Assembly (NCBI GenBank): GCA_028275365.1
Contig: JAPWUU010000010.1
Location: 1 to 39,698 of the forward strand
Length of the DNA: 39,698 bases
Reading direction: 5' to 3'
Source: Candidatus Caldatribacterium sp.
GTDB taxonomy: Bacteria > Atribacterota > Atribacteria > Atribacterales > Caldatribacteriaceae
Of this stretch, positions 1 through 39,698 are shown one piece after another. Positions within the stretch are counted from its first letter, which is position 1. Each line of letters opens with the position of its first letter. Made by a program: the position numbers and the translations under genes. A model generated the notes under the pieces. The model was given only the letters and a program-made list of their open reading frames with translations. It was not told where the DNA came from and did no database searches.

Positions 1-261
1 GAAGCGGGATTCCCGGCCAAGGTTCTCAGTAATACTAGTGAGAAAGGCGATGACGTCGTGTTTTGTGGTTTTCTCGATTTCCTTCATGCGCTCGGGAGAA
101 AAGCGGAGATTTGCCCGAACCCGTTCAACGTCCTCCTTCGGGACAACCCCGAGTTCCCCCCAGGCCTCAAGCACGAGCATTTCAATCCGTATCCAGACCT
201 CGAAGCGATGGGCATCGCTCCAGATAGCCTGCATTCTCGGCAGCGTGTAGCGCTCAATCAT
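1..261 (-). CDS. purB: Adenylosuccinate lyase, N-terminal part (cut by window edge)
   Basis: PurB catalyses two fumarate-releasing steps of purine biosynthesis: SAICAR to AICAR and adenylosuccinate to AMP. Only the first 87 codons are present; the rest lies beyond base 1. The start reads MIERYTLPRMQAIWSDAHRF, the typical N-terminus of bacterial PurB, followed by the usual helical W(I/L)xxE, EAWGELG and VPKEDVE segments and by KTTKHDV, which matches the family's E-x-x-T-x-H-D-V substrate-loop region. The ATG at 261 has a strong Shine-Dalgarno (GGAAAGGAGG) six bases upstream. It is divergent from the small membrane-protein gene at 384. Other purine genes (purK, purE) lie at the far side of the flagellar operon. 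Identity is firm; activity cannot be judged from a fragment. Confidence 0.93.
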   Translation of the reverse strand, partial: MIERYTLPRMQAIWSDAHRFEVWIRIEMLVLEAWGELGVVPKEDVERVRANLRFSPERMKEIEKTTKHDVIAFLTSITENLGRESRF

Positions 262-290
262 CCCTATCCTCCTTTCCAGGGTTCCCTAAA

Positions 291-299
291 ATTCTACCA
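291..299 (-). promoter_or_regulatory. Extended -10 promoter element for purB
   Basis: On the minus strand the sequence reads TGGTAGAAT, a TGn extended -10 followed by a TAGAAT box, about 30 bases before the purB ATG. No good -35 hexamer lies 16-18 bases further up (TCAAAA at 17), as is common for extended -10 promoters. The same TGGTA-AAT signature precedes purK at 28080-28088. This is a prediction from pattern only. Confidence 0.4.
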
Positions 300-323
300 C
301 GACTCCTCTGCCCTTTTGAAAAC

Positions 324-331
324 GACCGGTC
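324..331. promoter_or_regulatory. 8-bp palindrome GACCGGTC in the divergent purB / membrane-protein promoter region
   Basis: A perfect palindrome GACCGGTC lies midway between the two divergent genes. The longer arms CGACC and GGTCG, 14 bases apart (about 323-346), surround part of it. Position between two divergent promoters would suit an operator, but an 8-bp palindrome in GC-rich DNA can be chance. Confidence 0.2.
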
Positions 332-354
332 TTCCCGTGGTGGTCGCATCGTCT

Positions 355-360
355 TATAAT
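355..360 (+). promoter_or_regulatory. -10 box (TATAAT) for the DUF6512-like gene
   Basis: A perfect TATAAT ends 10 bases before the Shine-Dalgarno AAGGAG (371-376) of the next gene. The hexamer 17 bases upstream (TTCCCG) is a poor -35, so the promoter may be activator-dependent or weak. The expected transcript start is near 367, giving a leader of about 17 bases. Confidence 0.4.
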
Positions 361-383
361 GAAAGCAAAAAAGGAGAATGGCC

Positions 384-887
384 ATGGGGATTCTCACCAA
401 AACGCTCCTGTACCTCGGGCTTTATGCGCTCCTCCACTTCGGGTACGAGGCCACGGGGTGGGAGGTGCTGCGTCCGGTCTTCGGTGGCAGTGAGTCGGTC
501 TTTGAGCACCTCAAGATGGGCTTTTTTGCCTATTTCTTCGCCTCACTCCTGGAATTCGGCCTCCTCAGGAGGCGTCCCGTTTTCCCCCGGGGGTTCTGGT
601 TCTCACGCCTTCTGGTAACCTGGTCCATTCCCTGGGTGATCGTCACTGTATGGTACCTCGTCCCCGGGCTTTTCGGACAACCTCTGCCGCTTGCCCTGGA
701 ACTTGCCTGGGCACTTGGGGTGACGTTCCTCTCGGGGATCTTCGGCGGAGCGCTCGAGCGGGGGCTCGAAGACGAATGGCCTTCTTCTTCTCTGAGGGTG
801 GTCCTCGTGCTCTTCGGCGCTGCGGTGTTCTTCTTCGTGTGGTTCACCTACCGCACGCCCTGGATTGACCTCTTCGAAATTCCTTAG
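384..887 (+). CDS. DUF6512-like small integral membrane protein
   Basis: A protein of 167 residues with four to five hydrophobic segments (about 5-20, 45-58, 75-95, 107-125 and 140-155) and an N-terminal signature with W-E-V-x-R-P-x-F-G-G-x-E-S-V-x-E-H-L-K-M, which resembles the DUF6512 family of uncharacterised membrane proteins; this assignment is from memory of the motif. There are two in-frame ATGs, at 378 and 384. The Shine-Dalgarno AAGGAG (371-376) is only one base from the first but seven from the second, so 384 is chosen. The gene is monocistronic, and its stop codon overlaps the stop codon of the convergent comFB-like gene. No function is known; nothing links it to motility except position. 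Confidence 0.7.
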   Translation: MGILTKTLLYLGLYALLHFGYEATGWEVLRPVFGGSESVFEHLKMGFFAYFFASLLEFGLLRRRPVFPRGFWFSRLLVTWSIPWVIVTVWYLVPGLFGQPLPLALELAWALGVTFLSGIFGGALERGLEDEWPSSSLRVVLVLFGAAVFFFVWFTYRTPWIDLFEIP

Positions 888-1162
888 GCGTTCTGTGAGT
901 CCTTGCAGCGGGGTCGGGCGATGACGATGTCCGCAGCCTGAAGCAGCGCTTCAAGCATGTCGACTTGCACCTGGGGACTCTCAAGCTCAAGGCGGGCAAA
1001 GACCTCGCCCCGTTCCCGGGAAACGTACTTTGGAGGAAGGGCACGGAGCGCCAAGGCCAGAACGTCTTCCTGGCACTGAGGACACCGGCAAAGCTCTGGT
1101 TTCACCGCATAGACTTCAGGAAGGATCTTCCGCAGGGCATCCTCAAGGATGTTCTTGAGCAC
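884..1162 (-). CDS. comFB: ComFB family protein (possible cyclic-dinucleotide receptor)
   Basis: The protein has 92 residues and begins at GTG with Shine-Dalgarno GGTGAG five bases upstream. It shows the ComFB layout: an N-terminal helix (LKNILEDALRKIL), a cysteine cluster C25-x-C27-x2-C30, then the family's D-(V/I)-x-A-L-A-L-x-x-L-P-P-x-Y-V block and a G-E-V strand. ComFB was first seen in the Bacillus comF locus; members of the family have been reported to bind cyclic dinucleotides, and the cysteines may bind zinc. It is the last gene of the 27-kb flagellar operon, 12 bases after the preceding small gene, which suggests a role in motility control. Its stop codon (TAA on minus, 886-884) overlaps that of the convergent gene (TAG, 885-887), so no terminator fits between them. 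Confidence 0.8.
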   Translation of the reverse strand: MLKNILEDALRKILPEVYAVKPELCRCPQCQEDVLALALRALPPKYVSRERGEVFARLELESPQVQVDMLEALLQAADIVIARPRCKDSQNA

Positions 1163-1174
1163 AGAAGCTCACCC

Positions 1175-1495
1175 CTAAGCCGTTGTGTCGATGAGATGAC
1201 CGGGTTCACCGGAATCTCTGCGGTTCTCAGGTGGCTGGACTTCCACCTCCTGTGGGGAGGAAGCCCTCGCCTTTTCCCCTCTCTCCTTTTCCCTCTTCTT
1301 CTCCCTCCACTTACTCCGCTGTGCCTGCGGCGAAGAAGCCACGGTCTCCTCAACCTGCTGTGCTTGCCGAGCAAGTTCCTGAGCGAAAACCTGCCCCTGG
1401 GCACTCAGGGCGCCTTCTTGCACTCGCTGCACCCGGGCAACCTCAGGTGCCCGGGTGACGACATTCTGCATGTTGACCGGGTCGATCACGACCAT
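1175..1495 (-). CDS. Small flagellar-locus protein of unknown function
   Basis: A charged protein of 106 residues. Its N-terminus (VVIDPVNMQNVVTRAPEVAR) resembles short proteins found next to fapA/sigD genes in clostridial flagellar loci, usually with a V-D-x-Q-N-V start. The middle (about 57-80) is a very Lys/Arg/Glu-rich, probably helical or disordered stretch. There is no signal peptide or membrane segment. The ATG at 1495 lies inside the end of fapA and has Shine-Dalgarno AAAGGAGGG directly before it, so translation is coupled. I do not recognise a function; an export or adaptor role is only a guess from context. Confidence 0.6.
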   Translation of the reverse strand: MVVIDPVNMQNVVTRAPEVARVQRVQEGALSAQGQVFAQELARQAQQVEETVASSPQAQRSKWREKKREKERGEKARASSPQEVEVQPPENRRDSGEPGHLIDTTA

Positions 1496-2931
1496 CCCTC
1501 CTTTACCCGGGGTCGCTCAAAGGACCCGATAACCACATCCTTGTCCTTCTCGTAGAAGGAGGCGTAGACAATTTCGTCCCGCACGATATAGGTGAATTTC
1601 CCGATGGTGATGCGGACCTGAGGGTACACTTTCTCCTCAACGAGCACCTTTCCCTCATGATGCTCAAGAATTTCCTCGATTTCTGCCAGCCGCTCCGCAG
1701 AGATTTTTTCCTGCTCCCGGGCAAGCTCATAGGTCTCCTTTGCTTTTTTCAGCGCCTCAAGGAGTTTCGGCTCAAGACAGGTTCCGCTTTTTTGCTTCCG
1801 CCAGGCAAGCTGAAAAACCTTTTCCGCCTCCTGAATGGTCTCCCTGGCCTTCTTGAGGTTATCCTGAACCCTCCTGTATTCCTCCTGGAGCTCAGGATCA
1901 AGACCCACAACCACCTCAGTCCTCGTCCCCATGGGGGATCCCAGAACCCTGACCCAGACGAGATTCCCCGCCTTCGTCACCCCGCCGACGAGAAGCCCCT
2001 TTTTCCCCCGGACGATCACGTTTCTCCCTGCCGAGAGGAAACTGTGGAGTGCCGCCTCCTCCACCAGGATATCTCCCCGGGCCTTCACCGTGGCATTCTC
2101 CACTACCCGCACGATGACGTTTCCTTCTGCCTCCACCACACCTTTCTCCCCTCCAAAAAATCCCTTCCGGATGCGGACATTCCCCCCAGCCTTGATAGTT
2201 GCCGCCTCAACGCTCTCCCAGACCTCGACATCCCCCTCGGCGGAGACGGAAAACCCCGAGCGCACGGTTCCCCGCACCACCACCGACCCGACGAAATGGA
2301 CATCCCCGGTTTTCGGCCCCACATCGCCGTCAATCTCAAAAAGGGGGAGAACGGAAACGACCTTGCCCACCACCACCGGACGCCCCGAAACCTTGGCCAC
2401 AGCTCTCTCCCCGCCATCGATGAGCTCCACGTTCTTCCCCACCCGGATTTTCGCCGGACGTCCGGGGGGTGCGGGAACCTCCTTCCCGAAGACGTTCTTC
2501 CCCGGGATGCCTTCCTGCGGAGGGATGAGCTCGGCCACAAGGTCTCCTGCCCGGACCTCAGGGATGTGGAGGATGCCGAAGAGCTCTTTCTGGCTTTCCG
2601 GCTCCTCAAGGAAATCCCGGTGGACTTCCTCTTCAAAGAGGTACCGGACTTCCCCATCTTTCCCGCGCTGGGGCCGAACGCCCTCAGCGACGAGGTAATG
2701 GCCAGAACTCGTAAGAAGTAACTTCCCCCGTTCCTGCGCCTCCTTCGCAAGACCAAAAACGATACCCTTGCGACGAAGGTACTCTTCAAGCTCCTCGTAG
2801 GGAGCAAGGTCCTCTTCTGTAAGGGGTTTTTTAACCACGATTTCTGCTCGCATGCCGTCGGTGGGGACAAGAAGCTGGAAAAACCCGTCATGCTCCAGAC
2901 CATCAAGGGGCCTTTTCTCGTCCTTCTCCAC
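1486..2931 (-). CDS. fapA: FapA / DUF342 polymerising-scaffold-like protein
   Basis: About 481 residues. The N-terminal third is a mixed alpha/beta domain ending in G-x-D-L-(V)-A-E-x-I-P-P-Q-E-G-I-P-G-K-N-V-F-G-K, the hallmark that opens the DUF342 beta-helix. Next come repeating short strands with glycines (V-x-G-x-V-x-x-G-x-x-V-x-A-x-G-D-V-E-V), a right-handed beta-helix, up to about residue 335. A coiled-coil helical hairpin follows (about 340-425), then a small C-terminal beta domain. Family members sit in flagellar loci of many anaerobes, and the Vibrio homologue FapA is linked to flagellar assembly. A TTG at 2955 is possible, but the GTG at 2931 has GGGAGGG eight bases upstream, so it is preferred. 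It overlaps the 3' end of fliA by 29 bases. Confidence 0.85.
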   Translation of the reverse strand: MEKDEKRPLDGLEHDGFFQLLVPTDGMRAEIVVKKPLTEEDLAPYEELEEYLRRKGIVFGLAKEAQERGKLLLTSSGHYLVAEGVRPQRGKDGEVRYLFEEEVHRDFLEEPESQKELFGILHIPEVRAGDLVAELIPPQEGIPGKNVFGKEVPAPPGRPAKIRVGKNVELIDGGERAVAKVSGRPVVVGKVVSVLPLFEIDGDVGPKTGDVHFVGSVVVRGTVRSGFSVSAEGDVEVWESVEAATIKAGGNVRIRKGFFGGEKGVVEAEGNVIVRVVENATVKARGDILVEEAALHSFLSAGRNVIVRGKKGLLVGGVTKAGNLVWVRVLGSPMGTRTEVVVGLDPELQEEYRRVQDNLKKARETIQEAEKVFQLAWRKQKSGTCLEPKLLEALKKAKETYELAREQEKISAERLAEIEEILEHHEGKVLVEEKVYPQVRITIGKFTYIVRDEIVYASFYEKDKDVVIGSFERPRVKEGWS

Positions 2932-3676
2932 GCTGCTTTCCCTCCCACTCCTCAAGACGCATCCGGAGACGAAGGAGGGTCCGGGTAAGAATCTGGGACA
3001 CCCTCCCTTCGCTCACCGAAAGCACCTCACCGATTTCCCTCAAGGTCAGACCCTCAAAGTAGTAGAGGCTCAGGATGAGCCGTTCCCGCTCAGGCAGCTC
3101 GTCGATGAGCCGCCCGAGGTACTCGAGGAGCTCCCGGTCCTCAAGCACCTCCGAAGGGTCGGGCACTTCCCTCACGCCCTCGCCCTCGATCTCTTCTTCC
3201 TCCCCGAAGAACAGCGCCGGTTTCCCCTGCTCCACAAGCCAGGTGATTTCCCGAAGAGAAAGCCCTGTGACTTCCGAGAGGTCCTCAAGGGTGGGTTCTC
3301 CTCCTTTCTCCTTCTCCCACTGGCGCCAGGCTTCAAGCACCCGGCGCAGGTTCTGGCGCTCACCCCGGGTAAGAGGGTCGAGACTCCGGAGGTAATCGAG
3401 AATAGCTCCCCGGATGCGGGAGAGGGCATAGGTCTCAAAACGCACGCCTCTTCGGGGTTCAAATCGGTCAAGGGCCTGCAAAAGCCCAAGGATACCGTAC
3501 CCTTCGAGGTCTTCCCGGTCGATGTACGGTGGGAGGAGGTAGAGGATGCGTCCCACGACGATTCGCACGAGAAAAAGGTAGTGTTCGAGGAGTTTTTCCC
3601 GGGAAGCCCTATCGCGCCGGGTGAGGAAATCGTGCCAGAGTTTCTCTATATCCTCAGACTTCTCGACGATGTTCAT
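2903..3676 (-). CDS. fliA: Flagellar sigma factor sigma-28 (FliA/SigD)
   Basis: A sigma-70 family factor of 257 residues without region 1.1. Region 2 spans about 20-100 (Y-L-F-L-V-R-I-V-V-G-R; D-x-E-D-L-E-x-Y-G-I-L-G-L-L-Q-A-L-D-R-F-E-P; F-E-T-Y-A-L-S-R-I-R-G-A-I-L-D-Y-L-R-S-L-D). Region 3 lies at about 105-170, and region 4 at about 185-245 (L-P-E-R-E-R-L-I-L-S-L-Y-Y-F-E-G-L-T-L-R-E-I-G-E-V-L-x-V-S-E-G-R-V-S-Q-I). The G-A-I-L-D-Y-L-R and E-x-R-V-S-Q-I forms are typical of FliA/WhiG. It directs polymerase to late flagellar and chemotaxis genes; a matching promoter precedes the mcp gene at 30848. The ATG overlaps the TGA of the upstream gene (TGATG). No flgM anti-sigma gene is visible in the window. 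Confidence 0.95.
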   Translation of the reverse strand: MNIVEKSEDIEKLWHDFLTRRDRASREKLLEHYLFLVRIVVGRILYLLPPYIDREDLEGYGILGLLQALDRFEPRRGVRFETYALSRIRGAILDYLRSLDPLTRGERQNLRRVLEAWRQWEKEKGGEPTLEDLSEVTGLSLREITWLVEQGKPALFFGEEEEIEGEGVREVPDPSEVLEDRELLEYLGRLIDELPERERLILSLYYFEGLTLREIGEVLSVSEGRVSQILTRTLLRLRMRLEEWEGKQRGEGREKAP

Positions 3677-3909
3677 CACGAGCTCTCACCTGTCTTGTCC
3701 TGGGGGATGCCCTGCCGCATGATCCAGAAAAAGTAGGCAAAAAGGAGGGCATACACCACCCCGAAAAGTATGGGAAGCCGCACACTTAAAGCCCAGAGGC
3801 TCATGCCCCGGAGTATTCCCAAAAGCACATACGCCAGGACGAACGCCCAGGCCCCAAGAAGGGCAAAAAGCTGCGCCAGACCCCTCCGGTACTGTTTCTC
3901 ATCCCTCAT
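3676..3909 (-). CDS. Small two-helix membrane protein in the cheD-fliA interval
   Basis: A 77-residue protein with two predicted transmembrane helices (about 13-33 and 41-63) and a charged N-terminus (MRDEKQYRRG) and C-terminus. It starts at an ATG that overlaps the cheD stop (ATGA) and ends on the fliA start (TGATG), so it is translationally coupled to both. I do not recognise the family. Its length and two-helix form recall small uncharacterised membrane proteins found near sigD in other flagellar operons. No function is assigned. Confidence 0.65.
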   Translation of the reverse strand: MRDEKQYRRGLAQLFALLGAWAFVLAYVLLGILRGMSLWALSVRLPILFGVVYALLFAYFFWIMRQGIPQDKTGESS

Positions 3910-4382
3910 ATCACCATGACATCCCGCCCAAGGATTTTGATCTCGAGTCTCCCATCCTCAAGGTAGAAGAAAATGCTCCGCCCCCGGTTCCCTCCAATGT
4001 CCTCGCCCTTTAGAGGGATTCCAAGGACCTTCAGGGCTTCCCTGACCGCCTCGGCGTTGCGCTTGCCGATGTCAAAAAGCGTATCCGCCCCGGAGAACAT
4101 CTTCGCTCCTCCCGAAATCTTGGCGAGAATATTCCGCCGGCTCGCTCCCGCTTTCTCGACCTCCGCAAGGAGCGCCGGAACCGCCGTATCGGCGAACTTG
4201 AAGGGATTGCTCTGGCCGGGGAGGTGTTCGGGCAAAAGAACGTGCGCCATCCCCCCGATCCTCCGCACCGGATCGTACAGGCACACCCCTACACAGGAAC
4301 CAAGCCCAAGGACACAGAGGACGTCCTCTGGGTCGTTGCTCACCCGGTACTCTGCCATGCCGACAGCGATTTTCCGTGCCAT
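3906..4382 (-). CDS. cheD: Chemoreceptor glutamine deamidase CheD
   Basis: CheD deamidates specific glutamines on chemoreceptors and also binds CheC, raising its CheY-P phosphatase activity. The protein has 158 residues, the usual size. It shows the G-L-G-S-C-V-G-V motif with the catalytic cysteine (Cys30) and G-G-M-A-H-V-L-L-P with the histidine (His47). Later family blocks are K-x-x-G-G-A-x-M-F, I-G-x-x-N (DIGKRN) and G-G-N-x-G-R-x-x-x-F. The start is the ATG at 4382, one base after the cheC stop, with AGGGG nine bases upstream; a TTG at 4391 is less likely. The adjacency cheC-cheD matches their functional partnership in Bacillus and Thermotoga. Expected targets include the receptor encoded at 30937-33117. 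Confidence 0.95.
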   Translation of the reverse strand: MARKIAVGMAEYRVSNDPEDVLCVLGLGSCVGVCLYDPVRRIGGMAHVLLPEHLPGQSNPFKFADTAVPALLAEVEKAGASRRNILAKISGGAKMFSGADTLFDIGKRNAEAVREALKVLGIPLKGEDIGGNRGRSIFFYLEDGRLEIKILGRDVMVI

Positions 4383-4383
4383 G

Positions 4384-5007
4384 TCACACAACCCCTAAGG
4401 CCTGAAGGATGATCTCTAAAGACCCCGTGTCCGGGATGAGCATGAAGTACCCGGTAATCCGGTCCTCCTCCTCCACGAAAACCGTCTCGATGAGGAGGGC
4501 GTAGTCGCTGTGCTGGGAAATTTCAATGAGGACGACGTCCACGATAGCACCGGCCATGTCCACGGCGATGGCGGGAACGGAATGGTTGAGGTGGAGCCCA
4601 GTGAAATCCGCCAGAGCCGAAAGGTACGAGGACGATAGGATATTCCCAATTTCCCCCATGGCCGATGAGGCGAGCTCATCCATGGAGAGAATCTGGTCCC
4701 TTGAGGGCGCCATATCCCCAAGGAGGATGCGCATGATTTTCAGGGCATCGTCAATGGTCATGACAAAGAGAATGTGCCCCGCAAGGGCACCGAAAACGCT
4801 CAGATACACCCCCAGGACCTCTTTCTCCGGCCCCCCAAGCCACTCGGGAACGTCTTTTAAGGGGAGAATCCTGACCAAGGGCACCTCCATGTTGACCCTC
4901 TTTCCCACCATCTTCGAAAGGGCTGTGGCCGCATTCCCCGCACCGATATTCCCGATTTCCTTCAAGGCGTCAAGTTGCATCTCGTTGAGGTCTTCAAAGA
5001 GGACCAT
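4384..5007 (-). CDS. cheC: CheY-P phosphatase CheC
   Basis: 207 residues with two copies of the CheC active-site signature (D/S)-x3-E-x2-N-x22-P. The first is D13-A-L-K-E-I-G-N... ending in P43 of M-E-V-P. The second is S-A-M-G-E-I-G-N... ending in the P of N-H-S-V-P. Both are intact and keep the 22-residue spacing exactly, so both sites should be active. CheC removes the phosphoryl group from CheY-P and is held in check or stimulated by CheD, encoded one base downstream. With FliY (12911-13939) the cell has two enzymes of this fold and four apparently intact active sites. It lies three bases after cheR. Confidence 0.96.
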   Translation of the reverse strand: MVLFEDLNEMQLDALKEIGNIGAGNAATALSKMVGKRVNMEVPLVRILPLKDVPEWLGGPEKEVLGVYLSVFGALAGHILFVMTIDDALKIMRILLGDMAPSRDQILSMDELASSAMGEIGNILSSSYLSALADFTGLHLNHSVPAIAVDMAGAIVDVVLIEISQHSDYALLIETVFVEEEDRITGYFMLIPDTGSLEIILQALGVV

Positions 5008-5010
5008 CGC

Positions 5011-5811
5011 TCACCCCTTCCTCTCTTTCCGGTAGAAGAACGGCAGAACGTACCGGAGCCCAAAACTTCCAGGATTGGCAATCCGTTCTGTGCTCCCAAT
5101 CCAGAGATACCCTCCCGCCCGGAGTGCTTCAGAAAGCCTGCGAAAGGCCACCTCTTTGGCTCGATCCTCGAAGTAAATCACCACATTCCGGCACACCACA
5201 AGGTCAAAGACCTCCCGCACCGGATCCTGGAGGAGGTCATGGTGTTCGAACACCACGCGCTTTTTCAGAAAAGGTGCAATCTGGAAGCGACCATCCTCAA
5301 GCCGTTCAAAGTATCGGGCGAGGTACTCAGGCGGGACATTCCCCAGGTACTGTTCCACGTACACCCCTCGTCTCCCCTGTTCCAGAGCGTCGTCGTCGAT
5401 GTCGGTAGCCCAGATGCGGTAGGGCTTTTTGACCCCCATCTCTTCGAGGAGGATGGCGATGGAGTACGCCTCGCTCCCCACCGAACACCCGGCGCTCCAG
5501 ATGCGGAGCACCGGCCCACCGCCTGAAAGAATCTCGGGGAGGATACGCTGCCGCAGGTCCTCAAAGCGCTCGGGATTCCGAAAGAACTCCGAGACATTGA
5601 TGGCGAAACGGTTCTTGAAGTCCTCGAGAACTTCAGGTTTGGTCTCAAGAAGCCTCACGTACTCGGCCACATCCTGTGCCCCTGCCCGGAGCATAATGAA
5701 GTGCAACCGGCGACGGAGCTGATTCTCCTTGTAATAGGAAAGATCAATCCCGGTGAGCCGGCGAACCACATGTCGCAAAAGCGCTAAATCCTCACTCCGT
5801 ATGGTCTCCAT
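5011..5811 (-). CDS. cheR: Chemoreceptor methyltransferase CheR
   Basis: CheR methylates receptor glutamates using S-adenosylmethionine. The protein has 266 residues. The N-terminal CheR_N helical domain (about 1-75) contains L-L-R-x-V-V-x-x-x-T-G-I-D-L-S-x-Y-K. The C-terminal SAM-binding domain has I-W-S-A-G-C-S-V-G-S-E-A-Y-S-I-A, A-T-D-I-D-D-D-A-L, and D-L-V-V-C-R-N-V-x-I-Y-F. There is no VgrG-like or TPR extension. The ATG at 5811 lies 20 bases inside the 3' end of cheB; the upstream extension that stays open in frame is not conserved sequence. It replaces the cheA-cheW pair often found after cheB in this type of operon. Confidence 0.95.
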   Translation of the reverse strand: METIRSEDLALLRHVVRRLTGIDLSYYKENQLRRRLHFIMLRAGAQDVAEYVRLLETKPEVLEDFKNRFAINVSEFFRNPERFEDLRQRILPEILSGGGPVLRIWSAGCSVGSEAYSIAILLEEMGVKKPYRIWATDIDDDALEQGRRGVYVEQYLGNVPPEYLARYFERLEDGRFQIAPFLKKRVVFEHHDLLQDPVREVFDLVVCRNVVIYFEDRAKEVAFRRLSEALRAGGYLWIGSTERIANPGSFGLRYVLPFFYRKERKG

Positions 5812-6850
5812 GGCGATCCCAATCCACGATGGCCCTGCCAATCTCCTCGATAGGGAGCACAAGGTCCGCAAGGCCCTCTTCGATAACCGCCCGGGGCATG
5901 CCGAAAATAAGGGAAGTCTTCTCGTCCTGGGCAATCACCGCTCCTCCCCGGGCTTTGAGTTTCCGGCAGCCCTCAAGGCCATCTTTCCCCATGCCAGTGA
6001 GAATCACGGCCAGCACCCGGTCACCGAAGACCTCAACGAGAGAAGAGAGGGAAATATCTGCACAGGGTTTCAGGCCCTTAAGTGGGGGACGGTCGTCAAG
6101 CACCAGGCGCCGGTCGCCATCGACGACGAGGTGCTTCCCTCCTGGGGCCAGAAAGGCGTGGTTGACAAGAATCGCCTCTCCTCCCTGGGCTTCCCGTACC
6201 GGAAAAGGCGCAAGGTCACTCAGGCGATCGGCCAGGCTTTTCGTGAAACCCGGGGGCATGTGCTGGACAAGGACCATACCACTTCGTCGCAGGGGCGAAA
6301 GGCCCTGCATGAGAATCTGCAGGGCCTTTGGTCCTCCTGTTGAAGAAGCCACAAAGACCACCCGTTGGGACTCACGCTGCACCTCTTTCTCGTGGACCCG
6401 TTTTCTCAGCTTCCCGGTGTGCACCACACCTTCCCGGACCCGCTCAAGGGAAATGGTGCTCACTGCCTTTACCTTCTGGATGATCTCCTCTTTTTTCCGA
6501 TCGATATCCAGGGAAATTGCTCCTGAGGGCTTGGGAATGAAATCGAGCGCCCCGAGCTCAAGCGCCTGCATGGTGACCTCGTTCCCTTCTTGGGTCAGAG
6601 CACTGAGCATGATGACCCGGAGAGGCCGCTCAGGTAGGACCCTCCTCAGGAATTCCAGGCCGTCCATACGGGGCATTTCCACATCAAGGAGCACCACATC
6701 GGGGGAAGCAGCAGGAAGCATCTCCAGCGCCTCCATCCCATCCCGGGCCAGGGCCACCACCTCGATTTCCGGATCGGTCTCCAAGAGATCCTTCACCATC
6801 CGCCGCATGAATACCGAATCGTCCACCACCATGACCCGTACCGGCTTCAT
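5792..6850 (-). CDS. cheB: Chemotaxis methylesterase/response regulator CheB
   Basis: 352 residues. The receiver domain (about 4-125) has the acidic pair D10/D11, phospho-acceptor D56 (L-L-D-V-E-M-P), and K107. The C-terminal methylesterase domain (about 163-345) has the catalytic triad Ser170 (A-S-S-T-G-G-P), His197 (V-Q-H-M-P) and Asp290 (T-G-M-G-K-D-G). CheB removes receptor methyl groups when phosphorylated by CheA, and it also deamidates glutamines in some species; here CheD is present too. Its ATG overlaps the stop of the PilZ gene (ATGA), and its end overlaps cheR. The linker (about 130-162) is basic. Confidence 0.97.
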   Translation of the reverse strand: MKPVRVMVVDDSVFMRRMVKDLLETDPEIEVVALARDGMEALEMLPAASPDVVLLDVEMPRMDGLEFLRRVLPERPLRVIMLSALTQEGNEVTMQALELGALDFIPKPSGAISLDIDRKKEEIIQKVKAVSTISLERVREGVVHTGKLRKRVHEKEVQRESQRVVFVASSTGGPKALQILMQGLSPLRRSGMVLVQHMPPGFTKSLADRLSDLAPFPVREAQGGEAILVNHAFLAPGGKHLVVDGDRRLVLDDRPPLKGLKPCADISLSSLVEVFGDRVLAVILTGMGKDGLEGCRKLKARGGAVIAQDEKTSLIFGMPRAVIEEGLADLVLPIEEIGRAIVDWDRHGDHTE

Positions 6851-7497
6851 TTCTTCAAAAGCCCCTTTCTCCGGAGTTCAATCTGTTTCTGAAAGATGTA
6901 TTTGATGATATCTTCCCGGTCTCGATCGGTGATTTCACTGAACTGGAAGGCATAAAGCCCCGGACCGTCTTTTCGCACCACCTGAGCCCGGCCAACGATA
7001 TCCCTGCCGTCAAGGGATAGAAGAAAGAGGAGCTCTTCTTTAGGGTCGAAAACATCCCGCCCCTCCCGCAGCTGCACGAGCATCCCTCCACCGCTGATGT
7101 TCTTCGTGGTGCCCGGGAAGGCCTTTTCGGCTTTCTTCAAAAGAACCGGAAGCACCGCCTCAAAACGAACGTAGTTGCGGCGCTGTTTGCGAATGACCTT
7201 CTCCGGCATGGCAAAAACCACATAGGCGATGTTCCCTCGCTTGACCCGGTCCCGCACTTCCCCCTCAAAGAAAAAAACTTCGTTGTCACCGATGACGTAC
7301 ACCTCGAGGGTCTCGCCAATGCTCACCGGGACAAGCGTTCCCCGCTCCTGGGGCGCAGCAAACCAGAGCCTTTCCCCATTCACGAACTCAATGCGGCTTG
7401 GATAGTACACAACTTCGGTCTCTCCTCTGTCATTTCGCCGACGCACCCCAAGACTCGCCTTGCGATTCGGCCGGAAAATGCGCTCTACCTCCATCAT
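6847..7497 (-). CDS. PilZ-domain flagellar brake protein (YcgR-like, c-di-GMP receptor)
   Basis: 216 residues. The N-terminal YcgR-like beta-barrel domain (about 8-95) is followed by a PilZ domain (about 98-210). The c-di-GMP binding residues are visible: the R-x3-R element in R-K-Q-R-R-N-Y-V-R-F, and the N-x-S-x-G-G element in T-K-N-I-S-G-G-G-M. Proteins of this form slow or bias the motor when c-di-GMP is high. In related operons a pilZ gene follows flhA-flhF-flhG; here it follows flhA directly (ATGA overlap), and flhF and flhG are missing. Start is the first of two ATGs at 7497. Confidence 0.9.
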   Translation of the reverse strand: MMEVERIFRPNRKASLGVRRRNDRGETEVVYYPSRIEFVNGERLWFAAPQERGTLVPVSIGETLEVYVIGDNEVFFFEGEVRDRVKRGNIAYVVFAMPEKVIRKQRRNYVRFEAVLPVLLKKAEKAFPGTTKNISGGGMLVQLREGRDVFDPKEELLFLLSLDGRDIVGRAQVVRKDGPGLYAFQFSEITDRDREDIIKYIFQKQIELRRKGLLKK

Positions 7498-9542
7498 TCT
7501 TCTTCCTTCACAATCCCCTCCACCCGGACCTCCACATCCCGGGGAATCTCCTCAAAGGCCAGGACCACGAGTTGCGGCAAGGAACCGGAAAAGAGATTCC
7601 GGATGCTCCTCCTCATTTTACCAGGAACAAGGAGGATTGGGAAATGCCCAAGGCCCGCCATCTGCTCCATCTTCCTCGAAAGGCCCCCCAGAACTCTCCG
7701 GAAGCGCTCCGGGGAGAGCACCTCCTCTCCGGCAAAGACCCGACCGAGAAAGGCCTCAAGGTTGGCATCGAGGGTGAGCACGTGGAGTTTCCCGTCATCT
7801 CCCAGGTATTGCCGGACGATGCTCCGGGAGAGTCTCCGTCGTGCTGCCTCGATGAGCTCGTCGATGCTCTTTGCCTGTCTTACGGAATCGGCTAAAGCTT
7901 CAAGGATGAGCACAAGGTCACGAATGGGGACCTGCTCTGCTAAAAGCCCCTGAAGGACCTTCTGCAGGTCTCCCAGGGACAACGCATGGGGGATGAGCTC
8001 ATCCACCACCGCCTGGTTCACCCGTTTCACCTGTTCAACGAGAAGCTGCACATCCTGCCGGGTGAGGAGTTCAGCCGCATGGGATTTCAAGACCTCCGCA
8101 AGATGGGTGATGAGGACTGATTCCGCATCAACCAGGGTGAACCCTGCGATTTCCGCCGTTTCTTTCTGCGCCTCGCTCACCCAGTACGCTGGGAGGTTAA
8201 AGGCCGGCTCCCGGGTGGGAATGCCCTCGATGGGGACCACCTCCCCCTGGGGGTGGAGCGCCAGGTAATGGCGGGGCAAAATCTCACCCTGGGCAACCTC
8301 GACCCCCCGGACTTTGATCACATACTGGTTGGGACGGAGGCGAAGGTTATCCCGTACCCGGATGGGAGGAACCACAAACCCCTTGTCTTTGGCCATGTTG
8401 ATGCGCATCTGGGTGATTCGTTCAAGAAGGGTTCCTCCACTCTGCGGGTCCACAAGAGGAACCAGGGCGTATCCAATTTCGAGTTCGACCGGGTCCACCT
8501 CGATGAGACGGACAATCTCCTCAGGGCTTTTGGGGAGTTCCTCCTTTTTTGGCGGCTGGGGCGGCTCTTTCTTGGGTTTTTCCCGACCCTGCACCAGGAA
8601 GAACGCCCCCGCGAGGCTGGCAAGAAGCAGAAAAGGCACTTTTGGAAGACCTGGGACTGCCCCAAGGAAAAGGAGCAAAAGCGCGGTCAAAAGCACTACC
8701 CGGGGGGTCTGGGTGAGCTCCCTCGTGACATCCTGCCCAAGGTTTTCTTCACTTGCCGCCCGGGTGACGATGAGGCCGCTGGCAGTGGAAATGAGGAGGG
8801 CAGGAATCTGCGCCACAAGGCCATCACCAACCGTCAAAAGGGCATAGGTCTGGAGGGCGTCCTGCAAATTCAAACCCCGCTGGATTACTCCGACCACAAT
8901 CCCCCCAAGGAAGTTGATCATAGTGATGATAAGGCCGGCAATCGCATCGCCCCGAACGAACTTACTTGCCCCGTCCATGGCCCCGTAGAAATCGGCCTGC
9001 CGCTCGATTTCCCGGCGCCGGCGACGGGCCTCCGCCTCATCGATGAGTCCTGCATTTAAGTCCGCATCGATACTCATCTGTTTCCCTGGCATGGCGTCAA
9101 GGGTGAAGCGAGCCGCAACTTCGGCAATGCGGTTGGCGCCATTTGTGATGACCACAAACTGGATGATGACCAGGATGAAGAAGACGATGAACCCGACGAC
9201 GTAGTTCCCCCCCACCACGAACTGCCCGAAGGCGGCGATGAGCCTCCCCGCATAGCCCTGGAGGAGGATAAGCCGGGTTGTGGAGACATTGAGAGCCAGG
9301 CGAAAGAGCGTGGCAAAAAGGAGCAGCGAGGGGAAGACCGAGAACTGGAGGGGATTTGTGATGTAGGTGGTGACAAGGAGGGTCATGACCGAGAGGGCGA
9401 GGTTGCAGCTCAAGAGGAAATCAACGAAGAACGGAGGAAGGGGAATCACCATCATGAGGATGATGAGGATGAAAAGGAAAGCGAAGAGGAAGTCGCTGGA
9501 TTTCGTGCTCCGCTCAACAATCCTTCCAAGGGCTTCCCTCAT
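7494..9542 (-). CDS. flhA: Flagellar export gate protein FlhA
   Basis: FlhA is the large subunit of the type III export gate; its cytoplasmic nonamer docks chaperone-cargo complexes. At 682 residues it has normal length. About eight membrane helices lie in residues 18-310. The FHIPEP family region is clear (N-P-L-Q-F-S-V-F-P-S-x-L-L-x-x-T-L-x-R-L-A-L-N-V-S-T-T-R), followed by the conserved cytoplasmic loop (M-P-G-K-Q-M-S-I-D-A-D-L-N-A-G-L-I). The long C-terminal domain (about 335-682) is complete. The ATG overlaps the flhB stop (ATGA). Confidence 0.97.
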   Translation of the reverse strand: MREALGRIVERSTKSSDFLFAFLFILIILMMVIPLPPFFVDFLLSCNLALSVMTLLVTTYITNPLQFSVFPSLLLFATLFRLALNVSTTRLILLQGYAGRLIAAFGQFVVGGNYVVGFIVFFILVIIQFVVITNGANRIAEVAARFTLDAMPGKQMSIDADLNAGLIDEAEARRRRREIERQADFYGAMDGASKFVRGDAIAGLIITMINFLGGIVVGVIQRGLNLQDALQTYALLTVGDGLVAQIPALLISTASGLIVTRAASEENLGQDVTRELTQTPRVVLLTALLLLFLGAVPGLPKVPFLLLASLAGAFFLVQGREKPKKEPPQPPKKEELPKSPEEIVRLIEVDPVELEIGYALVPLVDPQSGGTLLERITQMRINMAKDKGFVVPPIRVRDNLRLRPNQYVIKVRGVEVAQGEILPRHYLALHPQGEVVPIEGIPTREPAFNLPAYWVSEAQKETAEIAGFTLVDAESVLITHLAEVLKSHAAELLTRQDVQLLVEQVKRVNQAVVDELIPHALSLGDLQKVLQGLLAEQVPIRDLVLILEALADSVRQAKSIDELIEAARRRLSRSIVRQYLGDDGKLHVLTLDANLEAFLGRVFAGEEVLSPERFRRVLGGLSRKMEQMAGLGHFPILLVPGKMRRSIRNLFSGSLPQLVVLAFEEIPRDVEVRVEGIVKEEE

Positions 9543-10606
9543 AGTTTCCTTCCCCTTTCCGCCTGAAGGCGGTACACAAAGGCGAGAATCTCCGCCACCG
9601 CCCGGTAGAGGAAGTGAGGAATCTCCTGACCGATCTCACAGAAACGGTAGAGGTCCCAGGCTACCTCCCTGTTCTCCACGATGGGAACACCGTGCTCCCG
9701 AGCAATGGCTTTGATTCTCTCGGCAAGGAGCCGCTTCCCTTTGGCCACGAGGACCGGAGCCCGCATCTTTCCCCGCTCATACCGCAACGCACAGGCCACG
9801 TGTACCGGGTTCGTGACCACCACCTGAGCCTTTGGTACTTCCTGCATCATCCGCCGGCGCGCAAGCTCCCGCTGGCGGGCCCGAAGGCGGGACTTCACAA
9901 GGGGGTCTCCTTCGGTTCGCCGGTACTCTTCCTTGAGTTCTTCCCTGGTCATCCGGATGTTCCGCTCGTACTCAAAGCGCTGGTAAAAAAGGTCAAAGAA
10001 CCCCACAGCGAGGAAGAGCCCACCAAGGTACAGCCCAAGTTTTCTTACGAGTCCCCCGGAAGCCTGAAGAGCCTCCGGAAGCTCCATCCCCAAAAGGTCC
10101 CCAAGAAGCGGCAATGACCCCCGAAGAACAACATAGGCAAGGAGGATTCCCAGAAAAGTTTTCAGGGCTACCTTGAGGAACTCCACAACCGTGCGAAGCG
10201 AAAAGAGCCGTCCCATGCCCTGCAAGGGATTCACCTGGTCAAAGCGGGGCCGAAGCCGCTCGAAAGAGAACACAAAGCCCGTTTGCACAAACCCCAGGAA
10301 AACCCCCACCCCCAGGGCCAGGGCCGCAAAAGGCGCCACGGCCTGCACGAAGTACGACCCCCCAAGGCGGAGCACAGAGCTTGCCCAGGAGAAATCGGGG
10401 GAAGGGGGAAGTCGCTCGGTCCAGAGCGCCACAAAGCACTCCTCGAGTCTCTGGGCACAATACGGCAAAAGAGCCCCCAGAGTAAGGAAAAGCGAGAGGA
10501 AATGGAAACCGCTTGCGAAATCGACGCTTACGGGCACCTGACCCTTCTTCCTCAGCTCTTCCCGGCGCCTCGGTGTTGGGGCTTCGGTTTTCTCCTGAGC
10601 AGGCAT
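9539..10606 (-). CDS. flhB: Flagellar export switch protein FlhB, with variant NPVH cleavage motif
   Basis: FlhB switches export specificity from rod/hook to filament proteins after cleaving itself between Asn and Pro in an N-P-T-H loop. The protein has 355 residues. It has an N-terminal E-K-T-E-x-P-T-P-R-R segment, four membrane helices (about 30-50, 85-110, 143-165, 188-208), and a cytoplasmic domain from about 215. The cleavage loop reads V-V-V-T-N266-P267-V268-H269, so the usual Thr is Val while Asn, Pro and His are kept. The chemistry needs Asn-Pro, so cleavage is still likely. The ATG at 10606 has a strong GGAGG. A 54-base gap with a terminator-like hairpin separates it from fliR. Confidence 0.96.
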   Translation of the reverse strand: MPAQEKTEAPTPRRREELRKKGQVPVSVDFASGFHFLSLFLTLGALLPYCAQRLEECFVALWTERLPPSPDFSWASSVLRLGGSYFVQAVAPFAALALGVGVFLGFVQTGFVFSFERLRPRFDQVNPLQGMGRLFSLRTVVEFLKVALKTFLGILLAYVVLRGSLPLLGDLLGMELPEALQASGGLVRKLGLYLGGLFLAVGFFDLFYQRFEYERNIRMTREELKEEYRRTEGDPLVKSRLRARQRELARRRMMQEVPKAQVVVTNPVHVACALRYERGKMRAPVLVAKGKRLLAERIKAIAREHGVPIVENREVAWDLYRFCEIGQEIPHFLYRAVAEILAFVYRLQAERGRKL

Positions 10607-10643
10607 GGTTGCCCTCCTGAGGCTTTTTCCAACCCTTGTAGAT

Positions 10644-10670
10644 AAAAAAATTTGCCACCTTCAGGGGGCA
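10644..10670 (-). terminator. Terminator/attenuator-like hairpin at the fliR-flhB junction
   Basis: On the minus strand TGCCCCC-TGAA-GGTGGCA can form a seven-base stem with one C/T mismatch and a TGAA loop, followed by AA and a run of seven T. The fliR stop codon lies at the loop. It has the form of a weak intrinsic terminator, and it sits in one of the few real gaps of the operon. It may reduce transcription into flhB and the chemotaxis genes rather than end it. Confidence 0.45.
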
Positions 10671-11428
10671 CCGAGTACGCGAAAGAAGGCCCGAATGAAG
10701 AGATCCAGAGCGCTCTCAAGGACGGGGAAGATATAAGGGAACGTCGAAAGCGCGATGAAGAACCCCACACCGATATTGAGCGGGAGACCCACGATGAAGA
10801 CGTTCATCTGGGGAATGGCCCGGGAAAGCACGGCGAGGGTGAAGTTGGCAAGAAACAGCGCCACAACGACCGGCGCTCCAAAACGCAAAGCGAGCAACAT
10901 CACCTCCCCCACAAGGCGTACGAACGAGGGGGCGAAATCCGCCTGCAGGGTGAAGGTCCCGGGGGGGATGAGGGCAAAAGAGCGCACAAGCCCAAGAAGC
11001 GTCATCCGGTACCCTCCGGTCCCCAGGTAGTACATGGTGGCTAAGAGAAGGTAGAATTGCCCCATGACGGAAGACCCCAAGTTCGACAAAGGATCCACCA
11101 CGTTCACGTAGCTGAAACCCATCTGGAAATCGACGATTTCCCCCGCAATCTGCACCGAGGAAAACACGAGATTCGTCACCACTCCAAAGACTACGCCCAG
11201 AAGTACTTCCCGGAAAAGCGAAAGGAGATACGCTCCAGAAAACCCTGAAAAAGCCGGGGTACTGCCCCGAACAAGGGGGAGACACAAAAACGCAAGAAGC
11301 GCGGAAAAGCCAATCTTCACATGAGGCGGAATGAGCCGGCTCTGAAAAACCGGAGCGGTAAGGAAGAGTCCGAGGCAGCGCGCAAGAAGAAGCAAAAAAA
11401 GCAGGAAGTCTTTTAGAGCAAACACCAT
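10661..11428 (-). CDS. fliR: Flagellar export gate protein FliR
   Basis: 255 residues, almost wholly hydrophobic, with the usual six or so helical segments. It shows the FliR family blocks R-x-x-G-L-F-L-x-A-P-V-F, a G-E-I-V-D-F-Q-M-G-F segment, and the C-terminal I-P-Q-M-N-V-F-I-V-G-L-P-L. FliR forms the export gate core with five FliP and four FliQ subunits. It begins at an ATG six bases after the end of fliQ. It is not fused to FlhB, unlike in some clostridia. The stop codon falls in a hairpin that could attenuate transcription. Confidence 0.95.
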   Translation of the reverse strand: MVFALKDFLLFLLLLARCLGLFLTAPVFQSRLIPPHVKIGFSALLAFLCLPLVRGSTPAFSGFSGAYLLSLFREVLLGVVFGVVTNLVFSSVQIAGEIVDFQMGFSYVNVVDPLSNLGSSVMGQFYLLLATMYYLGTGGYRMTLLGLVRSFALIPPGTFTLQADFAPSFVRLVGEVMLLALRFGAPVVVALFLANFTLAVLSRAIPQMNVFIVGLPLNIGVGFFIALSTFPYIFPVLESALDLFIRAFFRVLGAP

Positions 11429-11434
11429 ACCGCT

Positions 11435-11704
11435 TCACCGGAAGAGCAGGGGGAGATTCCAGAAAAGTTCCCGGGCGAAATCAAGGAGCGTTCGGGCCAT
11501 CCAGGGCCCAAGGAGAACACCAATGACGATAACGGCAAGAATTTTGGGGACAAAGGTCAGGGTGAGCTCGTGGATCTGGGTCACAGCCTGGAAAATGCTC
11601 ACGAGAATCCCCACAAGCAGGGCCACACCAAGGACTGGAAGGGTAATCTTGAGGACCACAAGGAGCGCTTCCTGCCCTACGGTGAAAAAGAGCTCTTCGG
11701 TCAT
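11435..11704 (-). CDS. fliQ: Flagellar export gate protein FliQ
   Basis: 89 residues with two long membrane helices (about 15-38 and 50-72) joined by the conserved Q-A-x-T-Q-I-x-E-x-T-L-x-F-V-P-K loop, the hallmark of FliQ. Normal length for the family. Four copies surround FliP and FliR in the gate. The gene lies six bases after fliP and six before fliR. Confidence 0.96.
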   Translation of the reverse strand: MTEELFFTVGQEALLVVLKITLPVLGVALLVGILVSIFQAVTQIHELTLTFVPKILAVIVIGVLLGPWMARTLLDFARELFWNLPLLFR

Positions 11705-11710
11705 GGCACC

Positions 11711-12559
11711 TCACCGGAAACTCAGAACAAGCCCCCGGGTGATGAGGGCCCAGCCATCGATGAGCACAAAGAGGAGAATCTTAAACGGCAGGGAAATGAG
11801 CACAGGAGGAAGCATCATCATCCCCATAGACATGAGGATGCTCGCCACCACCATATCGATGATGAGGAAGGGCACGTAGATGAGAAATCCCATGGTGAAG
11901 GCTGTCTTGAGCTCACTCACGATGAAGGCCGGGATGAGCACATGGGTGGGGATGTCTGCCTGCGTCCTCGGTCGAGGGAGACCCGAAAGCGACACCATGA
12001 GGGCAAGGTCACGCTCCTCAGTCTGGCGGAACATGAACTCCCGGAGGATACCGATACCCCGTTCCAGAGCCTCTTTCTGGGAAATGGTCCCCGCAAAATA
12101 GGGGGCAAGCGCCTCACTCTGGAGGCGGGAGAAAGTCGGCGCCATGACGAATGCCGTGAGGAAAAGGGCAAGGCCAATGAGCACAGGGGTAGGAGGAATC
12201 TGCTGGGACCCCAGGGCATTTCGAACAAATCCAAGAACCACCACGATCCGGGTGAACGACGTCACCATAACAAGCAGCGCCGGAGCAAGGCTCAGGACCG
12301 TGAGGAGCAGAAGAATTTGAAGGGAGAGGGCGAAGTCCTGGGGTGTGCCCTCTTTGGGGGGCTCAATGATGACTCGAGGCAGAAAGGGCAAGGGAAGCTC
12401 CTGGGCCCAGGCCTGAGCGAGAAAGAGCACAAAAACGACCAGGAAACCCCAGAACGTCGCTTTCTGCCACTCAACTCGGGGGAGAGGATTTGCGGAAAAT
12501 CCGCTCCAGATACCCTGAGAAACCCTCTGTTTTTGGCTGCTCCACGAGATCCTCAGCAT
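11711..12559 (-). CDS. fliP: Flagellar export gate protein FliP (start uncertain)
   Basis: FliP is the main export-pore subunit. The body is typical: a signal-like hydrophobic segment ending A-Q-A-W-A-Q, then [26 protein letters not shown], the Q-x-P-P-T-P-V-L-x-G-L-A-L-F-L-T block, and the C-terminal [20 protein letters not shown]. The start is a puzzle. The natural place, just before the signal segment near 12475, has no ATG, GTG or TTG in frame. The in-frame choices are ATG 12559, which overlaps fliO by 89 bases and has GGAG and GGGAGG upstream, or GTG 12430, which would cut into the signal segment. I chose 12559. The mature protein is intact either way. Confidence 0.93.
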
Positions 12560-12914
12560 CGAGCTCCAGAACCTCCCGTACTGTACTGCCTGTATGGGCA
12601 ATCACCACGATGCGTTTCCCCACCTCAAGGATGTACAGGGTGAGATTCCCCCGCAGGGGCAGGACATCAAGAAGACGCATGTAACGGGAAGCAGAGAAAC
12701 GAAGGCTGCCTCCTGAGTACCGGCGAAGGAGATACGACACCCCCCAGAGCATGCCCACCACCACGAGGAAGGCGAGAAAAAAGCGAACGATGCTCACCCC
12801 TTCTCCCCAGGATGAAGGAGGGGTGACTTCTGGAAGACGCAATTCCTCCTCGGCAAAGGCTACCCCGGGAAAGAGGGCAAAGAACACCGCAAACCCCAGG
12901 GACAGCTTCCTCAT
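12471..12914 (-). CDS. fliO: Flagellar biosynthesis protein FliO
   Basis: 147 residues. An N-terminal signal peptide (about 1-21, ending V-A-F-A) precedes a short periplasmic stretch, one membrane helix (about 42-64), and a cytoplasmic domain with [20 protein letters not shown], the FliO family signature. FliO helps FliP assemble. Its position before fliP and after fliY supports the call, and the start overlaps the end of fliY (ATGA). FliO sequences vary a lot, so the call rests on both topology and context. Confidence 0.88.
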
Positions 12915-13939
12915 ATCCGTGTCTCCCGGATGCTCCGCATCCGTTCCTCAGGGCTGACAATCTCTGTAATCCTGATACCAAAGTTCTCCTCAATCACCAC
13001 AACTTCGCCCCGGGCAAAGAGGACATCGTTCACATAGAGGTCCACCGGCTCTCCTGCGAGTTTATCGAGCTCAATGATGGACCCAGGACCAAGGTCGAGG
13101 ATTTCCCGCACCGAAAGCCTGGTCCTCCCAAGCTCCACCACAAGGGGCAACGTCACGTCAAAGAGAAGCTCAAGATTTGCCCGTTCCTGAGGTTCACCAC
13201 GTTTTTTGAATTCCACAAACTCCACCGGCTGGGCCTTCACCTTCGCCTTCTCCTTTTCCTCGCGCTTGCCTTTTTCCTCTGGTGGTTCCTCCTGCACCTT
13301 TGTGCCTCCCACCCCGGCGAGTACCTCCTCTTTTGCCTCTTCTTCCGGCAAAAGCACGGCCACAATCTCCCGGGCAAAGGACAGGGGGACAATCTGGAGC
13401 ATGGTGCTGTCGATGACGTCCCCAACGCTCAAATGGAAATGGACCACCACGAAAAAGGGCTCTTTTTGTGCCTCAAGCCAGGTCCGCTCTGTCGTCTCGG
13501 CATCCTGCCAGATGGTCTCGGGGGGAGAGATGTTGATTCGTCTTCCCAGAAAATCCGACATCGCCGTGCAGGCTGAGCCCATCATCTGGTTCATGGCCTC
13601 TGAAATGGCGCTCACTTCAATCTCCCCAAGAACTTCCGGAAGCCCTTCCTTCCCATCCCCTCCCATCATGAGGTTCACCATGACCTTGGCATCCTCCTCC
13701 TTCACAAAGAGGAGGTTCTCTCCCCGAAGCCCCTCCTGGTACACCACCCGAACGAGGAGGTGTCGCTCGGGAAAGAGTTCAGGAACCTTCTCCTTCGCTA
13801 CAACCTCAACCTCGGGAACGGTAATCTCCACCCGCTTCCCCAGAAGACCACTCAGGGCCGTAGCCGCTGACCCCATGGAGATATTGCCGAGTTCCCCAAT
13901 GACATCCCGTTCCTGAGCACTCAGGATTTCCTCGCTCAT
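12911..13939 (-). CDS. fliY: Flagellar switch protein FliY (CheC-type phosphatase plus FliN C-terminal domain)
   Basis: 342 residues. The CheC-like domain spans about 10-195 and has two intact (D/S)-x3-E-x2-N-x22-P signatures: D12-V-I-G-E-L-G-N and S-A-I-S-E-A-M-N, each followed after 22 residues by Pro. A charged Glu/Lys linker (about 205-240) leads to a C-terminal SpoA/FliN domain (about 255-330: F-D-V-T-L-P-L-V-V-E-L-G-R-T...I-L-D-L-G-P-G-S-I-I-E-L-D). It should be both a C-ring subunit and a CheY-P phosphatase. Unlike Bacillus FliY, it lacks an N-terminal E-I-D-A-L-L peptide, so CheY-P capture would rely on FliM. Start overlaps fliM (ATGA). Confidence 0.95.
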   Translation of the reverse strand: MSEEILSAQERDVIGELGNISMGSAATALSGLLGKRVEITVPEVEVVAKEKVPELFPERHLLVRVVYQEGLRGENLLFVKEEDAKVMVNLMMGGDGKEGLPEVLGEIEVSAISEAMNQMMGSACTAMSDFLGRRINISPPETIWQDAETTERTWLEAQKEPFFVVVHFHLSVGDVIDSTMLQIVPLSFAREIVAVLLPEEEAKEEVLAGVGGTKVQEEPPEEKGKREEKEKAKVKAQPVEFVEFKKRGEPQERANLELLFDVTLPLVVELGRTRLSVREILDLGPGSIIELDKLAGEPVDLYVNDVLFARGEVVVIEENFGIRITEIVSPEERMRSIRETRI

Positions 13940-14922
13940 TGCCCTTCCTCCTCCACGTACTCGGTGACCTTCACCGCCAGGCGCCGGCCACTCCTTCCTG
14001 GAAGCCCCCGCATCTTCACTCGTTTCCCCACGTAAATCTCAAGAGGTTCATGAACCCTCCGGTCAAGGAGCAGAACATCCCCCACCTCAAGCGCAAGGAG
14101 CTCCCGAAGCCGGATACGGGCTTCCCCGAGCTTCACCCAAACCGGAAGCCGAACTCGCTGAAGCCAGTGTCTTATGTTCTCCTGAGCCCTGGCATCGTAG
14201 CTTTTCCGGGAAGCAAACCACAAAGAAGCGCTGAGCTTCTGGGCTATGGGCTCCACGACGATGTACGGAATACAGACCGTCATGACCCCGCTGCGCTCCC
14301 CTACCTCAACCTCGAAGGAGAAAAGCACCACCATGTCGTTCCCCGAGACAATCTGCACGAATTCGAGGTTCGACTCTAAGTTCTCCACCCTCGGGTCGAT
14401 CTGGTAGATGTTCGCCCAGGCTTCTTTGAGGGCACTCATGAGTCGCTCCACAACTTCAAGCATGATCCGATTCTCGATTTCCGTGAGGGGGCGAAGATTC
14501 CCAGGAGGTGCTCCCACCCCTCCAAGGAGCCGGTCAATCATGGAAAACACCACGTCAAGGCTCATCTGCAGGACGCACCGCCCCTCAAGAGGAGGGATGG
14601 AGAAAACGCAAACGAAAGTGGGGCTGGGAACAGAGCGCACGAATTCATCATAGGTGAGCTGGTCCACGGAAACGAGGTCAATCTGCAGGCGGCTCCGGAG
14701 AAACCCCGCGAGATTCGTCGCCCCCAGGCGGGCAAAGGTCGAGAAAATCATGTGGAACGTTCGGATCTGATCTTTAGAGAACTTCTCCGGACGGCGGAAG
14801 TCGTAGACCTTGAGACGGACCTCGGGTTTTACCCCTTCTTTGATTCTCTCCGCTTCCGCTGCGCCGGAACTCAGCGCTCGAAGCAGGGCATCAATTTCTT
14901 CCTGTGAGAGGATTTCCCCCAT
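13936..14922 (-). CDS. fliM: Flagellar motor switch protein FliM
   Basis: 328 residues, normal length. The N-terminal CheY-P binding peptide (I-L-S-Q-E-E-I-D-A-L-L, residues 4-14) is intact. A short linker leads to the middle domain (about 40-225) with Y-D-F-R-R-P-E-K-F-S-K-D-Q, the FliG contact segment G-x-x-x-P-P-G, and T-E-I-E-x-R-I-M. The C-terminal SpoA domain (about 250-325) pairs with FliY. CheY-P binding here shifts the rotation sense of the motor. It starts at an ATG 12 bases after fliL with GGGAGTGGGAG upstream. Confidence 0.96.
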   Translation of the reverse strand: MGEILSQEEIDALLRALSSGAAEAERIKEGVKPEVRLKVYDFRRPEKFSKDQIRTFHMIFSTFARLGATNLAGFLRSRLQIDLVSVDQLTYDEFVRSVPSPTFVCVFSIPPLEGRCVLQMSLDVVFSMIDRLLGGVGAPPGNLRPLTEIENRIMLEVVERLMSALKEAWANIYQIDPRVENLESNLEFVQIVSGNDMVVLFSFEVEVGERSGVMTVCIPYIVVEPIAQKLSASLWFASRKSYDARAQENIRHWLQRVRLPVWVKLGEARIRLRELLALEVGDVLLLDRRVHEPLEIYVGKRVKMRGLPGRSGRRLAVKVTEYVEEEGQ

Positions 14923-14933
14923 GCTCCCACTCC

Positions 14934-15419
14934 CTACTGCATGACAAAGTCCAGAAAGTACACGCTCTCCACTTCCCCCTGAGTAAGCATCCCGTTGATA
15001 CGCTCGGCGATGAGGCGCTTCAAGCGTTCCTTCCCTTCGGGAGTTGCCAGGTCCTCAGAAGTCTGAGCGCTGAGAATCATGATGATGGCGTCCCGAATCT
15101 CCACACTCTTTTTCCGGAGCTCGTCCTCAGCCTTCTGATTGCTCAAAGCGACGCTGATGACCGCCTTGAGGTAACGGAGGTTGTCCTTGTCCGCAAGGTT
15201 TACGAGGAAATTCCCTTCAAAGGTGTAGATGATGGGCTCCTTTGCCCGAACCTTTCTGGGCGTGTCCTCTTTCGGCGCAAGGAACCCGCTTTGCTTCAGG
15301 AAATTGTACCCCATGAAGCCCACCATGGCGAGGACAAGAACAAGCAGAACGCTCTTCAGCGAAAAGCCCTTTTTCTCCTTCCTTTCTCCTTCGGTAACCT
15401 CTTCTGCTTTCTTCGCCAT
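14934..15419 (-). CDS. fliL: Flagellar basal-body associated protein FliL
   Basis: 161 residues: a charged cytoplasmic N-terminus, one membrane helix (about 24-42) and a periplasmic FliL domain (about 70-161) with the family pattern F-x-V-N-L-A-D...R-Y-L-K-A-V-I-S-V-x-L and R-D-A-I-I-M-I-L-S. FliL forms a ring around the stator and stabilises it. The ATG at 15419 has AGGAGG upstream and lies 13 bases after motB; the open frame continues upstream but inside motB. Context between motB and fliM is standard. Confidence 0.92.
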   Translation of the reverse strand: MAKKAEEVTEGERKEKKGFSLKSVLLVLVLAMVGFMGYNFLKQSGFLAPKEDTPRKVRAKEPIIYTFEGNFLVNLADKDNLRYLKAVISVALSNQKAEDELRKKSVEIRDAIIMILSAQTSEDLATPEGKERLKRLIAERINGMLTQGEVESVYFLDFVMQ

Positions 15420-15432
15420 CAGTTCCTCCTCC

Positions 15433-16152
15433 TTACTCTTCCCGGAGGATAACCACCTCAACCCTCCGGTTCTTCCGCCGGTTCTCTTCGCTCGTGTTGG
15501 GAACAAGAGGACGGTACTGTCCATATCCTACCGCAATGAGACGCTCGGGGGGAATCCCCTGCTTCTCGATAAGGTACCGTAAAACGGCAATGGCCCGGGC
15601 GGCGGAGAGCTCCCAGTTTGAAGGGAACTGAGGCGTGTTGATGGGAAGGTCACAGGTGTGCCCCTCGATGCGGACAGCGTTGGGAATCTTCTTCAGGACC
15701 TCAGCAAGGGCATCGAGAACCGGAATCATCTCCGGCCGGAGGTTTGCTCTGCCGATGTCGAAGAAGACGTTATCGAGGAAGGTCACCACAAGCCCCCGCT
15801 CGTCAATCCGGACGCTCACCTTTTCCGGTGAGAGGTGGGCTTCTTGGATAAGCTTTCGTTCAATCTCTTTCATGAGTCCGGCAAGCTTCAGCTGCACCAC
15901 CCCTGATGGGCTGAGCTGGCTCGGAGGTTTGGGAACGGGAATTTCTGAGGGATAGAAGACCCGCGGTCCTCCTTCAAGAACACCTAAAGCTCCCTGAATG
16001 GAGGACACAATCTCCTTGAACCGGGCAACGTCAATGGTGGAAAGGGCAAAGAGAAGGACGAAAAAGCACAGAAGCAGCGACATGAAATCCCCATAGGTCA
16101 GCGACCAGAGTGGTGCGCCAGGTGGCACTTCTTCCTCGCGCTTTCTTGGCAT
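15433..16152 (-). CDS. motB: Flagellar motor stator protein MotB
   Basis: 239 residues. One membrane helix (about 22-42) carries the proton- or sodium-binding aspartate, D22, in L-T-Y-G-D-F-M-S-L-L-L-C-F-F-V-L-L-F. A plug/linker follows, and then an OmpA-like peptidoglycan-binding domain (about 115-235) with V-F-F-D-I-G-x-A-x-L, I-E-G-H-T-C-D, N-W-E-L-S-A-A-R-A and N-R-R-V-E. The coupling ion cannot be decided with confidence. It lies 11 bases downstream of motA, with which it forms the stator. Confidence 0.95.
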   Translation of the reverse strand: MPRKREEEVPPGAPLWSLTYGDFMSLLLCFFVLLFALSTIDVARFKEIVSSIQGALGVLEGGPRVFYPSEIPVPKPPSQLSPSGVVQLKLAGLMKEIERKLIQEAHLSPEKVSVRIDERGLVVTFLDNVFFDIGRANLRPEMIPVLDALAEVLKKIPNAVRIEGHTCDLPINTPQFPSNWELSAARAIAVLRYLIEKQGIPPERLIAVGYGQYRPLVPNTSEENRRKNRRVEVVILREE

Positions 16153-16163
16153 TGGAACTCACC

Positions 16164-16985
16164 TCACGCCTCTTTTGTTTGCCGGAGGGGAATGACCCGC
16201 TCCTGACCCTCCCGGGTCCGCTCAAACTGCTCCCGGACTTCCGGAGCAAAGAAGGACTTGAGCTTCTCCTCAACAATCCTCGGGTTATCCCCAGCCTGGA
16301 TGGAGAGGATACCCTCGATGATGACCTCTTTAAGGAGTACTTCCTGGGCACTGCGGAGTTTGAGTTTGTTCGCCACTGGAAGACAGAAGAGGTTTGCGAT
16401 GAGTGCCCCGTAGAGGGTGGTGAGGAGTGCCACCGCCATTCCTGGGCCGACTTTTTTGGGGTCGTCAAGGTGGACGAGCATGGCCACAAGACCGATGAGA
16501 GTTCCAATGAGCCCAAAGGCCGGGGCAAAACTCGCCATGGTCTCAAACACTGCCCGTCCGGTTTTGTGACGTTCCTCCATGAAGAGGAGTTCCGTCTCGA
16601 GGATGCTTTTGAGAAGCTGCGGGTCTGTGCCGTCCACTACAAGCTGAATGCCTTTTTTGAAGAAGGGATCGTTGAGGCGTTCGGCCTCCTCCTCAAGGGC
16701 AAGAAGCCCTTCCTTTCTCGCCTTCTCCGCCAGCGCCACAAGCGTCCCGATGATCTCTGAAGGGTCGGGGAGCTTCTCCTGCATGGCAATCTGGAAGAGC
16801 TTCATGGCCTTCATCACCTGGTTGAGGCGAAAGCTGATCATGGTGGCGGCCAGCGTTCCCCCACCGGTGATGAGAATGGAGGGGATGTTGATGTAAATCT
16901 GCATGTTCCCTCCGGCAGAGCTCAGCATGCCCCAGAAAACGAGAACAATTCCGATACCGAGTCCGGCCAGCGTCGCTATGTCCAT
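16164..16985 (-). CDS. motA: Flagellar motor stator protein MotA
   Basis: 273 residues with four membrane helices (about 4-22, 33-50, 150-172, 183-203). The cytoplasmic loop carries the charged residues that contact FliG (E-R-H-K-T-G-R...E). The conserved prolines appear in the third helix region F-A-P-A-F-G-L-I-G-T-L-I-G-L and in the L-D-D-P-K-K-V-G-P-G-M-A-V-A-L-L-T-T-L-Y-G segment. With MotB it forms the torque-generating ion channel. The start is an ATG directly after flbD. Confidence 0.96.
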   Translation of the reverse strand: MDIATLAGLGIGIVLVFWGMLSSAGGNMQIYINIPSILITGGGTLAATMISFRLNQVMKAMKLFQIAMQEKLPDPSEIIGTLVALAEKARKEGLLALEEEAERLNDPFFKKGIQLVVDGTDPQLLKSILETELLFMEERHKTGRAVFETMASFAPAFGLIGTLIGLVAMLVHLDDPKKVGPGMAVALLTTLYGALIANLFCLPVANKLKLRSAQEVLLKEVIIEGILSIQAGDNPRIVEEKLKSFFAPEVREQFERTREGQERVIPLRQTKEA

Positions 16986-16988
16986 GGC

Positions 16989-17213
16989 TCATTCCTCCAC
17001 GTTCCTCTCAAGATTTCCGATGAGAATCTTCCCCACTCCCGTTTTCCTCCGGAATTCCACGATCCGGTCGATCACCTCCTCGACTTTCTCCCGCACCACG
17101 TACTTCTTCCCCGTCACCAGGGAAATGACCGTATCCGGCGTGGCCTCAATGGTCTCGATGAGATCCGCATTGAGCACGAACACCGAGCCATTGAGCCTCG
17201 TGAGCGCAATCAC
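16989..17213 (-). CDS. flbD: FlbD/SwrD family flagellar protein
   Basis: 74 residues. The form I-x-L-T-R-L-N-G-x-x-x-x-L-N-A-D-L-I-E-x-I-E-x-x-P-D-T-V-I-x-L-x-x-G-K-K-Y-x-V is the FlbD/SwrD family, found between flgE and motA in Gram-positive-type operons. In Bacillus the homologue SwrD raises motor torque. The GTG at 17213 is the only start that gives the full conserved N-terminus. Shine-Dalgarno-like GGGGTGAGGGG lies just upstream, next to a strong hairpin after flgE. Confidence 0.9.
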   Translation of the reverse strand: MIALTRLNGSVFVLNADLIETIEATPDTVISLVTGKKYVVREKVEEVIDRIVEFRRKTGVGKILIGNLERNVEE

Positions 17214-17228
17214 TTCCCCTCACCCCCA

Positions 17229-17253
17229 GAGGGGGGAGATAACCTCCCCCCTC
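17229..17253. repeat. Perfect 10-bp inverted repeat between flgE and flbD
   Basis: GAGGGGGGAG and its exact complement CTCCCCCCTC are separated by a five-base loop (ATAAC). On the minus strand the hairpin forms right after the flgE stop and just before the flbD ribosome site. There is no following T run, so it is not a classical intrinsic terminator. It could protect the 3' end of hook-gene mRNA, serve as a pause site, or hide the flbD ribosome site. Confidence 0.7.
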
Positions 17254-17256
17254 ACG

Positions 17257-18474
17257 TTACCGCTTGATGTTGATGAGGTCCTGGAGCATTTCATCGGACG
17301 TGGTGATGACCCGGGAATTGGCCTGGAATCCCCGCTGGGTCACAATCATATTGGTGAACTCCTGGGCCAAATCGACGTTGGACATCTCCAGAGCCCCCAC
17401 GGCAATGCTTCCCCGACCACCGGAATTCGCCGGACCGATGCTCGGAAGCCCGGAATTATTGGAAATCTGGTAGAGGTTACTCCCCTGCTTGAGGAGTCCC
17501 CCGGGATTGGGGAACGTGGCCAGGGCAATCTGGGCTAAAGGCTTAGACTGGCCGTTTGTAAAAATCCCGGTGATGACCCCATTGGAGTCTGTGGTCACCA
17601 TGTCTAAGGATCCTGCTTCGTACCCGTCCTGGGAGCTGATGTACGCTGAAGGGTTCCCCCCAAACTGGGTGAGCGCCGAGAAATCGATGGTAAGGTTAAG
17701 CGCATTCGCCCCGGGAATGGCGAATGTCGCCGTTCCAGTCCCTCCTGAAGCCACAAGGCCGTCAGTTCCAAAGGTGATGGTTCCAGAACCCCCCACCCCT
17801 CCCCCATCAAGGGTGGCCTCCCAGGTCCACTCGTTGGCATTCGCCGTCTTTGTGAAGGTGACGGTGAGAGTGTGGACGTTCCCCAGAGAATCGTAGACCT
17901 GGGCACTGGTCACCCAGGTATCGTTTGCCTGAGCATTGGCGTTGAGGTTCCCTTCAAAGGTGATGTTCTCAGTGGCCTTCGGCTTCATCTGGGCCCCCAC
18001 AGGGATAAAGATGTCCTGGAGGGCTTTTGTGGCATCGATGACCCCGTTAGCATCAGCCAGCCACCCCTGAACCCTGAGGCCGCCAGAGTTCACGAGAGCA
18101 CCATCGGCAGAGAGCTTGAAGGCGCCATCCCGGGTGTAGTACACCTGGCGCCCGTCGCTCACCACGAAGAACCCATCCCCCTGAATGGCAAAGTCCGTGG
18201 GGTTATCGGTTGTCTGCAACCCCCCCTGGGTGAAAAGGGTATCGATGCTACTGATACGTACCCCAAGACCTACCTGCTTGGGATTCACCCCTCCGGCACC
18301 CCCAGTCTGAGGGCTTCGGGCGCCTTCGATAGTCTGGCTCAGGATGTCCTCAAACGTCACCCGGCTGGCCTTGAAGGCCACGGTGTTGACGTTGGCGATG
18401 TTGTTGCCGATGACGTCCATCCGGGTCTGGTGGTTCTTGAGACCGGAGACCCCGGAAAACAACGACCGCATCAT
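17257..18474 (-). CDS. flgE: Flagellar hook protein FlgE
   Basis: 405 residues. The N-terminal rod/hook motif is M-R-S-L-F-S-G-V-S-G-L...M-D-V-I-G-N-N-I-A-N-V-N-T-x-A-F-K. The FlgE core domain contains G-x-G-F-F-V-V-S-D-G-R...Y-T-R-D-G-A-F, and the C-terminal FlgE block is E-M-S-N-V-D-L-A-Q-E-F-T-N-M-I-V-T-Q-R-G-F-Q-A-N-S-R. The middle (about 150-290) is a Gly/Thr/Ala-rich variable hook domain. It is exported by the type III apparatus to form the hook. The start overlaps the preceding stop (ATGA), with GGGAGG upstream. Confidence 0.97.
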   Translation of the reverse strand: MMRSLFSGVSGLKNHQTRMDVIGNNIANVNTVAFKASRVTFEDILSQTIEGARSPQTGGAGGVNPKQVGLGVRISSIDTLFTQGGLQTTDNPTDFAIQGDGFFVVSDGRQVYYTRDGAFKLSADGALVNSGGLRVQGWLADANGVIDATKALQDIFIPVGAQMKPKATENITFEGNLNANAQANDTWVTSAQVYDSLGNVHTLTVTFTKTANANEWTWEATLDGGGVGGSGTITFGTDGLVASGGTGTATFAIPGANALNLTIDFSALTQFGGNPSAYISSQDGYEAGSLDMVTTDSNGVITGIFTNGQSKPLAQIALATFPNPGGLLKQGSNLYQISNNSGLPSIGPANSGGRGSIAVGALEMSNVDLAQEFTNMIVTQRGFQANSRVITTSDEMLQDLINIKR

Positions 18475-18863
18475 GGCTTTTGAACCTCCCTTCCGCAGGC
18501 CCCCGACGCTGCGGACCGGCCTGCCGTATTCATGAAAAGCACGGAATCGATATGGGTAAAGACTCGATTCTCGTTCTCCACACAGGTGATGACGGTGCGC
18601 TCCGGGACGTTCACCACAAAGGCGACACCGTCAACGACGATCAGGGACGTTCTGCCACCCTTGGCTTCAAGGGTCCGGAGGCCTTCTTCGAGTTTCTCCT
18701 TGACCTCCCGGGAGAGCGGAATGGCCCGTTCCTCGAGCCTTCGCCTTGCGTGCGCTGAAAAGGTGATTTCCTGATCAAGGATGCGCTCAAAAGGAAGGGC
18801 GCTGCCCTTTTGCGAGGGAGAACTTTGAGGACTTCCGGCAACGCCTCGCACCCGCTCAATCAT
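18471..18863 (-). CDS. Flagellar operon protein, TIGR02530-like
   Basis: 130 residues. The core (about 27-112: F-E-R-I-L-D-Q-E-I-T-F-S-x-H-A-x-x-R-L-x-x-R, L-I-V-V-D-x-V-A-F-V-V-x-V, R-T-V-I-T, V-F-T-x-I-D-S-V-L-F) matches the small conserved protein found between flgD and flgE in Firmicutes-type operons (TIGR02530). Its role is not established. The C-terminal 18 residues (Gly/Ala/Ser-rich) extend past the usual end. Both ends overlap the neighbouring genes by ATGA, so it is tightly coupled to hook assembly genes. Confidence 0.82.
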   Translation of the reverse strand: MIERVRGVAGSPQSSPSQKGSALPFERILDQEITFSAHARRRLEERAIPLSREVKEKLEEGLRTLEAKGGRTSLIVVDGVAFVVNVPERTVITCVENENRVFTHIDSVLFMNTAGRSAASGACGREVQKP

Positions 18864-19252
18864 GCACCCTCAACCCCCACAACGTCCGTCACCGGGTACG
18901 GCGAATCCCCCAAAAGCACGTACACCGCTTCATCCCGAAGCACCACCCCCGAGACAACTCCACTTGCCCCATCCTTCAGGGTCACCGTTTTCCCCACCAG
19001 GTTCCCTGCCTGGATAAGGAGAAGGGCAACCATGCTTTTATTCAGGTTCTGGATGCCCTCAACCGTTGAGAACTGGGCAAGCTGCAGGGCAAGCTCCTGG
19101 TCCCCCAGGGGTTCCAGGGGGTTCTGGTACCGGAGCTGGTACACAAGGAGCTTCAAAAAAGCGTACTTGTCAAGGGTTGTCCGGCTCTTCGATGCCGGGG
19201 TTTCCGTGACGTTCCCCGAAGACACACCCTGGATTCCAGAAAGTGACGCCAT
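18860..19252 (-). CDS. flgD: Flagellar hook-capping scaffold protein FlgD (short form)
   Basis: 130 residues. The conserved FlgD N-terminal domain is clear: L-D-K-Y-A-F-L-K-L-L-V-x-Q-L-R-Y-Q-N-P-L-E-P, then D-Q-E-L-A-L-Q-L-A-Q-F-S-T-V-E-G-I-Q-N-L-N. The larger Ig-like and Tudor-like C-terminal domains of enteric FlgD are missing, leaving a short beta segment (V-G-K-T-V-T-L-K-D-G); short FlgDs of this kind are usual in Firmicutes-type operons. The ATG at 19252 is preferred to GTG 19261 because GGGGTGAG fits it. It caps the growing hook. Confidence 0.92.
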   Translation of the reverse strand: MASLSGIQGVSSGNVTETPASKSRTTLDKYAFLKLLVYQLRYQNPLEPLGDQELALQLAQFSTVEGIQNLNKSMVALLLIQAGNLVGKTVTLKDGASGVVSGVVLRDEAVYVLLGDSPYPVTDVVGVEGA

Positions 19253-19263
19253 CGCCCTCACCC

Positions 19264-20685
19264 CTATACCAGGAAATTCACCTGAGAAACCTCCAGATTC
19301 TCAAAGGGCACCTCATCGTCTCCGTCCCTCTCTGAAGCCCTGGTCCAGCGGAAGTTTGAAAAAGCGTACGTGTTTTGACCGTCTCCAAAGAAGTTCGCGA
19401 AAGGCATCCCCAAAGCGTCGAAGTGCACCTCGAGGACCGGCAGGTATTTTAGGAGAAGTTCCCGGGTTTCAGGGTTCGACACTTCCCAGAAGCAGCGAAT
19501 CTGCCCTTCTTGTTCTTCAAGGCGGACGACGATAGCCCCAAGGTGTTCCGGTTCAAGACGGAGCACCACTTCCTTTTGACCTTTGGTTCCCGAGGCCACC
19601 TTCAGCACCTCTTCAAAGACCTTGGCAAAGTCTTTGGGAGAGGCTACTGAAACTCTGACGTCCTGAGATACCCCGTGTTCCGCATTCCTTGCCGGGACGA
19701 AAGAGGACGTCATGCCTTCCTTAGAAGAGGCGGTGGCGTCCTTTGTCGCATCTTTTCCCACTTTGACGACTGGGGCAGTAGCTCGTTCCCCAAGGGATGT
19801 GGCTTTCCCCAGGGAAGCTGTGGAATCTCCCTGCCGAGAGAGCCCAGGGTTTTTCCAGAAAGAGGCTTGAGGTGTTTCTCCAAAGGCCTCGTCTTCCTCC
19901 CCAGGAGAGACATCCTGCACCAAAGACCCCTCCTCGGCAGTCAAGAGAGAAGTGCTCTGGGTTGGGGGTTCATCCCCTGTGACCAGAGAGGAAGCATCCT
20001 CCAACATGACCTCCGGCGCAACGGTGCTCTCCCCGGAAGGAACGTCCGTCACCTCCACAGCGGGTGCGGGAGCTCCACCTCCGGAAGGGACATCCTGCAC
20101 CAAAGGCTCGTCTTTTGGCGATATCCTCCCACACTGGAGCCTGGCACACTGGGGCTTTCCCTCTGAGTTCCCTGCAATCCACGCTCTGAGGTTTGCAAAG
20201 AGCATGGTAAAGAACTCCACAAGGGCTTCCTTCTTCCCCCCAATGGAGAAAGAGAACACCCCGTTTTCGTCCCGGACACCACTTACGGTCACATTGCCCT
20301 CCCCAAGGCGAAGCGTCACGGTGAAGTTCTCCACCATCTCCAGAGCATCGGAAAGGAAGGCGGAGAACTCCTGCAGGGGATCCTGGACCTCTCCCACTCC
20401 TGAGGAGGCCGCACCCGGGCAACTCAGGGATACACTACTCTGGGCGCTCAGAGGGCACGGAAGAGGTACGTTTCCCGTACTCTCCGCGTTCCCGCACGAA
20501 GCACCACAGGACTTCGTCACGGGGAACAGGGACGGTACGGCGAAAAGGCCGACATTCCTGAAGTACGCCTCAAAGAGTGCACCGAAATCCTCCGCACCTG
20601 CCGGTACGGTCTTTTTGACCGGACCCTCGCCCGGCGTAGGTCCCTCAAGGGCCGGGATACCTGGAATACAGAAACAACCGCTCAC
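19264..20685 (-). CDS. fliK: Flagellar hook-length control protein FliK (cysteine-containing, repeat-bearing)
   Basis: 473 residues. The C-terminal FliK domain (about 350-440) contains V-x-L-R-L-E-P-E-H-L-G-A-I-V-V-R-L, the family signature, then a region that should contact FlhB. The rest is the expected Pro/Ser/Thr/Glu-rich exported ruler. Odd points: nine cysteines, eight of them in the N-terminal 185 residues (C4, C6, C60, C64, C77, C89, C180, C185), and three degenerate D-V-(P/S)-(S/P)-G motifs (L-V-Q-D-V-P-S-G, V-T-D-V-P-S-G, L-V-Q-D-V-S-P-G). The GTG at 20685 is chosen because GGGAGGTG lies six bases upstream. Cysteines are uncommon in exported flagellar proteins. Confidence 0.88.
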   Translation of the reverse strand: MSGCFCIPGIPALEGPTPGEGPVKKTVPAGAEDFGALFEAYFRNVGLFAVPSLFPVTKSCGASCGNAESTGNVPLPCPLSAQSSVSLSCPGAASSGVGEVQDPLQEFSAFLSDALEMVENFTVTLRLGEGNVTVSGVRDENGVFSFSIGGKKEALVEFFTMLFANLRAWIAGNSEGKPQCARLQCGRISPKDEPLVQDVPSGGGAPAPAVEVTDVPSGESTVAPEVMLEDASSLVTGDEPPTQSTSLLTAEEGSLVQDVSPGEEDEAFGETPQASFWKNPGLSRQGDSTASLGKATSLGERATAPVVKVGKDATKDATASSKEGMTSSFVPARNAEHGVSQDVRVSVASPKDFAKVFEEVLKVASGTKGQKEVVLRLEPEHLGAIVVRLEEQEGQIRCFWEVSNPETRELLLKYLPVLEVHFDALGMPFANFFGDGQNTYAFSNFRWTRASERDGDDEVPFENLEVSQVNFLV

Positions 20686-20689
20686 CCTG

Positions 20690-21346
20690 TCACCTCCCCT
20701 CACGCATTTTCTTTAAAACCGATGCAGCTTTCTCCACACTCATGGCGTTGAGAATCCGGGCCGCATCCCGCTCTTTCATGGCGGAAAGAACCTGCACCAC
20801 CTCCTCATCACTCCATTGCTCTAAGATTTTCGCCGCATCCCGCGGCTCCATGGCACTGTAAATCCGGGCTACCCGGGAGAGATTCCCCGAAGGGGACGGA
20901 GAGGGAACCTCAGGGGAAACTCTGGGAACTCGCACCGTCTCTTCCATCGCCTCCGGCAGTGGACTCACCACCACCGCCACCGGAGATTCCTGAACACCTT
21001 CTTCCCGAATCTCTTCATTTCCTCCTCCATCTTCTGCGGGAGGCGTGCTCTCAAGGGTTGGTCCCGGATACAGGACTTCCGGCGTCCCGGAAGGGGGAAC
21101 CGTCTCCGAAACTACCTCCCGCTGGGCCTCGACCTTGCCCTTGCCGAAAGGCAAAAATCGTAGAAACGGGAGGTCCACCATCCCGGTGAACTGGAGAAAA
21201 ACGAGAAAAGTCACGCCAAAGACAAAAAGCAAAAGCACCGTCTCCCCCGCGTTCCCCTTCTTCTTTGGGGTCTTTGTTGAGCCGACACTCCCAGCGGTGA
21301 CTTTCTCCCGGGCTATCCGGGGCGCTTTCTTCCCCTTCTTCTCCAC
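20690..21346 (-). CDS. MotE-like membrane protein with MgtE-N-type repeats
   Basis: About 218 residues. A basic N-terminus (1-34), one membrane helix (about 37-56), a long Pro/Glu-rich linker (about 70-150) and a C-terminal helical domain with two repeated units: I-Y-S-A-M-E-P-R-D-A-A-K-I-L-E-Q-W and V-L-S-A-M-K-E-R-D-A-A-R-I-L-N-A-M, like the MgtE N-domain and FliG superhelices. Such proteins stand between fliJ and fliK in Gram-positive-type operons, and in other bacteria MotE helps MotC and the stator. The GTG at 21346 has GGAGGG six bases upstream and is preferred to TTG 21352. Role in motor assembly is inferred. Confidence 0.78.
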   Translation of the reverse strand: MEKKGKKAPRIAREKVTAGSVGSTKTPKKKGNAGETVLLLFVFGVTFLVFLQFTGMVDLPFLRFLPFGKGKVEAQREVVSETVPPSGTPEVLYPGPTLESTPPAEDGGGNEEIREEGVQESPVAVVVSPLPEAMEETVRVPRVSPEVPSPSPSGNLSRVARIYSAMEPRDAAKILEQWSDEEVVQVLSAMKERDAARILNAMSVEKAASVLKKMREGR

Positions 21347-21348
21347 CC

Positions 21349-21825
21349 TCAACCCTCCAGGACTTTCCGGATGAACTCCCGGGTCTCCTTAAAAGGAGGG
21401 ACACCCCCGTATTCCCGCACCCTTCCGGGACCGGCATTGTACGCCGCAAGGGCAAGTTCCAAGCTCTCAAAGCGGTCGAGAAGTCCCCGGAGGTACCGTA
21501 CCCCTCCCTCGATGTTTTCCCGAACATCAAAAGGATTCACAACCCCAAGCTCTCGACACGTTTCAGGCATAAGCTGCATGAGCCCCATGGCCCCCTTGGG
21601 TGACATTGCCCTGGGATTCCCACCTGACTCCACCTGAATGAGCCTGCGAACAAGTGCCGGATTCACCCTGTATTTTTCTGCACACTCGGCGATGACCTCT
21701 TCAAAGGAGGACGGAGAAGGAGAGGAATGCATACTACGAGTCCCTGCCTGCCTTGGACTACAGGCACCAAACCGTCGTTCAATCTCCTGAATGCGGGAAA
21801 GTACCCGCGCTACATTCCCGAACAC
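21349..21825 (-). CDS. Flagellar-locus lytic transglycosylase (SLT domain)
   Basis: 158 residues. The SLT domain (about 41-157) has catalytic Glu66 in Q-V-E-S-G-G-N-P, then S-P-K-G-A-M-G-L-M-Q-L-M-P-E-T and A-L-A-A-Y-N-A-G-P-G-R-V. The N-terminal 30 residues (R-I-Q-E-I-E-R-R-F-G) form the short helix typical of flagellar-operon members. There is no signal peptide, so it probably leaves through the flagellar exporter or with a partner. It likely opens peptidoglycan for the rod, the job of the muramidase part of FlgJ, which is not in this window. The GTG start has GGAGGG seven bases upstream and overlaps fliJ by 16 bases. Confidence 0.88.
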   Translation of the reverse strand: MFGNVARVLSRIQEIERRFGACSPRQAGTRSMHSSPSPSSFEEVIAECAEKYRVNPALVRRLIQVESGGNPRAMSPKGAMGLMQLMPETCRELGVVNPFDVRENIEGGVRYLRGLLDRFESLELALAAYNAGPGRVREYGGVPPFKETREFIRKVLEG

Positions 21826-22277
21826 CGGTCTTCCCTCCGGGCATACCGCTGCACGGCGATCTCGTCAAGGGCCTTCTGGTTGTTCCGTTCAACCTCCACG
21901 GTGAAACGCTCGTAATCCTTTTCCCGGAGTTTCTCCAAAACCTTCCGCTCCATAGCAGCAGCAACGAGTTCCTCCCGGGTCTGGCGAATCTGCTCCTCGA
22001 GGGAACGGAGGTACATCCGCAGTCTCTCCACCTTCAGCCGGAGGTTCTCAAGGCACCGTTCGTAGAAGATTTCCTCTTCAATGGCCACAGCTCCTTCTTG
22101 CTCGCGCTTTGCCCGCCGCTCTGAAAGGAGCGCCCGCTCTTCTTCTTCCATGGCGGAGAGGTGAGCCCGCTGGGACTCGGCGAGGCGCTCGAGCTCGGCG
22201 AGTTTGACCTCGATGAGCTCCTCCTTCAGTCGACAGGTGTCGAGAACTTTCTGGAGCCGGAAGTGATACCCCTTCAT
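21810..22277 (-). CDS. fliJ: Flagellar export protein FliJ
   Basis: 155 residues, almost entirely coiled coil with many Glu, Arg and Leu. The start Y-H-F-R-L-Q-K-V-L-D is the FliJ N-terminal signature, and the size is right. FliJ sits in the centre of the FliI hexamer and links it to FlhA, escorting chaperones. It overlaps fliI by ATGA and the transglycosylase gene by 16 bases. Sequence conservation is low in this family, so position directly after fliI adds weight. Confidence 0.9.
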   Translation of the reverse strand: MKGYHFRLQKVLDTCRLKEELIEVKLAELERLAESQRAHLSAMEEEERALLSERRAKREQEGAVAIEEEIFYERCLENLRLKVERLRMYLRSLEEQIRQTREELVAAAMERKVLEKLREKDYERFTVEVERNNQKALDEIAVQRYARREDRCSGM

Positions 22278-23593
22278 CCGACAACCTCCCCGAAGAGTTC
22301 TTCAAGCCGCCTGAGGGTCTCCTCAAAGGGCGCAGGTTCATCAATCCCCTGGCGGAGGAACTCCCGAACCCGGTCGATCACAGAGAGCGCATAGTCAATC
22401 CGGGGATTGGACCCCCGCTCGTAGGCCCCAATATTGACGAGATCTTCCGCATCCTGGTACACCGAGAGCACCTCCCGAAGCTTCTGGGCCATAGCCTGGT
22501 GTTTTGGGGTGGTGATATCGGGCATGAGACGGCTCACGCTCTGGAGGACGTCAATGGCCGGATAGTGGCCTGAAAACGAGAGTTTCCGGGACAAGACGAT
22601 GTGGCCATCGAGGATGGACCGCACAGTGTCGGCGATAGGGTCATTCATGTCGTCCCCCTCAACGAGCACCGTGTACAGCGCCGTGATGGTGCCACGAGCG
22701 AAGTTCCCCGTCCGTTCCATAAGACGGGGGAGCATGGTGAAGACCGACGGGGTGTACCCTCGGGTTGTGGGTGGTTCCCCCACCGCAAGACCCAGTTCCC
22801 GCTGGGCCATAGCCAGGCGCGTCACGGAGTCCATCATGAAGAGGACGTCTTTGCCCTGGTCCCGGAAGTACTCGGCAATCGCGGTGGCGCAGAACGCCGC
22901 CTTAATCCGCAGGAGGGGGGCCTGGTCGGAGGTCGCCACCACGATGCAGCTTTTCTTCAGTCCCTCTTCCTTGAGATCCCGTTCGATGAACTCCTTGACT
23001 TCTCGCCCTCGTTCCCCCACAAGGGCAATGACGTTCACCTCGCTTTGGGCCCGGCGGGCAATCATCCCAAGAAGCGTGCTTTTGCCCACACCGCTTCCCG
23101 CAAAAATCCCAATTCGCTGTCCCTTCCCACAGGTGAGGACGGCGTCAATCGCCCGGATCCCGAGGGGGAGAACCTCCCGGATCCGTCGCCGGGAGAGAGG
23201 ATTCGGGGGATCGCACTCCAAGGGGTATTCGTCCTCCACCTCAAGGGGCCCCTTCCCATCGATGGGCTCCCCCAGGGCATTAAGGACTCTCCCCAAAAGC
23301 CCTGCACCCACCTTGACCCGTCCTTTCTTTCCCAGAGCCACCACTTCACTCCCGAGTTCTATGCCGTTACGTTCTCCCAGGGGCATGAGGAGTGTTCGCT
23401 CTCCCCGGAAGCCCACGACCTCTGCGAGGACCTCTCTCCCACCTTCCCGGGAGCGAATGGCACAGACCTCTCCGAGACTGCAGGACGGTCCCTGGGCTTC
23501 AATCACGATTCCCACCGACTGCACCACCCTGCCGTTCACCCGGAGTGTCTCGACGTCCCGGAGGTGCTCAAGGACCCTCACAAGGTCAAACAT
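22274..23593 (-). CDS. fliI: Flagellar export ATPase FliI
   Basis: 439 residues. It has a beta-barrel N-domain, a Walker A (G-S-G-V-G-K-S-T-L-L) near residue 165, Walker B (V-L-F-M-M-D-S-V-T-R) near 250, and the flagellar ATPase pattern G-E-P-P-T-T-R-G-Y-T-P-S-V-F. FliI energises substrate entry to the export gate and is regulated by FliH. The ATG at 23593 starts M-F-D-L-V-R; the frame is open further upstream, but that part lies inside fliH and is not conserved. It overlaps fliH by eight bases. Confidence 0.97.
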   Translation of the reverse strand: MFDLVRVLEHLRDVETLRVNGRVVQSVGIVIEAQGPSCSLGEVCAIRSREGGREVLAEVVGFRGERTLLMPLGERNGIELGSEVVALGKKGRVKVGAGLLGRVLNALGEPIDGKGPLEVEDEYPLECDPPNPLSRRRIREVLPLGIRAIDAVLTCGKGQRIGIFAGSGVGKSTLLGMIARRAQSEVNVIALVGERGREVKEFIERDLKEEGLKKSCIVVATSDQAPLLRIKAAFCATAIAEYFRDQGKDVLFMMDSVTRLAMAQRELGLAVGEPPTTRGYTPSVFTMLPRLMERTGNFARGTITALYTVLVEGDDMNDPIADTVRSILDGHIVLSRKLSFSGHYPAIDVLQSVSRLMPDITTPKHQAMAQKLREVLSVYQDAEDLVNIGAYERGSNPRIDYALSVIDRVREFLRQGIDEPAPFEETLRRLEELFGEVVG

Positions 23594-24305
23594 GTTCTCC
23601 CTCCTCGAGGACGCGCGCCACTTCCTCCCGAAGCACGGCAATCTGGGTCTCCAGCCGGGCATCAACGTTCCCAAACTGTGTTTCCACGATGCACCCACCC
23701 CGCCGTATCCTGGGGTCCTCCTTCACTTCCACGAATTCCAGCCCCTCGATCCTACGGAAGAGGTCGTCCTTGAGATCCCGTACAAGGAGATACTCCTCGG
23801 GGTTCACCCGGATCACCACCCGTTCTCTCTGGGACAGACGAAGGAGGGCTCGCACGATGGTCTCCTCCACAAAGGGTGCCCGTTCTGCCTCCCGACCAAT
23901 CACCTTCTCTGCCAGGGCAAAGACGAGGTTCAGGAGGGGTTCCCTCAGCGCTTGCCAGTTGAGCTCCCGCACTTTTCGGAGTTCCTTCACCCATCCCTCA
24001 AGAATACCCACCCGTTCCTCCCAGGCCCTGCGCAATGCCTCCCGAGCCTCGTTTTCCCCCTTCCGCCGTCCCTCTTCCTCCGCCCTTCGACGGATGGCTT
24101 CTTCTTCGCTTCTGGCCTGCTCAAGGATGCGCTGGGCCTCCCTCTGAGCCTCCCTGAGGACCATTTCCCTGAGCTCCGTAAGCTCCTCAAGGGAGGGGGG
24201 AGACTGTTCTTCCCCAACATGTCCGGACGGCTCGTCCTTCGGCCCCACGGGGAAAGAAGAACGGAGAAGCTCCACGTGCTTGTACACCTTAGACAATGAT
24301 TTCAT
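23586..24305 (-). CDS. fliH: Flagellar export ATPase regulator FliH
   Basis: 239 residues. The N-terminal half is a long Glu/Arg/Ala-rich coiled coil (about 45-115), and the C-terminal half is the FliH/V-ATPase E-like domain (about 125-225, with A-E-K-V-I-G-R-E, V-V-I-R-V-N-P-E-E-Y, and R-R-G-G-C-I-V-E-T-Q-F-G-N-V-D-A-R-L-E-T-Q). It anchors FliI to the C-ring and export gate. The ATG at 24305 has GGAGGGGAGG directly before it and lies 17 bases inside fliG; upstream codons are not conserved. Confidence 0.93.
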   Translation of the reverse strand: MKSLSKVYKHVELLRSSFPVGPKDEPSGHVGEEQSPPSLEELTELREMVLREAQREAQRILEQARSEEEAIRRRAEEEGRRKGENEAREALRRAWEERVGILEGWVKELRKVRELNWQALREPLLNLVFALAEKVIGREAERAPFVEETIVRALLRLSQRERVVIRVNPEEYLLVRDLKDDLFRRIEGLEFVEVKEDPRIRRGGCIVETQFGNVDARLETQIAVLREEVARVLEEGEHV

Positions 24306-25305
24306 CCTCCCCTCCACGGGCGATGACGATTTCTCCGGCCTCTTCAAGACGCCTGATGATGTTCACAATCTTCTGCTGTGCTTCGTTCACCAGGCGCGCA
24401 CGCACTGGGCCCATGTACTCCATGTCTTCTTTGAGCATCTGGGCCGCCCGTTGGGACATATTCCGGAAGATTTTCTCCTGGACTTCCTGGGAAGCCCCCT
24501 TGAGGGCCAGGGCCAGGTCTTTGGTGTCGACCTGCCGGAGCACAAGCTGCACAGCCCGGTCGTCAAGGAGCACGATGTCCTCAAAGACGAACATCTCGGA
24601 TTTGATTTCCTCGGCAAGGGTGGGGTCTCTCTCCTCAAGAGCTTCAAGGATGCTCTTTTCCGTCCCCCGGTCGCTTTTGTTGAGGATTTCGATGAGTTTC
24701 TTCTTCCCGCCCACCCGGGTAAAGTCCTGAACGAGGAAGGTGGAAATCTTTCGCTCAAGAACCGCCTCAATCTCCCGGACCACCTCGGGACTTGTACGGT
24801 CCATAAGGGCGATGCGCATGGCCACTTCCCCCCGCACGCTCTCAGGAAGGTTGGCGAGGATCGTCGCCGCCTGCTCGGGCTTGAGGTACGAGAGAATGAG
24901 GGCAATGGTCTGGGGGTGTTCTCCCTGGATGAAGTTGAGAAGCTGCAGAGGATCGGCCCGCCGCAATGACTCAAAGGGCGTGACCTCTAAGGTCGCCGAG
25001 AGACGGGAGATGATTTCCTGGGCCCGGTGTGGTCCCAGGGCTTTTTCCAGGAGTTGTCGGGCGTACTCAATCCCTCCCTGGGCGATGTAGTGCTGGGCAA
25101 TGGCCATGTGGTAGAACTCGTTGACGACTTCGTCCCGGACTTCCGGAGGAACCTTTTCAAGCGTAGCAATTTCAAGGGTCAGATCCTCAATCTCCTCGTC
25201 ACTTAAGTACTTGAGTACCTGGGCTGCAAGGTCCGGCCCAAGGCTCACAAGGAGAATCGCCGCCTTCTGCCTTCCTGTGAGATGCTTCCTTGGGACGATG
25301 GCCAT
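24289..25305 (-). CDS. fliG: Flagellar motor switch protein FliG
   Basis: 338 residues, normal for the family. Three armadillo-like domains are recognisable: N (L-T-G-R-Q-K-A-A-I-L-L-V-S-L-G), middle with the E-H-P-Q-T-I-A-L-I-L-S-Y-L-K motif that contacts FliM, and C with L-D-D-R-A-V-Q-L-V-L-R-Q-V-D-T-K-D-L-A-L-A-L-K-G, which holds the charged residues that meet MotA. FliG links the FliF ring with the switch and generates torque. Start at ATG 25305, with GAGGAGTGAGGG upstream. Confidence 0.97.
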   Translation of the reverse strand: MAIVPRKHLTGRQKAAILLVSLGPDLAAQVLKYLSDEEIEDLTLEIATLEKVPPEVRDEVVNEFYHMAIAQHYIAQGGIEYARQLLEKALGPHRAQEIISRLSATLEVTPFESLRRADPLQLLNFIQGEHPQTIALILSYLKPEQAATILANLPESVRGEVAMRIALMDRTSPEVVREIEAVLERKISTFLVQDFTRVGGKKKLIEILNKSDRGTEKSILEALEERDPTLAEEIKSEMFVFEDIVLLDDRAVQLVLRQVDTKDLALALKGASQEVQEKIFRNMSQRAAQMLKEDMEYMGPVRARLVNEAQQKIVNIIRRLEEAGEIVIARGGEDEIIV

Positions 25306-25309
25306 ACCC

Positions 25310-26902
25310 TCACTCCTCACTCAGCCAGTTCCGGATGAGCTTGGCAACATTCGCCGGGCTGGTCTGGACGAGTTTCTGGACTTCTTCCTCCATCTGCCGC
25401 TGGAGCTCAAGACGCATGCGTTCTTCAGGGGTGAGCTCTGGTGGACGAACCGAGGGGAGCTCTGTGACTTCCTCCTCGGGAGCCTCCTCGGCTTCATAGA
25501 ACTCTGTCACCACTTCCTGAGGAGGGGTGGTGGCGGCAACGAGAATCCGCCGGCCCAGGATGTAGAAAAGCAGTGCCAGGAACGCCACAACACCGTATTT
25601 CAAAAGGAGCTCAAGAAGGCCAGCAAATTTCTGCGCCGCCAGGGCCCGTCGCTCCTCCTCCCACATCGCCCGGTTGAAGGGGAGGGCTTCCACAATGAGG
25701 GTATCCCCCCGGGAGAAGTCAATCCCTGCCGCTGCCTGAACGACCGACCTCACCTTCTCCACGGCCTCAGGAGGGAGGGTACTGTCCACGAGCACGGCCA
25801 CTGAGAGCCGTTCGATCCTTCCCGGAGAAGAACTGAAGCGCTCCAGAATCCGGTTCACCTCATAGTTCACCGTCGATTCCCGACGGTTATAGGTGCTCTG
25901 GGTACCTCGTTCCCCCGGCTCTCCGTACACGGGGATATTGGAAGCCACTCCCGCAGCACCCCCAGGAGGTGTGGCAGTACCTTCATACCGTTCCTCGGTC
26001 TCCTTGGTACTCCGGACAATGCCCTCTCCTTCACGGACCGGCTCAAAGACCTCCTTCTCTCCTTCCCGGCGCTCGAAATTCAACTCAGCACTCACCCGAA
26101 CTACGGCCTGTTCTCGACCCAGAACGCTCTCGAGCATCGTCTGGATGCTCCGGGTGAGCACTTCCTCAACCTCGCGCTTCACTTCAAGCTGCGTGGCCGT
26201 GAGGTTAGCAAGGCCAAGAAGCGTCGTCCCTTCCTTCGTGCCAGTTGCCAGGATATTCCCCCGGTCATCAACAATGGCCACGCGCTGGGGATCAAGACCT
26301 TCGACGCTGTTCGCTACAAGATGGGCAATGGCCTCAATCTGTTCTTCCTTGAGGGTTGCCCCAGGACGGAGCTTCAGAACCACCGAAGCCGTGGGCTCTT
26401 TTCTGTCCTCGGCAAAGAGCCGCTCCTCTGGGAGGACGATGTGTACCCGGGCCGCCTCGACCTCGGCAAGTTGCATGATGGTCCGCTCGAGTTCCCCCTG
26501 CAGGGCCCGCTGGTAGTTCACCCGCTGGAGGAAGCTCGTGAGCCCAAAGGTGTTTTTATCGAAAACCTCAAACCCCGTTCCCCGGGTAGGAAAACCTTTC
26601 TGGGCGAGCTTCATTCTGGCTTCATGGAGCCGGTCCTGGGGAACTTCCACCACCGTTCCGCCGCTTGAGAGACGATGGGGAATCCCGAGTTCTGCAAGAG
26701 TATCAACCACCCGGCCGGTCTCCTGCGGATCAACGCTCCTCAAAAGCGGTGCGTAATCCGGTTTTCCCGAATAGAGGAAAAGCGTGATGAGGCCAGCGAA
26801 AAGGGCGGTGCTCACAAGGAGGAAGAGCACCCGCTGGGACTGGGTCATGCCTCCCCAGACATTCTTCACCTGTTCGGTGAAATCCGCAAGGGGACTCCGC
26901 AT
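25310..26902 (-). CDS. fliF: Flagellar MS-ring protein FliF
   Basis: 530 residues, normal length. Two membrane helices (about 24-44 and 428-448) flank a periplasmic part with YscJ-like ring-building domains (P-L-L-R-S-V-D-P-Q-E...L-A-E-L-G-I-P-H-R-L; G-F-P-T-R-G-T-G-F-E) and the family stretch with Y-N-R-R-E-S-T-V-N-Y-E-V-N-R. The C-terminal tail (V-Q-T-S-P-A-N-V-A-K-L-I-R-N-W-L) is the FliG-binding peptide. FliF forms the base on which the export gate and switch assemble. Start is ATG 26902, three bases after the fliE stop, with only a weak ribosome site (GGTG), so it is probably coupled. Confidence 0.96.
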   Translation of the reverse strand: MRSPLADFTEQVKNVWGGMTQSQRVLFLLVSTALFAGLITLFLYSGKPDYAPLLRSVDPQETGRVVDTLAELGIPHRLSSGGTVVEVPQDRLHEARMKLAQKGFPTRGTGFEVFDKNTFGLTSFLQRVNYQRALQGELERTIMQLAEVEAARVHIVLPEERLFAEDRKEPTASVVLKLRPGATLKEEQIEAIAHLVANSVEGLDPQRVAIVDDRGNILATGTKEGTTLLGLANLTATQLEVKREVEEVLTRSIQTMLESVLGREQAVVRVSAELNFERREGEKEVFEPVREGEGIVRSTKETEERYEGTATPPGGAAGVASNIPVYGEPGERGTQSTYNRRESTVNYEVNRILERFSSSPGRIERLSVAVLVDSTLPPEAVEKVRSVVQAAAGIDFSRGDTLIVEALPFNRAMWEEERRALAAQKFAGLLELLLKYGVVAFLALLFYILGRRILVAATTPPQEVVTEFYEAEEAPEEEVTELPSVRPPELTPEERMRLELQRQMEEEVQKLVQTSPANVAKLIRNWLSEE

Positions 26903-26905
26903 TGC

Positions 26906-27196
26906 TTACACCTGCATCCGCATGATTTCTTGGTACGCCTCGATGACCTTGTTCCGCACCTGAACCGCAAGACCCAGGGCGAGGTTGGCCCGCTCAAGGG
27001 CAATGATGGCCCGGTGGAGATTTTCTTCCTTCCCCAGGGCCACGTCGAGGATGGCCTGATCAGCCTCCTTTTGCAAGGCATTTACTCCCTCAAGAGCCTG
27101 CCAGAACTTCTCGGCAAAGCCTCCACCCTGAGGAGTTCCTTCCGCTTTCCTTTCCACAGAAGGCAGGGAGAGGGATGACACCCGCAGAACTTCCAT
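26906..27196 (-). CDS. fliE: Flagellar hook-basal body adaptor FliE
   Basis: 96 residues, all-helical after a short N-terminal tail. The C-terminal half has the FliE signature: D-V-A-L-G-K-E-E-N-L-H-R-A-I-I-A-L-E-R-A-N-L-A-L-G-L-A-V-Q-V-R-N-K-V-I-E-A-Y-Q-E-I-M-R-M-Q-V, ending as usual with Q-V. FliE joins the MS ring to the rod and is the first rod protein exported. ATG at 27196 with GGAGGTG upstream; 14 bases after flgC. Confidence 0.95.
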   Translation of the reverse strand: MEVLRVSSLSLPSVERKAEGTPQGGGFAEKFWQALEGVNALQKEADQAILDVALGKEENLHRAIIALERANLALGLAVQVRNKVIEAYQEIMRMQV

Positions 27197-27210
27197 CGCC
27201 GCACCTCCTC

Positions 27211-27603
27211 TTATCGCCCAATGTTCAGGGTACTCGTCAGCATGCTCTTTGTGGCGTTGAGCGCTGCAACGTTAGCCTCATAGGCCCTGGTCGCAGCAAG
27301 AAGGTCCACCATCTCGTTCACCACAAGGACATTGGGGTACGCCACGAAGCCGTCTTCATTGGCATCGGGGTGCCCGGGGTCGTAGAGAAGCCGGGGAGGG
27401 GTTTTGGTATCCTCCCGAATGGCTGCAACCTCCACCCCCCCATCCTCCCGGGGAGTGAATACGACCTCTTTTCTCCGGTACGGCCCCCCCTGAGGCGTGC
27501 GGGTAGTCTCGGCATTGGCAATGTTTGCAGCAATGACGCTCAGGCGGAGCCGCTCAGCTGTGAGGGCCGAAGCGCTGATGTCGAAAGAGCGGAAAATCTT
27601 CAT
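27211..27603 (-). CDS. flgC: Flagellar proximal rod protein FlgC
   Basis: 130 residues. N-terminal rod motif F-D-I-S-A-S-A-L-T-A-E-R-L-R-L-S-V-I-A-A-N-I-A-N-A-E-T-T-R-T, middle Y-R-R-K-E-V-V-F, then D-P-G-H-P-D-A-N-E-D-G-F-V-A-Y-P-N-V, and the C-terminal E-M-V-D-L-L-A-A-T-R-A-Y-E-A-N-V-A-A-L-N. This is a complete FlgC. It begins directly after the flgB stop (TAAATG) with GGGAGGT upstream. Confidence 0.97.
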   Translation of the reverse strand: MKIFRSFDISASALTAERLRLSVIAANIANAETTRTPQGGPYRRKEVVFTPREDGGVEVAAIREDTKTPPRLLYDPGHPDANEDGFVAYPNVLVVNEMVDLLAATRAYEANVAALNATKSMLTSTLNIGR

Positions 27604-28011
27604 TTACCGCACCTCCCGGATAACCGTTCGCAGAAGACCGAGTTTGTCGGACACCATGCGGGCAAGCGCCTGATAGTACAGGGCATTCTCCACCACGGTC
27701 ACCATCTCTTTCTCCACATCCACTCCGGAACGATCCTGGCGAACGACGTACGCTTCCTCAAGGACCCTCGTTTCTTGCGAATTTTCCACCTGGTCCTGGA
27801 AATGGGCCCTGTGGGTTACAGAAAGCGGCAGGGTTTCTCCTCTCTGGAGCACATCCTGGAAAACGCTCTGGAAGTCCACGTCTTTCCTTCTGTAGTGAGG
27901 CGTCTCAACGTTGGCGACGTTCTGTGCCAGAATCCTCTGGCGAACCATGGAATACTCAAGACCTCGTTCCAGAACCTGCATCACCGGGTCTTTCACCATG
28001 TCCCAGGACAT
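27604..28011 (-). CDS. flgB: Flagellar proximal rod protein FlgB, first gene of the giant operon
   Basis: 135 residues. Rod signature L-E-Y-S-M-V-R-Q-R-I-L-A-Q-N-V-A-N-V-E-T-P-H-Y-R-R-K-D-V-D-F, and a C-terminal helix with E-K-E-M-V-T-V-V-E-N-A-L-Y-Y-Q-A-L. The ATG at 28011 has a strong GGAGGTGAG. The open frame extends upstream through the intergenic region, but that part is not conserved. It heads about 36 co-directional genes and is divergent from purK. I could not find a convincing sigma-70, sigma-28 or sigma-54 promoter in the roughly 106 bases upstream. Confidence 0.96.
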   Translation of the reverse strand: MSWDMVKDPVMQVLERGLEYSMVRQRILAQNVANVETPHYRRKDVDFQSVFQDVLQRGETLPLSVTHRAHFQDQVENSQETRVLEEAYVVRQDRSGVDVEKEMVTVVENALYYQALARMVSDKLGLLRTVIREVR

Positions 28012-28074
28012 CCGCTCACCTCCACCATGAGAAGATGAAATATTTTGCCAAAACTCCCAAAAGCTCTCCCCCAT

Positions 28075-28092
28075 TTCCATGGTACAATGGAA
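28075..28092. promoter_or_regulatory. Extended -10 promoter of purK inside an inverted repeat (TTCCAT-N6-ATGGAA)
   Basis: On the plus strand TGGTACAAT (28080-28088) is an extended -10, with TACAAT at 28083-28088. It is enclosed in the perfect dyad TTCCAT-ggtaca-ATGGAA (28075-28092). A repressor bound here would block the promoter of purK-purE-chrA-chrA, and perhaps affect divergent flgB transcription. No clear -35 is present 17 bases upstream (AAAGCT). The purB promoter has a similar TGGTAGAAT but lacks the dyad. Confidence 0.45.
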
Positions 28093-28117
28093 GAAAAAAA
28101 CCAAAAACCCGGTGAGG

Positions 28118-29350
28118 ATGATGCAGGCACGGCGCTTCCCTTTTTTCAGGATTGGCATCATCGGTGGTGGGCAACTCGGGAAAATGATGGCGCAGGAAGC
28201 AAAAAAGATGGGGTTTTTTGTTACTGTTCTCGACCCCACCCCCGTTTCCCCCGCCGGACAGATTGCTGATCAGGAAATCACCGCAAACTTCTATGACGAG
28301 GAGGGTCTTCGCAAGCTTCTTGCCGCAAGTGATGTGGCGACATACGACATTGAGCATGTGAACACCGCCTTCCTCAAGGCCTGTCCGGAGAAAGATAAAA
28401 TCCGTCCCGCCCCTGAACTCCTTGAAATCATCCAGGACAAGTTCCGCCAGCGGGAAGTGCTCAAGCGGGGAGGTATTCCCGTTCCCCGCTTTGCCCCCCT
28501 TGAAGAGGATACCCCCGAGGCCTTCCGGTCCTTTGGATTCCCCCTGGTGCAGAAAGCCCGAAGGGGCGGGTACGATGGAAGGGGCGTGGCCGTCCTCCGG
28601 GGAGAGGAGGACCTTCCAAAGCGCCTGCAGGGTCCGTCATACCTTGAGGAGTACGTGCCCGTTGCCAGAGAACTTGCCGTTCTTGTAGCCCGGAGCACCA
28701 CAGGGGAAATCCGCACGTACCCCGTGGTGGAGATGATTTTCGAAGAACGGGCCCACATCTGTGACCTCGTTCTTGCTCCGGCCCGAATTCCTGAGGAGGT
28801 GGCCGAGCGGGCAAAGGAACTCGGGCGAAAGTGTGTGGAACTCCTCGGGGGAGTGGGTATCTTTGCCATTGAGATGTTCCTCACTGAAAACGGGGAACTC
28901 CTCGTGAACGAAATCGCCCCACGGCCGCACAATTCAGGCCACTTCACCATTGAGGCCTGTGCGACGTCTCAGTTTGAGGAGCACCTCCGGGCAATCCTTG
29001 GACTTCCCCTTGGCTCAACAAGGCTCCTCTCTCCTGCGGTCATGGTGAACCTCCTTGGGGAAGAGGGGGAAAGTGGCACACCCCTTGTGGAGGGCCTTGA
29101 CGAGGCTCTGGCCATTGAGGGGGTGTTCTTCCACTTCTACGGAAAGCGAGAAACCCGACCGTTCAGGAAAATGGGTCACGTGACTGTCCTTGGGGAAACC
29201 CTGGAAGAAGCTCTCGAAAAAGCCCTCAGGGTGAAAAACATTCTGAAAGTTAGGGGGGAGAGGAAGGACCATGAAGGCACCAAAGGTTGGCATCATCATG
29301 GGGAGCGACTCGGACCTTCCGGTTATGGAAGAGGCAGCCAAAATCCTTGA
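28118..29350 (+). CDS. purK: N5-carboxyaminoimidazole ribonucleotide synthase PurK
   Basis: PurK uses ATP and bicarbonate to turn AIR into N5-CAIR. The protein has about 410 residues. It begins [17 protein letters not shown], has D-I-E-H-V-N, the ATP-grasp loop [10 protein letters not shown], the E-E-Y-V-P segment, and [16 protein letters not shown]. Two ATGs at 28118 and 28121 follow GGTGAGG; a GTG at 28112 is also in frame. The normal PurK body ends near 29260. Here the frame runs 80 bases into purE and adds a tail of about 27 residues with H-H-H and Gly/Arg-rich sequence that looks like out-of-frame purE coding. Confidence 0.95.
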
Positions 29351-29777
29351 GGAATTTGGGGTAAGCTACGAGATCACCATCGTCTCTGCCCACCGGACTC
29401 CCGAACGCATGTTCCGGTATGCTCAGGAAGCGGAAAGCCGGGGCATTGAGGTCATCATCGCCGGAGCAGGAGGGGCGGCTCACCTCCCCGGCATGGTGGC
29501 ATCCATCACACCTCTTCCGGTCATCGGGGTCCCGGTGAAAAGCTCGGCGCTCCAGGGGCTTGATTCGCTCCTTTCCATCGTCCAGATGCCCCCCGGGGTT
29601 CCGGTGGCTACCGTAGCCATCAACGGGGCCCGGAACGCGGGAATTCTCGCTGCTGAAATCCTGGGCATCAAGTACCCCGAGGTCCGGGAGCGGGTGCGAG
29701 CATACAAGGAGTCCCTGCGCAAAATGGTGGAGGAAAAAGCAGAACACCTCACCACGACTTTCGACGGCGATGCCTGA
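29271..29777 (+). CDS. purE: N5-carboxyaminoimidazole ribonucleotide mutase PurE (class I)
   Basis: 168 residues. It moves the carboxyl group of N5-CAIR to give CAIR, the step after PurK. The substrate site reads G-S-D-S-D-L-P-V-M, the catalytic histidine is in S-A-H-R-T-P-E-R, and [14 protein letters not shown] and G-V-P-V follow. The presence of purK next to it fits the class I enzyme. Start at ATG 29271, with GGAGAGGAAGG upstream, inside the end of purK. Its stop overlaps the next gene by eight bases. Confidence 0.97.
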
Positions 29778-30306
29778 ACGGCACCGGCACACCTTCCTGC
29801 TCTTTCTGACGTTCCTGAAAATCGGCGCCTTCACCTGGGGGGGAGGATACGCCATGATTCCCCTCATTCGGCGGGAACTTGTGGAAAAGCAGAAGGTTCT
29901 GAGCGAAGACGCTTTCCTTGAAGCCCTCTCCATCGCCCAGAGCCTCCCCGGAGCTTTAGCCGTGAACACCGCGTCTTTGGTGGGACTCATGATTGGCGGG
30001 GTTACCTTGCAGCTTGCGTTCGTTCTAGCCACCGCCCTGCCGTCTTTCTTCTCCATCGTTGTCCTGGCCTTTTTCTTCCTCCGTTTCCGGGAACTCCCCC
30101 TCATCCAGGCGTTCTTCCGGGGGGCACTGGCCGTTGTTGTCTCGGTCATCGTCCTTGCCGTGTGGCAGATTGGCAGAAAGGCAGCCGAGGATTCCGTGGA
30201 TCTCGTCCTCACCGTGGTGCTTTTGGGGTTTTTGCTTGTCACTGGCATCCATCCGCTTTTCGTCGTCCTCCTTGGGGGAGGGCTGGGGCTTTTCTTGCGG
30301 CGATGA
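29770..30306 (+). CDS. chrA: ChrA-type transporter, half-size subunit 1
   Basis: 178 residues, the size of one ChrA (CHR) domain. The N-terminal signature [24 protein letters not shown] and then [16 protein letters not shown] are family motifs, with about five or six membrane helices. Short ChrA proteins usually occur as adjacent pairs, as here, and act together. The known substrate of the full-length family is chromate, but many members are uncharacterised. It starts inside purE and ends on the next gene's ATG (ATGA), so all four genes form one transcript. Confidence 0.9.
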
Positions 30307-30830
30307 CATACCTTCTCCTTTTCCTCGCCTTCCTGCGGGTGGGTTTCTTCTCTTTCGGCGGGGGACTTGCCGCCCTACCCCTCATCGAGCGGGAAATCGT
30401 CGACACGTACCGCTGGCTCTCAAAACCCGAGTTCCTCGAGCTCCTTGCCCTCTCCCAGCTCACCCCAGGACCCATCGCCATCAATGCCGCCACGTTCACC
30501 GGGTTCAAAGTTGGGGGGATGCTCGGGGCTTTCGTCGCCACCGGAGCCTTCTGCCTCCCATCGGTACTCCTCACCCTCCTTGTGGTGACCTTCCTCTCCC
30601 GCTTTCGGGAAAACCCGTACGTTGCAGGGTTCCTTCGGGGTCTGCGCCCGGCACTCCTTGCCCTCCTTCTCCGGGTAGCGCTCTCGGTCATCCAGGATGG
30701 CATCCACGACTGGTTCGGGTTGCTCTTGAGCATCACCGGAGGAGCACTGCTCTTTTTTGGGAAAATCGAGGAGATCCCGTTGCTCCTTCTTGGGGGCATT
30801 CTTGGACTCCTGTGGTACGGGTGGCGGTAA
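30303..30830 (+). CDS. chrA: ChrA-type transporter, half-size subunit 2
   Basis: 175 residues, with the same fold as the preceding gene: [24 protein letters not shown], then [19 protein letters not shown], the more typical ChrA Q-x-x-P-G-P-x-x-x-N form. About five membrane helices. The ATG at 30303 overlaps the previous stop (ATGA). The two halves probably pair in inverted topology. No terminator is apparent after the stop; a new promoter for the mcp gene begins 18 bases later. Confidence 0.9.
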
Positions 30831-30847
30831 AAATCCTCCCTCCCCCC

Positions 30848-30874
30848 TAAAGTTCCCGAAAGAGGTGTCGATAC
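30848..30874 (+). promoter_or_regulatory. Sigma-28 (FliA) promoter of the mcp gene
   Basis: TAAA (30848-30851), a 15-base spacer, and GTCGATAC (30867-30874). The flagellar sigma consensus is TAAA-N15-GCCGATAA, so the -35 is perfect, the spacer exact and six of eight -10 bases match. It lies 62 bases before the mcp start. FliA itself is encoded at 2903-3676. Confidence 0.7.
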
Positions 30875-30936
30875 CCCTCAGAGAAAGCAGGACCAAGGCA
30901 TGCACCACACAAAAATTCCTGAAAAGGGGTGGTCTT

Positions 30937-33117
30937 ATGTTCAGAAGTCTCAAGGCGAAACTCCTCTTTTTCTTCCTCCTCCTCTCCATCGTTCCCCTCG
31001 TGGCCGTGACCTACTACGGCATAGAAGTGTTCCGGGGGAAGCTCGAAGAGAACGCCGAAAGAGAGTCCATGGCGCTCCTTGAAACCACCGCGCTTGCCAT
31101 TGATCAGTGGCTCAACGAGAAGGTTGAGCGCCTCCGGGCCCTGAGCGAGTGGGAGGACGTGAAAGCGCTCTCTCCGGAACGGACGCTCCCCGTCCTGAAA
31201 ACCCTTGCCGCCGCCGACCCGCAGGCAGAAATGTACTTCTTCGCCCACGAGGACGGAACAGCCTGGACGACGCTCGATAGCCAGGCGAATATTGGTGACC
31301 GGGAGTACTTCAAGAAAGCCAGGGAGACTGGGAAACCCCAGGTCTCGGACATGGTGGTCTCAAGAGCCACGGGGAACAGAATCATTGTCATCGCCCACCC
31401 CATCACCACCGGCGGGCAATTCCGGGGTATCATCGCCATGACGGTTGACGCAAAGACCCTGTCCCGTCTTGTGGCCTCGGTGAAGCTCGGGAAGACCGGC
31501 TACGGGTTCCTGGTGGATTCAAAGGGGTACATCATCGCCCACCCTGACGAGAGCGTCATCATGAAGATGAACGTCACGGAAACGAGCTCAGAGAGTGCGA
31601 ACGCCCTCGGCAGGCGCATGCTCCAGAGGGAAAAGGGGTACGGAACGGCCTCCTTGCGCGCCAAAGAACTCAAGAATATCGGCAAAGACCAGAGGTTCTT
31701 CGTGGCGTTCACTCCTCTTGCTGCTGCCCCCTGGACCCTGGCGGGCAATGCCCCGGAAGAGGAGCTCTTCGGCGAGGCCTTCGCGCTCCGGAATGTCATC
31801 CTCCTCATCATCGTCGCCGTGGCCGTTGTCGTCGCCGTAGTGTCGCTTGGTGTTTCCGGTGCGATCTCCTCAGGTATCGCCAGGGTCAAGGACGTCATCA
31901 ACCAGGTAGCCCAGGGTGAGCTCAGGGTGGACACCAAGGCCCTCGAAGACGTTGCCTCCGGAAGCGACGAAGTGGCTGTTCTAGCCCGGTCCTTCCTGGG
32001 GATGCTTGGGAACCTCAAAGAACTCGTGACTGAGATCCTCAGCACCTCCTCTTCCCTGGCCTCCTCGAGCGAAGAAATCGCTTCCTCCATCGATGAAATC
32101 TCGAAAGCCACCCAGGAAATCACCAAGACCATCTCCCAGGTCGCAGAAGGCTCCACCCGCCAGAGCGAGGAGCTCCAGAGAATCGGTGAAGAGGCCGCAG
32201 GTATCGGGGAACAGGCGGAGAAAATCGCCCAGGCCACCCGGAGGAACCTGGAACTCCTTGCCCTCATGCAGGGGAATCTCGCCAAGAACCGGGAGGCCCT
32301 CGAGGCGATCCAGCAGGCCACGGAAAGCACGCAGAAGGAAAGCGTAACCACCCGAGGTGAAGCCCAGAAAGGGAAGCAGGCTCTGCAGCGGCTCATTGAG
32401 AACGTCTCCTCCATAGCCCGGGTGAGCGAGAGGGTGGCCGAGAGCATCCACGTCCTTGAAGAGCGCTCCCAGGAAATCGGCAAAATCGTGGACCTCATCA
32501 CTGGCATTGCGGAGCAGACCAACCTCCTTGCCCTCAATGCGGCGATTGAGGCGGCAAGAGCCGGAGAAGCCGGACGGGGCTTTGCCGTGGTGGCTGAAGA
32601 AGTGCGCAAACTCGCCGAGGAATCCGCAAAAGCGGCAGAACAGATTGGTGCCCTCATCGCAGAGATCCAGAGAGATACCCGGCAGGCCGTTGAGAACATG
32701 GAACGGGCACGGAGCGAAGTCGAGGCAGGGAACAAGGAGAGCGAAAATGTGGCTGCGAACTTCAACGAAATCCTCCTGGCTATTGAGCGGCTCGAGGGGG
32801 ACATCGAGAACCTTTCCCGTTCCCTGAAGGAAGCCTTCCTGCTCCAGGAAAAGACCCTGCAGAGCGCCGAAGAGGTCGTCGCTTTCTCTAAAGACAGTGC
32901 CACGCTCATCAGCAAGACCACGCAGGGGGTACAGAACATCACTGAGAACATCTCCTCCGTTGCCGCTGTAGCCGAGGAAAATGCCGCCTCAAGCGAAGAA
33001 GTCTCGGCCTCTACCGAAGAGCAAAATGCCTCTCTTGAAGAGGTCAACTCGGCTGTACAAGCCCTGGCGCAGATGGCCCAGAACCTGCAGAAGCTCGTGG
33101 GGCGGTTCAAGGTATGA
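30937..33117 (+). CDS. Methyl-accepting chemotaxis protein with dCache-type sensor
   Basis: 726 residues. Membrane helix 1 (about 8-28) and helix 2 (about 285-308) bracket an extracellular double-Cache-like sensor (about 35-280), with the typical D-R-E-Y-F-K-K-A...G-K-P-Q-V-S...I-I-V-I-A-H-P-I pattern and a second [16 protein letters not shown] unit. A HAMP domain follows (about 305-365). A long cytoplasmic coiled coil has its hairpin tip at about 515-565 ([21 protein letters not shown][16 protein letters not shown]). No C-terminal CheR-binding pentapeptide is present. CheR, CheB and CheD of this locus should act on it. Start ATG 30937, behind AAGGGG. Ligand unknown; small organic molecules are usual for this sensor fold. 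Confidence 0.95.
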
Positions 33118-33120
33118 CGG

Positions 33121-33146
33121 AGGCGGGGCGGAAGCCCCGCCTTTCT
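33121..33146 (+). terminator. Intrinsic terminator after mcp
   Basis: A nine-base stem (A-GGCGGGGC / GCCCCGCC-T) with a GGAA tetraloop, followed by TTTCTCGT. It starts three bases after the mcp stop codon. The T run is short but the stem is very strong. It isolates mcp from the hflK-hflC unit. Confidence 0.8.
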
Positions 33147-33150
33147 CGTA

Positions 33151-33179
33151 TTGCATCCCCTACCCTTTTCCGGTAAGAT
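33151..33179 (+). promoter_or_regulatory. Sigma-70-type promoter for hflK-hflC
   Basis: TTGCAT (33151-33156), a 17-base spacer, and TAAGAT (33174-33179). The predicted transcript start, six to eight bases after the -10, falls at or next to the hflK ATG (33186), which has no Shine-Dalgarno. This suggests a leaderless mRNA. Confidence 0.5.
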
Positions 33180-33185
33180 AAAGCT

Positions 33186-34178
33186 ATGCACGGCGAGGGG
33201 TTTGAGGGGAGAGTCATCGATATTTCCACGCTGCGGATCATTCGCTTTTTCAGGCGCCTGGGGCTATATGTCTTCTTGGCCGTTGTCATCCTCTACTTCC
33301 TAAGCGGTGTGTACGTTGTGGGGCCCGATGAGGTGGGAGTAGTTCGGCGCCTGGGGAGCTACCACCGTACCGTTCCCCCGGGAATCCACTACCGGCTCCC
33401 GTATCCCTTTGAAAGCGTGGTCCGCCCCAAAATCACCGAGGTCCGGCGGGTGGAGATTGGCTTCCGAACCCTTTCTCCCGGTCCCCCACCAAAGTACGCC
33501 CTGGTTCCTGAGGAATCCCTCATGCTCACCGGGGACGAGAATATCGTGAGCTGCCAGTTCATCGTGCAGTTCCGCATCAGCGACCCCTACCAGTATCTTT
33601 TCCGCATCAAAGACCCTGAGAAAGCGGTGAAGAACGCTGCCGAGGCCGCCCTCCGGGAAGTTGTGGGGAAAAAGACGATTGACGAGGTGCTCACCACCGG
33701 GAGAGCCGAGGTTCAGGAAGAGACGCGAACCCTCCTCCAGGACATCCTCAACCGGTACGAGGCGGGAATCCGGGTGATCGCCGTTCAGCTCCAGGACGTC
33801 CAGCCCCCGCAGGAAGTCGTGGCGGCGTTCAAGGATGTGGCCAGCGCCCGGGAAGATAAAGTCCGCTTTGTCAACGAGGCCGAGGCCTACCGGAACCAGA
33901 TTCTGCCCCAGGCTCGGGGAGAGGCTGCCCGCATCCTCAAAGAAGCCGAGGCTTACAAGGAGACCACGATCAGAAAGGCCGAGGGAGAGGTTGCCCGGTT
34001 CCTCTCTGTACTCCGAGAGTACGAGCTCAACCCGGAAATCACCCGGGAGCGGCTCCGCCTGGAAACCCTCGAGCGTACCCTCCCGAAGGTCAGGAAGTTC
34101 ATCTTCGACGAAGAGGCCGTTTCCCAGGGAACGCTGAAGTTCCTTCCGCTTTCTGAGGGGGAGAAAAGCGATGAATAG
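33186..34178 (+). CDS. hflK: FtsH-protease modulator HflK (SPFH/stomatin family)
   Basis: 330 residues. One membrane helix (about 27-45) is followed by the SPFH domain (about 45-230: Y-V-V-G-P-D-E-V-G-V-V-R-R-L-G-S-Y, P-P-G-I-H-Y-R-L-P-Y-P-F, L-M-L-T-G-D-E-N-I-V, V-Q-F-R-I-S-D-P) and a helical segment rich in Ala/Glu (A-R-E-D-K...A-E-A-Y-R-N). HflK and HflC form a cage on the periplasmic side of the membrane around FtsH and limit its access to membrane substrates. The ATG at 33186 is the only good start and has no ribosome site. It overlaps hflC by eight bases. Confidence 0.93.
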   Translation: MHGEGFEGRVIDISTLRIIRFFRRLGLYVFLAVVILYFLSGVYVVGPDEVGVVRRLGSYHRTVPPGIHYRLPYPFESVVRPKITEVRRVEIGFRTLSPGPPPKYALVPEESLMLTGDENIVSCQFIVQFRISDPYQYLFRIKDPEKAVKNAAEAALREVVGKKTIDEVLTTGRAEVQEETRTLLQDILNRYEAGIRVIAVQLQDVQPPQEVVAAFKDVASAREDKVRFVNEAEAYRNQILPQARGEAARILKEAEAYKETTIRKAEGEVARFLSVLREYELNPEITRERLRLETLERTLPKVRKFIFDEEAVSQGTLKFLPLSEGEKSDE

Positions 34179-35067
34179 GAAAATCCTGGCACGGCGCCTC
34201 CTGCTTGTCGTCCTTGTTCTCGTTCTCCTTGCCCTCTTCAGGCCCTGGTACATTCTTGACGAGACGGAGCAGGGCGTCATCGTCCAGCTCGGGAAACCGG
34301 TCCGGGTGGTCCGAGAAAGTGGATTCCACCTCAAACTCCCCTACCCTTTCCAGGTGGTGCAGAAATTCGAGCGCCGGCTTTTGGAATACGACTCCCCTCC
34401 TGAGGAAGTCATCACCCGCGACAAGAAGACCCTCGTGGTCGACAGTTACGTCCGCTGGCGCATCGCTGACCCCCTCGTCTTTCTGCGAACCGTGGTGAGC
34501 GAGAGTGGCGCAGTGGTCCGGATTGACGATGTGGTGTACTCCGAACTCCGTACTGAAATTGGCCGGGTGGACCTTTTTGACCTTGTGTCCCGAGTGCGGG
34601 GAGAAGTCATGAGCCGGATTACTGCCCGTTCCAACGAAAAAACGCGGGAATTCGGCGTGGAGATTGTGGATGTCCGAATTAAGCGGGCGGACCTTCCCAA
34701 GCAGAACGAAGAAGCCATCTTCCAGCGGATGAAATCGGAAAGAGAGCGCCAGGCAAGGCAGTACCGTTCCGAAGGTGAAGAGGAGGCCACCAAAATCCGG
34801 GCTGAGGCCGACAAAGAACGGGCACTCATCCTCGCCGAGGCAGAGAAACAGGCGCAGATTCTGCGGGGTGAGGGTGAAGCCGAGGCCCTGCGAATCTACG
34901 CCGGGGCTTACGCGAAGAACCCCGAATTCTTCGCCTTCCTCAAAACCCTCGAACTCTACGAGAAATCCCTCAAAGAGGGCGATACCCTCATCCTCACTCC
35001 AGCCTCAGACCTTCTGCGGTACCTCAGGAGTGCGCAAGAACCTGAGCCACAAGGGGCAGAAAGGTGA
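34171..35067 (+). CDS. hflC: FtsH-protease modulator HflC (SPFH/stomatin family)
   Basis: 298 residues, with a membrane helix (about 9-23) and an SPFH domain: I-L-D-E-T-E-Q-G-V-I-V-Q-L-G-K-P-V, S-G-F-H-L-K-L-P-Y-P-F, E-V-I-T-R-D-K-K-T-L-V-V-D, Y-V-R-W-R-I-A-D-P. The helical tail has R-Q-A-R-Q-Y-R-S-E-G-E-E-E-A-T-K-I-R-A-E-A-D and Y-A-K-N-P-E-F-F-A-F-L-K-T-L-E, as in HflC. It starts inside hflK with GGGGGAG upstream. Its last 44 bases overlap, tail to tail, the convergent AhpD-like gene, so no intergenic terminator exists. Confidence 0.94.
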   Translation: MNRKILARRLLLVVLVLVLLALFRPWYILDETEQGVIVQLGKPVRVVRESGFHLKLPYPFQVVQKFERRLLEYDSPPEEVITRDKKTLVVDSYVRWRIADPLVFLRTVVSESGAVVRIDDVVYSELRTEIGRVDLFDLVSRVRGEVMSRITARSNEKTREFGVEIVDVRIKRADLPKQNEEAIFQRMKSERERQARQYRSEGEEEATKIRAEADKERALILAEAEKQAQILRGEGEAEALRIYAGAYAKNPEFFAFLKTLELYEKSLKEGDTLILTPASDLLRYLRSAQEPEPQGAER

Positions 35068-35353
35068 AGGCAGGTCCTCCACCCATAACCACCCCTACCT
35101 GGGCGGCCTCAAGGATTTCCTGCGGGGTGGCTCCAGCCCTCTTTGCGCCTTGAGCGTGGAGAACCACACAGTGTTCACAGTGGATGGCAACACCAATGGC
35201 CAGAGCGATGAGTTCCTTCGTTTTCAGGGACAGTGCCCCATCGGCCATGACCTCGTGGTAGAAGGTGAGAAAGGGGGTGACACTTTTGGGAGACTGTTCC
35301 CGGAGTTCCCGAATCCCCTTCCGGTACTCCTCGAGGAATTTCCCGATATCCAC
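35024..35353 (-). CDS. AhpD-like carboxymuconolactone decarboxylase family protein
   Basis: 109 residues. The AhpD redox motif is complete: E47-x11-C59-x2-C62-x3-H66 (in K-T-K-E-L-I-A-L-A-I-G-V...H-C-E-H-C-V-V-L-H), followed by A-x-x-A-G-A-T-P-Q-E-I-L-E-A-A and G-G-G-P-A. Proteins with this motif are thiol-disulfide peroxidase-type enzymes; those without it are decarboxylases, so a redox role is favoured. The start is probably the GTG at 35353, six bases after the rpoN stop with AAGGGAG upstream; codons further up are part of rpoN. It is the last gene of the cheA-cheY-kinase-rpoN operon. Its end overlaps hflC by 44 bases. Confidence 0.85.
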   Translation of the reverse strand: MDIGKFLEEYRKGIRELREQSPKSVTPFLTFYHEVMADGALSLKTKELIALAIGVAIHCEHCVVLHAQGAKRAGATPQEILEAAQVGVVMGGGPAFTFLPLVAQVLAHS

Positions 35354-35358
35354 AGGCT

Positions 35359-36699
35359 CTACACTCCCTTCTCTTGAACCTTGAGGATACGCCGCCTCAG
35401 GTGGGACGGCGGAATCCCCATCTCCTCCCGGTAGAGCGTGCAGGTTCTCCGGGCAACACAAATGCCCTGGGCTCTGAGCTTTTCGGCAATTTCCCGATCA
35501 GAAAATGGGTGGCGAGGGTCTTCTTGCAAAAGAATCGTCCGCATGGCCTCCTTCACCGGATAGGAGGCGTCGAAGAAGAACTTTACGCTTCGCACCACCC
35601 CGTCGGGGAAGCGGAGGAATTTCCCCTTGAGCACCTGACAGACACCGCTTACGCTTATTCCAAGGGCTCCGGCAATTTCTCCTTGGGTGAGGGGGACGAA
35701 AAAGGAGGGACCACGGTGGAAGAACTCCCGTTCCTGTTCCACGATGTACTCGAGCACCCGAAGGAGTGTCCGGTACCGGTACGAGAGGCACGACAGCACC
35801 TCCCGGGCCTCCCGAAGCTTCTCCCGGAAGAAGTGGCGTTCCCGCTCTGAGAGTTCCCGATGTTTCTTCCGCCAGAAAGCAAGGACTGCTTCGTTCAGGG
35901 TCACCTGCATGGAGAAGGAGGGAACAAGGACAACGGCAAACTCTCCCTCTGCAACCTCCACAATCTCGGCATCGGGGCACACGGAAGACCTCGCCTCCTC
36001 GAGGTCTTCCCGTTCCCGGCCAAGGGTGCTCTCGAAGGCCTGGGCGGGGGAGAAGAAGAGACGGTCCCTATAGGGGCGGATGAGGGCGGCAAAGCGGTCG
36101 GGGTCTTCCCGGAACATCCGGCGTAGCGCCTGTGGACTTTCCCCAACCCCAAGCTCGGCAAGTTGCATCAGGAGGAACTCCACAGCATCCTGAGCTGCAA
36201 AACCCGGGAATCCTGCACGACGAACTTTCTCCACGACTTTCTCAACCTTCTCAGGCGGTACGCGAAGCTCAAAGGCTAAGGTCTCCATGCTCTCCCGCAG
36301 AAACCCCTCGGCATCAAGATGGGCGAAAAGCATTCGGACGATGCGCTTTTCGTCCTCACTAAGCCCGGCAAGGCTCAGGATCTCTTCAAAGAAGAACTCC
36401 TTCCATCCCCGTTCCCTACCCAACAACGCAACGTCCTCCACCGGGACCTCTTCGCCCCTTCCGAGGTAACGCCCGCAGCGGGGGCACCGATCCGGATACC
36501 CTGGAATTTCAGCACCACAGCCAAAGCACATGGTGCCTTCCCGAATTTCAAGAAGGGGATTCTCTTCAAGCACCCGCTCAAGATGGGCCTCGAGCTCCGG
36601 AAGTGGGAGGGCCATGAGCGCACTCGCCACCACCATTTTGGGAACCATCTGGCGCCTCTGCAGGGGCTCTAAGACAGGGCGGAGCTTTCTCGTATTCAT
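35359..36699 (-). CDS. rpoN: RNA polymerase sigma-54 factor with an inserted zinc-ribbon-like module
   Basis: 446 residues. Region I is recognisable at the N-terminus (residues about 5-52, ending A-L-P-L-P-E-L-E-A-H-L-E-R-V-L-E-E-N-P-L-L-E), but it is poor in Gln compared with the usual form. Where region II (acidic) is expected there is a C58-x2-C61-x10-C72-x2-C75 module (C-F-G-C...C-P-R-C-G-R-Y-L-G), typical of a zinc ribbon. The core-binding domain spans about 100-300. The helix-turn-helix lies at about 336-365 (L-T-Q-G-E-I-A-G-A-L-G-I-S-V-S-G-V). The RpoN box is A-R-R-T-C-T-L-Y-R-E (416-425), against the usual A-R-R-T-V-A-K-Y-R. ATG overlaps the kinase stop (ATGA). No enhancer-binding activator gene is in the window. 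Confidence 0.88.
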   Translation of the reverse strand: MNTRKLRPVLEPLQRRQMVPKMVVASALMALPLPELEAHLERVLEENPLLEIREGTMCFGCGAEIPGYPDRCPRCGRYLGRGEEVPVEDVALLGRERGWKEFFFEEILSLAGLSEDEKRIVRMLFAHLDAEGFLRESMETLAFELRVPPEKVEKVVEKVRRAGFPGFAAQDAVEFLLMQLAELGVGESPQALRRMFREDPDRFAALIRPYRDRLFFSPAQAFESTLGREREDLEEARSSVCPDAEIVEVAEGEFAVVLVPSFSMQVTLNEAVLAFWRKKHRELSERERHFFREKLREAREVLSCLSYRYRTLLRVLEYIVEQEREFFHRGPSFFVPLTQGEIAGALGISVSGVCQVLKGKFLRFPDGVVRSVKFFFDASYPVKEAMRTILLQEDPRHPFSDREIAEKLRAQGICVARRTCTLYREEMGIPPSHLRRRILKVQEKGV

Positions 36700-38138
36700 G
36701 CTCCAGACCCCCGTTCCACAGGGAGAAAGACCTGGACTCTGGTGCCCACACCCTCCTTCGAGGTCACCTCAATCCACCCCCCATGGGCCCGGACAATACC
36801 GTAGGAAATCGAAAGGCCCAGACCCGTTCCCCGTTCTTTTGTAGTGAAGAAGGGTTCAAAAATCCTGGGGAGAAAGGCTTCGGGGATGCCCTTCCCCGTG
36901 TCGGCAAAAACGACCTTCACGTAGCTTGAGAACCTTTTCTTCTCCTCCCAGGGAGGAACGTTCTCAAGGAGTACACTCTCGGTGGAGATCCGGAGGACCC
37001 CACCCCGTTCCCGCATGGCCTCAAAGGCGTTTTTTGCCAGGTTCATGAAGACCTGGCGCATCCTCGTCCGGTCAACCGGAACAAGAGGGAGGTTCTCTTC
37101 AAGGGCAAACTCCACCCGCTCATTCTCCGTGCAGAAGAAATCCACCAGCGCAAGGCTTTCGCGTACAAGCGTATTGATGTCCGTGGGCTCTCGCTGGAGC
37201 ACAAGAGGCTTGGAAAAGTCCACAAGATACCGGATAACCTCGCTACAGTGCGCCGCTTCTCGCTCGATTTTCTCCAGGACCCTCCGGGTCATCTGGCAGG
37301 TAGAACAGTCGCTATGCCCCTCGATTTGGGCAAGGAGCATCTGGGTGTACCCGTAGATGACCCCCAGGGGGTTGTTGATCTCGTGGGCCATACTGGAAAT
37401 GAATCGGCCGATGCTTGAGAGTCGCTCCATCTGGCGAATGCTCTCCCCCCAGCGGGCGCGCTCCGTCACATCCTCCACAAGCCCCACCACCCGCATGGTC
37501 TCCCCTTCCCACCAGGAGAAAAACCTGAGGTTCAGGAGGCGATCGCCGTTGAGGGCGGAATTCCGCTGTAGGCGAAAGTTCCGCACCAGGTACTCCTCGC
37601 CAAAGCGCAGACTCTGCCACATATCATCGAGCGTTTCCTGCGGGAAGATTTCATCCCACCTCCGACCCAGGACTTCCTTCTCCCTTTTCCCCGTCAGCGT
37701 TTCCATGGTGCTATTCCAGAAAAGAATCCGCCCCTCTCCAAAAGAAAGGAACACCACCCCCAGGGGGAAGCGGAAAAAGAAAAGATGCAGAAGTCTTTCT
37801 TCAACTCTCTGAGCTGAAAGGAGCATCCGCCGTTCAGTGGGGCTCAGGGTGTACGCAGGGGGAGGTTCTCCGTCCCGGAGCGGGCCTCCGCTCACCCACA
37901 CCGAGTGCTCCCCAAGGGTCTCCGTCCGGAAAAAACACAGCTCCTCTCCCTGCACGAAGAAGTGGAGTCCGCTCTGCAGGAAGGTGGGGTCTTTTAAGGC
38001 CTCCTCCACTGGCTTCCGGTACCTGTGGAGGCCGTTGTAGAGGAGCGCGCCGTTTCTTGTCCGAAAGGCCACGTACGCGGCCTGTAAGCGACGCCGAATC
38101 CCTTTAAGCAAAAGACCCCAGGGGAGAACCCGCTCCAT
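36696..38138 (-). CDS. Soluble NtrB-like PAS sensor histidine kinase with CSTC pair
   Basis: 480 residues, no membrane helix. The N-terminal domain (about 1-115) I do not recognise. A PAS domain (about 118-225) is followed by HisKA with phospho-acceptor His252 in S-M-A-H-E-I-N-N-P-L-G. C278-S-T-C281 and C298 lie in the dimerisation region. The ATPase domain has N370 (N-L-A-K-N-A-F-E-A-M), D413-x-G-K-G and G-T-G-L-G-L (437-442). Kinases of this NtrB/FlgS type usually signal to sigma-54 activators, which agrees with rpoN being the next gene (ATGA overlap). The cognate activator is not here; CheY is upstream. Start ATG 38138 is four bases after cheY. Confidence 0.92.
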   Translation of the reverse strand: MERVLPWGLLLKGIRRRLQAAYVAFRTRNGALLYNGLHRYRKPVEEALKDPTFLQSGLHFFVQGEELCFFRTETLGEHSVWVSGGPLRDGEPPPAYTLSPTERRMLLSAQRVEERLLHLFFFRFPLGVVFLSFGEGRILFWNSTMETLTGKREKEVLGRRWDEIFPQETLDDMWQSLRFGEEYLVRNFRLQRNSALNGDRLLNLRFFSWWEGETMRVVGLVEDVTERARWGESIRQMERLSSIGRFISSMAHEINNPLGVIYGYTQMLLAQIEGHSDCSTCQMTRRVLEKIEREAAHCSEVIRYLVDFSKPLVLQREPTDINTLVRESLALVDFFCTENERVEFALEENLPLVPVDRTRMRQVFMNLAKNAFEAMRERGGVLRISTESVLLENVPPWEEKKRFSSYVKVVFADTGKGIPEAFLPRIFEPFFTTKERGTGLGLSISYGIVRAHGGWIEVTSKEGVGTRVQVFLPVERGSGA

Positions 38139-38142
38139 CGTT

Positions 38143-38508
38143 TCAGTTGCCCAGGACCTTCTTCACCGCCTCGATGACCCGTTCAGGTTTAAAGGGTTTG
38201 ACAATGAAATCCCGGGCCCCAGCCTGAATGGCATCGACCACCATAGCTTGCTGACCCATGGCACTGCACATGATGATGCGAGCATTGGGGTCACGTTTTT
38301 TAATCTCCTTCACTGCGGTGATGCCGTCCATCTCCGGCATGGTGATGTCCATGGTGACAAGATCTGGCTTCACTTCTTCATACTTGAGCACCGCTTCCTT
38401 GCCGTTGCTCGCTTCCGCCACCACTTCGTACCCGTTCTTTGTGAGGATATCCTTAAGCATCATCCGCATAAACGCAGCGTCATCCACGATCATGATTCGC
38501 CCAGGCAT
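38143..38508 (-). CDS. cheY: Chemotaxis response regulator CheY
   Basis: 121 residues, a single receiver domain. The acidic pair D9/D10 (M-I-V-D-D-A-A-F-M-R), phospho-acceptor Asp54 (V-T-M-D-I-T-M-P-E-M-D-G), the Ser/Ala switch (C-S-A-M-G-Q) and Lys104 (V-K-P-F-K-P) are all present; it is very close in form to Thermotoga and Bacillus CheY. Phosphorylated by CheA, encoded directly upstream, it binds FliM; CheC and FliY dephosphorylate it. ATG 38508 follows the cheA stop by five bases with AAAGG upstream. Confidence 0.96.
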   Translation of the reverse strand: MPGRIMIVDDAAFMRMMLKDILTKNGYEVVAEASNGKEAVLKYEEVKPDLVTMDITMPEMDGITAVKEIKKRDPNARIIMCSAMGQQAMVVDAIQAGARDFIVKPFKPERVIEAVKKVLGN

Positions 38509-38513
38509 GTCCT

Positions 38514-39698
38514 TTACCCTCCCACCTGAACCATTTTCCAGAGGAGGCTAGCCACGTCCACAATGAGCGATACCCGCCCATCGCCAAGGATCGTCGCTCC
38601 TCCAAGCCCCCGCACATCCCCGATGTACGACCCCAGGGACTTGATGACGATTTCCTGCTCACCGACAATTTCATCGACCACAAGTCCTGCGAGAACCCGG
38701 GCCGCGTTCACCACCACAGTGTAGAGAACTTCAGGGACCTCCATGCCCTCTTCATACTCTGCCTTCTTCCCCTCAAGGAGGTCCTGGAGTCGCAAAAGCG
38801 GCAACGTTCTCCCCCGAAAGAGCGAGGTCAGGGTTTTATTCACCCAGTAGGTATTGTTCTTCTCGATTTTCTCAATCTCCACCACATCGGCAAGGGGTAT
38901 GGAGTAGATTGTCCCATTCACCCGCACAAGGAGCGCCCTGATGATGGCCAGGGTAAGCGGAAGGCGCAGGAAGAACGTCGTCCCCTTCCCTCTTTCGCTC
39001 TCCACGTGGACCTGACCGTTCACCCGCTCGATGTTCCGGCGGACGATGTCCATGCCCACGCCACGCCCGGAAACATCCGTGACCTTATCGTTGGTGGAAA
39101 ACCCCGAGTAGAAGATGAATTCCATGGCTTCCCGGTCGCTCATCCGGGCAAGTTCCTCCTGAGAGGCAAGGCCGAGGGCCAGGGCCTTTTGTCGGATTCT
39201 CTCCACATCAATGCCCCGCCCATCATCCTGGACGAGGATCACCACCGAGTTCTCCTCCTGGTACGCTTTGAGGAGAATGCGACCCCGTGGGGGCTTCCCC
39301 AGAGCCACCCGCTCTGCCGGTGGCTCAATGCCATGGTCCACAGCGTTCCTGAGAAGGTGAATGAGGGGGTCCGTGATTTCTTCGATGAGGGAGCGGTCGA
39401 GTTCTGTGTCCTCACCCTCGATGATGAAATCAATCTCTTTCCCGAAATTCCGGGCAAGATCCCGCACCATCCGGGGAAAACGATTGAAGACCTCAGCAAG
39501 GGGGAGCATTCGGGCCTTCATGATTTCCATCTGGAGTTCGTTCGTCACCCGGCCAATGTGGGTAGTGGTGTCCACAAGGAGGTTCCGCAGGTGCGCCACC
39601 TCCTTGCTCTCCCGGAGGCGCTGGATGATGTCCTCAAGGCGTGCCCGGTCGATGACGAGTTCCCCTACAAGGTTCATGAGGGCGTCAAGCCGTTCCAC
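38514..39698 (-). CDS. cheA: Chemotaxis histidine kinase CheA, C-terminal two-thirds (cut by window edge)
   Basis: The last 394 codons are present. In order: the dimerisation helices (V-E-R-L-D-A-L-M-N-L-V-G-E-L-V-I-D-R), the ATPase domain (H-L-L-R-N-A-V-D-H-G-I-E-P-P; Q-D-D-G-R-G-I-D; F-S-T-N-D-K-V-T-D-V-S-G-R-G-V-G-M-D; G-K-G-T-T-F-F-L-R-L-P-L-T-L-A-I), and the CheW-like regulatory domain (about 265-390). The Hpt and P2 domains lie outside the window. CheA phosphorylates CheY and CheB in response to receptors. It leads at least the cheY-kinase-rpoN-AhpD genes; most of these operons place cheA in the flagellar cluster after cheB. Confidence 0.97.
   Translation of the reverse strand: MERLDALMNLVGELVIDRARLEDIIQRLRESKEVAHLRNLLVDTTTHIGRVTNELQMEIMKARMLPLAEVFNRFPRMVRDLARNFGKEIDFIIEGEDTELDRSLIEEITDPLIHLLRNAVDHGIEPPAERVALGKPPRGRILLKAYQEENSVVILVQDDGRGIDVERIRQKALALGLASQEELARMSDREAMEFIFYSGFSTNDKVTDVSGRGVGMDIVRRNIERVNGQVHVESERGKGTTFFLRLPLTLAIIRALLVRVNGTIYSIPLADVVEIEKIEKNNTYWVNKTLTSLFRGRTLPLLRLQDLLEGKKAEYEEGMEVPEVLYTVVVNAARVLAGLVVDEIVGEQEIVIKSLGSYIGDVRGLGGATILGDGRVSLIVDVASLLWKMVQVGG

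Follow-up and report, generated by a model that had tools for sequence, protein, structure and literature searches.

A divergent sigma-54 factor of class Atribacteria with a zinc-ribbon-like module in place of region II, an altered -12-reading helix and a probable change in promoter specificity

The stretch of DNA analysed, hereafter the window, was a contig of 39,698 nt (JAPWUU010000010.1) from an assembly of Candidatus Caldatribacterium sp. (GCA_028275365.1), whose nearest named relatives were Ca. Caldatribacterium californiense and Ca. C. saccharofermentans of the phylum Atribacterota. It carried a sigma-54 gene at the end of a chemotaxis gene block, together with flagellar genes and a second sigma factor gene, as follows:

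35359..36699, minus strand: rpoN, encoding a divergent sigma-54 factor of 446 aa, the sole copy in the genome (PF00309, PF04963 and PF04552 all above cut-off)
36544..36660, minus strand: region I, the activator-interacting domain, aa 14-52 (PF00309)
36475..36528, minus strand: zinc-ribbon-like module C58-x2-C61-x10-C72-x2-C75 replacing region II (invariant in 13 orthologues; DZR-like; AF2 fragment model)
35632..35655, minus strand: remodelled -12-reading helix SVSGVCQV, aa 349-356, in which Q355, C354 and S349 correspond to E. coli R383, S382 and H377
35425..35454, minus strand: RpoN box ARRTCTLYRE, aa 416-425, with the -24-reading RR kept (orthologue alignment)
36696..38138, minus strand: gene for a PAS histidine kinase, overlapping the start of rpoN; the kinase probably feeds the activator (Pfam; synteny)
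38143..38508, minus strand: CheY-like response regulator in the same operon as rpoN (PF00072; synteny)
38514..39698, minus strand: cheA, in the same operon as rpoN and running off the window (Pfam, NCBIfam, synteny)
27604..28011, minus strand: flgB, first gene of a flagellar operon continuing with flgC, fliE and fliF, a probable target (translation)
25310..26902, minus strand: fliF, whose distribution in the phylum follows that of this sigma-54 (TIGR00206)
9539..10606, minus strand: flhB, a probable target (PF01312, E 7e-113)
2903-3679: FliA (sigma-28) type sigma factor

The rpoN product possessed the three Pfam domains of sigma-54 in order, AID at aa 14-52, CBD at 108-237 and DBD at 290-437, each above cut-off, and its best relatives in the PDB were solved sigma-54/RpoN chains, which upheld the sequence-only reading of the protein as a sigma-54 with region I, core-binding and DNA-binding parts. 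Over its full length it scored 191.4 bits against TIGR02395, for which the curated equivalog cut-off is 277, and the product was therefore designated as a divergent member. Only one AID-bearing protein, this one, was found in the genome. By its domain content the 446-aa protein is a genuine but divergent RpoN. Relatives were searched for in viral contigs and none was found, and a tblastn search of plasmids returned, among the matches listed, only ordinary rhizobial-type RpoNs. The rpoN of C. saccharofermentans (loci L033/L004, genome G015) was present as two frames split at the C-terminal edge of the ribbon, probably owing to an assembly indel.

The order cheA-cheY-histidine kinase-rpoN was kept in all genera examined and usually led straight into flgB-flgC-fliE-fliF, while in the genus of the window the che-rpoN block lay about 8 kb from flgB and was followed by an AhpD-like gene. 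The latter, a carboxymuconolactone decarboxylase/AhpD-like ORF directly after rpoN (35024-35461, minus strand), was listed with a TTG start overlapping rpoN, but it probably begins farther downstream. Between the flagellar operon and rpoN lay, both on the plus strand, a gene for a dCache-domain MCP (30757-33117) and an hflK-hflC pair (33186-35067). The PAS histidine kinase gene shared an ATGA overlap with the start of rpoN, and its product had a CSTCQ motif inside the HisKA region. The first gene of the che-rpoN operon in many genera encoded a small, conserved lipoprotein (GCGVRWQMKDTYIFVYE...) containing a carboxypeptidase-regulatory-like domain (for example L101:1823-2167, minus strand).

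Within the phylum, FliF was found only in genomes of this clade, matching the distribution of this RpoN with the exception of genome G020, and the genera of the order devoid of rpoN were also devoid of FliF and of a strong NtrC-type activator. A published survey places flagellar genes in two families of class Atribacteria (PMC11227167). In G020 (loci L154 and L155), FliF and variant promoters (see below) were present and rpoN was not found; since the contig of L155 ends early, this suggests an assembly gap. Flagellated genomes generally encoded one strong activator, with an intact GAFTGA or GSFTGA motif in ten relatives; no activator gene was detected in the assembly that includes the window, which is 90% complete. 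A truncated Fis helix in the activator was considered and discarded, the HTH_8 match being nearly full length.

Directly after region I and before the core-binding domain, cysteines were verified at positions 58, 61, 72 and 75 in the spacing C-x2-C-x10-C-x2-C. Orthologues were drawn from 50 genomes of the phylum, giving 13 full-length sequences for alignment plus the split one. All four cysteines and their spacing were invariant in 13/13 full-length orthologues of the order, which belong to 4 families and 7 genera and diverge to about 43% identity, and G76-R77 came after the ribbon in these as well as in the split one. In the other class of the phylum (families f6 and f7), none of 15 orthologues had the cysteine motif, an ordinary region II being found instead. 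This contrast argues that the CxxC-x10-CxxC arrangement is not due to chance, and it answers the proposal, made when the motif was noticed, that the cysteines be checked for conservation in a clade. Isolated ribbon segments had their best Pfam matches to DZR and other zinc-ribbon models, reaching up to 27.1 bits against a DZR cut-off of 27.3. An AF2 fragment model built with four sequences showed a hairpin with a pLDDT of 82-83 over aa 58-77, and Foldseek searches with it returned mainly zinc fingers and ribbons (L40e, NZF, RanBP2), all at E > 0.2; the full-length AF2 model was poor (pLDDT 57) and was not used. The CxxC spacing and the DZR-best scores sustain the identification of a zinc-ribbon-type module in the place of region II, and the module and its conservation are established at sequence level. 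From the DZR-like scores, the hairpin, and the zinc fingers recovered by Foldseek, albeit at nonsignificant E values, zinc binding appears likely. The module shares its C-x2-C-x10-C-x2-C spacing with NZF/RanBP2-type and DZR ribbons but differs in being embedded in a bacterial sigma factor and in falling below the DZR gathering score. No model of a sigma-54 region II containing this ribbon was found in the library. No description of the arrangement was found in the literature either, a search of openly licensed papers only, so that the absence of an earlier description is no proof of novelty.

The possibility that the ribbon is exclusive to this clade was rejected. A profile search with the N-terminal 90 residues detected ribbon-bearing RpoNs in other phyla (loci L196-L201, L203 and L205), and within one of these phyla the form recurred in families f83, f256 and f257, while none of 40 further sigma-54s sampled from other lineages had it. 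These proteins, together with L252-L257 and L261, carry CxxC pairs in the same place after region I, and those of f83, f256 and f257 have the region I sequence MVPK(M/L) in common with the Atribacteria protein; they differ in a CxxC-x8/9-CxxC spacing versus x10 here, an ExST[VI]SR-type helix retaining the residue equivalent to E. coli R383, and an ARRT[AV]AKYRE-type box. Four genomes of the other phylum with a ribbon RpoN (G267, G420, G423 and G424) also had a further N-terminal match of lower strength, which may represent another ribbon sigma-54. In a tree from which region II was excluded, every ribbon protein lay outside a clade (support 96/98) holding 56 of 57 ordinary sigma-54s. A single origin of the ribbon, weakly supported at 28/73, is compatible with this tree, and the ribbon is probably an old, minority form of region II.

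A second departure was observed in the DNA-binding part. The position of E. coli R383 was occupied by Q in 13/13 clade orthologues and by R in all 65 other sigma-54s compared, the sister class of the same phylum included, and that of S382 by C in 13/13. The clade helix thus reads S-x-[SA]-[AG]-[VI]-C-Q, versus HESTxSR in the ordinary helix-turn-helix. By alignment, the R383Q replacement is an established feature of the clade. As R383 is one residue and not a family-defining domain, membership in sigma-54 stands, with an altered specificity. ARRT, the -24 reader of the RpoN box, was kept throughout the clade, apart from conservative A/S and T/S exchanges. It had been proposed that the RpoN box was changed, with a fifth cysteine near the DNA contact: C420 is real, but it occurred in only 9/13 orthologues and is not conserved, and the -24-reading part is intact. 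The box is thus not supported as the altered DNA contact; the altered reader is the -12 helix, which had been overlooked. In structures of the E. coli-type complex, H377, S379 and R383 recognise GC at -14/-13 and the RpoN-box residues R455 and R456 recognise TGGC (PMC9770992); earlier crosslinks had involved E378 and R383 (PMC5505868). Compared with canonical sigma-54 (E. coli, Klebsiella, Aquifex; PF00309-PF04963-PF04552), the protein shares the ARRT -24 reader, the equivalent of R336 (R308) and a GAFTGA-type activator, encoded in relatives of the window's genome, whereas it has a zinc-ribbon-like module for region II, Q, S and C at the equivalents of R383, H377 and S382, and promoters lacking the -12 GC.

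What the ribbon does was considered in the light of these comparisons. Short DZR/NZF-like ribbons are usually structural. The sequence-only reading had suggested a metal- or redox-sensitive module acting on region I, by which the sigma factor itself would sense zinc, oxygen or thiols. Four invariant cysteines do adjoin region I, C304 and C354 are invariant too, and C420 adds a partly conserved one. No sign of sensing was found, however: the signal appears to enter through a histidine kinase of ordinary type and a GAFTGA activator, which would already supply it, modules of this kind are retained in other phyla, and a strictly anaerobic way of life has been inferred for the lineage (PMC11227167). 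A switch of this kind is accordingly regarded as very improbable. Alternatively, the ribbon might shield RpoN from proteolysis or aid its folding, as does the separate zinc-ribbon protein FlgZ (HP0958) in Helicobacter, whose CxxC motifs are needed to keep RpoN from turnover (PMC3372290). Both are zinc ribbons tied to RpoN in a flagellar system, and isolated ribbon segments matched PF02591, the family of FlgZ, weakly (segments 2 and 4 only; E 0.0034; 17.9 bits, below the cut-off of 29.1). This similarity lies at the generic zinc-ribbon level, the module is here inside the sigma-54, and PF02591 proteins exist independently throughout the phylum in genomes with or without a ribbon-RpoN or any RpoN; a trade-off between the two was consequently rejected. 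Such a stabilising role seems unlikely. Both roles appear less well supported than that of a structural brace. In sigma-54 structures, region II lies between region I and the core-binding domain and enters RNA polymerase bounded by the beta protrusion, the beta flap and the ELH-HTH, its first half being disordered (PMC10786286). By analogy, a rigid ribbon at this site would neighbour both region I and the -12 helix, which makes a structural brace the most economical view.

In the flagellar clusters, canonical -24/-12 sites were found upstream of genes at no more than chance frequency, and none was present in the window even when one mismatch was allowed. This null scan led to a search for another motif, and the consensus TTTGGCA-N5-WTTYATCY was obtained, in which the -24 TGGC is at canonical spacing and the -12 GC is replaced by YA followed by TC. 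Relative to GG-N10-GC, the targets thus carry GG-N10-YA, outside the canonical -24/-12 definition. Two variant sites were observed in the window:

28034..28050, minus strand: predicted variant sigma-54 promoter TGGCAAAATATTTCATC, 39 bp upstream of flgB (at flgB in 14 genomes)
10641..10657, minus strand: predicted variant sigma-54 promoter TGGCAAATTTTTTTATC, 51 bp upstream of flhB (at flhB in 14 genomes)

Every genome first compared had TTTTGGCA-N5-WTTYATC or a near copy upstream of flgB. Besides flgB and flhB, the motif preceded an FlgE/F/G-type rod gene (9 genomes), the conserved lipoprotein gene at the head of the che-rpoN operon (9 genomes), a type IV pilin-like gene (6 genomes), MCP genes and a PilT-like ATPase gene; the sites preceding recognisable genes were mostly 35-70 bp before start codons, and Pfam confirmation of the target genes covers examples. 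The prepilin-like gene had the variant promoter in six genomes (L124, L111, L103, L117, L136 and L169), and type IV pili thus seem, from site position, to share the flagellar sigma-54 regulon.

Controls were based on spacing, since a reversed pattern creates CpG and is not a fair comparison. In 375 kb of flagellar clusters, TGGCA-N5-WTTYATC had 20 matches, against 0-1 at any other spacing. Across 16 flagellated genomes, 97 matches were counted at N5 versus 14 at N6; genomes of the other class also exceeded at N5 (about 78 versus 37 at N6), so that the genome-wide count alone is not clean. The sites were gathered by pattern, which makes the information at fixed positions circular, and only the flanking TTT, the A/T-rich spacer, the preference of T over C and the trailing pyrimidine are independent; a bias to TTT before, A/T in the spacer and a pyrimidine after was indeed observed outside the search pattern. 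In genomes of genus g5, in which rpoN is missing (G001-G005), a repeat containing TGGCAATCTCATTTATC, with about 10 copies in G003, inflates raw motif counts.

The motif and its target genes are established as sequence features, and their use as sigma-54 promoters is inferred. Because H377, S379 and R383 read GC at -14/-13 and R455/R456 read TGGC, the changes in protein and DNA lie at matching positions. That TGGCA-N5-WTTYATC belongs to another regulator or sigma factor might be argued from the fact that its pairing with RpoN comes from sequence comparison and that a FliA-type factor is also encoded. Such an assignment is improbable, as TGGC stands at the exact canonical -24 spacing near gene starts and at the rpoN operon itself, the base pairs that changed are exactly those recognised by the substituted residues, and the short spacing is incompatible with a -35/-10 promoter. 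Drift was also weighed, in which a sigma-54 serving one regulon relaxed its -12 recognition and the promoters followed, no new specificity being gained. The single rpoN in the window's genome, the one strong activator per genome in relatives and the divergent family score would fit it, but conservation of the new -12 TTYATC extended over 4 families and at least 7 types of target, and this points to positive recognition rather than loss; we consider drift quite unlikely.

The two departures were separable. Genomes of f83, whose ribbon RpoN retains R383, contained 19-20 canonical TGGCA-N6-TTGCW sites, compared with 3 in the control, and variant sites were absent; the picture was less clear in the other ribbon families. 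Since ribbon RpoNs keeping R383 sit in genomes with canonical sites, most clearly in f83, ribbon and promoter change are, on these comparisons, separate traits, the variant promoter going with R383Q, and the idea of the ribbon and the altered -12 recognition as one adaptation was rejected. The sister-class RpoN (f6 and f7; L017-L031), a member of the same gene family present there along with several activators, differs in having an ordinary region II devoid of the cysteine motif, R383, canonical TTGC sites and no FliF.

Taken together, these data are best explained by a single activator-dependent flagellar and pilus sigma-54 of class Atribacteria whose -12 specificity has changed and whose module is most likely a structural zinc ribbon, a reading to which we assign a probability of roughly 0.78. 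The neighbouring PAS kinase would phosphorylate the one NtrC-type GAFTGA activator, which would then remodel region I and so open the flgB, flhB, rod, che-rpoN, MCP and pilin promoters; the link between kinase and activator is inferred. Region I, the core-binding domain, the ELH and the -24-reading ARRT box would function as retained parts, while the helix altered by R383 to Q, H377 to S and S382 to C would read TTTGGCA-N5-WTTYATCY promoters. The CxxC-x10-CxxC module would be a structural zinc ribbon taking the place of the first half of region II, which is usually disordered; where the chain enters RNA polymerase next to the beta flap and the HTH, the ribbon probably braces region I and the -12 helix. 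A bolder proposal is that of a naturally orthogonal sigma-54, with TTYATC as a new -12 code read by a Q355 helix and with the ribbon directly involved, either by contacting the DNA or HTH at an extended -12 element or by setting the activator dependence of region I; this is put forward tentatively, as possible but doubtful.

To our knowledge, sigma-54 biology takes the GG-N10-GC promoter and R383 to be invariant, and promoter finders rely on both. Finders based on GG-N10-GC would miss this regulon entirely. Region II is generally described as variable and dispensable, yet in one minority lineage of RpoNs, found in several phyla, it takes the form of a conserved zinc-ribbon-like module. With protein and DNA altered at matching positions, this natural lineage would allow a direct test of -12 recognition and may offer an orthogonal activator-dependent promoter system. 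Thus, in one class, the Atribacteria of the hot subsurface, evolution seems to have rewritten a promoter-reading rule that was regarded as universal.
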